Positions 1 through 36,589 of a stretch of DNA of 36,589 bases are shown here, piece by piece; the stretch's first letter is position 1, and each line of letters begins with the position of its first letter. The notes under the pieces are model-generated. The model ran no database searches. It worked only from the letters and a program-made list of their open reading frames with translations, and was not told where the DNA came from. The translations under genes were made by a program, and so were the position numbers. The stretch spans positions 1 through 36,589 of IMG/VR virus record IMGVR_UViG_3300009703_002552. One strand, written 5' to 3'. This DNA comes from a virus.

Positions 1-162
1 GCTATTATTATTAGGATTAATGATAAAGTTCAGCGATTGTTTAATTTGGTTCTTCGGAGAAAAAAAGCTGCGCAAAATGAACCAGTAGAAGATGCATTTA
101 AAGATCTCTCTGTATATGGTATAATTGCACAGATTGTTTCTAATAAGAAGTGGGGTAAATAG
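1..162 (+). CDS. Nmad1/DUF1599-like protein, C-terminal end (partial)
   Basis: The window opens inside a reading frame that runs in frame 1 to a TAG at 160-162. The visible tail of 53 residues contains INDKVQRLFNLVLRRKK, then EDAFKDLSVYGIIAQIV. That pattern (an I-x-DK-x-x-RL-x-NL helix, then a D-hydrophobic-Y-x-II helix) is typical of the C-terminus of the nucleotide-modification-associated/DUF1599 family found in phages and linked by context to modified DNA bases. The kinase gene begins 5 bases downstream, so the two are probably co-transcribed. The N-terminal part lies outside the window, so the family call rests on a short segment. Confidence 0.6.
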   Translation, partial: AIIIRINDKVQRLFNLVLRRKKAAQNEPVEDAFKDLSVYGIIAQIVSNKKWGK

Positions 163-167
163 TAATA

Positions 168-728
168 ATGAAAGTTAGCTTTACAGGTACTGGTTGTTCT
201 GGTAAGAGTACGTTATTGAATCTCTGTAGAGAATATTATGGTGATGAATTTAAATATGTCACTGAAGTAACTAGACCTATTGCGCGTAAAGGCTTTACTA
301 TTAACGAGAAGGGTGGCGATGAGACTCAAAATGAAATCATTCGAGCTCATATTGAGAATAATAAGTTAGATGATGTTATTATGGATCGCTGCATAGTAGA
401 TGGATTTATATATACGACTTGGTTATTTTCTAAAGGTAACGTTACTGAAAATGTATATAATTTTGCTTGGGATACTTTAGTAGACATTATCAATGATATT
501 GATATTATATTTCATACGGCTCCGGTAGGTATGAAAGATGACGGCGAAAGAAGTACAAATAAAAGATTTCAAAAAGATATAGATGAGATGATGAATATTT
601 TAATTAAGGGTAAAAGCTTCTCAGATTTATATATAGGTAGAGTAATTTATATTGAGGGAGACCTTGAAAAACGATTTAATGATATTAAAATTGCTATAGA
701 ACAACATGAGCACACAACAACTAGATAA
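168..728 (+). CDS. P-loop nucleotide/nucleoside kinase-like ATPase
   Basis: A 186-residue protein with a Walker A motif at residues 7-15 (GTGCSGKST) and a later DR motif (VIMDRCIVDG, about residues 70-79), the layout of NadR/thymidylate-kinase-like small P-loop kinases (AAA_28 type). The EVTRP segment after the first helix is also typical of that group. It probably phosphorylates a nucleoside, nucleotide or cofactor precursor in the cytoplasm; the substrate cannot be read. It follows the Nmad1-like gene by 5 bases and overlaps the queF start by 23 bases, so the three form a nucleotide-metabolism operon. No Shine-Dalgarno sequence is visible. A TAAATA element ends 6 bases before the ATG but overlaps the upstream stop codon. 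Confidence 0.75.
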   Translation: MKVSFTGTGCSGKSTLLNLCREYYGDEFKYVTEVTRPIARKGFTINEKGGDETQNEIIRAHIENNKLDDVIMDRCIVDGFIYTTWLFSKGNVTENVYNFAWDTLVDIINDIDIIFHTAPVGMKDDGERSTNKRFQKDIDEMMNILIKGKSFSDLYIGRVIYIEGDLEKRFNDIKIAIEQHEHTTTR

Positions 729-1632
729 TTCCAGAGTTTCACGTCACTTAGGTCAAACGAGTTCATATGCACGTGATTATGATCCGTCACTTTTAGTACG
801 AGAGCCTCGTTCAAGTAACAGAACATATCTTGGTCTTGAGAACGATAATCTACCTTTCTGTGGGTATGATATATGGAATGCTTATGAGATCTCTGCAATG
901 ACAGAGAATGGTAGACCGGTTACAGCTCTCGCTAAAATTATGTATCCGTGTGATAACGATTATATTGTTGAATCGAAGTCCATTAAATTATACTTCAATT
1001 CTTATAATATGGCTCGCTTAGGTTCTACTGGTGATGAATGTCTCGCAGAGATTAAAGAACGTTCAGAGAAGGACCTCTCTGAGCTATTAGAGACAAATGT
1101 AGTAGTAACGTTATTTAACCCTGGAGACGTTGAGAATGCTAATGTTAAACCATACTTCACAACTGGTTATACAACCATTGAAGATGATAATGAAATGATG
1201 GATAAGATTATGTTCTCTGAGTTTAGTGAGTCACCTAAAATACTTACTGGGCCATATGGTCTCACTGAGGGTTGTCATCTCACTCTTTATAGATACCGTA
1301 GTAGTCTTCTTAAATCTAATTGCCGTGTTACTAATCAACCCGATTGGGGCGATGTTTATATTCATATGAAGACTACTAAGTCTCTTACTAAAAGCTCGCT
1401 AGCACAATATATTGTATCATTTAGAGATGAGTGTCATTTCCATGAAGAGATTTGTGAATGTATCTATAAGCGTCTATGGGATTTATATGAGCCAACCGAG
1501 CTTGCTGTAACTTGTTTATATGCTCGTAGAGGTGGTATTGATATTAATCCTACTAGAGTATCTCATGTAGACTTATTGAATGATCGATTAATTGATCCTG
1601 ATGTTCCGTTTACTAAGACTCCAAGACAATAA
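706..1632 (+). CDS. queF: NADPH-dependent 7-cyano-7-deazaguanine reductase (QueF, long bimodular type)
   Basis: 308 residues, close to the E. coli-type two-domain QueF (about 280). The family signature ESKSIKLYFNS lies at residues 89-99. The catalytic cysteine is Cys206 in CRVTNQPDW, with Asp213 seven residues on, as in E. coli QueF. The C-terminal signature CHFHEEICE (243-251) and RRGGIDINP (274-282) are intact. QueF reduces the nitrile of preQ0 to the amine preQ1 with NADPH. In bacteria this feeds tRNA queuosine; in several phages deazaguanine genes instead feed modification of genomic DNA. Its start overlaps the kinase gene by 23 bases. It is the last gene of the + operon and converges with the capsid gene. 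All key residues are present, so it should be active. Confidence 0.95.
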   Translation: MSTQQLDNSRVSRHLGQTSSYARDYDPSLLVREPRSSNRTYLGLENDNLPFCGYDIWNAYEISAMTENGRPVTALAKIMYPCDNDYIVESKSIKLYFNSYNMARLGSTGDECLAEIKERSEKDLSELLETNVVVTLFNPGDVENANVKPYFTTGYTTIEDDNEMMDKIMFSEFSESPKILTGPYGLTEGCHLTLYRYRSSLLKSNCRVTNQPDWGDVYIHMKTTKSLTKSSLAQYIVSFRDECHFHEEICECIYKRLWDLYEPTELAVTCLYARRGGIDINPTRVSHVDLLNDRLIDPDVPFTKTPRQ

Positions 1633-1657
1633 GTTAAATATATTAGTCTATATAACC

Positions 1658-1689
1658 AAAAAAAGAACCCACCCCCGAAGGGATGGGTT
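1658..1689 (-). terminator. Intrinsic terminator after the major capsid gene
   Basis: Read on the minus strand, a 10-bp stem (AACCCATCCC with GGGGTGGGTT, one G-T wobble) is closed by a TTCG tetraloop and followed after one C by seven T residues. It lies 25 bases beyond the capsid stop codon. On the + strand the same hairpin follows the queF stop at 1632 but without a U-run after it, so it is mainly a minus-strand terminator. Confidence 0.9.
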
Positions 1690-1713
1690 GTGATTTGTCT
1701 GTATCGAAGTCTT

Positions 1714-3153
1714 TTAGAGGTATACGCTCTGGTTGCCCGGAGTGAAAGCCTCGCCAAGATTCTTAACGATAACAACGTGATAGTACAAGTTCGCACCGAA
1801 GATATGATCAACAACGCCGTAGCGTGTGAGCATACCAACGCGAGGTGAGAAGTCGTTAGGACCGATAGTACGTTGTACCATAACAGGGATGTACGGACAG
1901 TAGACGATACCAGTATCATAGAACTCAGGTCCTTTGTAGCCCAAGAGGGCATACTCAAGACGAGCACTACGATCAGAGTTTTCGAACTGACCTTCCGTAC
2001 GTGTGTCACGGTAAACGTTGAAGCGACCGCCAAGATTACCAACCTTGGCAACCCCAACAGGTTGCGTATTAACGCTGCTGTTAACAGGCATGCCGTTGAA
2101 CTCAGGGAGCATCTCCATGATATCGCAAACGCGAGGTGTAGCAACAACAAAGTTTGCAGCACCACGACGGTTACGAACAGCAATTCTGTTAGCCTCAACG
2201 ATAAGCTTCTGATAGAAGTCGCGATTACGTTCAGCCAACCAACGACCATCTGCACTAGCAGGACTCCATAGTGAGTAGCCCTTAGGATGTCCAGCAGTAA
2301 GAGCAACTTGAATCATGCGAATCAACATCTCACGGTCGATTTCAGCCTGGAGCTCATAGCTCATAGCATTCGTCAACTCAGTGTCGATGTCAATACCGTT
2401 CATGTTTTTCAAGTCTTGCTCAAGCTCGACGCTCCAACGAGCAGCCAATCTACGAGTACCAGCCTCTACAGCAGTCTTCTCAAAACTTACAACCATTTGA
2501 GGGATCTTGGATGTTAACTCATAGTTGGCAAGCAACTTAGCAACACCTTGGTCAAGACCTAACATCTCAAAGTCGGATGTAGAAGAAGACAGCGCGAGCG
2601 AAGAAGTACCAGTGAAGCGAGTGTCAACCAACTGGTATCCAGCTTCCTTAGTAGTGCTAACATGGGTGGCATCACCCGCTTGAGTAGCAGCAGCAAGAGA
2701 ACCGTCAACACCAGCAGCAGTTGTTGCACCGAGTGCATCATCTTCGTACTTGTATCGCAATGCGAACGCTAAGCCTACCGGGCCGGACATCGGCTGAACA
2801 CCAACTAATTCATTAGTGATTAATTCAGGGAATGTACGGCGAATCATCGGAATAAGAATCTTAGGAAGACGTGCGTCGTTAGCAGCATAGTTGTCACCAT
2901 CGAAATGATGAGCAGTATTGTCGACTTTAGAGCCGAAAACACTAGAACTATTGCCACCAGCAGCGTTTGTAGCCTCGTTCATACACCATGCTTCTTGGTT
3001 TTCCAAGAGAATGGCAGTATTCAAACGAGTATGGTCGTCTTCAATGGCTCCAACATTCTTGGAATTGTAGTCAAGCACTGGGCTCCACTTCTCCAACAAC
3101 GCTTTTGCGCGACTCTCATCGATATAAGCTTGCGATGGTCTGATTTGTTTCAT
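1714..3153 (-). CDS. 23: Major capsid protein, T4 gp23-like
   Basis: 479 residues with the T4 gp23 hallmark RRTFPELITNELVGVQPM at about residues 108-125, followed by SGPVGLAFALRYKY. The C-terminal part (LLGYKGPEFYDTGIVYCPY, then PRVGMLTRYGVV) is also typical of gp23 shells. It assembles as HK97-fold hexamers around the gp22 scaffold, and in T4 its N-terminal propeptide is removed by gp21; the exact cleavage site is not clear here. The start is supported by an AAAGGAAA Shine-Dalgarno sequence in the untranslated leader. The gene is visibly richer in G+C (about 43-50% in two 60-base samples) than neighbours such as the stretch near 7.4 kb (about 20%), as expected for a very highly expressed gene. 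Terminator immediately downstream; folded leader upstream. Confidence 0.97.
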   Translation of the reverse strand: MKQIRPSQAYIDESRAKALLEKWSPVLDYNSKNVGAIEDDHTRLNTAILLENQEAWCMNEATNAAGGNSSSVFGSKVDNTAHHFDGDNYAANDARLPKILIPMIRRTFPELITNELVGVQPMSGPVGLAFALRYKYEDDALGATTAAGVDGSLAAATQAGDATHVSTTKEAGYQLVDTRFTGTSSLALSSSTSDFEMLGLDQGVAKLLANYELTSKIPQMVVSFEKTAVEAGTRRLAARWSVELEQDLKNMNGIDIDTELTNAMSYELQAEIDREMLIRMIQVALTAGHPKGYSLWSPASADGRWLAERNRDFYQKLIVEANRIAVRNRRGAANFVVATPRVCDIMEMLPEFNGMPVNSSVNTQPVGVAKVGNLGGRFNVYRDTRTEGQFENSDRSARLEYALLGYKGPEFYDTGIVYCPYIPVMVQRTIGPNDFSPRVGMLTRYGVVDHIFGANLYYHVVIVKNLGEAFTPGNQSVYL

Positions 3154-3178
3154 ACGTGTATAATTTCCTTTCTAGTCG

Positions 3179-3225
3179 TTTTTGATAAGGACTCGGTGGT
3201 CCATCAGGTCTCGCGACCTCAAAAA
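3179..3225 (-). other. Predicted three-way-junction RNA in the capsid-gene leader
   Basis: On the minus strand between the scaffold and capsid genes three helices can form together. P1 is TTTTTGA (3219-3225) with TCAAAAA (3179-3185), 7 bp. P2 is GGTC-GCGA-GACC (3207-3218), closed by a GNRA loop. P3 is GGAC-CACCGA-GTCC (3189-3202). The joining strands are 0, 4 (TGAT) and 3 (TTA) bases. The structure ends 25 bases before the ATG, leaving the AAAGGAAA ribosome site free. There is no U-run after the GC hairpins, so it is not a terminator. The folding is by eye; its function is unknown. Confidence 0.55.
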
Positions 3226-3244
3226 ATTGAATCTGGGAAGTATT

Positions 3245-4135
3245 TTAGTACTTACCAAGCTCGTTCATATATGAGTTGAACTGCTTGCCGCCTTCCTCTT
3301 GAGACTCTTCAGCAGACTCTTCAACAACTACCGGCTCAATAACAGAGTCAACTGTGCCCTGTGTTTGCTGAATAGCTTCTTCTTTAAGAACCTCTTCATT
3401 CTTAGCGGTTTCTTTGTCGAACAACTCTAATGTGTAATCAAAATTCTCTGTAATAAAATCAGCTGATTTAGTACCTAGAACTTTTTGTACATATTTTTTC
3501 TTATGTTCCGGGAGGGTTGTAGATAGATCACTTAATGTTTTCTCAGCTTTAAGTGTATTAAGCTCAGATAACAATTTTGTATTTTCTACCTCAACCTCGT
3601 CAAGCTTGGTTGTAGCTTCATCAATGCGTTTCTTACCATCAACAACGGCATCTTTAATTTCGTCTTTTGCCAATGCCATGTCAACGGCGAGAATTTTGCG
3701 TACCTCAGCGAGAACATTCTCAGATCTTTTGTTCTGAACAGCTTCTTCAAGCATGTCTTGCGGGAATGTTTTCTCAAGGTAAAGATCTAGATAGTTACTG
3801 ACGCTATCAACAAGACCTTCCTTAAATACAGAGGCGTTCTGTCCGGTCTCACCTTGATATCTCTCAATAACCATTTTTAATTTCTGTGTGTGATTCTCAG
3901 TCACTGCCTCAACAATTCTGTCGAGTTTATCAGTGTGGTCTTTATCAATGGCCTCTAAGAGCTGACCAACTTTGTCGGCGTGCTCTTCATCTTGTTTGGT
4001 AAGAGCAGCTTCAAGTTGCAGGCCAGCTTTTTCGTCGACTGCAGCTGTGAAAGCCGCTTGAATCTCATCGAGCGCCTCTTCCGATAAGATATCTTTCGTA
4101 CCTTCTTTTAATGTTTGTTTAATATCTTTTGCCAT
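3245..4135 (-). CDS. 22: Prohead core scaffolding protein, T4 gp22-like
   Basis: 296 residues, highly charged, and helical or coiled-coil over most of the length (for example repeated DKDHTDKLDRIVEAVTENH-like segments at about 60-85 and a Lys/Glu-rich coil around 165-200), with an acidic C-terminal tail rich in Glu. The segment EHKKKYVQKVLG is typical of T4-like gp22 proteins. It would form the internal core around which gp23 assembles, and is degraded by the gp21 protease during maturation. It sits directly upstream of the capsid gene, as in T4. Its start lies 2 bases from the stop of the small core-protein gene, implying translational coupling. Confidence 0.9.
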   Translation of the reverse strand: MAKDIKQTLKEGTKDILSEEALDEIQAAFTAAVDEKAGLQLEAALTKQDEEHADKVGQLLEAIDKDHTDKLDRIVEAVTENHTQKLKMVIERYQGETGQNASVFKEGLVDSVSNYLDLYLEKTFPQDMLEEAVQNKRSENVLAEVRKILAVDMALAKDEIKDAVVDGKKRIDEATTKLDEVEVENTKLLSELNTLKAEKTLSDLSTTLPEHKKKYVQKVLGTKSADFITENFDYTLELFDKETAKNEEVLKEEAIQQTQGTVDSVIEPVVVEESAEESQEEGGKQFNSYMNELGKY

Positions 4136-4137
4136 TG

Positions 4138-4305
4138 TTAAAATCCCTGTTTCTTAGCGGTATCACTAATACGATCTTTCATTTTATCGTTTAACGACGC
4201 CTGTAAATATTTATTAGCGCGCGAGTAATTTTTTTCGGTCATATTCTTAATAAATCCCAAAATATCACGTTCTCTCTTACTGCTCTCCTTTGTATTACCG
4301 TCCAT
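4138..4305 (-). CDS. Small prohead core protein, T4 gp67/gp68-like (55 aa)
   Basis: An ATG at 4305 opens a 55-codon frame ending in TAA at 4138-4140. It fits between the protease (14 bases away) and the scaffold gene (2 bases away). It begins MDGNTKESSKRERD and contains NYSRANKYLQASLNDKMK followed by DRI. The A-N-x-x-L-x-x-x-L-x-D-K-x-x-D-R-I helix is the pattern of small T4-like core proteins made with the scaffold. In T4, genes 67 and 68 lie before gene 21; here the gene lies between 21 and 22. A GAAAAGA-like purine run is absent, but spacing and frame are convincing. The core-protein role is inferred from position and this helix only. Confidence 0.7.
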   Translation of the reverse strand: MDGNTKESSKRERDILGFIKNMTEKNYSRANKYLQASLNDKMKDRISDTAKKQGF

Positions 4306-4319
4306 AGTCTTAAAGATAT

Positions 4320-5003
4320 TTAGGCTTTACCTTGAAGTTTGCTAATAAAGTCCAATACACTATTTTTCAGATAATCTTCTACATCTTTTTTCGGTAGTGT
4401 AGATAGTGTATTTTCAAAGTCTTCATACAATTCTTCAAACTTGCCGTCTGTTCCAATTATATAATGCTTTGATTCTAAAATTCCATTTACAAATGCTTTT
4501 GGATATGAAGGATCAGCAACACAGTCAACAGCTATAAGCTTCATATCTTTAACAGAATTAGCTCCCGACCTACCTTCCATAGGTACTAATTTACCAAGAG
4601 CTCTAGATGACACACCGACTTGAACACCATCTTTAATTAATGACTCGAGAATTTTGCCACATGGTGTAGAAAGAACCATTGATTTTCCAATAGCAACATT
4701 ACGGTCCATATTTAATTCTGTAACAACGTGACAAGCTCTTTCAAGATCTACTTCTGCTGAAGTCGGGTGATTTAACTCTCCCATTGCTCTTTTATTACCA
4801 ATAAACTCTTTATTATATCTATCGACTTCACGAGTCATTTCTTGAATGTCGTAAACTCTACCGTTTTTGTTAACATCACCGGCCATCATATACTCGCCAA
4901 CGATCCACATTCTCTTTTCGGTTCCCGAACCATTATTCTTCTCTTCAACAACATATTCAACGTTGTGAGTATCCGGAGTTTCAACTAATAATTTATGTGC
5001 CAT
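4320..5003 (-). CDS. 21: Prohead maturation protease, T4 gp21-like (peptidase family S77)
   Basis: 227 residues, close to T4 gp21 (212). The N-terminal region carries GEYMMAGDVNKNGRVYD (about 36-52), then GELNHPTS with His79, and GVSSRALGKL with Ser132/Ser133. These are the conserved His and Ser blocks of the S77 prohead proteases, which share the herpesvirus assemblin fold. It cleaves scaffold and capsid propeptides inside the prohead. A TAAATA-type late promoter lies 10 bases before the ATG and there is no Shine-Dalgarno sequence, so this gene may head a transcript 21 - core protein - 22 - 23. Confidence 0.95.
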   Translation of the reverse strand: MAHKLLVETPDTHNVEYVVEEKNNGSGTEKRMWIVGEYMMAGDVNKNGRVYDIQEMTREVDRYNKEFIGNKRAMGELNHPTSAEVDLERACHVVTELNMDRNVAIGKSMVLSTPCGKILESLIKDGVQVGVSSRALGKLVPMEGRSGANSVKDMKLIAVDCVADPSYPKAFVNGILESKHYIIGTDGKFEELYEDFENTLSTLPKKDVEDYLKNSVLDFISKLQGKA

Positions 5004-5013
5004 CAGTATTAAT

Positions 5014-5021
5014 TATTTATT
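5014..5021 (-). promoter_or_regulatory. Late-promoter-like AATAAATA, 10 bases before gene 21
   Basis: Reads AATAAATA on the minus strand, one base from the T4 late consensus TATAAATA, with 10 bases to the ATG of the protease gene. It lies in the 32-base gap between gp4 and gp21. Confidence 0.6.
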
Positions 5022-5035
5022 AAATCTTTGTCTAA

Positions 5036-5500
5036 TTACTTTATGTTTAACTCGTTTTCAGTCAATACTATAAATTCCATATTTCTCTTTTTCGCAAATT
5101 GAGATGCATATTTCCATTTTGCTTGATTTACAGCGTATGTTACTTGTTCATATATTATCGTAGATTTCTTTTTTCTTTTACTTTGAACAGGTGGCTGTGT
5201 TTGTTTGAAAGGTTTTATCTCAACAAGATATCTTTTAATTTCATTACCTTCACGTATAGCAATTACATTATCAACAAAATATCTATGAGGTCTATTGTCA
5301 ACTGGACTTATATATGGCACGACAACAGCTTCAGATGCCCATTCAAGTATATTCTCGTTCTTATCGCACCATTGAAAAAATTTTAATTCCCACGATGACC
5401 GATATTCAGGTTTTTTTATACCGATATATTTTTTGGGGTTTACAGGGTTATATATGCCTTGTTTATAAGGTTGTTTTTTATACCTGTTATACTTCTTCAT
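5036..5500 (-). CDS. 4: Head completion nuclease-like protein, T4 gp4-like
   Basis: 154 residues from the ATG at 5500; a GTG at 5503 directly before it is an alternative. It has the PD-(D/E)XK-like layout of T4 gp4: YRSSWELKFFQWCD (Glu38), then PHRYFVDN (Asp77), then YLVEIKP (Glu94, Lys96), with a Lys-rich C-terminal helix. In T4, gp4 is needed to finish filled heads so that tails can attach, and it is probably a nuclease that trims DNA ends. Length matches the family (T4 gp4 about 150). It overlaps the upstream gene by 14 bases, so it is coupled to it. Confidence 0.9.
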   Translation of the reverse strand: MKKYNRYKKQPYKQGIYNPVNPKKYIGIKKPEYRSSWELKFFQWCDKNENILEWASEAVVVPYISPVDNRPHRYFVDNVIAIREGNEIKRYLVEIKPFKQTQPPVQSKRKKKSTIIYEQVTYAVNQAKWKYASQFAKKRNMEFIVLTENELNIK

Positions 5501-6047
5501 CACTAGTTAGCTTCTGCCTCGAACTCACTGCTCTATCAGCTTTAGCCGCTACACCTGCTTTTTTAGCCATCTTTGCACCTTTAACGAGCGGTTTTCTTAA
5601 TTTACGAAGTTTTGCTAATTTTACAATGTCACCAAATGGTACTAATGATACTGCAGATATACCTAAATTGATTGTATGTTCTTTTGCCGCATCATTATCT
5701 TTTCGAGCTAATGCCGCAGCAGCTCTTAAACCTGAAATAATTCCATTAGCTATATCAGCTGCTGTACCAACTGTAGGTTCAACACCTGCAACGTCTAAGG
5801 CTAATTGTAACTTGTCAAGCTTGGTAGCCTTTTCATTGACGTAATACTCCTTAAACGTAGAAATTTTATCCTTTACATTTAATCTCTTCTTTCTACGTAA
5901 TACTAGCTTCCATATATCAGCTTGTTCAGCAGACTTGGTACGTAAAATCTCTTTACCAGTGACTTCCATTGTATTCATATCACCAGTTTTTTTAGTGAAT
6001 ACAAAATCATTACCATCCTTAGTAAGCTCTATCCAATTCTTTTTCAT
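5487..6047 (-). CDS. Unknown protein with a pretoxin-like hydrophobic helical module
   Basis: 186 residues. Residues 1-75 are mixed and charged. Residues 77-150 contain KLQLALDVAGVEPTVGTAAD, then IANGIISGLRAAAALARKD and NLGISAVSLVPFGDIVKLA. This alternation of LD-x-x-G-x-x-P-x-x-G-x-x-AD, a helix with small residues and S-x-x-P-F-G-D resembles the pretoxin (PT-TG-type) segment found before the toxin domain in polymorphic toxins and in some phage proteins. A basic Lys/Arg-rich tail follows (LRKLRKPLVKGAKMAKKAG). No toxin domain is present. It lies 2 bases after the structural gene at 6050-7357 and overlaps gp4, so it is probably a virion or assembly protein, perhaps ejected with the DNA. Function unknown. 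Confidence 0.75.
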   Translation of the reverse strand: MKKNWIELTKDGNDFVFTKKTGDMNTMEVTGKEILRTKSAEQADIWKLVLRRKKRLNVKDKISTFKEYYVNEKATKLDKLQLALDVAGVEPTVGTAADIANGIISGLRAAAALARKDNDAAKEHTINLGISAVSLVPFGDIVKLAKLRKLRKPLVKGAKMAKKAGVAAKADRAVSSRQKLTSDEEV

Positions 6048-6049
6048 AA

Positions 6050-7357
6050 TTAACCTATAAAGAACATTGGTGGGTCAGCGTCTCCAAAGCCAGGAGTACC
6101 GTCTAGCAATAACTGCTCAAGATCTTTTTTCTCTTCACGACCTTCATTTAGAAGATCAGCATCTAATGTACCTCCTCCAAATAGATTCATGCCTGAATAT
6201 TTACCACGAACTCTACCTATTGATATTTTTGATAAAGCTAAAGCGTATTGATATATCCACTGCTCATATATCATATCTTCAACTCGCTTTTCTAAATAGC
6301 AACCAATAATGCCATAGAACGTTTCAGCTTTAGGCTCTGGATACATTCTCAAATATTGATTATGCGGGTTAAATTCAAACGCTCTTCTTTGTGATAATAA
6401 TTTCTCTCTAGTATCTAAAAACTCTTTAACTGTGTACCAACTTACAAGATCAAACCCGTAATTGCCCATCGAATAACTAAAGTACGTTTGCTGAGCTAAA
6501 GTTTGCTCAATAGTAAACAAAGTGTTAACACCTGTCGTACTACCTTCCTCAAAATTGAACACATCAACAACTTTTCTATAATCATTAACAATAGAATCAA
6601 ACGCACCAAAAGCTAGCCCGCTTAATGTTGTAGTCGTAACAACTTCTAATTGATCACTTGCAATCGCTGTAGCGTTAATAAAATTATCAGCAGCAGTTGA
6701 ATATGGTACCATGTTAGAGTTTGGCGTAATCATTAGCCGCACAATCTCTTCATGTGCACCCGATAATTCAAAACTAAATGTACCTAAGTCTTCCTCTGAT
6801 GTATGTACAACGTTATACTCTGCAAAGCTACCTGTAGTCTCGCCCGGGTCACCAGAGACGTGCTGTACAGTCATTAACACTTTACGAACAGAAGAATGCT
6901 TCGTATCAGGATCTCTTAATTGAATAACAAACTCTGTAGGATCTAAAACGGTATCTGATACATCAATTTCATAGATTGGCTGAGCACCTGAACCTGCGGT
7001 TAATGTTGTCGTAACTGACCTAGGGTTAGATGCATCAACATTCAATTTAACAGATGTATATGTAGCGCTTAAATCAGGTGTTATTGAAAATAATTTATCT
7101 AATCGTATACCCTTACCTTTTTCATATAAGGTAGAATTAAACACAAGATATTCTGTTGAGTATCCTGCAAATTTAGTAAAGAATTCAACCGCTATCGTTA
7201 TATTTTCATATAATTGATTTTTATGGATTTCCAAATTTATCATTGGATATCCTAAAGACCAACTAATTCTATCCGCTAAGCGATCATACGCAGATACTAC
7301 CGAGTTCAGCGACGTACCGTAAAAATGTGATCCAGATCTAACTGCTTCAAGTGCCAT
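6050..7357 (-). CDS. Virion structural protein, probably neck/connector region
   Basis: 435 residues. The N-terminal segment LGYPMINLEIHKNQLYENI with AVEFFTKFAGY matches the pattern of phage neck/adaptor-type proteins (an LG-x-P helix-strand, then a helix ending in a hydrophobic-FF/YY motif). The C-terminal segment WIYQYALALSKISIGRVRG, then KYSGMNLFGGGTLDADLLNEG, is shared by many marine and other myovirus structural proteins. The middle (about 90-300) is Thr/Ser/Val-rich and probably beta-structured. It heads the head module: a TAAATA element lies 6 bases before the ATG and there is no Shine-Dalgarno sequence. A T4 gene number cannot be given with confidence; gp13-like is possible. Confidence 0.75.
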   Translation of the reverse strand: MALEAVRSGSHFYGTSLNSVVSAYDRLADRISWSLGYPMINLEIHKNQLYENITIAVEFFTKFAGYSTEYLVFNSTLYEKGKGIRLDKLFSITPDLSATYTSVKLNVDASNPRSVTTTLTAGSGAQPIYEIDVSDTVLDPTEFVIQLRDPDTKHSSVRKVLMTVQHVSGDPGETTGSFAEYNVVHTSEEDLGTFSFELSGAHEEIVRLMITPNSNMVPYSTAADNFINATAIASDQLEVVTTTTLSGLAFGAFDSIVNDYRKVVDVFNFEEGSTTGVNTLFTIEQTLAQQTYFSYSMGNYGFDLVSWYTVKEFLDTREKLLSQRRAFEFNPHNQYLRMYPEPKAETFYGIIGCYLEKRVEDMIYEQWIYQYALALSKISIGRVRGKYSGMNLFGGGTLDADLLNEGREEKKDLEQLLLDGTPGFGDADPPMFFIG

Positions 7358-7363
7358 TGGAAA

Positions 7364-7371
7364 TATTTATT
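7364..7371 (-). promoter_or_regulatory. Late-promoter-like AATAAATA, 6 bases before the structural gene
   Basis: Reads AATAAATA on the minus strand, followed by TTTCCA and the ATG at 7357. It overlaps the stop codon of the sulfotransferase gene. At this distance a T4-like late transcript would begin at or next to the start codon. Confidence 0.65.
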
Positions 7372-8188
7372 CAAAATCTAGTGTACAGAAGTCAGAATAT
7401 TTTTCTTTAATAGGTGTTAATTTATTAATATTTGTTATTTTCTCTAAAACCTCGCTGGTTGTTTGTTTAATAGTAGGCTTTGTATATATTTTATCAGTGT
7501 ATTCCCAATCTAATTTTGATTCATCTACCTCGAGAAATTTTAATATATCGTTTAATTGTTGTCTACGCCTATCTTCATTATCGCAATACAGATCTTCGTA
7601 TGCATATACAGCCATATCTACATTAACTCTTGAAATCTCATTATATGTTTTTGTTGCATCTTTATGCGCGGCTTTGAGAAACTTAACGAAAGCTCGATGA
7701 TCAATTACCACATTATCAAGCTTTTGCATAAACTGTGATCGGCAGTTTTCGAGATCATCATAACCGTTGTTAATAAGTTGCCATATACCAGTTTCTTTAG
7801 CAAGCATCATAGACAATATAGAGTCCCAAACATTTCTTCTATACATGAATATAACCGCGGCTTTATGCCGGTTTGCGGCTCTAACTAATCCGCTCGTAAT
7901 TCTAACTTGTGTACCGTTAATAATATGTTTTATACCATCTTTATGCTTAAAAAACTTACCCATAAAGTTAGTAGTATACTCTTGACTATAATCTGTAAAA
8001 TCTAGCGTACCGTGTGGCGTATAATGTACGCCATTAAACAAATGTTGATACCCTTGATATTGCTGTATTTTTACTCGAGATTTTAACCGACTAGGCTCGC
8101 GCCACATATCGTATCCGGCCGACACTAATATCTCACCTAATGTCGTAGTACCAGACCGAGCCATCCCGGCAATCAAGAACTTTTTCAT
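7367..8188 (-). CDS. PAPS-dependent sulfotransferase family protein
   Basis: 273 residues, a full-length single domain. The 5'-phosphosulfate-binding loop is MARSGTTTL at residues 9-17 after a hydrophobic strand (KKFLIAG). The 3'-phosphate-binding region is YRRNVWDSILSMM at about 116-128, with Arg117/Arg118 and Ser126. The family moves sulfate from PAPS to a hydroxyl or amine, usually on a glycan, lipid or protein tyrosine. It lies next to a set of glycosyltransferases, so a sugar is the likely acceptor. Its own TAAATA element lies 10 bases upstream. It is transcribed towards the head genes but starts its own unit, because a + strand gene separates it from the glycosyltransferase operon. Confidence 0.88.
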   Translation of the reverse strand: MKKFLIAGMARSGTTTLGEILVSAGYDMWREPSRLKSRVKIQQYQGYQHLFNGVHYTPHGTLDFTDYSQEYTTNFMGKFFKHKDGIKHIINGTQVRITSGLVRAANRHKAAVIFMYRRNVWDSILSMMLAKETGIWQLINNGYDDLENCRSQFMQKLDNVVIDHRAFVKFLKAAHKDATKTYNEISRVNVDMAVYAYEDLYCDNEDRRRQQLNDILKFLEVDESKLDWEYTDKIYTKPTIKQTTSEVLEKITNINKLTPIKEKYSDFCTLDFE

Positions 8189-8198
8189 GAACTCTATA

Positions 8199-8206
8199 TA
8201 TTTAGC
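8199..8206 (-). promoter_or_regulatory. Late-promoter-like GCTAAATA before the sulfotransferase gene
   Basis: GCTAAATA on the minus strand with 10 bases (TATAGAGTTC on the minus strand) to the ATG at 8188. It lies in a 55-base divergent gap shared with the + gene at 8244. Confidence 0.5.
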
Positions 8207-8228
8207 CGTTGATATTAATAATCAAGAT

Positions 8229-8236
8229 TATAAATT
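8229..8236 (+). promoter_or_regulatory. Late-promoter-like TATAAATT before the small + strand gene
   Basis: TATAAATT on the + strand, 7 of 8 bases of the T4 late consensus, with 7 bases to the ATG at 8244. It diverges from the element at 8199-8206. Confidence 0.6.
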
Positions 8237-8243
8237 GTAATGT

Positions 8244-8468
8244 ATGAGCGAAGAAATAGATCAAAAAATCGCGAGAGTAGAAGAGAAGTTAGCAAAATTT
8301 CGAGTCAAGGCTACAGCGGCTAGAGATAAAGTTGTTGAGCGTGAGGAGCGATTAAAGCTACAAGTATGGCGTGAGCGCGCTGAAAAGTGGGAACAAAAAG
8401 TTGCACAAGCCGAGCATCAATTAAGAAGGTTAGAGGTTAAAAAGGCTAAAGCAGGTAATAACGATTAA
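8244..8468 (+). CDS. Small charged coiled-coil protein
   Basis: 74 residues, almost wholly helical and highly charged, with heptad-like spacing (IDQKIARVEEKLAKF, then REERLKLQVWRERAEKWEQKV). No membrane segment, signal peptide or recognised domain. It is an isolated + strand gene inside the minus-strand block. Its last four bases overlap the end of the 2-kb pyruvyltransferase fusion gene on the other strand. A TATAAATT element 7 bases before the ATG supports expression and this start; no Shine-Dalgarno sequence is present. Function unknown. Confidence 0.65.
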   Translation: MSEEIDQKIARVEEKLAKFRVKATAARDKVVEREERLKLQVWRERAEKWEQKVAQAEHQLRRLEVKKAKAGNND

Positions 8469-10513
8469 CTTGTTTGATAACTTTCTTTTGCTTTGAGCCA
8501 TTCTTCACTGTCGTCACACCACATAACAACGAGACCGTTAGGTAGCGTCGCAGTATCCGTATCCTCAACTTTAACTACATCCTTGATGTTTACAAAGTAA
8601 ACCTTATCGTTATACCAAATATCTTTCTTTTTCCCAGCATGTACTAAAGCCATGCCGGTTTCATATTCTCGGTCTGCTTTTCTCTGCTGTTCCGCCAACC
8701 GTTTAATTTCATCTTCGCGATTAGTATCAATCACCTTCATTCTCTTTTCATGCTCCTTAGCATATCGCTTGTAATATGTTCTATATGTGCTTATAGGATG
8801 TTCACCAAATGGAGCTCCGGGCATAACCCATATGAAATCTCTACCGCCCTCTGGGTCTAGAGTTTTAGATGGCTTGGTAACTCGACGCCATTCTCTCATA
8901 CACAAACCTTGATTCATACAGTGAGATGCAAACGCTTGGTGATGGCATGATTCATATATATCTACATCACTATTAGTATGCAGTCTTCTGAAAAGAGAAT
9001 CATACATCATATCAAACTGTATATTACCGCTCCAAAAATGTCCAAACTCAGCTGCAAGCCGACCATTACGTACAGTTAACGTCGGGAAGAATGTCATACC
9101 ATATTCCGTACGCGTATATTCTTTCCGTTCAAATCTACTTATTTTAGCATGTATTGTATCTAACTGACACCTCTTAGGGAAGAACATAACATCAAATCTA
9201 GTCTTTATAACTAGATCATATTCATTATTAGACTCTTCACCAACAATCTCTTGACTCGGCAAAATAATATTTTTACCTGATTTTAGATAAGCAGACCGCT
9301 CTGCACTAATATGCTGTGACATAGCTAAAAAGTTGCTCGACATAATTTGTTCTGCAGGTACTTTTACTTTGTAATAATCTACAAGATCTCTAAGAACATT
9401 CTTTGACTCAACCAATATACGTTTTGGTTTATATTTTCTAATTAAATCCGCTCTTAATTCTTTTATATCATATTCTGTTTCATATTCAGACACGTGCCCA
9501 GTATCTATTCTACCGTCTTGATAATTTCTTGGTGTTGATGTTGTATTCCAAGCATGTATAAAAATATCATACTCCCATCTAGAGTCTAATTGTTTGAAAT
9601 ACTTCTCAATGCTTTTATATGTATGCTTATACTGCCGCGGCTCTCCAGATATACAAATCGCTGCTCTTAGTTTCTTCTTTTTAGACTTGATATTGATATC
9701 TTTAAGTTTGAATTTTTCTTTAGATTCCATAAAATCAAATAATTTATTATATTCGCAAATATCTATAGGCTTGTTTAATTGTTCTATTAATTGCTCTGGT
9801 GTTTCAGGTACCGTGATATTTACATTAGCGTGTTTAATAATTCCAAGAACTTTGTCGCAATTACCTCTATATGCTATAAAGGGTATTCTCAATTTACATG
9901 CTGCAATAACTTCATGATGGAGACCTGTAATAAGAAGCTTAGTTGTTGATAAGCTCTCTAGATAATCATCCCATTCCCATAAACTGTAATCCTTTATACT
10001 ATTCCTCTTATATGATTTGAGATGATCCTTAAAGTTAATCGTAGGACTGAAAAAGAAACTACCCACAGTAATATGCTTTGGTTTTTTTGTCTTTACATCA
10101 ACAGATAAATGATATGCTAGATCAAATACTATTTTAGCATCAGGTCTATGTTGTTTTATTTCGTTATAACTTACTGCATCCCGAACAGTAACACAATCAA
10201 TATCATTTTTCAATATATCAATCATTACCGGGTCAGTATTATTTTGCCAAACTGTGTTAATTAATGATGATTTTATCCCTAGCTGCTTTGCTTTTCGGCA
10301 TATCTTAAGTTTGCCACCACCTATAGTATTGTCAGACGATTTGTCGTGCAACGAACCTTCGCCGTTAACAATAACATAATCCGCATCTTCAAGCTTACCG
10401 GTTTCATTATCTATATATTCGTGACCGGCTTCATGAATTATATTTCTAATATACCTTGTTACAGCAGCGCTACCGCTATGACAAGAATGGTTACCATATA
10501 CAAAAATTTTCAT
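8465..10513 (-). CDS. Polysaccharide pyruvyltransferase-like / glycosyltransferase-like fusion
   Basis: 682 residues with two domains. Residues 1-260 resemble the polysaccharide pyruvyltransferase family: a Rossmann-type start (MKIFVYGNHS), ADYVIVNGEGSLHD at about 44-57, VTVRDAVSYN at 108-117 and TGLHHEVIAACKLRIPFIAY at 196-215. A Lys-rich linker (272-282) leads to a second domain starting LRAAICISGEPRQYKHTY, with YDIFIHAW (315-322) and EYDLVIKTRFDVMFF (431-445). This is a pattern seen in uncharacterised viral and bacterial glycosyltransferase-like proteins with a GT-A-like fold. The C-terminal 60 residues are a separate charged segment. It probably builds or caps a glycan, for example with pyruvate ketals. 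It is the last gene of the coupled operon and overlaps the methyltransferase by 4 bases. The fusion is unusual. Confidence 0.75.
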   Translation of the reverse strand: MKIFVYGNHSCHSGSAAVTRYIRNIIHEAGHEYIDNETGKLEDADYVIVNGEGSLHDKSSDNTIGGGKLKICRKAKQLGIKSSLINTVWQNNTDPVMIDILKNDIDCVTVRDAVSYNEIKQHRPDAKIVFDLAYHLSVDVKTKKPKHITVGSFFFSPTINFKDHLKSYKRNSIKDYSLWEWDDYLESLSTTKLLITGLHHEVIAACKLRIPFIAYRGNCDKVLGIIKHANVNITVPETPEQLIEQLNKPIDICEYNKLFDFMESKEKFKLKDINIKSKKKKLRAAICISGEPRQYKHTYKSIEKYFKQLDSRWEYDIFIHAWNTTSTPRNYQDGRIDTGHVSEYETEYDIKELRADLIRKYKPKRILVESKNVLRDLVDYYKVKVPAEQIMSSNFLAMSQHISAERSAYLKSGKNIILPSQEIVGEESNNEYDLVIKTRFDVMFFPKRCQLDTIHAKISRFERKEYTRTEYGMTFFPTLTVRNGRLAAEFGHFWSGNIQFDMMYDSLFRRLHTNSDVDIYESCHHQAFASHCMNQGLCMREWRRVTKPSKTLDPEGGRDFIWVMPGAPFGEHPISTYRTYYKRYAKEHEKRMKVIDTNREDEIKRLAEQQRKADREYETGMALVHAGKKKDIWYNDKVYFVNIKDVVKVEDTDTATLPNGLVVMWCDDSEEWLKAKESYQTS

Positions 10514-11094
10514 AATTCAATAATAAACATTCTCGGGCTCTCTTCAAATCTAGCATTACCGTAATTATTAAACTTATCCAACCACCAATCAAGCCCGTGT
10601 CTCGTTTGATGTAGCTCGCCTACTATGTCTCTATGCGATGTGCTCTGACCCGGATGTGTATCAGTAACATAATGCACTTTATGAGCCATAACAGTATTAC
10701 ATACTCTACACATTTCAGATAGAATAATATCAACGTCTGCTTCAACGACATGCTCAAAGAAATCAAAGCTTGTAACCATATCAACACTATCGTCTAATGG
10801 TATATCATGCGCACCGGATTTAATAAATTTGACGCGGTTTGTTTGAGGTACTATTGGATCCATAGCAATATCTAAACCATATATTGTTTCGAGATCTGTA
10901 TTTTCCTCAAACCATTTACAGAGCAACCCTCTACCCGTACCAACATCTAATACCGACTCCACCTCATACTCATCAATTAAATCATTAATAAAATCAACTC
11001 TACCTTTAGCGTGAAACGATCTGCCGTACTCAGTATTTTTATTGAGCCACTCATATTTGACTCTTTCTTGTTCTCTTAAGATTTCTACATTCAT
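10510..11094 (-). CDS. Class I SAM-dependent methyltransferase
   Basis: 194 residues. Motif I is ESVLDVGTGRGLLCKWF at about residues 46-62. IYGLDIAMD (motif II, an acidic residue after the second strand) and the post-motif MVTSFDFFEHV follow, then a His-rich stretch (HKVHYVTDTHPGQSTSHRD). The layout is that of small-molecule methyltransferases of the Methyltransf_11/23 type, not DNA methyltransferases; no DPPY or PC motif is present. It overlaps both neighbours by 4 bases (ATGA), so it is coupled to the radical SAM gene upstream and the pyruvyltransferase fusion downstream. A sugar or other small precursor of the surface glycan is a likely substrate. Confidence 0.85.
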   Translation of the reverse strand: MNVEILREQERVKYEWLNKNTEYGRSFHAKGRVDFINDLIDEYEVESVLDVGTGRGLLCKWFEENTDLETIYGLDIAMDPIVPQTNRVKFIKSGAHDIPLDDSVDMVTSFDFFEHVVEADVDIILSEMCRVCNTVMAHKVHYVTDTHPGQSTSHRDIVGELHQTRHGLDWWLDKFNNYGNARFEESPRMFIIEL

Positions 11095-12146
11095 GATACT
11101 AACTCCTTAAATTGTGTAACATTACCAAGATCAACAATATCGTCGTCTAATATTGGATCAGATAATACCTTTATAAAATCGTCATATTCAGGGTGATTTT
11201 TACTATACACAGCTCTATACATGTATTGCTCATTGGTCCATGTTCCCCAATTTACAATTAATGAAAAGTAGACTTTATCGAGTTTTAACCGCTTACCTAT
11301 TCTAACTACTTCAACCATCTCTTTATAATTTGCCTGCTGAACAACAAAGTCAATTCTCAGTTCTTTTATAAAACCTTCCTGCCTTAATCTCGACAAAAAC
11401 TCCATGTTAGTTTGTAATTGATCCCAATTACCTCCACGCCTTGTTATATTATAGGTTTCTTCAGTACCAGCGTCATATGAGACAATAACTGTGTTAATGT
11501 TATTATGTAACTTATGCATTTTGTTCCAGTACTTTTCTGTAAACATAACTCCATTTGTCTGTAAGTTGATATTAATATTAGGGCACCGTTCACAATCTAC
11601 ATTAAATAAAAGTTCGCGGAATAATTTAGAACCGAAAGGATCACCCGACCCGGTTATATTGACTGTGCAATTTTTCGTATGAGGTGTATAAAATAAATCC
11701 TTTACGATTCGTTCTTGAATACGTCTTCGCTGCTCATATGCATTACCTTCCGTAAAGTTTATTTTATTAACTCTACAACTAGGGCATTGTAAATTACAAG
11801 ACTCGTCATAACATAGATTATAAAAATCAGGCATTAAATCATCTACAATACGCTCTTTAACAATACGCTGCATTCTAGGGCCTTCAACTTTATCTTTATC
11901 AGGCAAATCTCCATTTTGTATATGCGGACACAATGTACTGTTACAAAATCTAAAAGTACCGTCATGAATAGTTTCACGAATTTCTTTTACCGCGTCTGAG
12001 TTAAAAACATCTTTAACAGAAGTGGTACGATCAATCCTGCCCGCGTAATATGGTAACCATGTATAACAACATAACGATACATCGCCAGACGGATGAACCT
12101 CAAAGTGCTCGAAAGGTTTTCTGCAAAATTTATTTTCTATATTCAT
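11091..12146 (-). CDS. Radical SAM enzyme with an N-terminal SPASM-like cysteine domain
   Basis: 351 residues. The 4Fe-4S radical SAM motif is CNLQCPSC with Cys117, Cys121 and Cys124, followed by ITGSGDPF (the GGE-like SAM-binding segment) and LQTNGVMF. Before it, residues 7-75 hold a second cysteine set: FCRKPFEHFEVHPSGDVSLCC (Cys8, Cys26, Cys27) and FCNSTLCPH (Cys68, Cys73). This resembles a SPASM/auxiliary-cluster domain, normally C-terminal in this superfamily. The protein probably carries two clusters and performs a radical modification of a peptide, sugar or lipid; the substrate is unknown. It overlaps its neighbours on both sides by 4 bases, inside a run of glycosyltransferase and methyltransferase genes. 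Confidence 0.88.
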   Translation of the reverse strand: MNIENKFCRKPFEHFEVHPSGDVSLCCYTWLPYYAGRIDRTTSVKDVFNSDAVKEIRETIHDGTFRFCNSTLCPHIQNGDLPDKDKVEGPRMQRIVKERIVDDLMPDFYNLCYDESCNLQCPSCRVNKINFTEGNAYEQRRRIQERIVKDLFYTPHTKNCTVNITGSGDPFGSKLFRELLFNVDCERCPNININLQTNGVMFTEKYWNKMHKLHNNINTVIVSYDAGTEETYNITRRGGNWDQLQTNMEFLSRLRQEGFIKELRIDFVVQQANYKEMVEVVRIGKRLKLDKVYFSLIVNWGTWTNEQYMYRAVYSKNHPEYDDFIKVLSDPILDDDIVDLGNVTQFKELVS

Positions 12147-14404
12147 AGGCTTGTATATATCTCCGATTCTTGTACTGACTTTCTAAAATATGATCGAGTA
12201 AGCTTATCTCGTACATGCCATTCTTTTAAGTAATTGTGCGCGTCGAGTATACACTTATCGTCGTTAATTTTATTAGCTGCCTCTTCTAGAGAATTGAAAT
12301 ACAACGGATATTCCGGGCCTAGATATTCAACTACAGCAGGTATAGGATTAGCGGCAATAGGTGTCGTGCGAGCAATACATTCAATAATTGCGTTATTAGC
12401 GCTCGACTCATATAGATCTAAAAATACAACATTTTGAGATAATGTAATATCATACTCATCATTAGACAATCTATCAATTGTTTTAGTATTACTAAAATGT
12501 TCATTTGGTTCTATGTTATGAACTTCGCGCTCTTTATTGAGTAAAGCTTCAATTGCATTTTTAGGTCTTTCTGTTGTATATGGAATTAGTCTCCATTTTT
12601 CAAACCGTTGGTTTATTGGCAGCATATATATTGAATTCATTTTTCTCAACCAATAACCAATGTTAATAACCTTTTTCTCGTTATTACTAACATATCTATT
12701 ATAATCAAAAAGCATGTGAGGTGTCTCAGTCGGATGATACAAAACAGAAACAGGCATGCCTGTTAGCTGGTTAATGTAGTCAGCGTGATGTTTTGATAAT
12801 GCGAAGAGACCCCCACATGCTTTTAAGCTTTGTTGAAAATTATCAGATGATATAATATTTTCAATCGAAAATTGATTGAAGAACCAATCTGGTATATTTT
12901 GCGGGTTATGAAAAATACCTACCCATGGCTCGTCATATACAAGCTTTTCATGCTCTGGACGCCATGCAAAATTGTTTTCTAAAAACCCGTCAAAAAGAAC
13001 ACCGCGCTCATTATGGAGTGGTATTAGCGCCTCCATAGCATACTTCCAACCACTGCGGTGCGAATTAAAAATTGTTTGACCTCTAAGGTTAATTTTACCA
13101 TCGGGGTTAGTTATACCAGGGGTTAGCATCTTTTGTGTATCCCAGTCGTCGCGGGAATATTTTCCCGTAACGATTTGCAACTTTGCTGGTCTATCATGTA
13201 AGACGTGACGTATAGCTTTTCGAATAGCTTGGTGCTCACCTCGCTCTGACTTGTATAGAAAGTCTAAGACATAGTCTCTATGTACATCTTGAGAAGCTGA
13301 GGTTTTATCATCTCTACCTTCCGGTAATCCGAATATATGGCAGTGAAAGCTTTTATGATTTTCAATGTGATATTCATTTCTCCAAAACCCATGATTATGC
13401 TCCGGACCAAAAATATCTAGATTATATTTCTCAGAAAAATAATTTGTAGCCTCTTGCTCACAGAAGGTGGATCTGTTGAGGTATAAGTCTCTCCAGTATT
13501 CTGTAAAACCCTTGTCAGACGTGAATATATACCCAGCATTATATATGCCATACTCTTTATGAGCACCCCAGTAATGAGGCGACATAACTAAATTACTATG
13601 CATCAAATCATTGATTTCATCTACAATAATTATATCGCTATCTAAGAACAATGTATTCGGTTCATTCTCCAAAGCGAAATCAATCGCTCTCATTTTGTGA
13701 TATATTCGATCTTGCTTATGTAAATTATTATCAGAGCGCTCAAAAGCAGCTTTATGTTCATTTTGTATTTTTGTGAACGTCTCGTCTGTTGCTGAACATT
13801 CAAAATATATATCAAATGTATCAATATAGTTCTTAATATATTGTTTAGTTTCAGGATCACATACAACGAAGATAGGCTCATCATGAAAACATCTAATACT
13901 GTATATTAGAATAACTGCTTCACGGCTCACCTCTTTGGTAGCCATAAAACAAAAACTTGTTATTTTTTCTCCACTAAATGATATATCATTATTATGAACG
14001 ATTTTTAATAAGTCATTATCTGTTGTAAGATATTCTTTTGCATAATTTAGACATGCATTAATAAATGTTGTCTTATCGTTTATTCTATTAATAGATACAT
14101 GTAAGAAATTATTAGCTGCTGTTTTATGTTTCGATATTCTCTTATACGTTCCATCTACACTACCGTTATCAATTACAATTAAATTCCATATACATCCTGT
14201 CATACTCGCTTCTATATGCTCTAATTTGCGTTTGACAGTATCGTCGTTATTTTGAAAATATGTTACGACATTTATTACATGCTTCTCAGGGCTACCCCCA
14301 ATTGTTTTTCGCAGAATAGCAATATTTTTAGGTTCGTATACATCGTCAGCTATCGGGCGCAACCCGACAAATCTGTCATTCAACTTTAGCTTAGGTTGAT
14401 TCAT
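12143..14404 (-). CDS. Three-domain glycosyltransferase (GT2-like, GT-A-like, GT-B-like)
   Basis: 753 residues, apparently three transferase domains in one chain. Residues 43-145 look like a family-2 start: VINVVTYFQNNDDTV, then LIVIDNGSVDGT (75-86) and KIVHNNDISF with NND at 138-140 in the place of DxD. Residues 150-380 look like a nucleotide-sugar GT-A domain: AIDFALENEPNTLFLDSDII, with DSD at 255-257, and a later HCHIFGLPEGR segment. Residues about 495-740 look like a GT-B/GT4 domain: GLFALSKHHADYINQLTG, PVSVLYHPTE, then SSANNAIIECIARTTPIAAN with the glutamate of the EX7E region, and NPIPAVVEYLG. It could add several sugars in sequence. It is coupled to the radical SAM gene (4-base overlap) and abuts the gene at 14405. 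Cytoplasmic; no membrane segment. Confidence 0.83.
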   Translation of the reverse strand: MNQPKLKLNDRFVGLRPIADDVYEPKNIAILRKTIGGSPEKHVINVVTYFQNNDDTVKRKLEHIEASMTGCIWNLIVIDNGSVDGTYKRISKHKTAANNFLHVSINRINDKTTFINACLNYAKEYLTTDNDLLKIVHNNDISFSGEKITSFCFMATKEVSREAVILIYSIRCFHDEPIFVVCDPETKQYIKNYIDTFDIYFECSATDETFTKIQNEHKAAFERSDNNLHKQDRIYHKMRAIDFALENEPNTLFLDSDIIIVDEINDLMHSNLVMSPHYWGAHKEYGIYNAGYIFTSDKGFTEYWRDLYLNRSTFCEQEATNYFSEKYNLDIFGPEHNHGFWRNEYHIENHKSFHCHIFGLPEGRDDKTSASQDVHRDYVLDFLYKSERGEHQAIRKAIRHVLHDRPAKLQIVTGKYSRDDWDTQKMLTPGITNPDGKINLRGQTIFNSHRSGWKYAMEALIPLHNERGVLFDGFLENNFAWRPEHEKLVYDEPWVGIFHNPQNIPDWFFNQFSIENIISSDNFQQSLKACGGLFALSKHHADYINQLTGMPVSVLYHPTETPHMLFDYNRYVSNNEKKVINIGYWLRKMNSIYMLPINQRFEKWRLIPYTTERPKNAIEALLNKEREVHNIEPNEHFSNTKTIDRLSNDEYDITLSQNVVFLDLYESSANNAIIECIARTTPIAANPIPAVVEYLGPEYPLYFNSLEEAANKINDDKCILDAHNYLKEWHVRDKLTRSYFRKSVQESEIYTSL

Positions 14405-14674
14405 TTATGGTAGCTTTGTATTACTCGTCGACCCTGTCCACTCTGAGCTTGCACTAGTTATTTCTTCAATTTCGTTTGAAGTATACTCCCATAGCCCGAC
14501 TGTGTCTTGAGTAATAAAAAACACAAATTCAGGCTGTTCGCCAATATACTTGAGTATGAATTTTTTACCATCACATGAATAGCGTACTGTTGACGGTCCG
14601 TTATCGAGAACGTCATTCCACATAACCTTGCTTAAATGCTCAATATCTAAAATAATGTATTTTACTTCTTCCAT
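14405..14674 (-). CDS. Small protein of unknown function in the fibre-glycan operon
   Basis: 89 residues, acidic, with no cysteine cluster, membrane segment or known motif other than a possible beta-rich core (STVRYSCDGKKFILKYIG, then EFVFFITQDTVGLWEYT). It lies between the lectin-like fibre protein (1-base gap) and the three-domain glycosyltransferase (no gap), so it is translated from the same message. Small genes in this place after a fibre gene are often fibre chaperones or accessory proteins, but nothing in the sequence proves this. Confidence 0.75.
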   Translation of the reverse strand: MEEVKYIILDIEHLSKVMWNDVLDNGPSTVRYSCDGKKFILKYIGEQPEFVFFITQDTVGLWEYTSNEIEEITSASSEWTGSTSNTKLP

Positions 14675-14675
14675 A

Positions 14676-17600
14676 TTACCATCCTGGTAACCCTGTAAGG
14701 TCTACTGGATAACCGCTTAATGGGTTCGTATTGCAAATTGCAAGAGCCCCTAAATTGTTTAATATATTCTCCTTTGTTTGTCCCGGCGGTATGCCAAACG
14801 TATCTAATTCCCAATGAATACCAAATTGTTTATGGTCATAGCCACCATATCTAAATGTGATAGAAGAAACAGGAGCAACCTGTGAGTTGATAAAACCGTG
14901 ATCAATACCACCTGGATGTACGGCAGATAAACTTACAGCTGATATTGAAAATGATCTAGTACCATGTACTAATGCGTTAGACCACATGTACCATTGCATT
15001 ATAGCTAAACTGGATATACTAAAGTCTGTAAAGTCTGGATCCTTTATCCATCGAGAAGATAATGTCTCAACAACCCCTGCTACATTTTTAATCAATGTAA
15101 ATTTAGGCTTATTGTCGTCATACCGTTCATACGTAACAACAGGATAATAAGTTGTATCACTGTCACTCGAGGTAGGACCTAACTTAATCTCAAGAACGTC
15201 ACCAGACAAAGCATCTGCTGAAACCATAATATTTTGAGTTTCGTTTGTTACACTACCTTGATATGTATGGGTTGGTAAAGAGTTCTTTTTCAGAGACGCT
15301 TGCATTGAGAATTTGTCTCCAGACTCTTCTGCTTTTACTGGCGCTTCAAATCTATATATACCGTCTGATGTTACTGTATATGTAAATGTTAATACATCTA
15401 CATCGTTTTTCAAACACCTAAACGATGTATCAGACATATTTGTATAAAATTCAGCATTAGCAGTAACGCTTGGTACAAAGTTGAATATATGCTCAACTTC
15501 AATTACAGGTGCACCCGATACAGTTTCAACTATTACATCTTTTGACGATGTAATGTTTGCATAAAACTGTTCACCGAACCGTGTACCGCGAGGTGTTACT
15601 GGTGGGATATGGCCAAGATATGGCCCAGGCTTAGCTAAGTTAGTCGCTCTATCACCTTTCTTATAATGAGGTATAAACGGTTGATCTAATGTAATCGTAT
15701 CTTTGAAAACGTTTTTAAGATCAGCATATTGATCCGGCCACCAATCACCGCGCGACGCTAAAGTTACTATTGTCGGTTTCTCATCAAATGGAAATGTTAT
15801 TGAAGGAGTGGCAACGCAAAGCTCATCCATTCGACTAGGTGTACCTCCAGAGTGCAATGTATTATATTGGAACGGATCTGTATCATGTGTAAGGTTATCG
15901 CCGTATGTACCGCCCGGTGAATATGACCCGATATGAAAATCGCCTCTTCCACCTGATACAAACATTAACCTCATAGCATGAGGTATTACACCTGAATATA
16001 CATCCTCTTCAAACCCGTTAATATACAGCTTACCAGCTACTGCTAAGTTACCGTCCTCTCTAGCGCTGTACCAATTTATCTCTGTAAATCCTTGCGTGAA
16101 AGGCTTATCTCCCGGATTGTGTTTTCGACCTACTAAAACCAATCTCCAAAATGTGTGTGCACCAGTTGATACAGAGTCCCACCTAGCGATCAAATTAGGT
16201 TCGCTCGAATTACCTTGCCCGCCTGCGTCTGTAGTAAATGTTTGATTAGGAGTTAAATTATATGTTTGATTCTCGTTATTACATAGCCAGTTTAACGGTA
16301 ACTCTGCTGAATTGTTTATGTTTGGTCTATCGTTAAACGCATCACCGTTAGCTCTAGTAAATGTTACATTGTTCCAATTAACATTATCATCCGACCACTG
16401 AACTTGAAACCACCCACCGTTATCTTGCCCGGACCGGCTTACCAGTCCAATAGCTCCAATCTTTGTAGGCGTACCGGTATCCAACTTTATCCAAGTCTTA
16501 GCATTATCGAATGCATCGTTTTCATCTTCAAGATCATAAATGTTAAAGGCCTGCGTTGACCTGTCAAACGGATTTGAATCTTCTATGTTATCAGAAATCT
16601 TTGTTTCATCAATTTTTATATTATTAGACGACCAATTAGGGTGTGGATATGCTATATCTTGAGAAACATCATCAGCTGTTGCTGACACTTTCCATACAAT
16701 ACTAAAATTATACCAAGTATCAGCATCAATATTTGTTTTTGACTCTAAGATTTTTTTATTGCCAAAATAATAGCATAGTTTTGTACCAGCTGATGGTGCC
16801 CATAATAGTGACCATGCTGGATCGTCGCTGAAATCAACATGAGGACCACCAATAGCGTTTTTAGTATAGAACGGTTCTTCAACATATGTCCAAATAGCTG
16901 AGTATGGATTATTTTCCGTACCATGACCAATAATTGAATCTTGCAAATTATCAGTACTAAATACAACTCCTTTTGCATCTACATAATTACCGCTTTGAAG
17001 ATCAAAAAAGAAGCTTGGGTTATCTAATATATACCCTGATGGCATACTAGTCCTTGTATAGTCTCCAGGTCCATCTGTATGAGGTGTTGAGAAATCTAAT
17101 GCTAATAATCCACCTGATACTGTTCTACCCCAATTAGCTAATGGCATAGCGCCTGCTAATCCTTCATAATTACCCCATCTATTGGCAATATCCTTACCTG
17201 TATTAATACCTCCACCGGAAGCAGGTCTAAACCAGCCGCTAAACACAAAACTATCAAAATAATTATATGCATAGTTTTCGGGGTTTACCGGTACACCGTA
17301 TCCAGGATCGGTTGCTGTAAGAAAAACGCTTAAGCCATCAGATTGAAAATATGATGCTGGATATCCAGCTGATGTCCAAAACCAAGATGTACCTAAAGCA
17401 TATGGTTGCATGCAATATACACCGTTACGTACCCATATGGTTCCAGGAGAAACATATCCTGGTTCTTTTTGTTTACGGGTCAAATATGTATGATAATCAG
17501 TACCACCCATATCAGTGTTAATTTGACCTTCCGTACCTAACCAAGGGCCCGATGGATCAGACCCGCATACTGTACTAACAATACTATAATCTTTGACTAA

Positions 17601-17957
17601 TTGGTCTGTTTTTGATACAAATGTTTCATTACCAAATTCGTCAACTTCTGAAACAACATTAACAGACGAAACAAGTTCGAACCCAACAAGAGCAGGTCCT
17701 ACTTTAGTAGTTGTTGTTGATGTAATACTAGAGCCAGGCGCTGAGGATGATTGATATGTTGTCTGATAAGCGAACACCTCTCCCCCGTAAGGAATAGAGG
17801 GATCCAATATAACAGGATGATTCGGGTAACTTCTATCACCCGGCTGATCCGGTACAAACTTAAATACCAGCCCATCGGCACCACTTAATGCTCCAAATGT
17901 TGGTACATTTGAAACGTAGGCTGGACCGGCTACAGTAACTGAGCCAAGAGTACTCAT
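14676..17957 (-). CDS. Large virion protein with LamG-like and discoidin-like modules
   Basis: 1093 residues. Residues about 236-730 look like a concanavalin/LamG-type lectin sandwich (FDSFVFSGWFRPAS; DTWYNFSIVWKVS at 413-425; LAVAGKLYINGFEEDVYSG at 638-656; DFHIGSY; RMDELCVATP). Between WKVS and LYING lies an inserted module of about 195 residues with the pattern of a discoidin/F5-8C domain: DDAFDNAKTWIKLD-type start (about 480-492), IGAIGLVSRSG, WFQVQWSDDNVNWNNVTF and HTFWRLVLVG. The C-terminal 300 residues are beta-rich and Ser/Thr-rich. Such proteins bind carbohydrate on the host surface or form part of the tail-fibre network. It sits between the giant fibre gene and the sugar-modifying genes. 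The gene starts with no Shine-Dalgarno sequence, and a clear promoter was not found in the 51-base gap. Confidence 0.8.
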   Translation of the reverse strand: MSTLGSVTVAGPAYVSNVPTFGALSGADGLVFKFVPDQPGDRSYPNHPVILDPSIPYGGEVFAYQTTYQSSSAPGSSITSTTTTKVGPALVGFELVSSVNVVSEVDEFGNETFVSKTDQLVKDYSIVSTVCGSDPSGPWLGTEGQINTDMGGTDYHTYLTRKQKEPGYVSPGTIWVRNGVYCMQPYALGTSWFWTSAGYPASYFQSDGLSVFLTATDPGYGVPVNPENYAYNYFDSFVFSGWFRPASGGGINTGKDIANRWGNYEGLAGAMPLANWGRTVSGGLLALDFSTPHTDGPGDYTRTSMPSGYILDNPSFFFDLQSGNYVDAKGVVFSTDNLQDSIIGHGTENNPYSAIWTYVEEPFYTKNAIGGPHVDFSDDPAWSLLWAPSAGTKLCYYFGNKKILESKTNIDADTWYNFSIVWKVSATADDVSQDIAYPHPNWSSNNIKIDETKISDNIEDSNPFDRSTQAFNIYDLEDENDAFDNAKTWIKLDTGTPTKIGAIGLVSRSGQDNGGWFQVQWSDDNVNWNNVTFTRANGDAFNDRPNINNSAELPLNWLCNNENQTYNLTPNQTFTTDAGGQGNSSEPNLIARWDSVSTGAHTFWRLVLVGRKHNPGDKPFTQGFTEINWYSAREDGNLAVAGKLYINGFEEDVYSGVIPHAMRLMFVSGGRGDFHIGSYSPGGTYGDNLTHDTDPFQYNTLHSGGTPSRMDELCVATPSITFPFDEKPTIVTLASRGDWWPDQYADLKNVFKDTITLDQPFIPHYKKGDRATNLAKPGPYLGHIPPVTPRGTRFGEQFYANITSSKDVIVETVSGAPVIEVEHIFNFVPSVTANAEFYTNMSDTSFRCLKNDVDVLTFTYTVTSDGIYRFEAPVKAEESGDKFSMQASLKKNSLPTHTYQGSVTNETQNIMVSADALSGDVLEIKLGPTSSDSDTTYYPVVTYERYDDNKPKFTLIKNVAGVVETLSSRWIKDPDFTDFSISSLAIMQWYMWSNALVHGTRSFSISAVSLSAVHPGGIDHGFINSQVAPVSSITFRYGGYDHKQFGIHWELDTFGIPPGQTKENILNNLGALAICNTNPLSGYPVDLTGLPGW

Positions 17958-18008
17958 TAGACTACATTAACATAATAAATTATTGTAGTTTAGAGCAAAT
18001 GCAACTGA

Positions 18009-21000
18009 TTAATTTTCAGTAGAGAAGGCTGCTATAATATCTTCTTCAGATGTTCCATAGCATTGTAATGTCAGAAGTGAAACTTTATTTGCCGGTAAAA
18101 CTGATGGCTTAGCTCCCATAAACTTCCAGCTAGAATTAAATGCAATGTTTGTATTACCGGTGGCGCTCAATCTTAATGATAATGTTGGTCCAGGTCTTCT
18201 TGCTGACGTGGATGTGAGATTAACTGTACTACCAGTAATTGTTGCGGTTTGCATTGATATATCATCAAATGATAAAGGATATACATTATTGTTATGTGAT
18301 GTTGGGTGGCCCCAATCTTTAATACCAACAACATGTACTGGACCTTGAGCTGTTAATCCGCCACCAATTGTAATATCACCGCGTGCGCTGATGTTACCTG
18401 CGACCGTTAACATCTCGCTTGGGTCTCTTTCACCTATACCAACCTTAATATCATCATCAACTGTCCATACATTAGTACCCGTTAAGGACCAGCCAGATGC
18501 AGATGATAGCGGCGTAGTGTCAGCAACAACAAACCCACGTAGTGACTGTATCAATAACACATCAGATGATATCGCAATACCTAACGGTTTAGATATCTTA
18601 TTAACATCCGTTGGAGGATCTGTATCTATATTACCCGCGCTTGTTCCTAAGAATATTGAGGAACCAACTCCGAATCCGTGAGCAGATAAATTCAATACAC
18701 CGGAATACAGTATGCTGAAGTAAGATGGGCCTGAGTCGAAAACAACACCTATAACATCAGCTGAAGCAGCAGTTACTGCACTTGCACGTTGATACGTACC
18801 GTCTGCCGCTCTGTATAATACCGTACCCGGTGTAAAGTCATTTGTATATGAAATTCTTTCAGCAAGGCTAGCCGCTGATAATGGGGAGTACCAATATGAA
18901 CTAGCGCTTGTTACTGTAGCATCAACGCTGTTCTCATCTGCACCGCCTGTACCCCACGACGAACTGTTAGCTACAACAACTGAGTATGTTTCAGTCCAAT
19001 TCGCGGCGTTTGTATCAACTGACGTATATGCTGTATTCCAATTGCCGCTATTTGCTGTTAAAGTGTCATACGCGCTTCCGCCGTTGCCCCATGAACCGCT
19101 GAGCGATTCTACTGTTTCATAAGTTGAATTCCAATTGCCACTTAACAGTGCAATCGAACTAATTGAATCGTAAGATGAATCCCAATTACCACTATTAGCA
19201 TTTAAGTCGATATACATGCTACGATGTTGTTGCATCGTATCATATGTAAATGTATCTAAGGTACCTCCGTCGTTAAATACAATACCCTCTTTGTCAACTA
19301 ATATTTGACCTAATGCACTAATACTACCGCCAACTGTTAGCGTCTTGCCTGTCTCAACTCCAACAGCGCCAGCTGCTATAGATACAGCAGATAAACTCTT
19401 ATCTACAAATAACGTATAGTTATTAACGTTAATATCAGATGTATAATCGTCTAACTCGTTATAAGCACTACTCCAGTTTGCAGTTAAGCCACGAATTGTA
19501 TCAATACTGCTCACTGTCTGCTGGCTTGTCGTATATGCTGTATTCCAATTTGAACCAGTCGTGTCAACGGTATCTTTCGTTGTATTCCAGCCACCACTTA
19601 ACGTTTCGAGGGCTAAAACTCTACTTGATAAATCATCACTTAACGAACCACCATTCCATGTAGCGCTATTTGAACGAACCGTGTCTGTTACACCGCCAGC
19701 TTCTCCGGCGCCAGCCGATAGCATTAACGTATTTGTTTCCGGGCTTGCTAATATTGCAATGTTAGGCCCAGCGCTTAGTGTTAGCTCGTTTGACGTAGTT
19801 GGATATATGTGATAACCGTCAGCTGACAGTAAGTTACCGGAAACGCTAAGCACCGCAAACGATGCACTATTAGCAGCTGTGTAACTCCATTTAGCACTTT
19901 CTCCTGCTGTCGTAGTATATGTACTGTCCCAATTTGCGCTACTTGATCTTATCGTTGTTTCTGTACTTACCCAATCAGCACTATTAGCGTTTGTAGTTGT
20001 GTATGCTGAATTGCCATTCTCAACATTAGCCTGTGTATTCCAAGAAGAACTGTTTGTATTAACATTTGTCCAAACACTCTCCCAGTCACTACTATTTGCA
20101 TTAAGACCTGTCCATGCAGAATTCCACTGATCACTTCCTGTTGAACCAGCAATTATCTTATACGCGCTACCAGATGGCATCTTGATATTCAGCGCGCTTA
20201 TAGTACCGTTAACAGATAATTTAACATCTGGATTCTCTGTTCCTATACCTACATTTGTACCGTTATCATAAATCTGCGAAAGTGTTACAGAATTTGAACC
20301 GCTCCATTTAGTGATATAATTAAGTTCTCCGGTACTACCTGGTTCTAAATAGCGACCATCTAAACTGGCTGCGTACACTGTACCATCAGTTGATTGTAAT
20401 GTTAATGTACCAGTAGATGAGTTGAACCCTAGAGCGGCCGGTTTAATACTCCAATCGCCACTATTAGCTCTTACTGTTGAAAGTGTATTGTTCCAAGTTG
20501 CGGAAATAGCACCGACATCAGCAATCTTATCTGAATTAGTATTAGACGTTGTATACGCTGTATCCCAATTAGCAGAAGCAACAGCAATATTTGCAATGTC
20601 TAAATCATTTTGTAAGGAGTTATTGTAACCCGCTGTCCAATCGCCAGAACTAGAAATAACATTAGCAATATCTAATCTTGATTGTGTTGAATTCGTATAT
20701 CCGAGATCCCAATTGCTGCTTGTAGATGCAACATTTGCAATGTCTAAATCGTTTTGTATCGAACTGTTATAGCCCGTCGTCCAATTAGCCGACACACCGG
20801 CTATTGAAGCAATATCTAATCTATTGGTTTCTGCTTTAGTGGCTGCCGTATTCCATGACCCCGATGCAGCAATGATTGTATCAATATCGAGACTGTTTTG
20901 TGTTGATGCTGTATAAGCGGCGTCCCAATTACTGCTTGACGTACTAACTGATGTATAAGTGCTAGTCCAATTAGCGCTGCTTGATTTAACATCTGACAGA

Positions 21001-24000
21001 TCAGTAGAATCGGTTGCCCAAGTCGCGCTTAGCGTTGAAAGCGTTTCATATGAACTCACCCAAGTACCCGACGTTACTGCAACATTTGCAATATCTCGTT
21101 CATGCTGACTAGACTTCGAAGCTGTTTCATCCCAAGTAGCAGACGCATCCGCCACGTCAGATAACCTATCATTATTAATTCGACTATCTGTATATGCTGT
21201 GTCCCAATTACTTGAAGTACTAATTACATTAGCAATATCAAGTACGGATTGTACACTGTTTGTATATCCTGTATTCCAATTACCTGACGCTAATGCTACA
21301 TCAGATCTGTTAACTTTAAGAACACTAACGTCATCTGAATTGGAGTTCCATGTACCAGAGTTAGATATAAGACTTGACAAGTCTAATCTAGACTGTAAAC
21401 TATTATTATAAGCTGTATTCCAATTAGCAGAATAACCTGCGACATTGCTTATGTCAGCTTTATTAGCTATACTATCAGTACTAGCTGTATTCCATATACC
21501 AGAGTTGGAATCTACAATCGTAACAAGATTAGAAACTAGCGTGTTGTTGGATTGGCTGTCCGTATAAGCTGTATTCCAATTACTACTAGTAGTAGCTACA
21601 TTCGATATGTCGCCTCGGTTGGCTAGCGCTATTGCATAACTTTCGTCCCATTGTGCAGACGTTGAAATTACATTAGCAATATCATGTCTACTTTGAACGC
21701 TGTTACTGTATCCTATATCCCAATTAGCCGTGTTACTGTTAACGTTTGTAACAATACTGGCAATCTTATCTGTATTGGTATTAGCTGTTGTATAAGCGGT
21801 ATTCCAATTGCTACTAGAGCTGCTAACTGTTGTAAATACAGTAACCGTCTTAGGCTCAGTTGTAAGTATCTTAGTATAAGCTGTGTCCCAATTAGCTGAG
21901 CTGCCAGTAACTGCTGAATAAGCGGTGTTCCATTTTACTTCAGGCAGCGATACAAATTCTAAAGCTGCAGCAGTTGAGTTGCCTCGAAGGAATTGATTTG
22001 ACGCTAACGTTTCCGGTGTATCTATAAGACCAGTAAACGATGACGTTTCCAACCCGCTTAAGCCACCTCCTGATAATATAATTGTATCGCCCTTAGCGCT
22101 TACCGCCAAATTACCTGCCGCAACAAATGTCTTGAACCGCAGATCAATACCGTCTTTGTCCTTAAATACTCCAACTCCACCGCCTACATTGCTACCAGTA
22201 TTATCAACACCACCTGCCCATACAGCGCTATTAGCTTCGACATGTGCATATGTATTATTCCAATCACTGGTTAACGATACAATATTAGCTATATCAATTC
22301 TATTATCTTCGCTCTTAGTACTGGCTGTATCCCAATCAGCAGATGAACTGATAACATTGGCGAGATCCAGTCTTGATTGAGTGCTATTTGTAACTGCTAT
22401 ATTCCAACTCGCTGTATTACTATAAACATTAGTAACAATGCCTGCTATACTAGCTTTATTAGTCTGACTGTCTGTATAACCTGTGTTCCAGTTTCCTGAG
22501 CTTGTAGCGATATTAGAGAGATCTAATCTACTCTGTAAGCTGTTACTATAACCTGTTTGCCAATTAGCAGTATTATTATAAACGTTAGTAACAATACTCG
22601 CTATACTAGCTTTATTAGTCTGGCTATCCGTATAACCGGTATTCCAATTACCGCTAACAGATGTAACACTCTTAATATCATCTCTATTTTCTTGCGCAAC
22701 AGACCATGCAGAATTCCAGTCAGATGAATTTGTCGCAACAGTTGAAATATCATCTCTATTTTCTAAAGCGATCGAATACCCTGTATTCCAGTTAGCTGAT
22801 GTACTTATTACATTGGCTAAATCTAATTTAGATTGTGTGCTGTTTGCAACGGCTGTTTGCCATGTACCAGATGTAGTTGCGATTGTCGCGAGATCTAATT
22901 CAGCTTGTAAGCTATTACTATAACCAGTATTCCAATTACCTGACTGACCGGTTATTGTAGAAATATCTAATCTATTAGCCTCACTTACAGTGTAAGCTGT
23001 ATCCCAATTGCCACTTGTAGTAGCTATAGTTGAAATATGAGCCGAAGTCGAAATTGCAAATGAGCCACCAGAACCCCAATTAGAACTATTAAGATTAGCA
23101 TTTGTCCATGCATTTTGCCAGAACGAGCTTAATGACGATACAGACTGTTGTGCTGAATGCCAGTCAGCTGTATTCGATGATAACTGTGAAATATGCTCAG
23201 CGTTAGCCGACGATCTCGGACTACCAGCAGACCAATCACTCGTTAAACTTGTAATAGCTGATATATCCTGTCTGTTTGCTTCACTTAATGCATATGCTGT
23301 ATCCCAATTGCCACTGTTAGCAGTAACTTGATCAATATCTTCTCTATTGAGAAGCATTCGTGTATATGCTGTGTCCCAATTAGCAGATGTTGTTGCAATT
23401 GTTGCAAGGTCTAATTCAGATTGTAAACTATTATTATAACCTGTATTCCAAGTACCGGAATTTTCTGCAACATCTGTTAGTCTTAAATTATTAACTTGAC
23501 TGTCTGTATATGCCGTATCCCAATTACCGGAAGTTACAGCTACATTAGCCATGTCTTCTAAGTTAGCTGTTGACTGAGCATAACCTGTGTCCCAGTTACT
23601 AGATGTAGCTTTAACAGTTGCCCATGACGAGCTAGTAGCATTAACGTGTGCATATGTATTTTCCCAGTTACCAGATAAGGAATTAACAGACTGTTTAGTC
23701 TTATCCCAATCTCCACTAGCTAATGCTAAGTTGCTTATGTCAAGTTTGTTTGCTGTTGCAGCAACGTAACCTGTATTCCAATTACCAGACGCAACCGACA
23801 GGTCTGTTAAGTTATCAATAGTCGCATACGCTGTATCCCAATTGCTAGAATTAGAAATAACATTAGCAATATCTAATCTTGATTGAGTAGAGTTTGTATA
23901 CGCTGTGTTCCAGTTAGCAGAGGTTGTAGCAATATTGGCTATGTCACCGTCATTAACAACTGCTTTTGCAAACCCGGAATTCCAGTCTGCAGAAGCGCTC

Positions 24001-27000
24001 GCTATTGTTGAAATATCAAGTCTATTTTCTTCACTTACTGTATAAGCTGTATCCCAAGTACCACTAGCAGCTATTATGTTAGCAATATCAGCTGTGTTTA
24101 ACTGGCTGTCTGAATAAGCGGTATTCCAGTTTGCTGAATTAACTGCAAGATTTGCAATATCTAAATCATTTTGTATGGAGCTGTTATATCCTGTAGTCCA
24201 ACTACCAGACGCTGTTGCTATATTAGCAATGTCGTTTTCGCTTTGTAATGTATTGGTATACGCAGTATTCCAGTCACCTGTTGTATTAACAAGGCTAGTT
24301 TCAAGATTACCGATTCTCGTTTGATTTGTTAAAGTACGTGTATTAGCTGTATTCCATGTACCGCTAGTAGTAGCGATATTTGTAATGTCTTCACGGTTAA
24401 CAATAGAATCAGCATACGCTGTATTCCAACTAGCTGTGTTCGAATAAACATCAGTAACGATATTACTAATATGCGCTTTGTTAGTTTGACTGTCAGTATA
24501 AGCTGTATCCCAAGTACCACTAGTAGTAGCGACAGTTGACATATCAGCAGAGAGCTGATTGACCTTAGCATATGCTGTATTCCAAACAGCACTTACAAGC
24601 GCGCTATTAGATACATCAGCTGACAACTCAGCCGCCATTGAAAATGCAACATTCCAATCCGCTGAATACGGTCTTAAACTATAAGTAACATGCTCGTCGG
24701 CTCTACCACCCGAGTTCCATGTACCAGAGTTTGTAACAACATTGGCAATATCTAATCTCGATTGCGTACTATTTGTATACGCTGTATTCCAATTAGCAGT
24801 ATTATCATTAACGTTTGTTACAAGGCTAGCAATATTAGCTTTATTGGTTTGACTATCTGTATACCCCGTGTTCCAATTAGCAGTACTTGGAGCAATATTT
24901 GAAATGTCTAATCTATTCTCTTCAGCTTTTGTAGCAGCAGCGTCCCATGTTGCTGATGTTGAAATAATATTAGCTATATCAGCTTTATTGAGCTGACTAT
25001 CGCTATATGCTGTGTTCCAATTACCAGAATCAGATTTTACTACTGTTCTTAAATTATTTGTCCATGTCTTATTACTTTGGCTATCCGTATACGCTGTATT
25101 CCAATTCGCGGTATTGTCGTTAACGTTTGTTACAATGCTAGCTATGCCTGCTTTGTTAGTCTGACTATCAGTATAACCGGTATCCCAATTAGCCGAGGTT
25201 GTTGCAACAGTAGCAATGTCTAAATCACTTTGTACAGATCTTGTAACTGCTTCATCCCAAGTTGCAGAAGCGCCTGCAACATTAACTATATCGTCTTTGT
25301 TTGCCTGGCTGTCACTATAAGCTGTTTGCCAATTAGCTGTATTAGAATTAACATTAGAAACAATACTATTGATTCTGTTTCTATTCGTAACTGATCTAGT
25401 CTCAGAAGAAGTAATTGAAGCCGTTAATGTAGAGATGTTAGTTACATCAGCCGATAACCAAGTAATAGTAGAGTATGCCTTATCCCAGTCGCCTGAGTTA
25501 GAAATGACATTCGCGAGATCTAACCGAGATTGGGCGCTGTTATCATAAGCTGTATTCCAATTAGCTGAGCTACCTGTAACTGCTGAATAAGCAGTATTCC
25601 ATTTTACCTCTGGCAAGTTAACAAACTCAAGAGCAGAAGCGTCACTGTTGCCCATCAACACCTGATTAGCAACAAGCGTTCCCGGCGTATCCATAAGACC
25701 AGTAAAGGCCGAAGATTCCAGACCGCTCAAACCACCACCTGATAATATAACAGTATTACCTTGAGCGCTTACTGCAAAATTACCAGCAGCAACAATTGTT
25801 CTAAATTGTAAATCAATACCATCCTTGCCAGAGAATATACCAACTGCACCACCTACATTACTCGCTGTATTATCTACTCCGCCTGCCCATACCGAACTTT
25901 GACTATAAACTTGTGTATATGTTTTATCCCAATCACCTGAACTGGAAATAACATTAGCCATATCCAGCTTGGTCTGTGTCGAATTTGTATAAGCTGTACC
26001 CCAGTCGCTTGTTAACGAAACAATATTTGCGATGTCTAATCTATTGTCTTCTGATTTAGTACTTGCTGTGTCCCAATTTGCAGAAGATGCAATAACGTTA
26101 ATTAAGTCTAATCTGTTTTGAGTGCTCTGTGTATAAGCTGTATTCCAAGTACCGGATGTACCACCAATACTTGCTATGTGTACATTATTCGTCTGACTAT
26201 CTTCATAACCAGTGTTCCAGTTAGCAGACGTTGAAATTACATTAGCAACATCTAATCTACTTTGTAAGCTGTTACTATAACCTGTTTGCCAGTTCGCAGT
26301 ATTATCATTAACATTAGTAACAAGACTCGCTATACCGGTCTTATTGGTTTGACTGTCTGTATAAGCTGTATCCCAATTAGCAGTATTGCTGGTAATTGTT
26401 GTTATATCTTCTTGATTGTCAATGCTTAAATCATACGCAGCAGTCCAGTTAGCACTGTTTGTTGCTAAGCTTGAGATGTCTAACTCATTGTCGACAGACT
26501 TCGTATATGCTGTATTCCAGTTCGCCGTGTTATCATTAACATTAGAAACAATACTAGCAATCTTGGATGTATTAGTATTACTAGTTGCATATGCAGTATC
26601 CCAATTGCCTGTATTATCATTAACATTAGATACTAAGCTCGCAATTTTAGAAGTATTCGTATTGCTAGTTGTATAAGCTGTATCCCAATTAGCTGATGCT
26701 GATATAACTGCGTCTATGTCAAGACTGTTTTGAGTAGATGCTGTATATGCAGTGTCCCAATCACCGCTATTTGCGACAAGCGTAGTATAAGATGTAGTCC
26801 AATCTGCGGATGAAGTATAAACATCTGTATGTGTACTATTCCAGTTACCAGAATTAGCATTAAGATCAGTTAAGTTAGCTAAATCGTCCCATGTACCGCT
26901 AAACGAATTAACAGTATTAACAGTGTTAGACCAATCAGCCGTTAAACTTGTTATGCTTGATATATCTGCTTTATTAGCTAAACTTTCTGTATACGCTGTA

Positions 27001-30000
27001 TTCCAATTACCAGATGACGCGCCAATGTTTTCTATGTCAATAGTATTAGCACTAGATTGATTATAAGCTGTATTCCATGTCGCGCTTGTCGTCGCGATAT
27101 TGCTTATATCGCCTTGATTGTCTGTAGCTAATTGAGCCCCAGCTGTCCATGTTGCGCTGGTGGCACCAACATTTACAATGTCAAGTCTGCTCTGTACGCT
27201 ATTTGTATATGCTGTATTCCATGTACCGCTTGTCGTACGAACCTTGTCGAGTTTAGCTTTATTGAGCTGGCTATCTGCATACCCTGTATTCCAGTCTGCG
27301 CTAGTTGTTGCAACGTTCGATAAATCATCTTTATTAGCGATTGCTTGAGTATAGCCTGCACCCCAATTACCAGAATTTGATATTACATTAGCAATATCTC
27401 TTCTGCTTTGTAAGCTATTTGTATATCCTGTATCCCAGTTGCTTGAAGCAGATATAACATTTGCAATGTCGGCTTTGTTTAATTGACTGTCGCTATAAGC
27501 TGTATTCCAATTACCAGAAGTGGTTATAACATTAGCAATATCTAAAGCATGTTGTAATGTATTATTATAAGCTGTATTCCAACTAGCAGAGTTTGTCGCG
27601 ACATTGTGAAAATCGCCAATGTTCTCTAAACTTCGCGTATAGCCTAACTCCCAGTTAGCTGAGTTAGATTGTACTGTTTGATGGTCACTAGTCCATCCTG
27701 CATTTGTTACTTCCCAGCTACCACTGTATGTTGAAAGTGTTGTATATGTACTTTGCCATTTAGAACTGTCTGTTTCACCGGCATATACAAGATCGCGAGC
27801 ACTTATATTACCGCTAACGGTTAATGTTTCGCCAGGTTCTTCTACTCCACCTATACCTACTTTATTTTGGCTAGCATCTGAAAAAATTGTTTTATTGTTA
27901 TCTTTATCCTTAACGACGAAGTCAACGTTATTAGATGCATTATTAACTGTAACTTGGTGAGGGGCCGTACCCTTTTTATGCATGCCAAATAAATTAAGCC
28001 CACCAGCGTGAAATCTTATTCTATCATCGGTAAACTGAATATATGTATTACCATCACCGTTGTGATAGATATTCTCATTTACACCTATGTCTCCTGCTAC
28101 GTCAAGATCGTAGGTAGGATTAGAAGTACCAACACCAACCTTACCAGAAAAATAATTCGCATCTCCAGTTGCACTTAATCCGCCCGTTGCACTTATGTCG
28201 CCTTGTACTGTTAATTCATGAGTCGGGAGTGCATTATTATTAGCACCTATAAAGACTTTAGTACCGTTACCAAATACTGCTCTGTTACCCGTATCATAAT
28301 CTAATATTAGCATCTGGCTACCGCCAGCAACTATTCTAAATGCATCTGATACGCCAGATTCTATCCAAGTACCTTTATCGGTTTCAAAATATACTCTTTG
28401 ATCTTCGCTGAATAATATATCACCTTGCGCGCTTAAATCGCCATGTACAGTAAAATCTTGATATATAGTAGCGCTATTACTAGCTCCCCATGTCCACGTG
28501 CCACTGTTTACCGCTAACAAACTGAGGTCACTATAAACATCTGTCAACCACGATGCGCTATTTTCAGTAACAGCTGTATTAGCAAGATCCCAACTGCCGC
28601 TATTTGTAACAAGCGTAGTATAAGCTGTCTGCCATTCTGCAGAATTGCTAAATGTTAATAAATGAGTGTTTTGCCATTTACTAGATACAGCGTCGGAAAT
28701 CGAGCTACCACCAGCTCCTGTATCCAAAACAACCGTACCGTCATCGTTTGATGATAATGTATCATTTGATACGAGAATTGTATGTACTAATGTAGTAGCA
28801 GGGTCACCGTCATTCTCTTGAACGTTAATACCAGCTATAAGAGTACCAGCACTTGTTTGTACTGCATTTGTAACGTACAATCTACCATTAACTGTCGTAT
28901 CAAACCCGGCTTGGTTAGCTCCTCCTAAAGCAATGCCTCCCGACTCAATAGATATTGTTTTGTCGTGAGCTTCAATAGATATGCCTGATGCAGGTCCAGC
29001 AGTATCTGATTTAATTACTAACTGACCGGAAGTAGTAATCTCATTTGACGGGCTATGTAAATAAATTGCTTCTGAGGAAAGAGAGGCTGCACTTAATGTA
29101 TACGCGTTAAGTTTAGCTGATGAACCGCTATCAGGTTTTATATCGATACCAACGTTTGTACCGTCATCATAAATTTGCGAATTGCCTTGCCCTTGCCACG
29201 AGTCTGTTTCAGTCCATTTTGTAACGTAATTCTCTGTACCACCAGCACTAAGAGTTGTAACAACGGTATGTGTTGCATCCCAATTGGCGCTTGCTGCAGC
29301 GATCTCTGATAAATTAGTAGCTGTTTTGTCAGACCAGTCAGCGCTGTTAGAAGTAACAACAGTTCTTATTTCGTCCCATTTACCGCTAGCTTCTGTCAAC
29401 AAGCTAATGTCGCGATAAACGTCTGTTAACCATGCGGCACTATTTTCTGTAACAGCTGTATTGGCTAGATTCCATCCTGCAGATGCGAGTGCAATATTGG
29501 ACATCTTAGTACGCTCTGCATAAGCTAAATCCCAATTAGCGGAGTTGACCGCAACGGTGGACATATCAAGCTCATTATCGACAGCTTTTTGCCAAGATGC
29601 ACTATTTGTATGAACAAGTAACCAGCCAGAATCCCATTTTACACTGCTCATGTCTCCAGCATAAACGATCTCAGAAGCGCTGATAGAACCATAAACAGAA
29701 AGTTCTTCTGGACCTTCTGTACCACCAATAACTACAATATCATTGATGTCTATAGGATGTAATACATTTTGACCTGGAGGTTCTTCCCATTTCGTTGAAC
29801 CACCGCCCCAACCTGCAGAGTTGGATTGTACAACAGCATAAGCATTCTGCCAATTACCGCTTACATCCAAATTGTGTAGCGAAACAGCGCCATGCACAAA
29901 TTCCGTCGTAGCTAATCTTGTATCAGTAGCAGATGTTGGATGAGTATATCCATGTGCATTTATACCAAGATTCCCGGAAAGACCATTATATAAGAGGATT

Positions 30001-30131
30001 GAATCTGAGGACGACGAACTAAGGCCAGCGAATACTAGGGTTGTACCGCCCGAACCATAAAGATTCTGGGTGAGTATTACATTAGTAAACTTGGCCAAGC
30101 TTGTTTGCCCGCCGGTTTGACTCAGTGCCAT
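18009..30131 (-). CDS. Giant repetitive tail fibre protein (4040 aa)
   Basis: One open frame of 4040 residues without a frameshift. The first 100 residues (MALSQTGGQTSLAKFTNVIL, then TRLATTEFVHGAV) look like a fibre base. Beta-type modules with the GIGTxxPxxxLxVxGxIxA pattern of fibre proteins occur near residues 310-450, 650-790 and 3200-3300 and at the C-terminus (VGIGERDPSEMLTVAGNISA). Most of the rest is a degenerate array of units such as NWNTAYTDSQTNKADIANI, with Trp-to-Trp spacing of 24 residues, plus 14- and 28-residue variants. The spacing of hydrophobic residues suggests a long trimeric coiled coil. No C-terminal S74 chaperone domain is recognisable. It is probably a side fibre or whisker-like adhesin. 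A CATAAATA late element lies 6 bases before the ATG, with no Shine-Dalgarno sequence. Confidence 0.9.
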   Translation of the reverse strand: MALSQTGGQTSLAKFTNVILTQNLYGSGGTTLVFAGLSSSSSDSILLYNGLSGNLGINAHGYTHPTSATDTRLATTEFVHGAVSLHNLDVSGNWQNAYAVVQSNSAGWGGGSTKWEEPPGQNVLHPIDINDIVVIGGTEGPEELSVYGSISASEIVYAGDMSSVKWDSGWLLVHTNSASWQKAVDNELDMSTVAVNSANWDLAYAERTKMSNIALASAGWNLANTAVTENSAAWLTDVYRDISLLTEASGKWDEIRTVVTSNSADWSDKTATNLSEIAAASANWDATHTVVTTLSAGGTENYVTKWTETDSWQGQGNSQIYDDGTNVGIDIKPDSGSSAKLNAYTLSAASLSSEAIYLHSPSNEITTSGQLVIKSDTAGPASGISIEAHDKTISIESGGIALGGANQAGFDTTVNGRLYVTNAVQTSAGTLIAGINVQENDGDPATTLVHTILVSNDTLSSNDDGTVVLDTGAGGSSISDAVSSKWQNTHLLTFSNSAEWQTAYTTLVTNSGSWDLANTAVTENSASWLTDVYSDLSLLAVNSGTWTWGASNSATIYQDFTVHGDLSAQGDILFSEDQRVYFETDKGTWIESGVSDAFRIVAGGSQMLILDYDTGNRAVFGNGTKVFIGANNNALPTHELTVQGDISATGGLSATGDANYFSGKVGVGTSNPTYDLDVAGDIGVNENIYHNGDGNTYIQFTDDRIRFHAGGLNLFGMHKKGTAPHQVTVNNASNNVDFVVKDKDNNKTIFSDASQNKVGIGGVEEPGETLTVSGNISARDLVYAGETDSSKWQSTYTTLSTYSGSWEVTNAGWTSDHQTVQSNSANWELGYTRSLENIGDFHNVATNSASWNTAYNNTLQHALDIANVITTSGNWNTAYSDSQLNKADIANVISASSNWDTGYTNSLQSRRDIANVISNSGNWGAGYTQAIANKDDLSNVATTSADWNTGYADSQLNKAKLDKVRTTSGTWNTAYTNSVQSRLDIVNVGATSATWTAGAQLATDNQGDISNIATTSATWNTAYNQSSANTIDIENIGASSGNWNTAYTESLANKADISSITSLTADWSNTVNTVNSFSGTWDDLANLTDLNANSGNWNSTHTDVYTSSADWTTSYTTLVANSGDWDTAYTASTQNSLDIDAVISASANWDTAYTTSNTNTSKIASLVSNVNDNTGNWDTAYATSNTNTSKIASIVSNVNDNTANWNTAYTKSVDNELDISSLATNSANWTAAYDLSIDNQEDITTITSNTANWDTAYTDSQTNKTGIASLVTNVNDNTANWQTGYSNSLQSRLDVANVISTSANWNTGYEDSQTNNVHIASIGGTSGTWNTAYTQSTQNRLDLINVIASSANWDTASTKSEDNRLDIANIVSLTSDWGTAYTNSTQTKLDMANVISSSGDWDKTYTQVYSQSSVWAGGVDNTASNVGGAVGIFSGKDGIDLQFRTIVAAGNFAVSAQGNTVILSGGGLSGLESSAFTGLMDTPGTLVANQVLMGNSDASALEFVNLPEVKWNTAYSAVTGSSANWNTAYDNSAQSRLDLANVISNSGDWDKAYSTITWLSADVTNISTLTASITSSETRSVTNRNRINSIVSNVNSNTANWQTAYSDSQANKDDIVNVAGASATWDEAVTRSVQSDLDIATVATTSANWDTGYTDSQTNKAGIASIVTNVNDNTANWNTAYTDSQSNKTWTNNLRTVVKSDSGNWNTAYSDSQLNKADIANIISTSATWDAAATKAEENRLDISNIAPSTANWNTGYTDSQTNKANIASLVTNVNDNTANWNTAYTNSTQSRLDIANVVTNSGTWNSGGRADEHVTYSLRPYSADWNVAFSMAAELSADVSNSALVSAVWNTAYAKVNQLSADMSTVATTSGTWDTAYTDSQTNKAHISNIVTDVYSNTASWNTAYADSIVNREDITNIATTSGTWNTANTRTLTNQTRIGNLETSLVNTTGDWNTAYTNTLQSENDIANIATASGSWTTGYNSSIQNDLDIANLAVNSANWNTAYSDSQLNTADIANIIAASGTWDTAYTVSEENRLDISTIASASADWNSGFAKAVVNDGDIANIATTSANWNTAYTNSTQSRLDIANVISNSSNWDTAYATIDNLTDLSVASGNWNTGYVAATANKLDISNLALASGDWDKTKQSVNSLSGNWENTYAHVNATSSSWATVKATSSNWDTGYAQSTANLEDMANVAVTSGNWDTAYTDSQVNNLRLTDVAENSGTWNTGYNNSLQSELDLATIATTSANWDTAYTRMLLNREDIDQVTANSGNWDTAYALSEANRQDISAITSLTSDWSAGSPRSSANAEHISQLSSNTADWHSAQQSVSSLSSFWQNAWTNANLNSSNWGSGGSFAISTSAHISTIATTSGNWDTAYTVSEANRLDISTITGQSGNWNTGYSNSLQAELDLATIATTSGTWQTAVANSTQSKLDLANVISTSANWNTGYSIALENRDDISTVATNSSDWNSAWSVAQENRDDIKSVTSVSGNWNTGYTDSQTNKASIASIVTNVYNNTANWQTGYSNSLQSRLDLSNIATSSGNWNTGYTDSQTNKASIAGIVTNVYSNTASWNIAVTNSTQSRLDLANVISSSADWDTASTKSEDNRIDIANIVSLTSDWNNTYAHVEANSAVWAGGVDNTGSNVGGGVGVFKDKDGIDLRFKTFVAAGNLAVSAKGDTIILSGGGLSGLETSSFTGLIDTPETLASNQFLRGNSTAAALEFVSLPEVKWNTAYSAVTGSSANWDTAYTKILTTEPKTVTVFTTVSSSSSNWNTAYTTANTNTDKIASIVTNVNSNTANWDIGYSNSVQSRHDIANVISTSAQWDESYAIALANRGDISNVATTSSNWNTAYTDSQSNNTLVSNLVTIVDSNSGIWNTASTDSIANKADISNVAGYSANWNTAYNNSLQSRLDLSSLISNSGTWNSNSDDVSVLKVNRSDVALASGNWNTGYTNSVQSVLDIANVISTSSNWDTAYTDSRINNDRLSDVADASATWDETASKSSQHERDIANVAVTSGTWVSSYETLSTLSATWATDSTDLSDVKSSSANWTSTYTSVSTSSSNWDAAYTASTQNSLDIDTIIAASGSWNTAATKAETNRLDIASIAGVSANWTTGYNSSIQNDLDIANVASTSSNWDLGYTNSTQSRLDIANVISSSGDWTAGYNNSLQNDLDIANIAVASANWDTAYTTSNTNSDKIADVGAISATWNNTLSTVRANSGDWSIKPAALGFNSSTGTLTLQSTDGTVYAASLDGRYLEPGSTGELNYITKWSGSNSVTLSQIYDNGTNVGIGTENPDVKLSVNGTISALNIKMPSGSAYKIIAGSTGSDQWNSAWTGLNANSSDWESVWTNVNTNSSSWNTQANVENGNSAYTTTNANSADWVSTETTIRSSSANWDSTYTTTAGESAKWSYTAANSASFAVLSVSGNLLSADGYHIYPTTSNELTLSAGPNIAILASPETNTLMLSAGAGEAGGVTDTVRSNSATWNGGSLSDDLSSRVLALETLSGGWNTTKDTVDTTGSNWNTAYTTSQQTVSSIDTIRGLTANWSSAYNELDDYTSDINVNNYTLFVDKSLSAVSIAAGAVGVETGKTLTVGGSISALGQILVDKEGIVFNDGGTLDTFTYDTMQQHRSMYIDLNANSGNWDSSYDSISSIALLSGNWNSTYETVESLSGSWGNGGSAYDTLTANSGNWNTAYTSVDTNAANWTETYSVVVANSSSWGTGGADENSVDATVTSASSYWYSPLSAASLAERISYTNDFTPGTVLYRAADGTYQRASAVTAASADVIGVVFDSGPSYFSILYSGVLNLSAHGFGVGSSIFLGTSAGNIDTDPPTDVNKISKPLGIAISSDVLLIQSLRGFVVADTTPLSSASGWSLTGTNVWTVDDDIKVGIGERDPSEMLTVAGNISARGDITIGGGLTAQGPVHVVGIKDWGHPTSHNNNVYPLSFDDISMQTATITGSTVNLTSTSARRPGPTLSLRLSATGNTNIAFNSSWKFMGAKPSVLPANKVSLLTLQCYGTSEEDIIAAFSTEN
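21888..22220 (-). repeat. Duplicated 111-residue fibre module, copy B
   Basis: 333 bases, Trp codon to Trp codon, encoding WAGGVDNTGSNVGGGVGVF up to LPEVKWNTAYSAVTGSSANW. By eye about 80% identical in protein to copy A at 25557-25889, exactly 3669 bases away and equal in length. Confidence 0.85.
25557..25889 (-). repeat. Duplicated 111-residue fibre module, copy A
   Basis: 333 bases encoding WAGGVDNTASNVGGAVGIF up to LPEVKWNTAYSAVTGSSANW. It is non-helical in character (Gly-rich, with ILSGGGLSGLESSAFTGL and DTP turns) and interrupts the coiled-coil-like array. Confidence 0.85.
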
Positions 30132-30137
30132 TAAGAA

Positions 30138-30145
30138 TATTTATG
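30138..30145 (-). promoter_or_regulatory. Late-promoter-like CATAAATA before the giant fibre gene
   Basis: CATAAATA on the minus strand, 7 of 8 bases of the T4 late consensus, then TTCTTA and the ATG at 30131. It is the only visible signal in the 29-base gap after the endolysin-like gene. Confidence 0.7.
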
Positions 30146-30160
30146 GAATTCCGCTTGTAT

Positions 30161-30640
30161 CTAGTGGGAATTATCATAAACACCAATCATTTTAATAGCA
30201 CCGTCAATTATAGTAGGAGAATAGGAATAATTACCGTTTTCATATGCAATAATTGCACGCACAACCTTTTTTAGGGCTGTAACGTCCTTAATTTTACCTT
30301 CTTGAAAAAGACATAATTTTTTGGTAGATGAAATACCTGTCTTTTTACTGACATAAGATATATATTTCGATGTATTATTTTCATGTGGAGGGGCCCAGCG
30401 GCGAATAATACCGTCAATAGTGTTAATATTATATTTTTTATCGTATGTACGTAATACGATGATCAATGCTCTAATACCATATTCAGGTGACTTGAACTTG
30501 AGAAATCTACCGTCAGTACCAGACCTACCTAACCATTTGTCGCCCACTACTAAATTACCTGGATTATTATTTTCAACTCCGCGAGGCGCTGTAAATCCAG
30601 TAAACGCGATACAAAACAATGCAAGTATTGTACGTTTCAT
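30161..30640 (-). CDS. Secreted endolysin-like / lysozyme-fold protein
   Basis: 159 residues. The N-terminus MKRTILALFCIAFTGFTAP is a Sec-type signal peptide or signal-anchor. The mature part begins RGVENNNPGNLVVGDKWLG, then GRFLKFKSPEYGIRALIIVL, IIRRWAPPHENNTSKYISYV and AIIAYENGNYSYS. This RG-[IV]-x-NNNPGN-[LI], RWAPP-x-ENNT pattern marks a widespread phage family often annotated as a structural or peptidoglycan-degrading protein. Glu23 in the VENNNPGN segment is a candidate catalytic acid. A signal sequence on an endolysin suggests export without a classical holin channel. It is preceded by a sigma70-like promoter and followed by the fibre gene. The adjacent membrane coiled-coil gene supports a lysis role, but a virion-associated lysozyme cannot be excluded. 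Confidence 0.75.
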   Translation of the reverse strand: MKRTILALFCIAFTGFTAPRGVENNNPGNLVVGDKWLGRSGTDGRFLKFKSPEYGIRALIIVLRTYDKKYNINTIDGIIRRWAPPHENNTSKYISYVSKKTGISSTKKLCLFQEGKIKDVTALKKVVRAIIAYENGNYSYSPTIIDGAIKMIGVYDNSH

Positions 30641-30646
30641 GCATAT

Positions 30647-30675
30647 ATTATGGCGGGATATTAAAGGAACGTCAA
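30647..30675 (-). promoter_or_regulatory. Sigma70-like promoter of the endolysin-like gene
   Basis: TTGACG (30670-30675), a 17-base spacer and CATAAT (30647-30652) on the minus strand. Six bases separate the -10 box from the ATG at 30640, so the start of transcription should fall at the start codon. Confidence 0.7.
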
Positions 30676-30680
30676 GCTAG

Positions 30681-31040
30681 TTATTTGGTTGCGCTTGTCC
30701 ACTTATCTTCATCAGGCTCAATTGGGCGATCTTCGCCCCATGGTGGCAAAGACTTATCATATTTTCGAAGATCATTATACATTCTGAATATAGTAATTTG
30801 AAGATGACGGATAGCACCTTGCGCCGAATGTATCACCATATCTTGCTCTATTTGTCGTTTAGTTAGAGCATTAATGAAATTATGATAGTCACCTTTTTCA
30901 GCTTCATGAGCGATAACTAACTGCCTAGCTGCTTCTTCCATTTTAATACGTTTAGCTCTCTCTGTTATATAGCCGTAACCTGCTAAACATATAACTAAGC
31001 CGATTATAATACTCCGACCAAATGTGGAGCCGATTTTCAC
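30681..31040 (-). CDS. Membrane-anchored coiled-coil protein, candidate inner-membrane spanin
   Basis: 119 residues from a GTG at 31040. A single N-terminal membrane helix (SIIIGLVICLAGYGYI, about residues 10-25) is followed by positively charged residues and a long helical region (RAKRIKMEEAARQLVIAHEAE, then QIEQDMVIHSAQGAIRHLQ), ending in a Pro-rich polar tail (KSLPPWGEDRPIEPDEDKW). Size, topology and place directly upstream of the endolysin-like gene fit an Rz-like i-spanin. No overlapping Rz1-like lipoprotein was found, and a holin-like role is also possible. The start is supported by an ACTAAATA element 5 bases before the GTG. Confidence 0.7.
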   Translation of the reverse strand: MKIGSTFGRSIIIGLVICLAGYGYITERAKRIKMEEAARQLVIAHEAEKGDYHNFINALTKRQIEQDMVIHSAQGAIRHLQITIFRMYNDLRKYDKSLPPWGEDRPIEPDEDKWTSATK

Positions 31041-31045
31041 ATAAC

Positions 31046-31053
31046 TATTTAGT
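31046..31053 (-). promoter_or_regulatory. Late-promoter-like ACTAAATA before the candidate spanin
   Basis: ACTAAATA on the minus strand, overlapping the stop codon of the phosphoribosyltransferase, with GTTAT and then the GTG start at 31040. Confidence 0.55.
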
Positions 31054-31516
31054 CTCTTTCAAAGGGAAAGACTATCCATTCATCGTCCGGAAACTCCTTA
31101 CAATAAGCGCTTGGTATCCGAGATGTACTGGTTTTTATATATGGACAGGCAGAATATATGTGAGCTCCACCCGTCATTCGAAACATATAACTATATGCAT
31201 ACCCTAGAGTTGTACCTTTATCGCTTATATCATCAACTATTAATACTCTGTCATGACGGTCGAAGTCATGTACAATTGAACCAAGGTCCTGCGTTATTTC
31301 AACGTTATCTCCAGCAGTTTGATTGTCATATAATTTAAGACCAAGTGTAAGGAAGGTTTTCGGCTTAACAATTTCTGCCATTATTCTTGCGGGAACTAAA
31401 CCGCCACGAGATAATGCAACCATATAATCGACATTCGGAAAGTTACTAGATACTTTAATAGCAGTAACATCGCAGTCTTTATGAAAAGTATCCCAATCGA
31501 TATATGTTTTATCCAT
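31049..31516 (-). CDS. Purine-type phosphoribosyltransferase family protein
   Basis: 155 residues. The PRPP-binding motif is RVLIVDDISDKGTTLG at residues 90-105, with the two acidic residues DD at 95-96. Upstream, VALSRGGLVPARIMAE (33-48) is the loop typical of xanthine/guanine/hypoxanthine phosphoribosyltransferases. Length matches the XGPRT group (about 150). It would salvage a purine base to its nucleotide using PRPP in the cytoplasm. This could link to the deazaguanine genes at the other end of the window, but it could equally be general salvage. It has its own sigma70-like promoter 5 bases before the ATG. Confidence 0.88.
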   Translation of the reverse strand: MDKTYIDWDTFHKDCDVTAIKVSSNFPNVDYMVALSRGGLVPARIMAEIVKPKTFLTLGLKLYDNQTAGDNVEITQDLGSIVHDFDRHDRVLIVDDISDKGTTLGYAYSYMFRMTGGAHIYSACPYIKTSTSRIPSAYCKEFPDDEWIVFPFERD

Positions 31517-31521
31517 ACATC

Positions 31522-31550
31522 ATTATAAGAGCAATACAATGATTATTCAA
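31522..31550 (-). promoter_or_regulatory. Sigma70-like promoter of the phosphoribosyltransferase gene
   Basis: TTGAAT (31545-31550), 17 bases, TATAAT (31522-31527) on the minus strand. Only GATGT separates the -10 box from the ATG at 31516. The -35 box overlaps the end of the gene at 31543. Confidence 0.75.
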
Positions 31551-31749
31551 CTAACCATTTACCGACATGCTTAGACAGTTCTTCAGCGGCGTCATGCAGC
31601 GCTTTTTTACGTTCCGGCTTTCGGGCTCGTTTTGCTTTTTCGTATATTTCAAGAACGAAGTCGTGAGTTATTTCTCTCGTCACGACATGCTCGTTCACCT
31701 CTTTTGGAACGATATTTTTTTTACTCACTGTTTTTCTCCCGCTCACCAC
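31543..31749 (-). CDS. Small basic protein of unknown function
   Basis: 68 residues from a GTG at 31749. The first 20 residues are basic (VSGRKTVSKKNIVPK). The rest looks like two helices (THDFVLEIYEKAKRARKPE, then KKALHDAAEELSKHVGKWL). No known domain. An ATTAAATA element 4 bases upstream supports the GTG start. It could be a small DNA- or protein-binding factor, but nothing specific is visible. Confidence 0.6.
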   Translation of the reverse strand: MVSGRKTVSKKNIVPKEVNEHVVTREITHDFVLEIYEKAKRARKPERKKALHDAAEELSKHVGKWLVE

Positions 31750-31753
31750 AAAA

Positions 31754-31761
31754 TATTTAAT
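31754..31761 (-). promoter_or_regulatory. Late-promoter-like ATTAAATA
   Basis: ATTAAATA on the minus strand with 4 bases (TTTT) before the GTG at 31749. It is the left arm of a 75-base divergent region shared with the + gene at 31825. Confidence 0.45.
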
Positions 31762-31808
31762 CTATTGTAGTTCATAATAAAGTCAATCTTACCTTTTATG
31801 AGAGAATA

Positions 31809-31816
31809 CATAAATA
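31809..31816 (+). promoter_or_regulatory. Late-promoter-like CATAAATA
   Basis: CATAAATA on the + strand with 8 bases to the ATG at 31825. Its position argues against the in-frame upstream ATG at 31798, which it would leave untranscribed. Confidence 0.55.
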
Positions 31817-31824
31817 TTATTAAA

Positions 31825-32016
31825 ATGAACTCAGAGTTTCCGAAATATATTTGGGATAATGATACCGGGCACTTATTAATATATGAATCTAAACAACCAT
31901 TCATTCACTCATCTGAGTATATGGATGGACCAATCGTTTTTAGAACTATAGAAAAAGCTAGAGAGTTTCTAAAAGAAAATAACTTACCAGGTAATATTGG
32001 AATTAAAGTTTATTAA
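31825..32016 (+). CDS. Small protein of unknown function
   Basis: 63 residues from the ATG at 31825 (MNSEFPKYIWDNDTGHLLIY); an in-frame ATG at 31798 would add nine residues. The remainder (GPIVFRTIEKAREFLKENNL) suggests a small alpha/beta fold with a strand-helix ending. It is one of three short + strand genes set into the minus-strand block. It converges on the exonuclease gene with a 14-base overlap of the two 3' ends. The start choice rests on the CATAAATA element just upstream. Function unknown. Confidence 0.65.
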   Translation: MNSEFPKYIWDNDTGHLLIYESKQPFIHSSEYMDGPIVFRTIEKAREFLKENNLPGNIGIKVY

Positions 32017-32674
32017 AAGTATCTACCCGGTTAAACCACATATAAGAATATTTTTGAAATTGTATCTCATTCATTTCAAATGACTGAAATTGTAAATCTC
32101 TAGAACACATCAGTACAACACCATTTTGAATCTCTGTATCCATCATATAATTATGTGCATGAGTATAGGCACATAACTGCAGATAATAATCCTCGATCCA
32201 TTCATCTTTCTTAGGTTTATTTGTTTGTTTGAAATCAATAATATGAGGGACACCTTTATACATTCCAACTAAATCAGTAGTACCTGCATACTTATCTTTA
32301 TAATATAATTGAACTTCAGATCCCCATACTTCGGAAACGTGCTGAAGACCTTCCTTAATAATAATGTCAGCCATTTGATTAGCTTGAGAATGTACAGGGC
32401 TATAATCATACTCTCGCTTTTTCTCTTCAACATAACATTCTAATGTAAGATGCATTGAAGTACCAACAGCAGCAGCCTCATTTCTAATTCTTTTAGCTTC
32501 CTCTTTACCTACTCTATTTTCCCAAACTTTGAGACCAGAATTGTCTTTTGTATTTGATAGTATAGTTGTTACGGAGGGTACTAAATCGCCTTCAGGAGTT
32601 TTATATAAACGCTTACCAGTAGTTTCATCGCGCTCTAAGGAAGGGTAAGGGTATTTATCGAAGTCTCTAACCAC
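32003..32674 (-). CDS. RecB/Cas4-like PD-(D/E)XK exonuclease (MGME1-like phage type)
   Basis: 223 residues from a GTG at 32674. The motifs of RecB-like nucleases are in order: GTSMH at 71-75, Glu120 in WGSEVQLYY, TDLVGMYKG with Asp134, HIIDFKQT with Asp147 and Lys149, and YYLQLCAYTHAH with Gln166 and Tyr170. The family cleaves single-stranded or end DNA with Mg2+; in phages it probably acts in replication, recombination or host-DNA breakdown. A single-domain protein of this size is common in T4-like marine phages. A sigma70-like promoter ends 6 bases before the GTG, suggesting early expression separate from the neighbouring late genes. Confidence 0.88.
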   Translation of the reverse strand: MVRDFDKYPYPSLERDETTGKRLYKTPEGDLVPSVTTILSNTKDNSGLKVWENRVGKEEAKRIRNEAAAVGTSMHLTLECYVEEKKREYDYSPVHSQANQMADIIIKEGLQHVSEVWGSEVQLYYKDKYAGTTDLVGMYKGVPHIIDFKQTNKPKKDEWIEDYYLQLCAYTHAHNYMMDTEIQNGVVLMCSRDLQFQSFEMNEIQFQKYSYMWFNRVDTFNKL

Positions 32675-32680
32675 ACTTTA

Positions 32681-32708
32681 ATTATAATATATTAGCACAA
32701 TAAATCAA
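32681..32708 (-). promoter_or_regulatory. Sigma70-like promoter of the exonuclease gene
   Basis: TTGATT (32703-32708), 16 bases, TATAAT (32681-32686) on the minus strand, then TAAAGT and the GTG at 32674. It fills the 34-base gap behind the gene at 32709. Confidence 0.65.
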
Positions 32709-32996
32709 CTACTTTAGTTGATCTATTTTTTCTTCCAGCTTATCAAATCTACTATTAAAATATTCAATAAGCTTATCTAAATCTTGCTTTGCAACATACT
32801 TTTCGGGCATTGCTAGTGCTAGGTCTGCTAATTCTTTACGAACTTCTTTTAGGTCTGATTCGTGATGTCTCTCTAAAGCTTCGATATCATCTTCGATCTC
32901 TTTAACACTTGACCATACAATTCTGAAAACCCAACCACCTAAACATACAATAACACCAAAAGCAGCATTAATAATAAGTTGTGCGTCTACCTCCAT
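32709..32996 (-). CDS. Membrane-anchored coiled-coil protein (holin/spanin-like size)
   Basis: 95 residues. One membrane helix (LIINAAFGVIVCLGGWVFRIVW, about 7-28) with a short acidic N-terminus is followed by a long amphipathic coiled coil (KEIEDDIEALERHHESDLKEV, then DLDKLIEYFNSRFDKLEEKI). This topology is common for small phage membrane proteins encoded near tail and lysis genes, including XhlA-like ones, but no family-specific motif proves a lysis role. An AATAAATA element 7 bases before the ATG supports late expression. Confidence 0.7.
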   Translation of the reverse strand: MEVDAQLIINAAFGVIVCLGGWVFRIVWSSVKEIEDDIEALERHHESDLKEVRKELADLALAMPEKYVAKQDLDKLIEYFNSRFDKLEEKIDQLK

Positions 32997-33003
32997 ATAT
33001 CAA

Positions 33004-33011
33004 TATTTATT
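33004..33011 (-). promoter_or_regulatory. Late-promoter-like AATAAATA
   Basis: AATAAATA on the minus strand, then TTGATAT and the ATG at 32996. Confidence 0.65.
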
Positions 33012-33026
33012 CAAAGGAGCTTAATT

Positions 33027-33908
33027 TTACGGTTCACTTTCTGAATAAGCCCAAGTAACACTTGTACCGTCTAATGGAAGATATTTATGACGTGTAGTAC
33101 CACCGTCATTCCATTTAATTATAAGTTTATTACCTTTAACATATATCATGGCTTGTGTACCATTTGTAGGTAACGGTACAGCTGTTGTATCTGTATATTC
33201 GTCAATTGACATACAAGCGCTTAATGTCCCTATATGAACTGTTGTCTGAGGGTTATCTTTACCAAGACCAAAATGTCCTTCAGTGTTTATAGTAAACCGC
33301 GGCAAATTTGCCGTCTCGTCACGAATTTGAAATTTATCACTTTGATACCCATCTACACCTAAAGACCAATTTCTACCATCATTTTCTAAGCGAAATTTAC
33401 TTTTACCGTCCGTGCCTGTACTTTTAATACGGGCAGCAATGTCTAATGAAGAGCTTTGAATATCAAATGAATATTCCGGTGCATGAGTACCTATACCCAC
33501 TTTATTGTTAAAATAATTTATACCAGAAAACGAACTTAAACTTTCAAATAATGCAGACCCGCTACCGCTAACATTACCATTAACAGATAATTTTTCAACT
33601 GGTATACCACCAACACCAATACCGACGCTTGACATTGTCGTCATATTGCTAAGATTAGGTGTCCAAAATCCCGTCAAAACATTTTGATTTGCAGATAGGG
33701 ATTTAACGTTTCCAGTGTTATTAGACGTATCAAGCTTGAGAGCAGATAATGTACCTTCGAAGGTTGTATTAAATTCCGTAATAACAAAATTGTCAAATTT
33801 TAATATTTGAGTACCTTCTGTATTTTCAATAATTAAAAAATCACCAAATTTTATTTCGTTCGTTTCTGGTAATTTCTTAATATTAACTGATGTTTCGCTA
33901 TCGGCCAT
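33027..33908 (-). CDS. Tail fibre-type protein
   Basis: 293 residues. The N-terminal 60 residues (KKLPETNEIKFGDFLIIEN) form a small beta module, followed by two copies of the fibre pattern found in the giant protein: VGIGVGGIPVEKLSVNGNVS at about 95-114 and KVGIGTHAPEYSFDIQSS at about 137-154. A third occurs as FGLGKDNPQTTVHIGTL. The C-terminal part (MIYVKGNKLIIKWNDGGT) is beta-rich. It is probably a short fibre or an adaptor for the giant fibre. An ACTAAATA element lies 6 bases before the ATG; there is no Shine-Dalgarno sequence. Confidence 0.78.
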   Translation of the reverse strand: MADSETSVNIKKLPETNEIKFGDFLIIENTEGTQILKFDNFVITEFNTTFEGTLSALKLDTSNNTGNVKSLSANQNVLTGFWTPNLSNMTTMSSVGIGVGGIPVEKLSVNGNVSGSGSALFESLSSFSGINYFNNKVGIGTHAPEYSFDIQSSSLDIAARIKSTGTDGKSKFRLENDGRNWSLGVDGYQSDKFQIRDETANLPRFTINTEGHFGLGKDNPQTTVHIGTLSACMSIDEYTDTTAVPLPTNGTQAMIYVKGNKLIIKWNDGGTTRHKYLPLDGTSVTWAYSESEP

Positions 33909-33914
33909 TTGTAT

Positions 33915-33922
33915 TATTTAGT
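33915..33922 (-). promoter_or_regulatory. Late-promoter-like ACTAAATA
   Basis: ACTAAATA on the minus strand with 6 bases (ATACAA) to the ATG at 33908. It overlaps the 3' end of the upstream lectin-like gene. Confidence 0.55.
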
Positions 33923-34733
33923 CGGTACATCCTCCAGACAAGTATACACTGAATTTAGGAGTACTGGTAGGTTGTAAATATGTATTTACCTTTTTATATT
34001 CAACAACGTCGCCCTGTACTGAAAAGTTTTTAATTTCACAATTCATTACAGATTCAGACGTACTAAACGCTAATCCAGCTCGAACAACATCAGCGTTTGT
34101 GAATGGGACTAATCTGTCACCAAGCCCAGTTTTCAAATCCACCTCTTGATATAGATAGTATTTGTCATCTGTTGGGCTCTTCATTTCGACTTTAACTCGC
34201 TTACCGTTATTCTGAAGAGTTACTCTAACAGACTTAAATGTTATATCATCTCTACTTGTAACTTGTTCATGTAAAGTTAATGGCGGTGTGTTGCTATATC
34301 TTTCATCCGCTGTTAGTGTTGGAGCAGTTGCAGTACCGAATGTACTTAAATTAGGAGATACACTGTATACATTATAACTTGAAAGCTCACCGGAACGCAA
34401 ACAAATACTGTTTGGTGATAATGCAGGTTTCATACATGAAGAAACAACAGTCGATGATGTGTCTAAAATTCTACTGCCAGGCTTACCGTGATTTGTCGTA
34501 CTAAAATCGCCTTTAACATCAAATCCAATCCCTAAAAAAGCTCCCTGTAATCCATTTATCTCCGCACTAGCCGTTGTGTTATATGCAACTGGACCTTTAT
34601 AATTCGTATAACCTAGCGTGCTACCAATACCACTCGGATAGAATTCTTTCCTTGCATCAAAAAAGAATAAGCAAAGACCATCTCCAGGCGGTCTTCCGGG
34701 AAATGTCGTAAGTGTTGGTACTATTGTGGCCAT
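33918..34733 (-). CDS. L-type lectin-like virion protein
   Basis: 271 residues. The first half has the legume-lectin/ConA pattern: GLCLFFFDARKEFYPSGIG, GLQGAFLGIGFDVKGDF (about 60-76) and NHGKPGSRIL. The second half carries ITFKSVRVTLQNNGKRVKVE and the AGLAFSTSESVMNCEIKNF strand typical of the C-terminal part of the sandwich. Such proteins are common in T4-like marine phages and presumably bind sugars at the tail or capsid surface. The ATG at 34733 is supported by a GATAAATA element 10 bases upstream, which shares an inverted repeat with the promoter of the divergent + gene. Confidence 0.8.
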   Translation of the reverse strand: MATIVPTLTTFPGRPPGDGLCLFFFDARKEFYPSGIGSTLGYTNYKGPVAYNTTASAEINGLQGAFLGIGFDVKGDFSTTNHGKPGSRILDTSSTVVSSCMKPALSPNSICLRSGELSSYNVYSVSPNLSTFGTATAPTLTADERYSNTPPLTLHEQVTSRDDITFKSVRVTLQNNGKRVKVEMKSPTDDKYYLYQEVDLKTGLGDRLVPFTNADVVRAGLAFSTSESVMNCEIKNFSVQGDVVEYKKVNTYLQPTSTPKFSVYLSGGCTD

Positions 34734-34743
34734 GCGTTTTAAT

Positions 34744-34751
34744 TATTTATC
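34744..34751 (-). promoter_or_regulatory. Late-promoter-like GATAAATA (divergent pair, minus arm)
   Basis: GATAAATA on the minus strand with 10 bases to the ATG at 34733. One base from the + strand arm at 34753. Confidence 0.6.
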
Positions 34752-34752
34752 T

Positions 34753-34760
34753 ACTAAATA
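34753..34760 (+). promoter_or_regulatory. Late-promoter-like ACTAAATA (divergent pair, plus arm)
   Basis: ACTAAATA on the + strand followed by CTTGT and the ATG at 34766. Together with the minus arm it forms a near-perfect inverted repeat TATTTA-GTAGA-TAAATA. Confidence 0.6.
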
Positions 34761-34765
34761 CTTGT

Positions 34766-34933
34766 ATGGAAAGAAGGATGGCGTGTAAACCCTATAGTTA
34801 TGAAGAATGGACATCTCCAATACCTAAGCACCTAACTCCTGAAGAACGGGAGAAATGGGAGAAAGAACTTGAATGGGAACGTCAAGAGTATGAGCGCCGA
34901 AAAGCTGAAGGTATGTATCCATATCACAATTAA
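34766..34933 (+). CDS. Small charged protein of unknown function (55 aa)
   Basis: 55 residues from the ATG at 34766 (MERRMACKPYSYEEWTSPIP); a longer frame from 34712 is unlikely because it would run through the promoter and the start of the opposite gene. Most of the chain is one charged helix (LTPEEREKWEKELEWERQEY). A second in-frame ATG lies at 34778. It converges on the fatty acid hydroxylase gene with a 4-base overlap, so no terminator separates them. Unknown function. Confidence 0.65.
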   Translation: MERRMACKPYSYEEWTSPIPKHLTPEEREKWEKELEWERQEYERRKAEGMYPYHN

Positions 34934-35544
34934 ACTTTTTTAGCACTACCAGTTACATCCCGTTCATACATATAAGATACAAACATTGGGTGCTTAATTA
35001 ATTCACCATTCTTATCCTTCGGAAATTCTTCTGTATATGTTCCAAAGATCCTATCCATAAAAAATAAACAAATACCGTAATTCATGTTATCATAATGATG
35101 GATGTCATGAAGTCTAACTAGTTTTCTAAACCATTTATACTTCCATAAGAAATGACCTTTAACATGAAATGCTGTATGCATATTAAGAACAATACCCCAT
35201 GCATATATCCAGGCACCTAATCCAAATGATAATGCATACTGCCAAGGTGCAAATGTAGCTGCTAATATAGATGTGATAACACCTACTACATACCACGTCC
35301 AACTATTGGCATTTCTATATTCTTTTGTGCGCAATCTATTAACGGGATATTCAACTTCATGATGTTTATAATGTCTGAAAGCGACTCCTTTACCGAACAT
35401 GCCTTTATGTTCAACCCAACGGTGCCAGAAATACCCTACGAATTCAACGACAAATGGACCGGCTAGGAAAAATAATGCTGCGTATATAATCCATTCCACG
35501 AAATTATTTATTACAAGAATATCGGTTTTACACGGGAGAGTCAT
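34930..35544 (-). CDS. Fatty acid hydroxylase / sterol desaturase superfamily membrane protein
   Basis: 204 residues from the ATG at 35544. All histidine boxes of this di-iron superfamily are present: HRWVEH at 41-46, HYKHH at 58-62, HTAFH at 123-127 and HDIHH at 146-150. Hydrophobic segments at about 19-38 and 84-120 make it an integral membrane oxygenase. Family members hydroxylate or desaturate fatty acids, sterols or carotenoids using O2. In a phage it would alter host lipids. The start is uncertain: the ATG has GGAG three bases upstream and overlaps the preceding gene by 17 bases, while a GTG at 35499 follows an AATAAATA element by 5 bases and would give 189 residues with all boxes intact. 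Confidence 0.85.
   Translation of the reverse strand: MTLPCKTDILVINNFVEWIIYAALFFLAGPFVVEFVGYFWHRWVEHKGMFGKGVAFRHYKHHEVEYPVNRLRTKEYRNANSWTWYVVGVITSILAATFAPWQYALSFGLGAWIYAWGIVLNMHTAFHVKGHFLWKYKWFRKLVRLHDIHHYDNMNYGICLFFMDRIFGTYTEEFPKDKNGELIKHPMFVSYMYERDVTGSAKKV
35505..35512 (-). promoter_or_regulatory. Late-promoter-like AATAAATA inside the hydroxylase frame
   Basis: AATAAATA on the minus strand, 5 bases before a GTG at 35499 that is in frame with the hydroxylase. Same geometry as elements before other genes, but it lies in possible coding sequence, so it may be chance. Confidence 0.4.
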
Positions 35545-35929
35545 TTTCTCCCGGATTATCAGGAGGTTGCGGCTCCCCGCCTTCTATTTCTATCCATGAT
35601 TCTGCTTCTTCGTTCCATACATATTCTTTATTATCGTTAGGATAGCTGACAGGTGGTATCCAACCATTTAACTGAAAATCGTAACTCCAGGATGGAAATG
35701 GTTGCGGGGATCTAAATATATCTTCATCTTCTAGATATTCACATCCAATACTCGCAAAGTTTAATCTTAAGTTGCTGTTATATGATGTTTGCTTCCAAAC
35801 AGTATTATCGCCGAACATATTTTTAAGATACTGAATACCTGTTTCTTCATCATCATTAAATTTATTATTGTCTAATACTATAACTTGTATAACAATATTA
35901 TCTTCATTTAATTGTGCAAAGTGTCCCAT
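35528..35929 (-). CDS. MAHFAK-type small virion-associated protein, paralog 2
   Basis: 133 residues: MGHFAQLNEDNIVIQVIVLD, then ETGIQYLKNMFGDNTVWKQTSYN, LNFASIGCEY, GWIPPVSYP and NDNKEYVWNEEAESW, with an acidic Pro-rich tail. The pattern (HFA, a beta hairpin with V-x-V-x-x-D, G-x-x-[YF]L, W-x-QTSYN, a PP turn, W) marks a family very common next to tail genes in marine T4-like phages. Its role is not established; a tail or fibre attachment protein is likely. It overlaps the stop of its paralog (TAATG) and has GGGAG 7 bases before the ATG. Confidence 0.75.
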   Translation of the reverse strand: MGHFAQLNEDNIVIQVIVLDNNKFNDDEETGIQYLKNMFGDNTVWKQTSYNSNLRLNFASIGCEYLEDEDIFRSPQPFPSWSYDFQLNGWIPPVSYPNDNKEYVWNEEAESWIEIEGGEPQPPDNPGENDSPV

Positions 35930-36336
35930 TATTCGTCTCCCTCATGTACTATCTCTCTCCAGTTTCCTGGTAAAAATTCATTCCATATATAATTTTTATT
36001 ATCATCAGGCATTGGATGTATTGGGTCCCAATTACAAGTCTCTTCATTTAATTTACATGATATAAGAGGCTTTGGCGGCACAAAAGCATCACGTTTTTTA
36101 TCATATGTATACCCCGGGCTAGCGTAATTTTTCCTAAAAGGTGTACCACCTAATATATGAATACCACTTCTCGTGTTATATGATGTTTGTTTCCATTCCT
36201 TATGGCTATGAAGTCTTTGAAGATATGCAATACCGTTTTCTTCGGACTCATTACCATCTATATCAATTAGATGTTTATTGTCAATACAATGTACAGACAA
36301 AACTATATCATTTCGAATTTTTGCAAAATGAGCCAT
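35929..36336 (-). CDS. MAHFAK-type small virion-associated protein, paralog 1
   Basis: 135 residues: MAHFAKIRNDIVLSVHCID, ENGIAYLQRLHSHKEWKQTSYN, RKNYASPGYTYDKKRDAFVPP, then NWDPIHPMPDDNKNYIWNE. It is the fuller member of the pair, keeping the RKNYA-x-x-GYTYD-x-x-x-DAF-[VI]-PP block that paralog 2 has partly lost. Its start overlaps the stop of the glycine-rich protein (TAATG), and GGAGG lies 11 bases before the ATG. Three genes in a row are thus coupled by stop-start overlap, which suggests they are made in fixed proportion for the tail. Confidence 0.78.
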   Translation of the reverse strand: MAHFAKIRNDIVLSVHCIDNKHLIDIDGNESEENGIAYLQRLHSHKEWKQTSYNTRSGIHILGGTPFRKNYASPGYTYDKKRDAFVPPKPLISCKLNEETCNWDPIHPMPDDNKNYIWNEFLPGNWREIVHEGDE

Positions 36337-36589
36337 TATTCTTTATACCTCCATCTAATAATTACAGTACCGCTGCCACCGGTTCCACCAGCATCATTGC
36401 CGCGGCCTCGACCTGCACCGGCACCTCCACCGCCGCCACCGCCACCTGTGTTAACAGTACCACCGCCACCAGATAACGATTTTAATGCTGCCGAGTGACT
36501 GTCAACACCATTACCTCCACCACCAATGCCCTCAGGTCCACCTGATACCCCTTGCGTACCATTCCAAACCCGATAATAGGCCCATGCAC
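36336..36589 (-). CDS. Glycine-rich tail protein, C-terminal end (partial)
   Basis: The minus-strand frame entering at the window edge encodes about 84 residues: WAYYRVWNGTQGVSGGPEG, a Gly-rich stretch interrupted by VDSHSAALKSLSGGGG, a run of Gly with GAGAGRGRGNDAGG, and the end TVIIRWRYKE before TAA at 36336-36338. A long Gly-rich region closing with a V-[IV]-I-R-[YW] strand is a typical tail-fibre or receptor-binding tip arrangement in phages, in which Gly-rich loops form the host-contact surface. Most of the gene lies outside the window. Confidence 0.8.
   Translation of the reverse strand, partial: AWAYYRVWNGTQGVSGGPEGIGGGGNGVDSHSAALKSLSGGGGTVNTGGGGGGGGAGAGRGRGNDAGGTGGSGTVIIRWRYKE

Follow-up and report, generated by a model that had tools for sequence, protein, structure and literature searches.

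The host recognition cluster of pelagimyophages and cyanomyophages is a hypervariable island of the structural region, located between VrlC and the neck gene gp14, which carries tail fibres, glycosyltransferases and radical SAM cassettes (PMC7029224). GT8 is the commonest glycosyltransferase family in the pelagimyophage fibre island, and such islands have been read as a means of modifying the host O-chain (PMC7029224). In mycobacteriophages, phage glycosyltransferases are reported to modify virion proteins (Freeman et al. 2023, as cited in PMC12619734 and PMC10877033). Mimivirus fibrils bear pyruvylated and (O-)methylated glycans, the machinery for which is thought to be virus-encoded (PMC8456856).

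The sequence analysed here (the window) comprises positions 1 to 36,589 of IMGVR_UViG_3300009703_002552, a genome fragment of an environmental T4-like phage. An earlier sequence-only reading had regarded a set of sugar-related genes in it as the best candidate for an undescribed system. This could not be upheld, as the general kind has been described: marine T4-like phages with sugar genes in their fibre islands are on record, as are radical SAM cassettes in the pelagimyophage fibre island (PMC7029224). VrlC and gp14 were not recognised in the window, and the borders of the island are the fibre genes and the head-tail adaptor/gp4. Five minus-strand enzyme genes follow the fibre genes and occupy 7367-14404; the features of the region are as follows.

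6050-7357, minus strand: head-tail adaptor, the conserved downstream border of the cassette slot
7367-8188, minus strand: ST, sulfotransferase family
8244-8468, plus strand: 74-aa antisense ORF that lies between PPT_GT and ST
8465-10513, minus strand: PPT_GT, with an N-terminal polysaccharide pyruvyltransferase family domain
10510-11094, minus strand: MT, class I SAM methyltransferase
11091-12146, minus strand: rSAM, radical SAM enzyme
12143-14404, minus strand: GT3, glycosyltransferase
14405-14674, minus strand: orf89, small fibre-partner protein
14676-17957, minus strand: LEC, 1093-aa lectin-like virion protein
18009-30131, minus strand: GIANT, 4040-aa fibre-type protein

All five ORFs lie exactly where they had been placed, and the claim that four genes are joined by 4-base ATGA overlaps holds for GT3, rSAM, MT and PPT_GT, which are linked by three real overlaps (12143-12146, 11091-11094 and 10510-10513). 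ST lies outside this overlapping chain, 276 bp from PPT_GT. The enzyme block had been drawn as 7367-14674; its part up to 14404 does encode enzymes, whereas 14405-14674 is orf89, a non-enzyme that abuts GT3 and is separated from LEC by 1 base. A scan for 19-residue hydrophobic stretches (>1.6) revealed no membrane segment among the cassette proteins within this genome fragment, and the same scan gave no GtrABC-type membrane flippase or bactoprenol glycosyltransferase in the cassette.

GT3 had been described as a three-domain glycosyltransferase. Its structural model (pLDDT 82.6) displays two good glycosyltransferase domains, GT-A (~147-385) and GT-B (434-753), but the supposed third domain is a partial, degenerate and poorly modelled GT2-like stretch (36-140). 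The only Pfam match is to GT2, at 18 bits against a cut-off of 23.3 and over half of the profile, and a sequence search against solved structures gave no match. The whole GT4-like GT-B domain matches the folds of SenB (Z 21.0), HepE (19.9) and PimA (19.3), while GT-A appears GT8/GT24-like, with the UGGT catalytic domain, LARGE1 and GlyE in the Foldseek list of a query extending beyond GT-A alone; the DxD motif (D255-S-D257) is invariant. The nearest viral folds are giant-virus enzymes annotated as WcaK-like pyruvyltransferase or glycosyltransferase, with 21-26% identity in four of the best five.

rSAM passes the cut-offs of PF04055 (44.3 bits against 29.5) and PF13186 (35.2 against 21.5), with CxxxCxxC at 117-124 and an N-terminal twitch/SPASM-type auxiliary cluster domain in which C8, C26, C68 and C73 are invariant. 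It shares the N-terminal twitch domain with NF033640 (N_Twi_rSAM) and aligns over nearly its full length (5-343), yet the score of 76.3 bits falls below the curated cut-off of 170; by this sequence comparison it is a sister group of that family and not a member. Among solved structures, the matches of the sequence search were confined to radical SAM core domains, of the viperin type and others, and a resemblance to peptide and metalloenzyme maturase models was also recorded. The presence of a radical SAM enzyme in a gene set of this kind was earlier called unusual, but such proteins are common there, as seen from the ~500 viral stretches encoding an rSAM relative and from the published pelagimyophage fibre island (PMC7029224). 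The assignment to glycan-type chemistry is well founded, because the bacterial relatives of rSAM are surrounded by glycosyltransferase and sugar-epimerase genes.

MT matches PF08241 at 46.5 bits (cut-off 21.2) and has DVGTG at 50. The N-terminus of PPT_GT matches PF04230 (PS_pyruv_trans) at 27.8 bits against 25.3, from which its activity is predicted. The proposed pyruvyltransferase-glycosyltransferase fusion is thus borne out for the N-terminal part, but not for the C-terminal half, which matches only phrog_13607 (function unknown), carries RFDV at 439 and belongs to a poor model (pLDDT 50); no match to solved structures was obtained by sequence search. The C-tail (610-674) is shared with a second rSAM protein of the related viral stretches L089, L090 and L092. 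ST passes PF00685 marginally (22.5 bits against 22), and an RSGTT loop and RNxxDxxxS, the PAPS-binding motifs, were read by eye.

On the fibre side, GIANT consists of 26.6% Ser+Thr, lacks Cys and contains W-centred repeats of ~24 residues each. GIANT itself has no match in PHROG; the fibres of relatives match tail fibre/baseplate families, and L255 encodes a 2834-aa homologue in the same gene order. GIANT is likely the glycan acceptor and the first gene of the transcription unit. LEC gives a weak F5/F8 type C match, and its position in relatives is taken by a LamG-type lectin ORF. The orf89 family is found in at least 120 viral stretches, almost always directly 3' of a lectin- or fibre-like ORF, as in the cultured phage S-SKS1, where it lies behind a LamG protein; it is also present in phages without a glycosyltransferase.

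The transcriptional layout of the region was examined through the late-promoter-like motif TAAATA, three occurrences of which are listed here.

30138-30143, minus strand: TAAATA, 12 nt before the GIANT start
8199-8204, minus strand: TAAATA, 16 nt before the ST start
7364-7369, minus strand: TAAATA, 12 nt before the adaptor gene, at the 3' boundary of the cassette

The motif lies 10-16 nt before the start in 9 of the 25 minus-strand genes, GIANT, ST and the adaptor included, as compared to ~0.1 expected, and was absent from this interval before LEC, orf89, GT3, rSAM, MT and PPT_GT. Its count in the window is not enriched, so the signal resides in its placement at gene starts; the exact T4 late promoter TATAAATA was not found in the window. 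Relatives display the same pattern, TAAATA being conserved ahead of the corresponding fibre gene of L009 and L257 and before ST in L008. ST is a separate unit that likely has its own transcription start. In L008 the order is unchanged from the PPT_GT end through the antisense ORF to ST, with ST (59% identical) directly before the adaptor. The antisense ORF is 70% identical in L008.

The order orf89-GT3-rSAM recurs in L088, L089, L090 and L092, with 40-61% identity of GT3 and rSAM and one sulfotransferase-like gene inserted between the two in L088; as judged from these sequences, the gene arrangement is beyond chance. The first 35 residues of GT3 form a distinct segment, and all 13 other distinct proteins bearing it (13/13) are encoded directly behind an orf89 that itself follows a lectin-type fibre ORF. 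Its carriers are the T4-like phages L009, L257, L260 and L266, and contigs of 49-158 kb without detectable gp23. Between L009 and L266 the identity is 86% for the lectin, 92% for orf89 and 98% for the glycosyltransferase, as compared to 62% for the adaptor and 69% for gp4, which indicates that this block moves as one module. The sequence comparisons thus show that the lectin-type fibre gene, orf89 and the glycosyltransferase gene, the latter marked by its special N-terminal segment, are an order-keeping block transferred as a unit, which is extended here by rSAM, MT, PPT_GT and, separately, ST.

Across relatives the glycosyltransferase gene is linked to virion genes, and the link to the fibre is stronger than had been claimed, since slot, order and one-module transfer are all shared. 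Genes of the GT-B, rSAM and ST types do occur away from fibres in other phages, as in L099, where they lie behind terminase and portal, which counts in part against the earlier reading, but the orf89-GT core was never found away from fibres in the records examined. No near-DNA match was present in cultured phages, and tblastn with ST, PPT_GT, rSAM and GT3 found none there; a gp23 search of the same phages returned 2492 records, the gp23 of this phage being ~34% identical to theirs. Close relatives of the four enzymes were thus not found in cultured phages at tblastn sensitivity.

Since related phages exchange the fibre and the sugar-enzyme block as one piece, it is probable that the phage places a modified glycan on its own fibres, and the preferred explanation, to which we give even weight, is a late, fibre-cognate glycan module acting on the fibre/lectin. 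The fibre and the enzymes would be produced late in infection from one transcript, and GT3, possibly recruited to the fibre via its N-terminal segment and orf89, would glycosylate the Ser/Thr/Asn-rich fibre or lectin in the cytoplasm through GT8-like and GT4-like reactions. These sugars would be altered by rSAM and MT, pyruvylated and/or extended by another sugar by PPT_GT, and sulfated by ST, so that the fibre of the released virion would bear an acidic, methylated glycan. The orf89 position, the GT3 segment, the L009/L266 transfer and the TAAATA pattern are counted in favour, as are the absence of membrane segments, the Ser+Thr content of GIANT, the giant-virus folds and the bacterial neighbours of rSAM. 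Against it, GT-B/rSAM/ST genes lie away from fibres in other phages, similar islands are taken as host O-chain modification (PMC7029224), and fibre and enzymes would equally be expected to be inherited together if it is the receptor of the fibre on which the enzymes act. A more specific version, in which orf89 and the GT3 segment form a docking pair that recruits the glycosyltransferase to the lectin/fibre, and the receptor-binding apparatus carries a phage-made sulfated, methylated, pyruvylated and radical-SAM-changed glycan exchanged together with the fibre, is offered tentatively and is rather doubtful; the segment could instead be a marker of shared ancestry and not a docking part.

Modification of the host surface is a possible but less favoured alternative, according to which the enzymes alter the LPS, capsule or other surface glycan recognised by the adjacent lectin fibre, thereby blocking superinfection by siblings and stopping progeny from sticking to debris; owing to the fibre linkage, the specificity for a receptor and its modification would then stay matched. 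The glycosyltransferases and radical SAM cassettes of the pelagimyophage fibre island, where GT8 prevails, have been read in this way (PMC7029224); the L009/L266 transfer fits this view equally, and the bacterial rSAM relatives lie in clusters of surface-polysaccharide type. However, the cassette is without a membrane-bound step (flippase, bactoprenol glycosyltransferase or polymerase), although such partners could lie elsewhere because the window is a fragment; moreover, the fibre-linked late transcription pattern is late for exclusion, and the enzyme would not need an N-terminal segment tied to orf89.

It is unlikely that rSAM, MT, ST and PPT_GT are modular cargo that comes and goes in a slot prone to recombination, each enzyme acting by itself on host metabolites or on one of several glycans. 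The slot content is strongly variable (L257 has the glycosyltransferase only, L260 adds one gene, and L266 adds a pyruvyltransferase and others), and ST is set apart from the other genes by the antisense ORF and a promoter-like motif of its own; yet the orf89-GT core is constant, 26 of 79 viral rSAM loci also contain the GT-B domain, and L008 keeps its genes in order. Action of rSAM on the peptide backbone of the fibre, while the remaining enzymes glycosylate that protein, is highly improbable: many SPASM/twitch enzymes act so, and rSAM has such a domain, its maturase similarity and adjoining fibre genes, but its bacterial and phage relatives lie among glycosyltransferases, sugar epimerases and sulfotransferases, with no RiPP-type family standing out among their neighbours. 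DNA modification by the cassette glycosyltransferases was set aside, the block being tied to fibre genes.

The glycosyltransferases and radical SAM genes that fill the fibre islands of abundant aquatic phages have so far been read, without test, as host-surface tools. Own-fibre glycosylation becomes directly testable through the fixed order lectin-orf89-GT, the late-promoter pattern and the one-module transfer; if it is true, a phage-made glycan would contribute to host recognition in addition to the fibre protein sequence. As compared to the host recognition cluster (PMC7029224), the present locus is likewise a variable structural-region island of a T4-like phage with fibres, glycosyltransferases and radical SAM, but it precedes an adaptor-gp4-gp21 block in a distant lineage and shows a conserved lectin-orf89-GT core together with a separate ST unit. 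The Gtr O-antigen conversion operons (GtrA/GtrB/GtrC) share phage glycosyltransferases and a possible host-surface target with it, but their membrane flippase and bactoprenol transferase have no counterpart in the cassette. In mycobacteriophages, as far as the citing papers relate, capsid and tail tube glycans were established by experiment (Freeman et al. 2023), whereas the fibre target here is deduced from genes, and the cassette contains extra sugar-modifying enzymes. The likeness to mimivirus lies in the giant-virus folds nearest to GT3 and in the predicted pyruvylation and methylation enzymes; mimivirus is, however, a eukaryotic giant virus with a fibril polysaccharide, for which the available part of PMC8456856 names neither sulfation nor radical SAM.

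The 36.6-kb fragment belongs to a T4-like virus, in which gp23, gp21, gp4 and the head-tail adaptor were recognised with PHROGs. Identity of its gp23 with those of cultured phages reaches about 34% at best, so the lineage is regarded as uncultured. The minus strand reads in the order GIANT, LEC, orf89, GT3, rSAM, MT, PPT_GT, a 276-bp gap, ST, adaptor, orf186, gp4, gp21, gp22 and gp23. The ATGA overlaps claimed between cassette genes in the sequence-only reading are real by ORF positions, and number three.

Features of the window
18009-30131, minus: GIANT, fibre-type protein of 4040 aa
14676-17957, minus: LEC, lectin-like protein of 1093 aa
14405-14674, minus: orf89
12143-14404, minus: GT3, glycosyltransferase
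11091-12146, minus: rSAM, radical SAM protein
10510-11094, minus: MT, methyltransferase
8465-10513, minus: PPT_GT, pyruvyltransferase family
8244-8468, plus: antisense 74-aa coiled-coil-like ORF, filling the PPT_GT-ST gap
7367-8188, minus: ST, sulfotransferase
6050-7357, minus: adaptor
168-1632, plus: kinase and GTP cyclohydrolase/QueF-like genes behind gp23, on the opposite strand; kept throughout the lineage (L009, L011-L016)
34930-35544: fatty acid hydroxylase family gene (PF04116), a virus-encoded lipid-modifying enzyme adjoining the fibre-type genes; 86% identical in L255

Along GIANT, motifs centred on W recur about 120 times, most often 24 residues apart; the protein lacks cysteine, and Ser+Thr make up 26.6% and Asn 10.7% of its residues.

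The close relatives compared are all environmental fragments. L008, whose gp23 is 98% identical, retains the PPT_GT end (57%), the antisense ORF at the same place (70%), ST (59%) and the adaptor (87%); the antisense ORF is probably a real gene. In the T4-like relatives L009, L257, L260 and L266, a gene of tail-fibre type is followed by a lectin-type ORF (of the LamG kind where tested), orf89, a glycosyltransferase, no or few variable genes (a pyruvyltransferase family gene in L266) and the adaptor. L088, L089, L090 and L092, in whose contigs protein and profile searches found no gp23, show the order fibre, lectin-type ORF, orf89, full-length GT3 (40-42%) and rSAM (57-61%), followed by sulfotransferase/methyltransferase-type genes or a second rSAM. 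In the 157-kb contig G013 (L253 and L254; gp23 76% identical), two separate groups of fibre genes are each flanked by a sugar/methyltransferase cluster, and one of these clusters includes an N_Twi_rSAM-like gene.

Pairwise alignments of L009 and L266 gave 86, 92 and 98% identity for lectin, orf89 and GT domain, respectively, versus 62% for the adaptor and 69% for gp4, which argues that the lectin-orf89-GT block has moved between phages as one piece. The case for such movement depends on this single clean pair and on L359, where gp23 was not found, the lectin is 83% identical to that of L009 and the downstream genes differ. The core enzyme itself appears to be shuffled in its domains (L009:6421-8043; L256:10497-11144); in L009, a sulfotransferase-like P-loop sequence, recognised by eye, replaces the GT-B part.

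The orf89 family occurs in at least 120 viral stretches, nearly always immediately after a fibre/lectin-like ORF ('fibre' being assigned by composition, with a family check on a subset), and fibre-orf89 pairs are often repeated. Most of these loci are without any glycosyltransferase, and in the cultured Synechococcus phage S-SKS1 orf89 follows a LamG protein. These neighbourhoods mark orf89 as a partner of the fibre. By contrast, the 13 other distinct proteins found to share the N-terminal segment of GT3 are each encoded directly behind an orf89 gene.

TAAATA, which we take to be a predicted T4-type late promoter, lies 10-16 nt upstream of the start in 9 of 25 minus-strand genes (about 0.1 expected, as 25 x 7 x 19/36589). 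It precedes GIANT, ST and the adaptor, and is absent at that distance before LEC, orf89, GT3, rSAM, MT and PPT_GT. L009 and L257 are alike (fibre and adaptor with it; lectin, orf89 and GT without), and in L008 it precedes ST and adaptor. Read as a late promoter, it suggests that the cassette would be cotranscribed with the fibre and ST as a separate unit.

Pfam upheld the earlier pyruvyltransferase, methyltransferase and radical SAM/SPASM calls and, marginally, that of the sulfotransferase. GT3 is weak in Pfam and clear in its structure model (pLDDT 82.6). Residues 434-753 are modelled as a GT-B domain matching SenB, HepE and PimA at Z 19-21, and a predicted GT-A domain has an invariant DSD, with UGGT, LARGE1 and GlyE in the Foldseek match list of the GT3 model. 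Residues 36-140, the source of the GT2 match, modelled poorly and cover half of the GT2 profile. Among viral folds, those nearest to GT3 come from giant viruses, in proteins annotated as WcaK-like pyruvyltransferase or glycosyltransferase (identity mostly 21-26%). rSAM carries the CxxxCxxC motif, and four cysteines of its N-terminal domain are invariant; the protein aligns along its length with N_Twi_rSAM at a score far under the cut-off. The glycosyltransferase role given to the second half of PPT_GT in the sequence-only reading is putative. The C-terminal tail of PPT_GT (residues 610-674) recurs, at 38-53%, at the C-terminal end of a second radical SAM protein that other cassettes encode (L089:10322-11704; L090:10344-11702; L092:10351-11682); it is a small mobile piece exchanged among unrelated enzymes and may serve in docking.

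Bacterial rSAM relatives neighbour GT2, GT4 and GT8 glycosyltransferases and NDP-sugar epimerases; viral ones neighbour other radical SAM proteins, GT4, sulfotransferases and cytidylyltransferases, and GT3's GT-B domain is also present at 26 of 79 viral rSAM loci. These neighbourhoods support glycan work, favouring no particular reaction. A distant radical SAM relative in a Bdellovibrio MAG (L226:5300-10119) lies between two flagellin genes, recalling filament glycosylation loci. Membrane segments are absent from all cassette proteins, which disfavours a self-sufficient Gtr-type system and is compatible with the use of host pathways. There is about an even chance that the cassette modifies the phage's own fibre, as suggested by the predicted late transcription, by the tie of the N-terminal segment to orf89 and by the richness of the fibre in Ser and Thr. 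Modification of the receptor or host surface fits the tight lectin linkage equally well; the same three features tip the balance to the fibre, making the receptor the less likely target.

The apparently new elements, of which no earlier account was found in incomplete literature coverage, are the lectin-orf89-GT core with its conservation, the exchange of this core as a unit, the distribution of the promoter-like motif, and the combination of sulfate, pyruvate, methyl and radical SAM enzymes in one set. Among known systems, mycobacteriophage virions are glycosylated by phage enzymes (cited in PMC12619734) and mimivirus virion glycans are pyruvylated/methylated (PMC8456856). The general kind, a sugar-enzyme fibre island, is already published: in pelagimyophages, the fibre islands also contain glycosyltransferases and radical SAM cassettes, interpreted as O-chain modification (PMC7029224).
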